From Pigoraptor vietnamica (Eukaryota > Opisthokonta > Filasterea): a stretch of DNA of 30,984 nucleotides. The position numbers and the translations under genes are program-made. The stretch lies in the NCBI GenBank assembly GCA_943704525.1, contig CALSCQ010002492.1:1-30984 (forward strand), in the 5' to 3' direction. Positions 1 through 30,984 of the stretch are shown piece by piece; the stretch's first letter is position 1; each line of letters begins with the position of its first letter. The notes below the pieces were generated by a model. That model saw only the letters and a list, made by a program, of their open reading frames with translations. It was not told the DNA's origin and searched no databases.

Positions 1-567
1 AGGTCGAGTCATCAAAGACGGCCCGGCTTGGCAAGTCGTGGACGGTTGAGGACAGCCCGTGCAGTGCCGTTATCACATGCACAGTTCAGTCAGGGATTTG
101 GCGCCGGCCCCCGCCAGCCAGTCAGGCGCCGGCGGTCAGCCGGCCCGGCGAGCAAACCTTTCAGTTCTCGTATCTGGCGCCGGATATGATTTGTCGCGGT
201 TAGTGTAACTGACAGCAGCGTGCTGACAGTCCATGTTCATGCTTGTTCGTCACCCTTTTGAGTTCCTGAAAGATGTTCTGAACTGCCGGCGATCTATCGC
301 CGGCCTAAATTGGCTCTGTCTCACCGTGGCGATTTGTATGAATCACTATTGAAATCGAGCCGTGTGAATAAATTGGAAAGTCTGGTCATCCTATTGAATG
401 ATTTGAAAAACTGTTCAAATTAATCGGAGTTACATGCCCCCTATAAGCGCCCTTGGTGACAGCACGTGTGTCGGTTGTCCAGACACATCAACAGACTTCT
501 CGCTGCAACGCCGGCGCGCGAAAGCACCCTCAAAGCGCGCATGCGTCGCCTCGGCCCTTAACAGGAA
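1..567. other. Intergenic region upstream of the PQBP1-like gene
   Basis: I see no convincing coding exon here. Open frames on both strands are short, CA/GT-rich or without family resemblance. The left 310 bases are rich in GC palindromes, with GGCGCCGG at 100-107, 125-132 and 176-183. Bases about 340-430 are markedly AT-rich compared with the rest of the window, as expected for a promoter or 5' flank of the gene starting at 568. A 5' UTR probably lies in the right part. Confidence 0.5.
285..304. repeat. Perfect short inverted repeat
   Basis: Arms GCCGGCGAT (285-293) and ATCGCCGGC (296-304) are separated by CT. The 20-bp element sits 264 bp upstream of the proposed PQBP1-like start, just before the AT-rich stretch. 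It could be a binding site for a dimeric factor or a chance GC palindrome. Confidence 0.6.
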
Positions 568-1957
568 ATGGCGGCCTCTGCGTGCCCCAATAGGGCCAAC
601 CCATACCACGAGTGCGTCGAATACTGCAAGCGCCGTTGGGGGGTGGGCATCGTGTGTGCGCAGTATCGTTTTTGCGAAGGCCGACAAGCGATCGCGTGCT
701 GTGTGATATGTCGTGTGCATGTGTCCGTGCTGTGTGTGCGTGTATGTCGGCGACGCACATGACGCTGCGTGCATGCGAAGTGCGCACGCTGCGTGGGTGC
801 CGTGCCCATCATGACAGACGCCGTTGTGTGTGACACGGTGTGTGTGACACGGTGTGTGTGACACGGTGTGTTCTCGCAGAATGGCGCGTCACAGACGGAA
901 GGCACAGGGGGCAGCGAGGCTGTCAAGCAGGCGCCGGTGGGTGCTTTCAACGGCTGTCTCACATTGGCACTGCAGCGCGCATTATGTTGGTCCCCTGTGG
1001 TCGGCATCCATTCTCACCTGTCGGGTTGCGCGATCTAATGCGCCTCATCCCGTCCCCACAGCCGCCACTACCGGACGGGTGGCACGAGGCTGTGGACCCC
1101 ACCACGCAGGCCACGTATTATTGGCACGCGGAGACAAAGGCCGTGCAGTGGGAGCGCCCCGTGCGTGCGGAAGTAGCGGGAGGGAATGCGAACGCACCGC
1201 ACACGGACGCGCAGCAACCATCAGAGTCGCACGACGGCTTTTCGTCCCATGCGCACACTCAACCCGCGGCAAATTTGCATGCGTCCTACGGGGCCGATTA
1301 CGCAGCGCACCACGCACACGCGCAGTACGGAGTCGATGCGTCCTCGTCGTATGCGACACACGGCAGCTATGCCAACGACTATGCAGCGTACGGTGAGGGC
1401 GCTGGTCACTATGCGCAGGCGTCCGTACCACCGCCGTCGTCGGGCGGCTACATTGCGGCGTCGTTCGGGACGTGCTGGAAGTGCGGGCGCAAGGACCCCC
1501 TCCCCGAGGGCATCTGCCTGCGTTGCAAGGACCCCGCCGCGTTCCACGCAGAGCAGCAGCGCAAGAAGCGCGGCGCTATGAGCGGGCGGGGACGGACGCC
1601 GCACTATGTGGGCAAACCGTACGACAAGAACGCGCCGCCGCCGGGGCGTCACCGGAAGGGCGGCGCGGACGACGAGGTCGACCCGATGGACCCCTCTGCG
1701 TATGCGGATGTGCCAAGGTGCGTTGGGGTTGAAGGGAGGGAGGGAGGGAGGGGGGAGGGGAGGGGATAAAAGGAAGGAGTCGACGATGTCTGTTTGTGAT
1801 CAACACAGCAACTCATCGCTAGTGCCGCAGGGGGACATGGGCGTCAGGGCTCCACGAGGACGAGGCGGGTCCAAAAGCAGCAGCAGGCGCAGCCGCAGTG
1901 CCAGTGGGACCGACGCGACCAGCCGCCGCTGCCCCCAGCGCAAAGAAAAAGACATAA
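568..1957 (+). CDS. PQBP1: PQBP1-like WW-domain splicing factor
   Basis: Exons 568-642, 880-936, 1062-1717 and 1831-1957 give 304 aa. The PQBP1 family are nuclear WW-domain proteins that join spliceosomes through a disordered C-terminus binding the U5 protein U5-15kD. A WW domain near residues 45-76 contains LPDGWHEAVDP, the aromatic YYW and the second Trp in VQWERP. A Tyr/Ala/His-rich linker follows. The C-terminus carries the family signature DPMDPSAYADVPRGTW, which is restored exactly by splicing 1717 to 1831 (the codon is split ag|g). The N-terminal exon holds an NPYHECVEYC motif, and residues about 180-200 hold a CX2CX10CX2C module; both resemble zinc-binding modules, and I do not recall either from human PQBP1. 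Exons 1 and 2 are inferred from phase-0 joins at GTGGGC and GTGGGT donors and are less certain than exons 3-4. Alternative starts are ATG 984 and ATG 1038. Confidence 0.85.
825..870. repeat. 14-bp microsatellite in PQBP1-like intron 1
   Basis: TGACACGG recurs at 831, 845 and 859, giving three 14-bp units of TG-rich sequence. The array ends 9 bp before the proposed acceptor at 879, so it makes up the distal part of the intron. Confidence 0.85.
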
Positions 1958-2211
1958 ACGATGTGATGCAAAAGCAGCCCTCAGCTGGTGGTGCCCTCTC
2001 ATCCTCCACTCTAAAAACTCAACCACTTGGTCAATGCTTGAGCGAGTGATGGTCTTCTCACTCACGTGACGGGGGCCGCAGTTCAGTGCAAGACGGTGAA
2101 GTGTATGCCACGCACTCTCACGCGCAGACGCACGCGCGTAAATAGCCGCAATCACGCAGCGCGCACGCAAAAACAAACGCAGACAGCCGCAACGCGCGCC
2201 CTGGCTCTCTC

Positions 2212-5200
2212 TCATCGCTGGGCGTGCTCAATCTCATCCTGAATCATGTCTAGCAGCGTCTTGCGCCGCGACACGCGCCCGCGGCGACCTTCGTTGTCCG
2301 ACTCGCGATCGGACGCGTCCGTCGGCGTGTCTTCGACCTCAAGTGTCTCGTCGCCTCCGGTGGACCCGGGGCGCGGGGACGGCGTCCCCCGCGTCGACCG
2401 CACGTTGACGGGCTTCACAGGCGGCCCGAGGGGCTCGCGGGGCGCAATGTCCTTAATGTAGTCGGCGGGAAACTCGGCCGCTGCGCAAGCGCACGACGTG
2501 TCAGCAGCGGCAACCACAGTCCCACATCCACGTTGCCTTCGTGAAGCTCTGCAGTGCGCCTAGCGCGCATGCTCACCCAGCGCATCGACGCACTCCTGGT
2601 GGCCGCGCTCGACCGCCATGTCGCGGGGCGTGCGTCCCTCCCCGCCCGCGTCCGTGCTCACGGCGCCGGGCTTCGCGCCCCACCCCAGCAGCCCCTTCAC
2701 GGCCTCCACGCGGTTGTTCGCGGCGGCGAGGTGCAGCGGCGTGATTCCGTCGAGCGCGGCCGCATTCACGGGGGCGCCCGCACCGTGCAGCGCGGCGAGG
2801 CACTCAGTGTGCCCGCTGGCGGCGGCAAAGTGCATCGGCATGTAGCCCGTTTGCGTCTCCGCAAGGGGACTCGCGCCGGCCGCCAGCAGCCACTCGACAA
2901 CGTCCGTGTAGCCAGCGCGGCACGCCACGTGCATGGCCGTGCGCCCCTGGTCGTCCACCTCCGCGACGCACTCGGGGTCGATTGCACGCAGCTGCTCCAG
3001 GGCGGGTATGTCGCCGTCGAGCGCCGCATCATGCACGCCGCGCCCGTCGGGAAGCAGCGTCACGGCGTTGTGTGCAGGGACGGCCAGGTTGCTGTGCATG
3101 CTCTCGTTAGCATGCTGCCCGTCGTCTTGCGCATACTGCTCGTCGCCGTCGCCGTCGCCGCCCTCGGCGCGCTGGCCATCGCTCGCGTCGCTCTCCCGCG
3201 CCTCGTGCTGCGCGTCATCGTCCGCGCTCGCGTGCGAATGCGACGATCGGCTGCGCGACGCGGGGTGCTCCACGGGTGTCGACCGCGAGCTCTTCCGGCT
3301 ACCCCGGCTACTGCGGCTCCCCCGGCTGCTGCGACTGGCCCTATCTGCCTCGATGCCGTCCGCATCGTGGTGGCTGTGGCGGTCGCCGTGGTCGTGGTCG
3401 TCGTGCGCATCGTCGGCCCGCTGGGCCTCGTTCGCGTCGTCAGCGGCCCCCTCCGGCGTGTGCTCACCGCCATCGCCCTCCGACTGGCGCACGCCGTAGA
3501 AGCCGTCGTCATCGGCGCCGCCCGCGCCCTCGGCACCCGCGTCGTCGCCAACGGGGCCCCCGCGGTCCTCTTCGTGTGCACCAGACGCACTGCCCTGGGA
3601 GCGACGCTCGTCGCCGTCCGCCTCTGCGTCCCCGCCACGGTCCGAGTCCGAGCCCAGGTCAATGTTCCCAAAGGCCATGAACTCCCCCTGCGAGTCCTCC
3701 AGCGCCTGCTGCGCCTCGTGCGCCTCTTGCTGCGTATCGTCGGCCTCGGCAGTCTGTCGGTCCGCCGTGTCGTCAAGAGGCTCCTCTTCCGCTGGCGCCT
3801 CGTCAACGTGCGCCTGCTGCGTCGTGTCCTGCGCATCGTCGTCGTCCTGACGCTCCTCCACTTCGTCAGCGGCCGACGACGCTCGGTCGGGCGACACAGA
3901 TCGTGGCGTCGAGGGTGCGGGAGACGGTGTACGTTGCTGCTCAGGAGGCGGCGGCGATCCCGAGGGCGATCGATCCCTCTGCGGAGTCCTCGATGGCGAA
4001 CGTGAGGGCGGTGAGCGTGACCGAGAGGACGAGCGCGACCGCGACCGCGACCGCCGCTGTGCCGGCGACGGCGACCGAGACCGCGACGACGAGCGGGACC
4101 GCGAGCGGCCGCGTTGCTCATGCGCAGGGGAGCGCGACCGTGACCGCGACGATCGCGAGCTTGAACGCGACCGCTCCCGCGCCGGCGACACCGACCGCGA
4201 GCTTGACGACGAGCGCGAGCGGGGCGGCGTGCGCCTGGGAGACGGGGACTGTGCGGGAGACGGCGAGTGCGATGGGCTCCGCGAATCCTTTCCATCGCGC
4301 GGCTGAGGCGACGCCGACCGCGCCGGGCTGTGCGCGGGATTGTCCTCGGCCGGCGTCACTTCCACACGAGGCGACCGCGAGCCGTCGGGCAAGTCGTCAA
4401 GTGCAAACGCATCCATCGGGTCGGCGTGCGTTGCGACCGCAGGCCGCGCAGTGTCGCGCCCCTGCGGAGCATCGCGCGCGTCGGCCTTCGGCGGCGGCTG
4501 CCACAACTCGCGCTCGGACCCCGAGCTGCTGTTCGTGCCATCCTTCACGGCACGCGAGCGGCCGCGAATGTCCTGGTTGTCGTCGTCGTCGCTGCTCGTG
4601 CCCACGGCGTCCGTGCGCTGCCGGCGGCCGTTGGGGAACGGCGCCACGCGCTCGGGCGAGAGGTCCGTGTCCGTCGAGTCCTGCTGCGTCCCCGGGGATG
4701 ACTCCTTCGACGACGGCGACTTGCCCTTTCCCCTCTTCTTTCCCTTGGGCGACTTGCGACGACTGCCGGTCTTGGGGACGGTCGGCGGGTGCGGCACTCG
4801 CACGGGGCGCCGGGTGCCGTCTGCCTCCTCGTCCGTCGAGTCAAAGTCGCGGTACGACGACGGGCGGATGTTGCCATTCGTGCGCACCGCGGGCGCGGAT
4901 ACCGGGCGGGTCCTTCGCTGGGGCCGCGCCGACGTTGGCCGCGGGCCAGAGGGTGGAGTGGGACGCGACGCGTGCGGGGGTGGCGGCGATGCGGGACCGA
5001 CACCGCCCGTCGCCTGCACCTTTCGCAGCGAACCCACGCTCTGGTGCCGCGCCCCAATTTCGCTCAACGCAAGGATTTGCGCCGCCGTCCACGTGAGTCG
5101 GGCAGCCTCGTGCGGTGAAATGGGCCTCGCGGACGCCGGGCGCGGCCGCGACGCCGACGCAGGGCGCGGGCCACGCGGCGGCGAGGGAGAAAAGCCAGTG

Positions 5201-6053
5201 GGCGATCGCCGTCCACGGCTGGCGCTGCGGCTGCGCACCGAAGAGCCGCGAGGGGACTTTGGTCGCGCACCACGGATGTCCGGCAAGCGCATCGAGGAGG
5301 CCGACGCCGGGCGCGCGGACGCCGGGCGGCTGGCCATGCCGTAAGCACCTCGCCGCTCGAGCTCGATCATCTCGTCGACGACAAAGCTGGTGAGCGTCTT
5401 TTTCGCGCGGTCAATCTTCTCCTTGATGAATGTGCGGTGCTCAAACTCGGTGGGATCCACGACCTCCCCCCTGCGACGGACGCGCGCGAACAGTGAGACG
5501 ACGCGGGACACGAGCCGCGCGAGACAAAGAAACAAACAACGCGGTGCTGCACGCACCGGCGATTGATAAAGCCCTGCCGCCGCAGTTGGCGTCGGATGAG
5601 CGGGTTTGAGAAATAGTCTTGCAAGTAGCGGTCTTCGAGGCTGTTGTACTGCTGCGGGCGCGGCGGCCTGCGAGCGGGACGGTCAGACAGAGACAGCGCA
5701 TAGCGACTAATGGCACCCCCTAGCCCCAACCACGAAGCACGCGTCGCTTCTCATGCAGCGGCGCAACTCACTTCTCGGCACGTATGCGCAGGTCAAAGCC
5801 TTCCTCACGCCGGCGAACTTCGAGGTGGTGCCTGTGAAAAGTCATCAACAAATTGCGTGAGTGCGAGCCGCGGCTACGATGCGCCATTGACAGCACGAGC
5901 CACCCTTTCCCCTCCCTCCCCCATGCCCTCCACTCCATGGCCACTCCACAGTCCACTCCCAGCCACGCACCGCAGCTCCTTCGCGAGCCCAACAACCACG
6001 CTCTCGCGCCCTGCCGACTTCGGGCGGCGCCGCTTTTGTTTGGGTGTCTCCAT
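2212..6053 (-). CDS. ERICH3-like N-terminal domain, RS-rich and ankyrin-repeat protein
   Basis: Exons 6053-5971, 5831-5772, 5667-5557, 5470-2577 and 2480-2212 give 1138 aa; all four joins keep frame. Residues about 54-125 (YNSLEDRYLQDYF, IRRQLRRQGFINRRGEVV, ending VDEMIELERR) resemble the conserved start of animal ERICH3, a poorly known protein that I associate with ciliated lineages. Residues about 130-640 are disordered, with RPASAR-type repeats and long Ser-Arg tracts like SR proteins. A Glu/Asp/Gln-rich section follows. About 893-1049 form roughly five ankyrin repeats (for example GRTAMHVACRAGYTDVVEWL and GITPLHLAAANN). The roughly 90-residue tail ends in a charged helix (RRKTLLDMIQDEIEHAQR). 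The start ATG 6053 opens a basic segment, METPKQKRRRPKSAGRE, with no signal peptide. It may be an axonemal or basal-body scaffold, or a nuclear SR-type protein. The ERICH3 link rests on remembered consensus. Confidence 0.8.
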
Positions 6054-6809
6054 CGCGCCCCACGGGCTGTCACGGGCCCCGTCGCCCCTTTCCAGACTCG
6101 AGTCGGTGCGTTCGTTCACCAGCGGCCGCAGTGTTTGTCGACTACAGCGCGCCGCACATGGTCCCGCCCTGCTCCCAGACGCCGATTCGAATTGTTTCCA
6201 CAACAAGTTACAAAGGGAGGCGGGCCAAGCAAGTTCCCATGCGATACTGCAGACACAGGGGCACTTCATGCACGCGCCGTGCTCTGCTGCTGCGTGGCGG
6301 AGAGGGTGGAAGGGACGGCCGTAGTGCCCCGCACACGCGCCACCATAGCGAGGAATGTCCGCAGTGGCAGTGTTGTGTGCTCACCATGACAACCGCCCAA
6401 GGCATCCCGTGGCACCACCCACAGACCTTTTCGGGTCAAATTTCCGGAAACTGAAGGACTTATTTGGAAACTATTTGAATTGTACCCCAGATAAGGAATA
6501 TTTGATCCGGACAAATGGAGTTGTTCCCAACTAAATTTAGCTCCATCCTTGCGAGGGACTGCATGGTGAAACGGCTGCATCGCGCCGAGCACTGAAGTGT
6601 GTGAAGCTTTTCATGTCGGTGGTGTGACTGTGCGATGATACACTCTGCATTGGTGTGTGGTGCGTGTGTGTAGAACGACGGTGTGGGCTGCCTGTGGTGA
6701 CGCACGTTGCATAGCGACAAGTGTGGGTGCGCGAGTGTCGAAACGCGGACGCAGTACAGACACACGACGTGTGTGGGTGCGCGTAGAACGCGGTGTGGGA
6801 CGCGCGAGA
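6054..6809. promoter_or_regulatory. Divergent intergenic region between ERICH3-like and C22orf15-like genes
   Basis: These 756 bases separate two genes read outward, so they probably hold both promoters. I find no convincing exon. Bases 6430-6545 are conspicuously AT-rich and contain the palindrome TTTCCGGAAA (6441-6450), CGGACAAAT (6508-6516), which recurs at 13668, and the inverted pair AGTTG-N4-CAACT (6519-6532). The right part, 6640-6800, is GT-rich simple sequence and may be 5' UTR of the rightward gene. Confidence 0.5.
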
Positions 6810-7579
6810 ATGTTCATTTCGGTCAAGTACGCCGACAACCGCACGCTCCTCTTCAATCCCAACTGCCTCTCTGTCATTCTCCTGCGCTGCATTAAGGAGC
6901 GTTGCGGATACCCCGGCGAGGTCGCCGTGGACCTTGCGGACGAACAGGGCTGGGTCAAAAACCTCTCGTCTCACCTGGACGAATATGCTGACAAGGTGGG
7001 CATCAACTCCGACGGGCCATCATTGGGACTGCGAGTCGTTCTCTATGCAGCAAAACTAACAGCGAGCACCCGCAGTTTTTGACGGCGCGTGCGTCGTACG
7101 TGCTTGTGAAGATGGAGAAGGGCGAGGACGGCGAGCTGATGTACACGCCGCTGCTGGACGGCTCCTCCAAGTTCATGGCGCGGCTGCCCGGCCACGCGGC
7201 GAACAGCAAGCGCACGACGAGCCGCCTTAACCTCGTCGGGGACAACTCGGACCTTGGGGCGTCGACGAAGGCGTCGGACGTTGGCAAGATCAACCGCAGG
7301 AAGAGCACAACGACAGTGACGCCGCAGAAGAGCGGCGGAAGCCCAAACAGAACAAACTCGGGATCGAAGCACCGGAAGGATGCGGCGAGGTCGAGCAAAA
7401 AGTGGGTGCTATGGGCTGCTTTGCTTTGTTGAATGTGTTGTGGAAGCCGTCGTAGGTCACAAAGCCGCTGTGCCTCGTCCATGCACTCTTCAGTCGTCGA
7501 AGTTATAGGGCGTGTGCGAGTGCGCCAAATTTAACCGTCTCGCTCTCCGCACAGGTCGTCTGCTGGCGACGCGGCGTAG
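6810..7579 (+). CDS. C22orf15/CXorf65-like small conserved protein
   Basis: Exons 6810-6995, 7076-7401 and 7555-7579 give 178 aa. The N-terminus MFISVKYADNRTLLFNPNC, then ILLRCIKE, YADKFLTARASYVLVKMEKG and a short acidic stretch follow the layout of the uncharacterised animal proteins C22orf15 and CXorf65: a compact alpha/beta fold of about 95 residues with a basic tail. The tail here is Ser/Thr/Lys/Arg-rich and probably disordered. No signal peptide, membrane span or catalytic motif is visible. The first join (K62 to FLTAR) is well supported. The last exon, adding only SSAGDAA, is inferred from a GTGGGT donor and CACAG acceptor; without it the frame runs on to a stop near 7432. The gene is head-to-head with the ERICH3-like gene and convergent with HMBS. 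Molecular function is unknown. Confidence 0.75.
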
Positions 7580-7771
7580 TCTTTCGGCCATCCTGCGGCA
7601 TGCGTGCGTCCTTATATCATATTGCCCTTGCGCCCGCCACTCACTTGACATTACAACGACTCATATGCAAAACGCATGTCTCATTATCCACGGCAGCAAC
7701 ACACGCAACGCAACGCGCACACGCACGCACGCACGCAGCACGAACGCACAGCTCATCCTCTCATCAATGCG

Positions 7772-9426
7772 CTACTGCGCGGCGTGCGTTCTCCGCGCCT
7801 CCTCGAGCACGCGCGTGGCACCAAGCGCACGCAGCTCGTCCGCCAGCTGCACACCCACGGCCTCCGCGTCGGCCTCGTCCGCGACAATCCCGCGCAGTGA
7901 CAGCCGCACCGCCTCGCTGCCGTCGAGCGCAAACACGCCGCCAGCAATGTCGAGCTCAAAGCGGCCGTTTTCGCCCCTTGTTACGTCCCGCGATCGCGAG
8001 CCCTGACGCGGCTGGGCACCGGCACGTGACTCGCGGATGCGCGTGTGCACGCCGAGGGGGACCGAGCAACCGCCCTCAAGGCTGCGCATAAACGCGCGCT
8101 CGGCGACGCAGCAAATGGCTGTGGCTGTGTCGTGGAGGGGCATGAGGAGGCGCAGGATAGCGCGGTCGTCCGCGCGGCACTCGACGGCCATGGCACCTTG
8201 GCCCACCGCGTGAAGGCTCACGTCGGGATCGAGCGTCTGCAGGCATGGGGCAATCGAAATTGATTGGAGTGCGGAGTGCGCGCGCGACCCCAAAAACAAA
8301 GTTCTGAAGGCATGCACGCAACCCACCAGCAAACATGGCCAGCGATGACACAAACGACGCCGCAACGCACCTCGCTGATGCGGTCCTGCCATCCCATGCG
8401 GTCGAGGCCGGCGGACGCGAGGACGATGGCGTCGTAGAGGCCCTCGTCGAGCTTGCGCAGGCGCGTGTTGATGTTGCCCCGGATGTCCTTGTACTGCAGC
8501 GCTGGGTAGGCGCGCCTGCGCACATACAAAGCTTAGAGATGCACGGGAGCACAGCACACGGTGACAATACATAGTCACACCGCTGCGGACGAGAGTGAAG
8601 AGAGAGGAAATGGGCAGGCAGCACAACAATCGACCCACTTGAGCTGTGCGACGCGACGCAGCGAGCTTGTTCCGACCACAGAGCCCGCAGGCAGTTCGGC
8701 AAGCGTGCGCCCGTTGTTTGCCTCGCTCATAACGACCTGCGAGTGGCTGGTCAGCATCGCAACGCCTGCACTGCCCACTAGCCACAGGCGCATACGTCAC
8801 GCAGAGCCAATCCTCTCCAATGCAGTGCAGCCATGCCCTACGGCAAGGTCCACTCAAACACTGATGCAAGAACGCACCACGTCGTATGGGCTGTCGCGCC
8901 GGTAAATAGCGCCAATGGCCATGCCATCGGGCAGCGTGGTGGGCAAGTCCTTGAGCGAATGCACCACAAAATCGACCTGCATTCACGACGTGTTACGACA
9001 TGCGCGGGCAGGAGTGATGCACACTGAACAGCCGTCACGCAAGCACAGCTCTGCTGCAGTAATGTGGCCGGCGCACCTCCCGCTTAGCAAGGGCGACCTC
9101 GAGCTCCTTTGTGAAGAGGCTCTTCTCGCCGATCTTCGAGAGTGCGCGGTCCAGCACATTGTCGCCCGTCGTGCTCATCGCCACTGCGCAGCCGCCGCTG
9201 TAAGCAGCGAGGCAAGTATTGGGCCACGGGACCACAGGCACGAACCGATCTCAAACTTGATGGTGGGAAAGTGCGCCTGCAGAGCCGCAATGATCGTGCG
9301 CGTCTGCGTGAGCGCGAGCTCGCTCTTCCGCGAACCCACGCGCACGTGCGTCGGGAGTGGCGGCGTGCGGCATGCCGAGGACAGGCGCTCGACAACGGCC
9401 GCCGCCGCAAAGGCTAATGTCAGCAT
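7772..9426 (-). CDS. HMBS: Hydroxymethylbilane synthase (porphobilinogen deaminase)
   Basis: Exons 9426-9246, 9183-9077, 8976-8881, 8736-8639, 8515-8371 and 8236-7772 give 363 aa, the usual length. The enzyme joins four porphobilinogen molecules into linear hydroxymethylbilane, the third step from aminolevulinate in haem synthesis. Family signatures appear in order: [87 protein letters not shown] and [13 protein letters not shown]. Cys266 in the last is the expected attachment residue of the dipyrromethane cofactor. The first 27 residues are rich in Ala and hydrophobics with two Arg and could be a weak organelle-targeting peptide, although animal and fungal enzymes are cytosolic. An insert of about 20 residues with [17 protein letters not shown] lies after the cofactor loop. 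The gene is divergent from the V-ATPase C gene. Confidence 0.97.
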
Positions 9427-9898
9427 GCCAAATACGCACTCGTACACGCGCGTGGGGCATGTAGTTGCGAATCGCGCTTGGATTTAATCGGCTTATGAAA
9501 GCAAGACGTCTGTGCCGAAAAACAGAGCCGATGACCTCACACGGTCACGTGCGCGCTCAAATTGCACGAACAGCTGACTACCGCCCAACTTGTGCCGCCG
9601 AGACTGCAACAAGTGATTGCAATTACACTGTTTGGGATCCGCGTGATAGGAATCTGTCAAACTCCCATTAGCACGTTGCGCCGCGTTGGCGGTAAGCGTG
9701 TGTTCGTGTGGGTGTCTCCGCATCTTTCATACAAATCGCGGCGAATTCCGCTTCTTGCCACCATTTGCCTCGTATTTTGCTTGTGTGCGGTGCTGCGTGG
9801 CAGAGGTGAACTCTCTACACTAGGCGATCGAAAGCGGCGGCTCTTCGCATATCCGTTGCGTGTACGGCCGGCTGCAGTTGCGTGCGGCGCGGGCGGAA
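9427..9898. promoter_or_regulatory. Divergent intergenic region between HMBS and V-ATPase C
   Basis: These 472 bases contain no exon I can support. They must hold the promoters of two housekeeping genes read outward. Short AT-rich patches occur near 9480-9500 and 9610-9670. A CACGTG core lies at 9546-9551, but this hexamer is common in GC-rich DNA and appears elsewhere outside promoters, so I do not name a factor. Confidence 0.5.
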
Positions 9899-12151
9899 AT
9901 GTCGGACGGTCGCGAGTACTGGCTCATTGCGGCCCCGGCCGACCGGACGCGCGAGCAGACGTGGGAGAAGCTTCAGTCGCGGACGGCCTCCCTGGGCCTT
10001 TCGGTCAACTACAAATTTGACATTCCCGAGCTCAAGGTGCGTCCGACGTACAAGCCGTCGCTACACACGAAGTGCAGTGTTGGGAGTGGGAGTTGTGCTC
10101 ATGCGTGTGTGTCGCCTGGTGCAGGTCGGCACTCTCGATGCGCTCGTGAGCTTGTCCGATGAGCTCGGCAAGCACAGCGCGTTTGTGGAGGGCATCGTCA
10201 AGAAGATTGCGACGCTCATGGCCGACCTTCTCGAGGACCAGAAGGAAAAGCTCGACAGCAACCTCACGGCGAACGGCGGTGCGTGCGTGCGTGCTTCCGT
10301 GGACGTCTTCAGTCGGGGTGTGTGCATGGACCGCATTGCTTACTATTTTTGCGCGTGTGCAGGTGACCTTGAGCGGTACCTGACGACCTTCCAGTGGGAC
10401 GTCTCAAAGTATCCCCTCAAGAGCTCCATCCAAGAACTCACCGACGCCATTGTCAAGGTGCGCAGAGTGGCTGTGACGTGCTCGTTAGGGCGGCATTTTG
10501 TTGCCTCAGTCGCTCCATCTAGACGCAATAGTGGATCCATGCGCTTTTTCCCGGCGGTGTTTTGAGCCATAGCGCCAGTTGTGGGGGGCCGAGGCAAATT
10601 GTGGATGAGCTGGTGGTGTGCGAGGGTAGGCGAACGGGACTGAGTGGGCTGTGGGTCGCAGGAAGTGTCGGCGATTGACGGCGAGCTCAAGGGCAAGGTG
10701 CAAGCGTACAACAACGTCAAGAACAACCTCCAGGCCGTCGAACGCAAGGCGACGTGGGTTTTCTTCCGTCTGTAGTGCAGTCGGTGACACGCGCCCGTGT
10801 TTCAGCTGACTCCGCTGCATGTTGAAGCACCGCGATGTTGTCTGATGTTGTTTTGCGCCTGACCTATGTTTTGTTCACTCGCGCGCAGCGGCAACCTCCT
10901 TGTTCGCTCTCTGCACGAGCTTGTGACGAAGGACATGTTCGTCGAGTCCGAGTACCTTCAGACAGTGCTGGTCGTTGTGCCCAAGTGGGTTGCTGCTCCG
11001 CGCTTGTCTGTGCCACGCACCCTGAGGCACTGGCGCAACGGCACTCACGCTGTTTCGCTTCGTGCGTGTGTGTGCGTAGGACATTGTACAAGGACTGGCA
11101 GAACAGCTACGAGCGGCTCGCGGGAATGGTCGTGCCGCGCTCGAGCAAGTGGGTTTTGGCACAGTCGTAATTTGTTCAGTGTGCGCAAAGTGAGGTACCA
11201 TTGGGTAGGCATGGGACACGCGAGGGTTTGCCTGAGAGACGGGTGGCACAGTGGCGGAGGGCCGTGGCGGAGGGCCGTGGCTGATGGCACGTGACGCAGG
11301 CTGGTGACGGAGGAGGCCGATTACGGGCTCTACTCTGTGACCATCTTCCAGCGCGTGTACGACGAGTTCAAGAACAACGCGAGGGAAAAGAAGTGCGTGC
11401 GGCCCTTGTCCTTGCCCGCTTTTCTCGCTCTGTCGAATTCCCTGTGAATTGCAAAGCCCGTTGATTGTTCAGTCGACGTGCTGAGTGTCTGTCCGTGTTT
11501 TTTCGGAGTGCGTGGCACCTTTCATTGGCTGACATGCCTGTGCATGTTTCAGGTTCGTCGTCCGCGACTTCAAGTACGACGACGCCGAGGTCGAGTCGAG
11601 CAAGAAGGAGAAGGGCAATTTGGAGAAGGAGCTCAAGAAGCAATGGGTGGGTGCCTTTCTCCCTGTGCCGCCTGCGATTGCAGGCCACTCATGCTGACAT
11701 GGTCACGTGCCGCGCAGACGTCGATTGTGCGCTGGGCCAAGACGCAGTTCAGCGAGGCCTTCCAGGCGCTCATTCACCTCAGGGCACTGCGCGTGTTTGT
11801 GGAGAGCGTCCTCCGATACGGACTCCCCGTCAACTTCCAGGCCGCGCTCTTGCTGGTGCGTGGCGTGCGCCGTACGCTCTTTCCATTCCCACTCCTTATG
11901 CTACTGTGCCCGAGTTCCCTGCTGCATCCCATCGCGCCGAGTGTCTAACATACGCAATCCGCGCGCAGCCCAAGAAGGGTAACGACAAGAAGGTCCGCGA
12001 GGCGCTGCTGCAGCTGTACGGACACCTCGACGGCGGCGCGTCCAAGCCCGTCAAGGGTTCTGCCGCGGACGTGGAAATTCCAGGCCTGCTCGGGCAGCAG
12101 GACTACCTTCCCTTTGTCTGCTACAAGGTGTCGCTCAACCTCGTCGACTAG
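9899..12151 (+). CDS. ATP6V1C: V-type H+-ATPase V1 subunit C
   Basis: Ten exons (9899-10036, 10125-10278, 10363-10457, 10662-10753, 10889-10984, 11080-11148, 11300-11392, 11553-11646, 11718-11855, 11969-12151) give 383 aa, matching the usual 380-390. Subunit C is the clamp between the peripheral stalks and the membrane sector; its release accompanies reversible V1-Vo disassembly. The family pattern runs the full length: [144 protein letters not shown]. The N-terminus starts without an extension and there is no membrane segment, as expected for a peripheral V1 subunit. The middle coiled, charged region ([18 protein letters not shown]) is normal for the family. The many introns are 71-204 bp. 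Confidence 0.98.
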
Positions 12152-12361
12152 ATTCACTCCCCCGCTCCGTGAGCGGCCTTTGGGAGAGCGTTCGCCGTGC
12201 GCGCGTTGGCGGCTTCGCAATGAACGTGTGCGTTTGCGTGCGTGTCTGGACAAGGGTTCGCAGAACAGTTCTCTCCTAATGGCTCGTAGTGAAGGCAGCT
12301 GAACGACTTCACCCTGACCGTGCTTGAGCCACAGCACGAGTCAATGCGCAACGAAGACACT

Positions 12362-13523
12362 TCACTTGAGGGGCACGCCAAATCGGAGCGCACGCAGCCG
12401 CTTTTTCTCCTGCGCAACGGACAAAAAAGTGACACCTCAGACGCCGTGACGCCAGTCGGCACACACACACCCCCTACACCCACCCGCTCCTCCTCTGAAA
12501 TGGCCTCGTTCATTGGCCGCTTCGCCGATCCGTTCGCCGCCGCCGGTGCCTTCGCGGGCGCGGCTGCTTCTGTCTGCTGCGGGATCCCGAACCGCTCGGC
12601 TCGCTTTTGCAGCTTTGCGGCTGCCTCCGAGAGCGCTGCCGTCTGCGATGGCTCAACGTGAAAAACGCTTCTTTGGACACAAGCGCAACACGAGGATGAA
12701 CCCACCTGTGCCGCTGGCTTCGGCGCCTGCGCGGCCTTGGGTGCAGCCTTGTTGTCGGCGGCAGCTGTGGACGAAGACACGTCAGGACAGCGCCAATGAT
12801 GGGACCCGCAGTTACCATCAGACACTCACCCGTCGCCGCGGGCGATCCAAACTTTTGCGCGCGAAGCTGCTTCCGATCATCCTCCGCCGCGGGAAGGCCA
12901 AAACGCTCAGCACGGCGAAGGCGACGCGCAGCCTCACTCTCGTCATCGGCTGCGGCAGCGGCGGCATTCGCGGCCGGGGCTGCGCTGGCACCCGATGCGG
13001 CGGGCGCTGGCACTGCAGGCGCTGTCGAGGCAGCGGCGGCGGCGGCGGCAGCGGCGACGGCCGAGACGGCGGGCTTCTGCACAGCGGTGCCCTTCGGCAG
13101 CGCGGGCGTGGCAGCAGGTGCGGGTGCGGGGACAGGCGCTGCAGCGGCGGCGGCGGCAGGTGCGGACGGGGCGGCCGGCGCGGCAGTCTCCGCGGGAGCT
13201 GGGTGGGGACAACGTGAGCAGGACGTGGGACACAATCACAACGGCACTGGTACGCTCGGCGCACGCACCGGCGCTCTTGGCGTTGTCGTCCTCTTCGAGA
13301 CGCGCCACGAGCTCGCTCTTTGTCCCTCCGGTGGGAAGGCCGCGGTCGCCGAGGAGCGCCTTCAGCTCAGCGACCTGCACAGCCGCAGTGAGCAACACGG
13401 ACGCAGCAAACGCACATCAGCCACTGCAGGACCCCGTGATGGCTGCGATTCAAAAATTGGACCACACTGGCTCGTCAACGAATGGCCACGCACCTTGAGC
13501 CTGTTGTAGTTTGATGGGGCCAT
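12362..13523 (-). CDS. SARNP: SAP-domain mRNP factor, SARNP/CIP29/Tho1-like
   Basis: Exons 13523-13494, 13374-13269, 13198-12830, 12764-12706, 12642-12484 and 12409-12362 give 256 aa. Residues 1-45 are a SAP DNA/RNA-binding helix-turn-helix (NRLKVAELKALLGDRGLPTG, then TKSELVARLEEDD), split by intron 1. SARNP/Tho1 proteins package nuclear mRNA with the DEAD-box helicase UAP56/Sub2 and the TREX complex. Short basic-aromatic motifs occur four times: RRAERFGLPAAEDD, LRAQKFGSPA, QKRAERFGIPQQ and the extreme C-terminal KKRLRALRFGVPLK. Such RxxRFG motifs are the helicase-binding repeats of the family. They are separated by a long Ala/Pro-rich linker of low complexity, which makes the protein longer than human SARNP (about 210 aa). 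The last 16-codon exon is joined by the phase-0 acceptor at 12410 and restores the expected C-terminus. Confidence 0.92.
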
Positions 13524-13850
13524 GATTCTAGCGCGGCCCGCAACGTGCGCCAATGGAAGGAATGCCACGGAGCCCTTTTTTCGCGACGGCGTGCAGTTCA
13601 GGTGGTGCGCAAAAACGAGATGCGAATTGGCGCGCACAGCTGAGCATCGGAAATTGTTTTACGATATCGGACAAATCGGAAATTGTCTGATAGCAAAGCT
13701 TTGATTGACTGTCAAGCACCCGCCAGCCGGGCGCAAGGGGCCAGCTGACACTGTTTCGCAGTCCAAAGCATGCGCCACTTGCAAAGCTCGGTGTGCAGGA
13801 AATTTCAGTGAAAGACAAAAATCATGTACAGGAGTGTTACGCAGTCGCAA
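13524..13850. promoter_or_regulatory. Intergenic region: SARNP promoter side and C2H2-gene 3' flank
   Basis: Both flanking genes read leftward, so this 327-bp stretch should hold the 3' UTR of the zinc-finger gene and the promoter of the SARNP-like gene. No exon is visible. CGGAAATTGT occurs twice (13648-13657 and 13677-13686), flanking CGGACAAAT at 13668-13676. The latter nonamer is also present at 6508 in another promoter region. Confidence 0.5.
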
Positions 13851-15316
13851 TCACATGCCATCGTCCGACCCGGCGTCTTCGTGTTCCTCCCCGCCGTCTC
13901 CCTCGCCCTCGCCACCCTCGTCGCCGTCCTCCCCCTCCCCGTCGCCCTCCTCGTGGTCCCCCACGCCCACGCCCACGCCATCCACGCCGTCCATGTCATC
14001 ACCCTCGCCGCCGTCGCCGCCGTCGCCTTCCTCGCCTACGGTTCGCTGCCGCTTCGACGCGCGGGACGCATCCCCTTCGTCATCTTCGCGTGGACGGTGT
14101 TCGCTCGCGCCCGCGCCATCGCCGTGTCCGTCCGCCAGTCCAAAGCCGCGAAGCGATGGCCGCGTGGATCGGTGTAGGCGCTCGTTTTGGTATCGGCGGA
14201 GAAGCTCCTGCTGCTCAATGTGCAGGTGGCGCACCTGCGGCAAAACAAAAGACGAGACAATGTGTCAAAATTGCGCCGCCATTGAGGCAACAAGAGAGAC
14301 ACGACGCAGAGAGGGCGCACCTGCTCGAGGTGGAAGGCCTGCATGCCCAGCAGGAGGCTTTGCTGAAGGTCAAAGCGCTGCTGCGGCGAATCGGCCACCC
14401 CAAGCGCCGCCTCCTTCGTCGCCTGCGCGGCCAGGTAGCCGTCCATGAGCGCCGCCCGCGCGTCCTCCGTCATGCGTCGGTGGCGCTGAACGTAGCGTAC
14501 AAATCCCTCGCCCAGCGCGTTCGCCAGCACCCCGGGAAAGTCAAACTCGAACAGCGCGCACGGATCGCCCCCTGGCAGCCGCTGTGTCACATGACCCGCC
14601 GGGTCGTCCCCTGGGAGCCGCTTGCCCCCCGCGCGCGGCCGCACGCCCGCGGCGGCGTAGTTGGCTGTCTCGGCGCCCGTGCGATTGGCCATCGCACTCA
14701 GCTTGGCCGCGAGCGCCCGCCGCTCCTTGTCCAGGCGCGCCACCGACCGCTTCAGCTCGGACTCGTTCTCCGCGTGACGGTCGCGCATTTCGCGGAGCTC
14801 CTGCTCCAGCTGCGCGTACGTCTTGTGGTTCTTCAGGTGCCTGTTAAGCTTCGCCCGCTCCACATACCCCTTGCCGCACGCGCCGCACACAAAGGGCTTC
14901 GCACCCGTGTGCGCCAGCGAGAGGTGATTCCGCAGAGACTTTTGCACCTTAAAGGCGCGACCGCAGCCGTCGTAGCTGCACACGTACGGCGTCTCGGACG
15001 AGTGCACGGCGGCGTGCCGCTGCAGGCCCAGCGCCGTCCCAAACCGCTTCCCGCAATCTGCCACGTGGCACGTATAGGGCCGGTTTTGCCGCGCGGGTGT
15101 GTGGAAGTCCTTAATGTGCGCATCCACACTTCGCGCGTTCTTATATCGGCGTGTGCACCCTTCCACCGAACACGCAAACGGGCGAGCGTCGGGGGGAGGA
15201 CCGCCCAGCGCCACGGCCATCGCAGGCTCGCGACCGCCCACGTCGTCCCGGTGGCCCAGAACGTGCAATGGCGGCTGAAAGTCCGCATACATGTGCCCCG
15301 CAAGGTGCGCCGCCAT
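13851..15316 (-). CDS. C2H2 zinc-finger protein with coiled coil and acidic tail
   Basis: Exons 15316-14321 and 14234-13851 give 459 aa. Four C2H2 fingers lie at about residues 47-165: FACSVEGCTRRYKNARSVDA..., YTCHVADCGKRFGTALGLQR..., YVCSYDGCGRAFKVQKSLRN... and FVCGACGKGYVERAKLNRHL.... The first three have CX4C spacing and the last CX2C. The long C-to-C spacing and linkers recall TFIIIA-type fingers, but TFIIIA has nine. A Glu/Arg-rich coiled coil follows (YAQLEQELREMRDRHAENES). Next comes a conserved-looking helical region (FDFPGVLANALGEGFVRYVQ; LQQSLLLGMQAFHLEQVRHL) spanning the intron. The last roughly 70 residues are Asp/Glu/Gly-rich after a basic SRASKRQR patch, a possible nuclear localisation signal. 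A sequence-specific regulator is likely; the target is unknown. ATG 15316 is the first in-frame ATG of the open frame, and the next in-frame ATG at 15292 is an alternative. Confidence 0.85.
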
Positions 15317-16491
15317 TCTCGCACAAGGGCCGTGGCCCACACGCAAAGCAGTTGTCGCAGGACGGGTGGTGCGATGCCAACGACGCGCCGGTACTTGCAC
15401 ACTTCCACCGTATCGTCACTCGCCACCAAACACGATATATATATAACTCGCGTGCACGCATGCGCCGGAATACCTCGGAACACTAAGAAACAGCAAAATT
15501 CTTTGCAGGGGTGTCGTGGTCGACAAGCGCTTTCAACCAAAGCGCGCCAAGTGCGCCCTCTTGCCTCGAATGGCTTGTGGAGAAATTTCAAATCCAAATA
15601 TAGTAACGAATTGTGTTACGTTGTTACTCCTCCGTTGTCGGCCTCAAAAAACTCCAACAGCTCACAACGAGTGAGTGGATTCCCCCCTTTTGTCGTCAAG
15701 AGGCCCGCCATTCGCCATTACAACAGCGGACTCGTTTTAATTTTACACTCAAAGGGCGTGTTGTTCTTCCGCAACTGAGCGTAGCGCGTGGTCTGACACC
15801 GCCTTGGTGCAAACGTGGTGCAAACGTCCATATGGACCCTGATTGGGGAAGGTAGAAACTCATGAGCAGCACACGAGCTGTTGTATTTGTGTGTGTTTAG
15901 TGTGTGTATGTGACATGCGTGTGTGCTCCGTGTGTGAGTGACAGCGGGGTCGCGTGGGCGTGGGGTCGAGGGCAGTCGGCCCAATTTTTCATGTGCTCGG
16001 ATATGTGCGGTGGTCTTCAGGTGCGTTCGATTGGTCCGAAAGCCGGCTGCACGCGCCCATTGTGCGGGTGCCTTTCGTTGCTGTCGTCCCACGGCGCATT
16101 CCGCGAACTGCGCGCGGGAATGTCCGGGTGCATTTCGGATCGCTACGTTTTCTCTCCGTTTGTACGGGGCGACACCCCCGCGCATGCCCGGCATTCCAGC
16201 ACTTTGGGGAGAAGGCACGCGCGCCACGCACAGCACGCAGCGCACACACAACGGCGCGATGGGCGGGTTTTTGTTTTGACCCACGGGCACTTGTCTGCGC
16301 GCGTTGCTGAGCTGGCGCTCGTGACGTCCTACGCCAGGCGGCGCGCGCGGTACCCCTGCTATATGAACTCCCACCGCGACGGCATCAGTAAGATTCGATC
16401 TACACACCCGTTTAAACAATCTGTTTTAGCTGGATGTGTGTTGGACGCGAAGAGAAGTGCGAAGCCTTGTGAGACAGGCGTGATTTGAACC
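15317..16491. promoter_or_regulatory. Long divergent intergenic region between C2H2 and LEA-like genes
   Basis: At 1175 bp this is the longest stretch without an assigned gene. The open frames inside do not resemble proteins I know. The left end has a TATA-like run for the leftward gene. AT-rich sequence spans about 15590-15740. GT-rich simple sequence (15885-15940) follows. On the LEA side, TGACGTC (16322-16328) and CTATATGA (16359-16366) lie about 165 and 126 bp before the ATG and could be promoter elements. A small unannotated exon or noncoding RNA cannot be excluded. Confidence 0.45.
15435..15446 (-). promoter_or_regulatory. TATA-like element of the C2H2 gene
   Basis: ATATATATATAA on the + strand reads TTATATATATAT toward the zinc-finger gene, 119 bp upstream of its ATG. 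It is the clearest TATA-like run in this GC-rich window. The position fits a core promoter with a 5' UTR of about 90 bases, but no transcript evidence is available. Confidence 0.4.
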
Positions 16492-19400
16492 ATGAAGCAC
16501 GTACGCACACTTTTGCTGCTCGGCCTGCTGGTAGCAGCGGCCGCCGTCGGCACGATGGCGCTGCGAGATGTAAGTGCCCCTCCTGATGTGTGCATTCTTG
16601 TGCTTCAATTCGGCGGCTCACGGGGACGTTCTTTCACGCAGAGCGGCGAGCAGCTCATGAAAGAGGGCGCACAGGAGACGGCTGATGGCATGCGCAAGAT
16701 GAAGGACGGTGCCGCGCAAATGGCGAAGGACAAGGCCCGCGACGGAGCAGACCTCGCCGAGGATGCCGCGGACACGGTGAGAGGAGGAGCGTCGTACCTC
16801 AAGGATAAGGTGGTCGACACGGCCAGCGCCGCCTACGAAAAGGTCCGCGACACGGTTGCCGGGGGCGCGGAAATGGTCGGCGATGCTGTGAAGGGGACAG
16901 CGCAGCTGGGTGCGGACGCAGTGCGCGGCACCGTGAACGCTGCCAAGGACGCTACGGAACGCGTCGGCGATGCGGTTCGAGGCACGGCACATGCAGCGCG
17001 CGACACGGCGGCGGACGCAGCCGAGTCAGCTCGAGATCTAAAGGACAGCGTTGTTGACCGTGCCGAGGGAGCGTACGAGCGCACAAAAGACACCGTGCGC
17101 GGAGCGGCGGATGCGGCGAAAGACACGGCGGCGGATGCGGCGGACGCGGCGAAGGACACGGCCGAGTCGATTCTTGAGCGCGCCAAGCACGCCGTGCGCG
17201 GTGCGGCAGAGTACGTTGGCGATGCGGTCCGTGGAACGGCTCACCTCGGAGCGGACGCCGTTCGTGGCACTGCGCACGTCGCAGGTGATGTCGCCGGGGC
17301 TGCTGCAGGCGCCGTGAAGGGCGCAGCGGATGTTGTCGGCGACGCAGCACGGGGCGCGGCGAACCTTGGAGCCGACGCTGTACGCGGAACTGCGCGTGCT
17401 GCTGGCGACGTCGCCGGGGCGGCCGCCGGAGCCGTGAAGGGCGCGGCAGATGTCGGAGCGGATGCTGTGCGCGGTGCGGCGAACAAGGTCGCTGACACGG
17501 CACGTGCGGCACGCGACACGGCGGCGGACGCAGCCGAGTCGGCTCGAGATCTTAAGGACAGCGTTGTTGACCGTGCCGAGGGAGCGTACGAGCGCACGAA
17601 AGACACCGTGCGCGGAGCGGCGGATGCGGCGAAAGACACGGCGGCGGATGCGGCGGACGCGGCGAAGGACACGGCCGAGTCGATGCTTTATCGGGCCAAG
17701 GACGCAGTGCGCGGTGCGGCAGAGTACGTTGGCGATGCGGTTCGTGGAACGGCTCACCTCGGAGCGGACGCCGTTCGTGGCACTGCGCACGTCGCAGGTG
17801 ATGTTGCCGGGGCTGCTGCAGGCGCCGTGAAGGGCGCGGCGGACGCCGTTGGCGACGCAGCGCGTGGAGCGGCGCACCTTGGGGCTGATGCTGTGCGTGG
17901 TACTGCCCATGTTGCAGGCGATGTTGCCGGGGCTGCTGCGGGCGCCGTGAAGGGCGCGGCGGACGCCGTTGGCGACGCAGCGCGTGGAGCGGCGCACCTT
18001 GGGGCTGATGCTGTGCGTGGCACTGCACATGCGGCAGGTACTGTGGCAGGGGCTGCCGCGGGCGCAGCGAAGGGTGCCGCGCACGTCGGAGCGGATGCTG
18101 TGCGCGGGACGGCGGACAAGGTCGCCGATGCGGCACACGCGGCACGTGACACGGCCGGTCGTGTGGCTGACTCTGCGCGGGATGCCGTTGCGAAGGGCGC
18201 TGGAATAGTGGAGGACGGCGCGGAGTACGTGCGGAAGAAGGCGGAGCATGAGGAATCGATTGTCGACAAGATCAAGCGCGTGGTTGGGATCCACACCGCG
18301 CACGAGGTGCGTTCGCTGCACTGTTCAAAACAAACAAAAGCAAAGAGGGTTTCTGCGTGCTGACACCTTCTCTCGTGCGCAGCCAACGATTTTCGAGACG
18401 ACCAAGGGCTACGCGGAGGATCTTTCCGACCGCATCAAGGCCGGAGCGCAGGACATCTACCACTCGATTATTCCCGAGCCCTCGGCGAAGGAGGAGTTGA
18501 AGGACGGACTTGGCGAGGCAGCCCACGCGGCGCGCAAGGTCGGCGAAGGCGCGGCGCACCTCGTTCGCGACACTGTGTACGACGCCGCGGGTTCGGTTAA
18601 GGCGGGAGTCGCGAACGCGGCCGATAGCGTGCGGTCGGGAGTGGTGGGCGCGGCGGAGTCGGCCAAGGAGAGCGTCGAAGGGGCGGCGGACAGCGTAAGG
18701 GCCGGCGTCGGCAAGGTGGGCGATTTTGTGAGCGGCGGTGTGGAAACCATCCGCAAATCGGTGCGCGATACGGCGGAGGAGACAACGGACTCTGCGAAAG
18801 ACGCGTATGAGCGGGCTAAGGGCACGACCGAAGGAGCGGCCGAGGGCATCGTGGATCGCATCAAGCACGCGGCCGGCTTTGGAACGGAAGAACTGCACAT
18901 GGCGAAGGAAGACGCCAAGTGGGCGGCGAAGGACGCGAAGGCCAAGGTCGAGGAGGAGGGCGAGGGCATTCTCGAACGTCTAAAGCACGCGGCGGGCTTC
19001 GGCGCGGAAGAACTCCACGAGAAGAAGGAAGACGCTAAGTGGGCCGCGAAGGACGCGAAGGCCAAGCTGGAAGAGGAGGGCGAGGGCATTCTCGACCGTC
19101 TCAAGCACGCGGCGGGCTTCGGTGCGGAGGAGCTCCACGAGACGAAGGAAGACGCCAAGTGGGCGGCGAAGGACGCGAAGGCCAAGCTGGAAGAGGAGGG
19201 CGAGGGCATTCTCGACCGTCTCAAGCACGCGGCGGGTTTTGGTACGGAGGAGCTCCACGAGACGAAGGAAGACGCCAAGTGGGCGGCGAAGGACGCGAAG
19301 GCCAAGCTGGAAGAGGAGGGCGAGGGCATTCTCGACCGTCTCAAGCACGCGGCGGGCTTCGGTGCGGAGAAGGCCCAAGAGGCGGTCGACACCGCAACCG

Positions 19401-19915
19401 GCGCGGCGAAGATGGCAAAGGACGCGACGGAGGATGTGGTGGAGGATGCGGCGGAAGCCGTGCGGCAAAAGGGCGCCGAGTACGCACGGAGCGCCAAGAA
19501 GCTGCGCGATGACGCGATGGCGAAGGGGGCGGAAGCCCTCGACGCGACGCGCGCCAAGGCCGACAAGGTGGTTGAGCGCGAGAAGACGGGCGCGGGGGTT
19601 GTCTTGGACGGCGCCGGTCGCATCGTGGACGGACTGAAGCACATGGTTGGGCTTGGGTCTGCGTCGGGCGAGGAGATCCTCCAGGGCGAGCGCGCGAAGG
19701 AATCGGCCGCGGATTCGGTGCGGGACGCTGTCGAGAAGGCGCGCACGGCGGGCGAGGGCGCGCGCGTGTACATGAAGAAGGGCCTCGAGGCACCCGACAC
19801 GGCTGCGCGGCGCGAGGCGACGTCGGCGACGGGCCAGGAGGAGGCGGAGACGACTGGGTTCCAGCGGATGAAGAACCTCGTGCACGACACGCTCCGCAAG
19901 GCGGGGGTGGTGTGA
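16492..19915 (+). CDS. Secreted LEA-like amphipathic-helix repeat protein
   Basis: Exons 16492-16569, 16642-18306 and 18383-19915 give 1091 aa. Exon 1 encodes almost exactly a signal peptide: MKHVRTLLLLGLLVAAAAVG then TMALRD. The rest is Ala, Asp, Lys, Glu, Gly and Arg with almost no aromatics and no Cys, arranged as helical repeats like KDTAADAADAAKDTAES, typical of group-3 LEA proteins. Two arrays stand out. Exon 2 has units of exactly 40 residues (GAVKGAADAVGDAARGAAHL...). Exon 3 has four full and one partial 40-residue units (ILDRLKHAAGFGAEELHETK, then EDAKWAAKDAKAKLEEEGEG) at residues about 735-910. LEA proteins are unfolded in solution and become helical on drying or membranes, protecting proteins and lipids. 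No membrane anchor or ER-retrieval signal is seen at the C-terminus (RKAGVV), so it should be secreted or luminal. An apolipoprotein-like lipid-binding role is an alternative. Intron 1 alone in the window has the GTAAGT donor. Confidence 0.88.
17008..17833 (+). repeat. 513-bp-spaced segmental duplication in the LEA-like gene
   Basis: About 320 bases from 17008 reappear from 17521 with a constant 513-bp offset (171 codons). By eye only about a dozen positions differ, roughly half of them around 17170-17190, where IL-ER-AKHAV becomes ML-YR-AKDAV. The frame is kept. The near-identity suggests a recent in-frame duplication or gene conversion. Confidence 0.85.
17308..18180 (+). repeat. 120-bp coding repeats, array 1
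   Basis: Units begin at 17308, 17428, 17821, 17941 and 18061. Adjacent units are spaced exactly 120 bp; the jump between the second and third reflects the inserted 513-bp duplication. The units starting 17821 and 17941 are identical for about the first 90 bases. They encode Ala/Gly/Val/Asp-rich helix. Confidence 0.9.
18842..19370 (+). repeat. 120-bp coding repeats, array 2
   Basis: Units begin at 18842, 18962, 19082, 19202 and 19322 (the last partial). The units from 19082 on are almost identical to each other, while the first is the most diverged, as in an array that grew toward its 3' end. They encode a Trp-containing 40-residue helical unit. Confidence 0.95.
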
Positions 19916-20070
19916 GCGCCAATGACTTATTCGGTCAAGCGGACGGTGGCTGCTCTCTGAATGCTCGCCGTGCGCTTGTCATGTACAGTAACTGTATTGT
20001 GCATCAGTCGCCGAACCAGCGGCGGCTGCGCGTGCGCGCCAACGCAACATGACAGTAAACGACAATCTTG

Positions 20071-23000
20071 TCAAAACTCCATCGCTGTTCGCCCATCGTC
20101 CGCGGGTGGCGGGCCATCCGGGGCTGCAGGCGCCTTGTCGCGCAGGGGGAAAAAGAAGGTCCGCGAGGCCACGACGACGCACAGCTCGGCCGCCTCCACC
20201 CGCAGCACAAGGTCGGCAGAGTGCGGGCCGCTGCACACCATACACCCAGTTAAACCGTGCGGCAGCATGGGATCAGTCTACTGTTGCGGCTCCCACCTCA
20301 CGAGTCCCTCGATGCGCCGATGTATGCTGTTGGGCACCATCAGCGGGGCCAGGAGGGACCGGCGCCCGAGCGTGCGCAAAGCCGCACGGCGCACAGTGAG
20401 CGACGGGTCCTGGTATGCGATTTGAACGACGTTGTCCAGACAGTCGTCGGCGACCTTGCGCTTTTCGGCGTCGTCGCCCTCGCTCGCGGCTGTTAGCCAC
20501 TCAGGGTTCGCGGCAACTTCCACGAGAATGTCCATTGCCGCAATGCGCACATCGAGAAACTGGCCGTGCCTGCGAGGGTCTGCGATGAACACTGCGCACA
20601 AGTAACAGGCACCGAATGCCGACCGCACACGACAGAAGACGAGGCACGTACTCCGCAAAATCGGCAAACAGGCCGCGGTCGAGGAGGCAGACGTTGCCAA
20701 AGGCGTTGAGCGCGCGCAGCAGCGCAACCGTCACTGAATTTCGGAAGCTCGGCGAGAGGCGGTCGATGTTGATGCGGCGCACGAGCTCGTCGAGCACAGG
20801 GCGCAGATGGACCCAGTCCTTCAGGCCGCCCCTCTGCACCACCTCGCCGTCCTGCTCCTCCGATTCCGTCGCTGCGGCCGCCGACATCGCCGCCGTCACA
20901 AGTGCGTCGATGAGCGCGCAGACGTATGCGCTGTCGTCAAACTGCACCGCCAGACAATGAGACCAACAGTACAGACGCAACTGCCGCCGCGTCACCTCCA
21001 CCCACCTGGTTGATCGAGTTGTCGTTGGAGGACAGAAGCTCAAGGAGGAGTTTCACGACCTCATCCGGACACCTGTCCTGCGCATCGCGACACAGAGCGA
21101 GCGCGCCCACAAGGCCCTGCGAGTACGACGGCGCCATGTTGGATGCACTCGTCCGGCAAACGGCGCACGCACACGTTGCCGTACCTTCTGCATTTCGTAG
21201 TCCACCAAGCACTCGCGCTCGAACCGGTTCGGCCGCACGAGCCACCCTGTCTCCGGACGTACGCTGGGCTGCTGCGCTGCGGCTGGCGGCGCCTCCGCAT
21301 CGGCGGGAATTGTGCGGTGCTCCGCATCCTCCACGGCATCCATGAACTTCTCGCGAAAGTAGCCGACGAGCGCCTTCCAGCCGAGGGGCTTTCGCGTGCA
21401 CTGCGCGTGCACAAGGATATCAACAATAGCGCACATTTGTCAGAACAGCGCCAGTGGTCAGTAAGAGCGCCAGTGGTCAGCAACAGCGCCAGTGGTCAAA
21501 GAAACGCCAGTGGCACACAGGGCCAGCATGACAGCAGCGCGACACCTTTGCGAGTGCCTTGGCGGCCTCGATGCGCACGCGGTAGTAGCACTTGAAGTCG
21601 TCCACCATGCGCAGCAGCACGGCCACAAGCGTCTCCGTCTTCTCAGAGGACCGCTCGTCCGGGGGGCCCTCTTGCAGCCGGCGAAGTGCCTGCAGTCAGG
21701 GGCACAGCATTAGTGCGTTACGCACTTGCCCACACCGCGCACGCACTCACCCTCTCTTGCACGACGACGTCCCGCTCGAGGAGTGCCTGGAAGAGCCACA
21801 CGTACTCGGGGACGGTGTCAGGGGCACCCGCCACGGGCGTCTCCCGCACCCACTCGAGCTCGTTTGCCGGCACGTGCGGATTGCACAGCCACAGCATGTC
21901 CGGATCAATCGCAAGATAGAGCACGGGGACCTCGCGCCTGCGTGTGCCAACGTCATTAGACGACCCACTTCAGTGGCAACGAGTGAGCTAGAGACAGAAA
22001 TCACACCCACTTGTCCGCAAAGTCCATGTCCAGGTCCACCTCCTGGCCGGTGGCGAGGACGATGCGGCGGCTCTGCTTGCGCTGCGGCTTGCCATACGAC
22101 GGGAGCTCAAACACGAACTCGGCCTTGTCGACGTAGGGTTCATCCTCGCGCTCCGTCCCGTCCGTCTCCCGCCAGCGCACCAGCAGCTTACCCTGGGGGA
22201 AAGGGGGATGCGGGGAGGGGGGTCGTTGGTTTGCTATTTTTATGCACACGGCGCACCACAGGCCAACGGCCACGCACCTTGGCAAACGAATCCTCCTTCT
22301 GCATGATGATGAGCTTGCGCCCGTCCTCGACAAACTTGAAGCGCACCTCCGGCAAAACGGCATTTTCGGTACACCGCTGTTAAGGAGAGACAGACAGCGG
22401 AAACGCGCACAGCCACGACAACCACCAACGCATGTGTGCGGATATCTCCACCTCGGCACCTGCATCCCCACGTCCTTGCTGGTCAGCGATCGGATCTTTC
22501 GCTCAAATTTCTTGACGTCCACATCGCCGCCGTCCACAAACTGCCGCACAACGTTCCTCATCGTCTCCGGGCCGACCGCGCGCGCCACGGCCGCAATGCG
22601 TACGGGACCGCGCAGGCCGTCCCACGCTATCTGCTCGCCGGCGAGGCTGCCGAGTGGCACGGGCGGGTGGAGCACGTTGTGGCAGTGGAGGACACCCAAA
22701 CGGCGGTAAATGTTGTCCACGGTGGTGCGTTTCGCATACTCGTCGATCCACTCGCCCATCTGCGCATACGGCAATCAGTACGCGCGCGCACACGGCCGCA
22801 GAGACAGAGGGAGCCCATGGTCAATGCGCAATCAGCACGCGCGCGCACCGGCCGCAGAGACAGAGGGCAATGCGCGGTTGGAATTGAGTCCCCGATGACA
22901 CCGAGACCAAACAGAAAGACGACCCGGGGGGGGGGCGGGAATGCGCAACAGAGAGGGATGGTGGCGCACCTCGTGTTGCATCTCGTTCGCGCCCAGCAGC

Positions 23001-24121
23001 CGCGGCGATCGCAGCACGGCGTCCGCCACGACCGACGCAATCCCCGCGACCAGCCACTCGTCGTCGTGGGTGGCCGCATACAGCCGGTGGCCAAACCACT
23101 GGCACGCAAGCGCTCGCACTAGCGTGGCGCGCGTCTCCCTTGTCTGGTCGAGGACTCGCCGCGAGTGCAGCAGCTGGAGGGGCACACAGGCGCCGCCCGC
23201 AAACGACGCAAACGGCGCGGGGCACGCGTCCACAAAGACCACGCCGAAAGCGCGGTACGGCAGCATGGGGTTGCCTGCCGCGCCCTGCCGTGTGCGCGCC
23301 GTCTGCCCCGCGGGCGCGGCCTTGATGTCGAGGTAGCGGCAGCACTCGGCAACGGCGCGCGAGACGCTTTCCGTGGCGTGAGCAAGTTCGGCCGCAAGGC
23401 CCAGGGGCGCAAAGAATGTCACGTGCGGCACTTCTGGGTCGCTGATGGCCTCGAAGCGGCCCGCGGCAAAGCCAATGTCGAGCGCGGACGCAGGCACGCG
23501 CACGGCAAAGTGGAAGATGCGGCGGTTGGTGGACGCCACGAGCACCTGCTGCTCGAGGACGCCGCTCGCGACCGCCAGGCACTCCGGCGCCACCGCAATC
23601 TCCATGTCCCACGTGCATCGCGCCGACCGCCGCTCGATGCACGGCATCCACTGCCGCTGCGCGCCGAGGCCGACGTCCGAGAAGGCGTGCGGGGGCCGGT
23701 CTGCGTAGTGCCGCTTGGACGGCAGCGCAAAGTGCACGCCGCCCCCGGGGTCCTCTGCCGCGTACTCGATGCGAAGAACAAGACGCCGCCGCCCGCTCTC
23801 CTCGGCGACGACGGCGTGCGGGGGGACGGAGACGGCCATCTCCTCCGACAGCTCGGAAATGGCGCGCGACGACGTGGACGCGCTCGCAAAGGGGTCTGCC
23901 AGCACATGGTGCGCAGGCACGCCATTCACGCGCACGTCGCGGATGCGCAGGCGGAAGCAGTGGGCGCGGAGAACGCCGGGCGTATCCGCGCACGAGAATG
24001 TCAGCTCGACATGGCCCTTGAGCGCGCGGCGGGCGAGGTTGAGCGCAAGGACAACGCGCTGGTGCTCGAGCACGGGAGCGTCACCTTCGTCGACGTCGAC
24101 GGCGCCGCCCTCGCGCGCCAT
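20071..24121 (-). CDS. TAF2: TFIID subunit TAF2
   Basis: Eleven exons (24121-22970, 22759-22460, 22376-22278, 22192-22011, 21937-21751, 21689-21546, 21400-21185, 21116-21006, 20941-20652, 20569-20297, 20230-20071) give 1037 aa. TAF2 is a scaffold of TFIID that contacts core-promoter DNA. Residues 1-384 follow the M1-aminopeptidase fold (HFALPSKRHYADRPPHAFSD, QWMPCIERRSARCTWDMEI), but the enzyme is dead. The HExxHxWFG zinc site reads VRALACQWFG, and WLNEGFA reads WLVAGIA, with the third ligand Glu lost. Family landmarks follow: GQEVDLDMDFADK, VLYLAIDPDM, ERDVVVQER, YYRVRIEAAKALAK, CPDEVVKLLLELL and FADFAEHGQFLDVRIAAMD. The C-terminal part forms HEAT-like helices and ends without the His/Lys-rich tail of animal TAF2, hence the shorter length (human about 1200). 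The last exon (PHSADLVLRVEAAE...) is joined in frame from a GTGGGA donor; skipping it would end the protein at a stop near 20278. Confidence 0.93.
21441..21513. repeat. 19-bp minisatellite in TAF2 intron 6
   Basis: The core CGCCAGTGG occurs four times (from 21449, 21468, 21487 and 21505) with 18-19 bp spacing. The array makes up half of the 145-bp intron 21401-21545. Confidence 0.9.
22771..22869. repeat. Tandem duplication in TAF2 intron 1
   Basis: A segment of about 42 bp beginning GCAATCAG, with a CG-alternating core and ending in GCAGAGACAGAGGG, is present at 22771 and again at 22828. The duplication lies next to the acceptor and explains why this 210-bp intron is the longest in the gene. 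Confidence 0.85.
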
Positions 24122-24500
24122 TCGCGTGGGGTGTGTGGGGGCGAAGGCGAGGGCGCGCGACGCAGCGCACACTCGCAAACAGGGCGTTCGTTTCGCGCTT
24201 TCGCAGTGGCCATTCACGGTAACGCGCACACAGCTGTGCTGTCGGCGGCACGTGACAGATGACGAGCACAAGGTCTGGGATGCGGTGGATGTTACGATGC
24301 CGCGTATGGTGGGTGTTACATTTTCCTTGTGAACTCAACTGCTGTGCCGTGCACCGCCTCTTCAGTGGATATTCAAGCCCTTGGAATAGCACTCCTTTGC
24401 GTGTCGGAGAGCTGTGTGCTCTTCCCGTAACAGCAGCGTTGGGGCCGCGTACTTGCTTTGGGGCTTGCGAGTGCGTGCGTGCGTGCGTGCACTTGCGGCC
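24122..24500. promoter_or_regulatory. Divergent intergenic region between TAF2 and the CLC gene
   Basis: This 379-bp region must hold both promoters. An open frame continues upstream of the TAF2 ATG but lacks an in-frame ATG, so I treat it as 5' flank. The sequence just before the CLC start is GTGC-repeat-rich (about 24472-24492). No clear TATA element is visible. Confidence 0.5.
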
Positions 24501-27500
24501 ATGGCGAGTGCAGGGGGTCGTGCTCCCGAGGAGGCTCGCCGCCTGCTTGACTCCCCCGGCGACACCGACAGCACCGCGGGCGACGCGGACGGGCCTTCGG
24601 CGGAGGATGAGCGGCGGCCGGCGGGGTTTCAGGCGGCCCTCAACGCCCCGCAGCGGACGCCGCGCGAGCACAGAGCACGGCTGCCGGGGAGGGTGCGTGC
24701 GTTCGCTAGCATGCGTGCACGGTCAACTCTTGTGGTTGTGGGCTGGGAAGGGTGCGATCGCGCGTGTGGCAGTAATTTCACGGCGCTTCTCTCGCAGATC
24801 AAGCGCAATTTCCAGGCTTTGGCTGCGATGGGTGCGTTTGTGCGCTGCATGTGCTCTCCTGCGCCTCTCCATGTCGGCGTGTGTTTCTGACGAACTGCTT
24901 CCGCACAGCCGCGGGCAACAATGAGCGCACGGGAAGTCCCACTTCGCACCTCGGGTTTCTCCGCCGCCGCACGTCGCACGTGCCGCTGCGCAACGAGCCC
25001 GACGACGACCTGGACAGCGTGGACCCCGGCGTGCCGCCCGTCTACGAGGACTACACAACCATTGGTGCGTGTGGTCGTCCGTTGCGCGTGTTCGGCAGTG
25101 TGGGAGGCAGAGAGGCAGAGACGTGCACACAGAAGTTTTGCATGAAGTTCACTCTGTACGACGCAGATTGGGTGCGCGACAACACACGCGACCGCGTGCG
25201 CCTTGCGAAACTGCGGGCACAGAAGGTGGGCGCTGTCTGCTGTGTGTCTGCTCTGCGGTGTCTGCTCTGCGGTGCGCGTGGGATCCTGCACTGTGCGTGC
25301 TTGAGACTTGCCGCCAACATGGGACCCTGCACTGTGCGTGCTTGAGACCTGCCGCCAACACGGGATGCGCAGGGGAGCTTTAAGGGCTGGGTGCTGCGCA
25401 TCATCGACCCGTGGGAAGGGTGGCTCGTCGCCTTCGGGATAGGTGCGGTGCTTTGCCTTGAGCGTTGTTTGTTGACGTCATCCCGTCTGCTCCCTCCACA
25501 CTTCAGGGCTTTCTTGCGGCCGAGTGCCGATTTTGGTGCCACACACACACACTCTGCCACTTCGTGTTGGGGTCGCTTAGCTTGTCCCAGGGACTGGTCA
25601 CTTCCATTCCTCTGAACGCTGTGCCCTGGAATTGCAGGCGTGTCGCTCGCACTGGTTGCGGCCGGCATCGACATCAGCACCGAGTGGCTCAGCGACCTGA
25701 AGGAGGGCTACTGCCCCGAGGCCTTCTGGCTCAACAAGAAATTCTGCTGCTGGACGTCCTCCACCTACGAGGGTGAGTGTGCGACGCGCACGAGGCGATC
25801 TGTAAATCGCGACGTGTGTGGTGCGGGTGCTGACGTGCGATTGGGCGTAGATGGCGAATGTGACCTGTGGGTCACGTGGGCCGAGTCTGCGGGTTCGACG
25901 GGCTCCAAGTCGCTCTTCCTCCTCAACTACTTTTTCTACGTGCTGTTTGCGGTGCGTTTGTCGCATTGCGATCCTGCGTCGGCGTTGTGTTTGGGTGATG
26001 TCCTTCGAGTCCATGCCGCGTGTGTCTTATGCGGTGGTGTGCGGGTGCTGTCGCGGCGCAGGTGCTCTTCGCGTGCCTGAGCGCCGTGCTGGTCACGTGC
26101 CTCGCGCCCTACGCCGCGGGCAGTGGCATTCCCCAGGTCAAGACCATCATGGGCGGGTTCGTCATCCGGGGGTTTCTCGGCTCGTGGACGCTCCTCGTCA
26201 AGTCGGTGGCGCTGGTGCGTGCCGTGGTGTGCCGCGTCTCCTCGTGGTGGCTGTAGTGCGTGCCGTGTGCCGCAAGCGTGCGATGTGTGTTGAGGTTGTG
26301 CGATCCCGCGCGCAGGTACTCTCTGTGGCCTCTGGCATGAGCCTCGGCAAGGAAGGCCCCTTTGTGCACATCTCGTGCTGCTTCGGCAACATCTTTGCGC
26401 GGCTGTTCGACAAGTACAAAAAGAACGAAGGTGAGGACGGACCCGCAAGCCCGCGACTCCCGTGAGGGGCATTGCGATTGCGTCGTGCTCAGCCTTCCTC
26501 GGCTCTGTGCAGCAAAAAAGCGCGAGCTGTTCTCAGCGGCGACAGCGGCCGGCATCGCGGTGGCCTTCGGAGCGCCCGTCGGTGGAATTCTATTTAGTCT
26601 CGAGGTGCGTGGGCGTTTGGCTGGCTACAGAAATGGGATCGCTTCTCACAGTCGCCGTGCAGGAAGTGAGCTATTACTTTCCATACAAGACAATGTGGCG
26701 CGCGTTCTTCTGTGCGCTCACGGCCATTGCGACGCTGACGGTGGGTATCACTTGGAATGTGTGCCTGGCGCTCTCCTTTTCGCCTGTTGGTCCCTGCTCG
26801 CGTGTGGTTTTGGTCCGTCCTTGAACTTGTTTGACGCACGCGCGACAGTACTTGAACCCGCTGCGCTCCGGGCGCCTCGTGCTGTTTTACGTGTCGTACG
26901 ACCATCCGTGGCATGCGTTCGAGACGATTCCCGCCGTCTTCATTGGCGCCCTCGGCGTGAGTGATGTGCATTGTGTGCGTTTATGTGCATTATGTGCGTT
27001 ATGTGCGTTATGGCTGCGACTGACGTGTGGCTGCAGAAGTGGATCCGATGCGCAGAGCCCTGTTCCACCGAAGCGCATCTCCCTGATTCCCCTCCCCCTC
27101 AATACCTCCACAGGGGCTGTACGGCGCGCTCTTCATCCGTCTGGCGATCCGCTGGGCGGCGTACCGCAAGGCGTCGTTCATCGGGCGATTCCCCGTGGGC
27201 GAGGTGATGGCCGTCGCGCTCGTGACGGCCATCGCCAACTACTCGAACGTCTACCAGAAGGGCATGTCCGTCGAGCTCATCCGGACGCTCTTCTCCGAGT
27301 GCCTCCCAGGCGACCAGTCGGACATATGGTGCGTGATATCGCGTGTGGTGTTGCTCGTGCAAAAGGACTATGGTGCGTGGTGGCGTGTGTTTTCTGGGGA
27401 CGCAATCGACATGCGGTACGTGACACACATCGCATGTGCCGTGGATGCACTGCGCTGATTCACTCACTCGCAGCACCCACCGCTCGTCGCGCGTCGTCAT

Positions 27501-29084
27501 CCTCCTTTTGCTGGCGTGCGGCTTCAAGATGATCATCACCATATTCACCTTCGGCATCAAGGTGGGTGTGCCACTCGCGCATCCCATCGCTTCCCCCCCC
27601 CCCCCCCCCCTTCTTTCTTTGACTGACGCGTTCCACACAACGCCTTCCCGCGCAGGTGCCTGCGGGCATCTTCATTCCCGCGATGGCCATCGGGGCGTGC
27701 CTGGGCCGCGTCGTCGGAATCGGCATGCACGCGCTTGTCACGTGAGTTGAGCTGCATGAGGCTTGGCTATCGTTGCGCGTCTTGTTCTGATCGCGTTCGT
27801 CGTGCAGGTCGCATCCCTCGTGGCCCGTGTTCCACGACGCCTGTCCGGACCCAACGACGTGCATTACGCCCGGCCTTTATGCGATGATGGGCGCCGCGTC
27901 GGTGCTTGCCGGCATCACCCGCATGACCGGTCTGTTCGCCGCTCGCCGATTCGTTTCTCTTGCTATTTTGTTGCGTGAAAATGCGAAGTATCCCTTTACT
28001 GTTTTCGCTGTGACAAGTTGTGCGTGTGCTGCATGATCCCGATTTCTCATTCCGCACTGGTGTTCCTCTGATGCTGCGCTTGAGTGTGCGCCCGTGCGTC
28101 TTCATCCGCGCCTTACGCTCCCTCCTCCCTCTGTCGCAGTGTCGCTTGCGGTGATCATGTTTGAGGTCACGGGTGGGCTCAACTACATCCTCCCCATCAT
28201 GATTGCCGTCATGACCTCCAAGTGGGTCGGGGACGCCTTCGGCCACGCCAATCTGTATCCGCCCTGGCTCCCTTGTGCTGCGCTGGTGCCTTTATTTTGT
28301 TGCCCAACTCGTGGAGAGTGTGGGTGTGTTTCCGTTGCTGCCCCATTGCCGCGCTGGTGAACTCGAGAATTGGCTGGCGTCTTTCCCTTAATTGTCGCGC
28401 GGCACAGGGACGACCGGTTCATCCAGCTGAACGACCTGCCCTTCCTCGACAACAAGGAGGAGTTTGTGCACGCAACCACCGTCGCAAACGTCATGGACTC
28501 GATGGGCGACCGCCCGCTGTTTGTGCTGCACGGCCTCAGCCACACTGTTCAGAGCCTCGGTGGGTGTCACTATGGCCGACCAGTGTGCCAGAAGCCGCGT
28601 CTCATTCGGCCAACTCCCCCGTATTCGCAGAGCACACGCTCGCTACGTTGCCCTACAAGGGGTTTCCCGTCGTTGACAGTGCGAATGCCATGCTCGTGCT
28701 CGGCTATGTCAGTCGCAATGAGCTGCGCGTGTCGCTTGAGAAGGCGCGGCGCACCGACGGCGTCACGGACACGACCGAGTGCCACTTTGGGCCGCACATT
28801 CCGTCGCTCAGCACGTCCGAGGCCGTCCACATTAACATGAAGCACTGCCTCGACGTGGTGAGTGTTTTGCTCTGGCTGTGCGTTGCTGCCGTGATGCGTT
28901 GCTTACTTTCTGAGCGCCGCAGGGCTGCGTGCGAGTGACGGAGGACAGCCCCATGGAGTTTGTGCTTGAGCTGTTCCGCGCTGTCGGTCTCCGCTACGTG
29001 CTGGTGACGCGGCACGGGCGACTGTCGGGCATCCTCACGAAGAAGGACGTGCTCCACTTTGTCCAGGGCCAGGAGCGCCACTGA
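24501..29084 (+). CDS. CLCN: CLC-family Cl-/H+ antiporter, CLC-3/4/5 type
   Basis: Twenty exons: 24501-24692, 24798-24831, 24909-25064, 25167-25225, 25373-25442, 25638-25772, 25851-25951, 26062-26214, 26316-26430, 26513-26604, 26663-26740, 26849-26956, 27114-27328, 27474-27561, 27656-27741, 27808-27929, 28140-28254, 28408-28559, 28631-28857, 28923-29084; 819 aa. The cytosolic N-terminus carries [15 protein letters not shown], as in CLC-3/4/5. Ion-path motifs are GSGIPQVKT (269-277), GKEGPFVH with gating Glu313, the [19 protein letters not shown] region with a Glu pair 369-370 matching the proton glutamate, and [11 protein letters not shown] (536-546). Two cytosolic CBS domains follow ([42 protein letters not shown]). 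Both key glutamates are retained, so a 2Cl-/H+ exchanger is expected, not a channel. Such exchangers carry charge-balancing current for V-ATPase in endosomes. The closing exon ends [10 protein letters not shown] found no broken exon. Confidence 0.97.
25247..25372. repeat. Nested tandem duplications in CLC intron 4
   Basis: A 14-bp unit TCTGCTCTGCGGTG occurs at 25247 and 25261. A 41-bp unit beginning GGGA and holding CTGCACTGTGCGTGCTTGAG follows at 25280 and 25321, and the start of a third copy at 25362 forms the acceptor. Nearly the whole 147-bp intron is tandem duplicates. Confidence 0.9.
27593..27610. repeat. Poly-C run in CLC intron 14
   Basis: Eighteen consecutive C residues lie in the 94-bp intron between exons 14 and 15, followed by a C/T-rich tract. 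Length may be unreliable in the assembly, but it is intronic and does not touch the frame. Confidence 0.9.
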
Positions 29085-29213
29085 GGCACCAGTGAGGGCT
29101 TGATTGCGTGACGTCACGGGACCGTGATACAACGCCCAGCCAATCAGCGCGGCGGAATTTTTCTAATGGGCCAGCACTCGCAGGACAGTGCACACACCGC
29201 ACACGATTCACAG

Positions 29214-29221
29214 CATAAAAG
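29214..29221 (+). promoter_or_regulatory. TATA-like element of the acireductone dioxygenase gene
   Basis: CATAAAAG lies 74 bp upstream of the ATG at 29295, within the 210-bp gap that separates this gene from the end of the CLC gene on the same strand. Position and composition fit a core promoter. Confidence 0.4.
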
Positions 29222-29237
29222 AGAGAGAGAGAGAGAG
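29220..29237. repeat. (AG)n microsatellite in the 5' flank
   Basis: Nine AG units directly follow the TATA-like element and would lie at or near the transcription start or in the 5' UTR of the acireductone dioxygenase gene. Confidence 0.85.
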
Positions 29238-29294
29238 GGTGCAAGTGACAGGACAAGAGAAGTCTCAGCACCGTGTACGCGAAGAAAGTGAAAA

Positions 29295-30390
29295 ATGGTC
29301 GAGGCGTGGTTTATGGACGACGACACGAGCAGCGACCAGCGCCTGCCCCACCGACAGACGCCGAATGCGCCGGTGCGTGACACTGCTGGCGCCTGTCTTG
29401 TGCGAGTGCTGAGTGCGCCGAGTGCGCCGAGTGCGCTTGTTCGCAGGTGTCTCTCGACTACCTTGCCTCGTTCGGTGTCAAGTACTACTGCATTGACGGC
29501 GACACGGAGGAAGGCAAGGCGGCCCTCGAGCGCGTCGCACGTGACCTCGCCATCAAGAACAGGGACCAGGTGCGTTGGGCAGTCTCTCTCGGAGAGTGGG
29601 CATTGCGCTGCGACTGCGCTGCCACTGCCGCAAAAGAGCGCATGAGGTGCATCTCTAAGCGCACACTTCAGTCTGTACTGCGTGGCTGTGCGAGTGGCGG
29701 CTCGGTAGTTTTGCTGTAGTCGTCCCGTGCGCGCCCGAGTGTTGTCCTTCGTCGCTCACTGTCACACTGTTTTCTTCTGCGCCAGGTGCACATCACGGAG
29801 GCCATGCCCAACTACGCAGACAGGATCAAGGTCTTCTTCCAGGAGTGGGTCGCTGCCGCCTGTCCATCTGTCACTCTCGCCTTGTCTCTATTCCGCCCTC
29901 ATGCTCCCACTGGTCAACTCATTTGCGCACTATGAGAGCTTCGTCTCAATTCCGCCATCACCTCGCCTTGCTCTCATATGCGCACTGTGGGAGCGCTTGT
30001 CTCAATTGCGTGGTCGCAGGCACCTGCACGAGGACGACGAGGTGCGCCACTTCGTTGCTGGCTCGGGCTACTTTGACGTGCGGGACCCTCAGGACCGCTG
30101 GATTCGCATCCACGCCGCCAGGACCGACCTGCTCGTGCTGGTGGGTGGCGCTGCCATCGCCTATTCGCTTGGCCCACCATCACAGGCACACACTCACACC
30201 ATGCCATGTTACTCCCCAGCCCGCCGGCATCTACCACCGCTTCACGCTCGACACCTCGAACTCGGCGACCGTGACGCGGTTGTTTGCCGACGTGCCAAAG
30301 TGGACGCCGATCAACCGGCCGGCCGACGACAATGCCGCGCGCGTGGCGTACGTTTCCTCCGTGGGGCGCGCAAAGGGTGGCAGTGCGTGA
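29295..30390 (+). CDS. ADI1: Acireductone dioxygenase (methionine salvage)
   Basis: Exons 29295-29372, 29447-29569, 29786-29844, 30020-30140 and 30220-30390 give 183 aa (family about 180). This cytosolic cupin cleaves acireductone with O2. With iron it yields the methionine precursor 2-keto-4-methylthiobutyrate; with nickel it makes an off-pathway product with CO. The N-terminus [10 protein letters not shown] and the segment [17 protein letters not shown] are typical. Metal ligands are visible: [11 protein letters not shown] supplies His88, His90 and Glu94, and [11 protein letters not shown] supplies His133, the same numbering as I recall for the mouse enzyme. The end reads [14 protein letters not shown] followed by a short extra tail. 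The split codon ga|g before the first metal His confirms the intron 29845-30019. The gene follows CLC by 210 bp on the same strand and converges on the Rab14-like gene. Confidence 0.97.
29923..30007. repeat. Imperfect tandem duplication in ADI1-like intron 3
   Basis: TGCGCACT(A/G)TG(A/G)GAGC followed by a GTCTCAATT stretch occurs from 29923 and again from 29979, an offset of about 56 bp. CTCGCCTTG is also repeated. As in other introns here, local duplication has lengthened the intron. Confidence 0.75.
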
Positions 30391-30609
30391 CGCGCGACGG
30401 CGTGATGAAGCATGTGCTGTAAAGAGCGTTTACGACACACTGGGCGGCACCCAGCAGTTGGAACATGCGCGCGGGGCAGCAATTGCAGCAGATTTCACGC
30501 GAGGGCGCGGCAGCGTCAGCGCACAGCGAACAACGAGGCGGAGGCGCGAGGAAGCGGCAGGGACCATAACGACCATAGGGACGCAGGGCGCCCCGCAGCC
30601 ACGGCGGCG

Positions 30610-30856
30610 CTAGCAGGCGCAGCCCTTGTCGCCGGCAGCGGCCTTGTCCGTGAGCGAGATGTTGCTTGGGGCGGGCTTCTGCTGCACGCCAGACTCGGCG
30701 GCGTTGAGATCGAGGCTGTCGGGGCAAAAGAGGGGATGAGTGAGGAGGCGCCCATCGTTTGTTCGTCGCAGGCGCACGACAGCGCACCTTCCGTCCTGGA
30801 TGTTCTGGTAAATCTTCTTGGCCGTCTCAAGGAAAGCCTCCTCGACATTCTCGCCA
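30610..30856 (-). CDS. RAB14: Rab14-like small GTPase, C-terminal part
   Basis: Only the last two exons are inside the window: 30856-30788 and 30715-30610, which encode the last 58 codons. The first begins inside a split codon and reads [20 protein letters not shown], the final helix of the Rab fold. The second reads [15 protein letters not shown], then a variable linker, and ends GDKGCAC. The [14 protein letters not shown] string is characteristic of Rab14, a GTPase of early endosome-Golgi traffic. The CXC end is a double geranylgeranylation site for membrane attachment. Nucleotide-binding motifs, switch regions and the start lie beyond the right edge. The final exon join (ag|c, Ser) restores the expected DGS. 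The gene converges with the acireductone dioxygenase gene across 219 bp. Confidence 0.93.
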
Positions 30857-30885
30857 CTGCGCACAAGGCGTGAGATGGTGCGCCG

Positions 30886-30887
<2 letters not shown>

Positions 30888-30937
<50 letters not shown>
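30888..30937. repeat. (AC)25 microsatellite in a Rab14-like intron
   Basis: Twenty-five uninterrupted AC units, read as (GT)25 on the coding strand, end about 30 bp before the acceptor at 30857. The flanking bases to the right edge show no exon of the Rab fold, so the whole tract 30857-30984 is probably intron. Confidence 0.9.
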
Positions 30938-30940
<3 letters not shown>

Positions 30941-30984
30941 CAAGACACCGAGTCACACTTCATTACCCTGTTCTGTATTCTGTG

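Follow-up and report, generated by a model that had tools for sequence, protein, structure and literature searches.

The function of LEA proteins is commonly framed in terms of 11-residue repeats, and at the 11/3 pitch of such repeats the apolar stripe winds slowly round an ordinary alpha helix. Perilipin 4, a cytosolic lipid-droplet protein, carries a very long in-phase amphipathic run of 33-residue repeats (several 11-mers), and the 22-mers of apolipoproteins are often punctuated by proline. In Arabidopsis, predictions place LEA_4 proteins in every compartment, with three listed as secreted (PMC2292704), and a count of group-3 LEA homologues includes some that carry secretory signals (PMC10808001). 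Isoform K of C. elegans LEA-1 has 1397 residues (PMC8670023), and TgLEA860, a LEA-like protein of Toxoplasma, has a signal peptide (PMC10128015). Tardigrades possess SAHS, CAHS and MAHS proteins, heat-soluble protectants for the outside, the cytosol and mitochondria, which are described as tardigrade-unique families (PMC4326354). Among the matches listed in open-licence literature on LEA with amoeba, cyst, protist, choanoflagellate, desiccation or encystment, there was no secreted LEA protein from a free-living protist, and no 'LEA protein' with a 40-residue helix repeat was found in that literature. The initial annotation of the present locus had called a large, secreted LEA-like protein unusual; each of these features alone is already known, and we found none described with both.

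Here we describe a gene of the filasterean Pigoraptor vietnamica, located in a window of 30,984 nucleotides (the whole stretch of DNA that was analysed). Its product is read as a secreted, group-3-LEA-like stress protectant, with a probability of roughly 55%.

Gene structure and N-terminal start

The gene structure is open, and three exons on the forward strand (16492-19915) keep the frame and encode a protein of 1091 aa:

16492-16569, + strand: exon 1, 26 residues, signal-peptide-like (borders from the gene model)
16570-16641, + strand: intron 1, 72 nt, GTAAGT...CGCAG, in frame and stop-free, GC 0.56
16642-18306, + strand: exon 2, 555 residues, amphipathic, 31% Ala, without Pro, Cys or Trp, GC 0.69
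18307-18382, + strand: intron 2, 76 nt, GTGCGT...GCGCAG, GC 0.51
18383-19915, + strand: exon 3, 510 residues and stop

A TGA stands in frame two codons upstream of the ATG that starts exon 1, and the reading frame of exon 2 is closed within intron 2 (ORF end at 18363). Because intron 1 is in frame and stop-free, we infer its splicing from its borders; the N-terminal signal is independent of whether it is spliced. Residues 6-24 have a mean Kyte-Doolittle value of 2.30, compared with at most 0.98 for any 19-residue window of the mature protein. Lys, His and Arg precede the hydrophobic stretch, and cleavage is predicted as likely after residue 23 (between TMA and LRD), which places Ala at -1. Judged from its sequence pattern, the N-terminus is thus consistent with a signal peptide in both hydropathy and charge, and with 1065 aa and 0 Cys in the mature part the gene model agrees with the annotated signal-peptide exon followed by about 1065 Cys-free residues. 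The N-terminus would route the protein into the secretory pathway and, as neither a retention-like tail nor a second strongly hydrophobic segment was seen, export would be the default.

Forty-residue units and helical phase

The mature protein contains two arrays of 40-residue units and, in exon 2, a larger duplication:

16993-17439, + strand: duplication, first copy, residues 144-292 (171-residue spacing)
17506-17952, + strand: duplication, second copy, residues 315-463
17200-17439, + strand: array A, first block, 2 units of 40 residues (11+11+11+7)
17713-18072, + strand: array A, second block, 3 units of 40 residues
18845-19324, + strand: array B, 4 full 40-residue units with one Trp each; partial fifth to ~19372

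TRF reported a period of 120 at 17243-17484, 17727-18085 and 18861-19369. Identity at lag 40 exceeded that of 200 shuffles of the same composition by 27 s.d. in the mature protein, 20.6 s.d. in exon 2 and 20.5 s.d. in exon 3, so that the 40-residue period earlier noticed in both arrays is borne out. Lag 171 lies 22 s.d. over shuffles in exon 2, and the two duplication copies share 91% DNA identity (dN/dS 0.086). The period had also been set against the 11-mers of classical LEA repeats; the period of 40 stands and the contrast falls, as the array A unit divides into 11+11+11+7 and few periods are stronger than lag 11 (z=13.6 in exon 2, z=4.0 in exon 3). The outstanding lags (40, 11, 22, 33, 18 and 29) are sums of 11s and 7s, and array A is, as far as its periodicity can tell, built on LEA-type 11-mers. 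Hydrophobicity profiles of arrays A and B correlate at best at 0.51 across 40 shifts; a common origin was rejected, since this value is obtainable from shared helical periodicity alone, and the common period of 40 is treated as a common constraint.

In exon 2, hydrophobicity has its spectral maximum at 99.0 degrees, or 40/11 residues per turn, a peak reached by 0 of 500 shuffles. Phase concordance over 26 windows is 0.94 at 99 degrees, 0.09 at 98.18 and 0.15 at 100. Calculated in this manner, the hydrophobic face of exon 2 holds an almost constant phase at 3.64 residues per turn, and the 40-residue unit (11 turns) and the 171-residue duplication (47 turns) each preserve it. The suggestion that 11 turns would present the same face in every unit is borne out in exon 2. 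In array B the signal at 99 degrees (0.267) is exceeded by the top peak, at 162 degrees (0.305), and for the last 180 residues of the protein the maximum lies at 100.5 degrees (reached by 4 of 500 shuffles). A unit of 40 residues may have been favoured because an array can then grow by 11 complete turns at a time while its hydrophobic face stays straight.

Differences between repeat copies are mostly silent, with dN/dS of 0.036-0.184 in the 14 of 16 unit pairs that gave a defined non-zero value and 0.076-0.134 across the 6 unit pairs of array B; the protein is therefore under selection. Long antisense ORFs overlap the gene, and Ala-rich, GC-rich repeats are prone to slippage, as would be expected of slippage-derived low-complexity sequence or an ORF mispredicted in GC-rich DNA. 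However, dN/dS values well below 1, phase coherence, and proper splice borders and frame make this reading barely credible.

Composition agrees with the annotation of array A as Ala/Gly-rich (36-39% Ala, 20% Gly) and of array B as Trp-containing (one per unit). As a helix, array A would show a wide Ala/Val/Leu face, a Lys/Arg strip and an Asp strip. In type I antifreeze proteins Thr recurs regularly, 11 residues apart, along one face, and Gly content is low. An ice-binding helix of this Ala-rich type, with Thr every 11 residues, is suggested by the Ala content and by Thr at unit positions 13 and 24, 11 apart; yet Ala occupies position 2, and position 13 in 3 of 5 units, the Gly content disfavours a rigid helix, and the pattern of array B differs. 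With its Thr irregular and its Gly at 20%, array A was rejected as a type I antifreeze member, and we regard ice binding as very improbable.

Two AlphaFold models have low confidence (mean pLDDT 53.3 and 55.4) and consist of helix without strands. They agree with the helical protein first envisaged, except at residues 337-415 of the exon 2 model, where 79 residues, partly of array A, are coil with pLDDT of about 31-44. Mostly helical models, even at this confidence, would also suit a structural component of the wall of a cyst or spore, or of an extracellular coat, in which long helices bundle or gel as a matrix and give no direct membrane protection, and so would the signal-peptide-like start, the length and the in-phase repeat copies. 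Such a role is unlikely, given 0 Cys for cross-links, aromatic residues at 2.4% of the protein, no wall or adhesion domain above cut-off in Pfam or NCBIfam, and paralogues that look intracellular.

Paralogues and family tests

Two paralogues of like design, C814 and C824, are encoded in the same genome; a paralogue of exon 3 was not found elsewhere in it at E<=0.01. Their lags are 66, 18 and 11 in C814 and 40, 29 and 11 in C824, their core spectra peak at 98.5 and 99.0 degrees, respectively (0 of 200 shuffles each), and all three proteins have 0 Cys. The first 30 residues of the C814 model hold 5 Arg and no Asp or Glu, and this start looks mitochondrial-type, given a proposed splice that is one of several in-frame options. 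C824, without a signal, looks cytosolic.

The LEA_4 profile (PF02987), which the initial annotation had proposed to search with HMMER, was matched at E<=10 by neither exon 2 nor exon 3, nor by C824 or 629 aa of C814. A six-frame genome search gave no match at E<=1, and 0 of 14 control genomes matched. This test is insensitive, as idealised published 11-mers score 16.7 and 29 bits against a cut-off of 51.1. With three copies of the C. elegans LEA-1 11-mer, the best score was reached by 0, 1, 2 and 0 of 100 permuted motifs in exon 2, exon 3, C814 and C824, respectively, and the reversed motif came close behind (68 v 76, 47 v 48, 61 v 77 and 70 v 78). A plant 11-mer scored below its own reverse in three of these four pieces (54 v 59, 41 v 54 and 58 v 76; C824 86 v 82); 46 of 100 permutations reached its score in exon 3, and only in C824 did it beat at least 98 of 100. 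Given the profile result, the protein may be called LEA-like, not a LEA_4 member.

The apolipoprotein A1/A4/E profile (PF01442) matched in four stretches (E 2.2e-14, 54 bits), below its 90-bit cut-off; the apolipoprotein check returned an unspecific match. The score bears on whether this is a secreted lipid-binding protein that acts like an exchangeable apolipoprotein, its helices enclosing lipid either extracellularly or within the secretory pathway. It exceeds those of idealised LEA 11-mer repeats of 90 residues (27.5 and 23.6 bits; E 3.1e-6 and 4.8e-5), the signal-peptide-like start and the wide apolar face, accompanied by a basic and an acidic strip, would fit, and exon 3 has weak Pfam matches to perilipin (E 0.0039, 16.7 bits) and apolipophorin-III (17.5 bits). 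Nevertheless, the idealised repeats match the same profile, as do 13 of 14 prokaryote control genomes at E<=0.1 (none above cut-off), this gene is outranked by other frames of its genome, and mitochondrial- and cytosolic-looking paralogues are a poor fit for a secreted carrier. We consider a lipid carrier about as improbable as a wall protein.

In NCBIfam, Ag473 lipoprotein matched weakly, at 22.6-35.2 bits where the cut-off is 100, and other matches were weaker; PDB sequences contained no relative, with one marginal designed miniprotein at E 0.029. Pattern searches of bacterial and archaeal genomes gave 202 matches for exon 2 and 74 for exon 3, none confirmed; the collection covers bacteria and archaea only, and lack of a match there does not show uniqueness. 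In viral contigs, exon 3 had 2 pattern matches, 0 confirmed.

Proposed role and comparison with known systems

As a secreted, group-3-LEA-like protectant, the Gly-rich chain would probably be loose in water, and water loss or membrane contact would turn it into long amphipathic helices. Array A might then lie on membranes or pack against itself, and the charged array B might act as spacer and shield. C814 and C824, whose similar design strengthens this reading, would have the same role in the mitochondrial matrix and cytosol. Against this reading, array A is not hydrophilic (GRAVY +0.35; -0.90 in array B, -0.43 overall), and the charge-hydropathy line places 6 of 7 segments on its folded side and array B alone on the disordered one, unlike typical LEA proteins.

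More tentatively, and at well below even odds, the outside or lumen, the mitochondria and the cytosol might each be guarded by one of three LEA-like proteins in a genome in which trehalose-phosphate synthase/phosphatase was not found, the exported one being a phase-locked helix whose duplications, of 40 and 171 residues, both comprise whole numbers of turns at a pitch of 3.64 residues. If so, a single membrane-facing stripe could extend across ~500 residues, which would measure about 75-80 nm in a fully helical state. A repeat length that removes the winding of the stripe would allow a long straight stripe to be separated cleanly from the 11-mer itself as the feature that protects membranes, and three real addresses would mean compartment-by-compartment protection in a eukaryote.

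Group-3 LEA proteins (LEA_4; C. elegans LEA-1, tardigrade HeLEA1), as described, share with this protein an amphipathic helix on 11-residue steps, large size in some isoforms and predicted homologues in several compartments, secretory ones included; here, in contrast, the unit has 40 residues, LEA_4 does not match, and array A is Gly-rich and not hydrophilic. The pitch over exon 2 is 3.64 residues per turn against 3.67 for an 11/3 helix, in a phase test run on this protein alone. Perilipin-4-type proteins have similarly long in-phase amphipathic repeats with a unit of several 11-mers, but the start is signal-peptide-like here. Exchangeable apolipoproteins (PF01442) are secreted amphipathic helices, as this protein would be, with a sub-threshold profile match, whereas exon 2 is without Pro. 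The TgLEA8x0 proteins of Toxoplasma, compared by description, are also LEA-like proteins of a protist with amphipathic-helix repeat units, and TgLEA860 has a similar start; their repeats are of 22-29 residues, however, and the other TgLEAs are described without a signal peptide (PMC10128015). The tardigrade SAHS, CAHS and MAHS proteins, again compared by description, form one protectant set for the outside, the cytosol and mitochondria, as is proposed for the present three.

Gene structure and genomic setting

The LEA-like gene lies on a contig of 30,984 bases with a GC content of 0.64, one of the 1395 contigs that make up a 32.5-Mb genome. The following features were delimited:

16492-19915, plus strand: LEA-like gene; three exons of 26, 555 and 510 codons, giving 1091 residues
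20501-21401 and 22835-24271, minus strand: TAF2-like gene pieces adjoining the LEA-like gene
2560-5556, minus strand: Pfam-matched piece
7772-8986, minus strand: Pfam-matched piece
9882-10562, plus strand: Pfam-matched piece
12513-13232, minus strand: Pfam-matched piece
14039-15400, minus strand: Pfam-matched piece
840-1766, plus strand: Pfam-matched piece
25851-26961, plus strand: Pfam-matched piece
29727-30419, plus strand: Pfam-matched piece
30888-30937: perfect (AC)25 simple repeat near the contig end

The eight pieces above Pfam cut-offs represent ankyrin repeats, porphobilinogen deaminase, V-ATPase subunit C, the Tho1/MOS11 C-terminal domain, C2H2 zinc fingers, a WW domain, a CLC chloride channel and ARD dioxygenase. 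The two adjoining pieces look like a TAF2 gene: TAF2-type TPR repeats score 35 bits, above the cut-off of 27 bits, and 24.7 bits, just below it, and an M1-peptidase N-terminal domain is borderline at 25.2 bits (cut-off 25.8). Antisense open reading frames of up to 480 aa also run across the LEA-like gene (18457-19899 and other minus-strand frames), and probably arise as a side effect of a coding sequence rich in GC and Ala codons.

The introns of the LEA-like gene (72 and 76 nt) have GT...AG borders. Intron 1 is stop-free and frame-preserving, so retention would add just 24 residues behind the signal, and the N-terminus is identical whether it is spliced or kept. A TATA-like element is located 132 nt upstream of the ATG, and an in-frame stop two codons upstream. 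Judged by eye, the protein start resembles a classical signal peptide: K, H and R precede a hydrophobic stretch (residues 6-24, mean Kyte-Doolittle 2.30), and a plausible cleavage site follows. In the mature protein, the 1065 residues after exon 1, no 19-residue Kyte-Doolittle window exceeds 0.98 and no N-glycosylation sequon was found; the C-terminus, RKAGVV, is not an ER-retention-like tail. This amphipathic-repeat protein is probably exported.

Repeat arrays and the hydrophobic face

Array A lies within exon 2 as two blocks of two and three units, and array B within exon 3. The 40-residue period that the initial annotation had assigned to both was borne out: compared with 200 composition-keeping shuffles, lag 40 identity was raised by 20.6 s.d. 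in exon 2, 20.5 s.d. in exon 3 and 27 s.d. in the mature protein. Lag 11 was also raised (13.6 s.d. in exon 2, 4.0 in exon 3), as was lag 171, the spacing of a long duplication in exon 2 (22 s.d.). The array A unit decomposes into 11+11+11+7. On a 99-degree wheel, Ala, Val, Leu, Thr, Tyr and some Gly span more than half of the circle, and the remainder is occupied in order by Lys-Arg-Arg, Glu-His-His and Asp-Asp-Asp. Array B is more mixed, with one Trp per unit.

Each unit had been proposed to form 11 helical turns. The hydrophobicity spectrum of exon 2 fits this, with a peak at 99.0 degrees that exceeds the mean maximum of the shuffles 3.5-fold and was matched by 0 of 500 of them; in array B the highest peak was at 162 degrees (0.305), with a lower value at 99 degrees (0.267). 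Across all 26 windows of 40 residues in exon 2, phase concordance at 99 degrees was 0.94; at the 98.18 degrees of an 11/3 helix it was only 0.09, and at 100 degrees 0.15. A slow drift persists within exon 2, amounting to about 84 degrees between the earliest windows and the ones around residue 500. Part of this coherence is owed to tandem copying, but residues 27-212, ahead of the arrays, peaked at 98.5 degrees and the linker 577-735 at 99.0 degrees, both above 500 of 500 shuffles. The phase shifts between residues of about 550 and 650 and is fairly steady afterwards to about 1000; concordance over exon 3 was 0.65, and the last 180 residues peaked at 100.5 degrees (equalled by 4 of 500 shuffles). 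At 99 degrees, 40 residues make 11.00 turns and 171 residues 47.03, so both copied lengths preserve the hydrophobic face, which is suggestive and, with two lengths only, no proof. Low-confidence AlphaFold models gave a row of helices broken approximately every 40 residues for array B, and helix for exon 2 apart from 79 residues (model 337-415, pLDDT about 31-44) extending into array A's second block.

Replacements are far fewer than silent changes among the units. dN/dS was defined and non-zero in 14 of 16 unit pairs (0.036-0.184); one other pair had no replacement and one had saturated silent sites, leaving the ratio undefined. The long duplication gave 0.086. Origin as a neutral slippage product is strongly argued against by this silent excess; the protein is real and selected.

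Paralogues and family assignment

Searching the same genome (G000) with exon 2 recovered two further loci, named after their contigs, with best E-values of 7.9e-12 (C814) and 1.2e-5 (C824); these scores cover the best candidates only and are optimistic owing to low-complexity sequence.

C824:11114-8259, minus strand: paralogue of LEA-like type, single open frame of 952 aa
C814:30000-37500, minus strand: LEA-like paralogue, proposed exons 35057-34728 and from 34576 downwards

Within this genome, C824 as query recovered itself, the window gene and C814; C814 recovered itself and the window gene; and exon 3 matched the window gene alone. All three proteins lack Cys. The C824 protein begins MERVKETYHRLL, without a signal-peptide-like start and with an in-frame stop two codons upstream of its ATG; its lags are 40, 29 and 11. 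C814 has lags of 66, 18 and 11 and repeats of the type YEAKDTLKDKWEGAKET. Lags 18, 29 and 40 equal 7 plus one, two and three 11s. With a proposed 151-nt intron, the C814 product has 730 aa (18 Trp) and begins MFRGVVRVGLALSARQPTRRLSTS, with five Arg and no Asp/Glu in its first 30 residues. Mitochondrial presequences typically contain Arg and lack Asp/Glu, and the C814 start would be presequence-like if the proposed splice is correct; further in-frame acceptors are present, and the downstream exon could have a separate start of its own.

The Pfam LEA_4 profile (PF02987) did not match the window protein. Eight perfect copies of the idealised plant 11-mer reached only 16.7 bits with LEA_4, below DUF883 (27.7) and Apolipoprotein (PF01442; 27.5); for the idealised C. 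elegans motif LEA_4 gave 29 bits and Apolipoprotein 23.6. The LEA_4 profile is therefore insensitive here. The Apolipoprotein profile gave the window protein 54 bits against a 90-bit cut-off, more than the short ideal LEA repeats. Since ideal LEA repeats also match it, this match has limited weight; other frames of the same genome outrank the window gene, and at E<=0.1 the profile matched 13 of the 14 prokaryote genomes used as controls, never above cut-off. The C. elegans motif outscored nearly all of its permutations in exon 2, exon 3, C814 and C824. The plant motif did not fit exon 3, and its own reverse scored higher in three of these four pieces. The window protein is most likely a LEA-like protectant.

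Neither trehalose-phosphate synthase (PF00982) nor trehalose-phosphate phosphatase (PF02358) was matched in the whole genome at E<=0.001, each profile matching in 6 of 14 control genomes. The absence of matches to these two enzymes alone leaves room for protein protectants and is no demonstration of drying tolerance.

Comparison with known LEA proteins

Passages of PMC2292704 describe LEA_4 proteins as predicted for all cellular compartments, with At1g72100, At2g18340 and At3g17520 as secreted members, and the classical 11-mer as not found in the majority of sequences. Excerpts from other reports describe a tardigrade group-3 protein, with Ala- and Thr-rich helical elements, that passes from disorder to helix on membranes and has homologues with secretory signals (PMC10808001); C. 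elegans LEA-1 11-mers that raise desiccation survival of E. coli (PMC8670023); LEA-like proteins, one with a signal peptide, required for stress resistance of Toxoplasma oocysts (PMC10128015); and a tardigrade compartment set together with two rotifer LEA proteins (PMC4326354). By analogy, the window protein should act like a group-3 LEA protein, its unit being larger and its array less hydrophilic. It is a protein of a kind already known, and a variant in the length of its unit, the phase locking, the Gly-rich array and the apparent set of three addresses.
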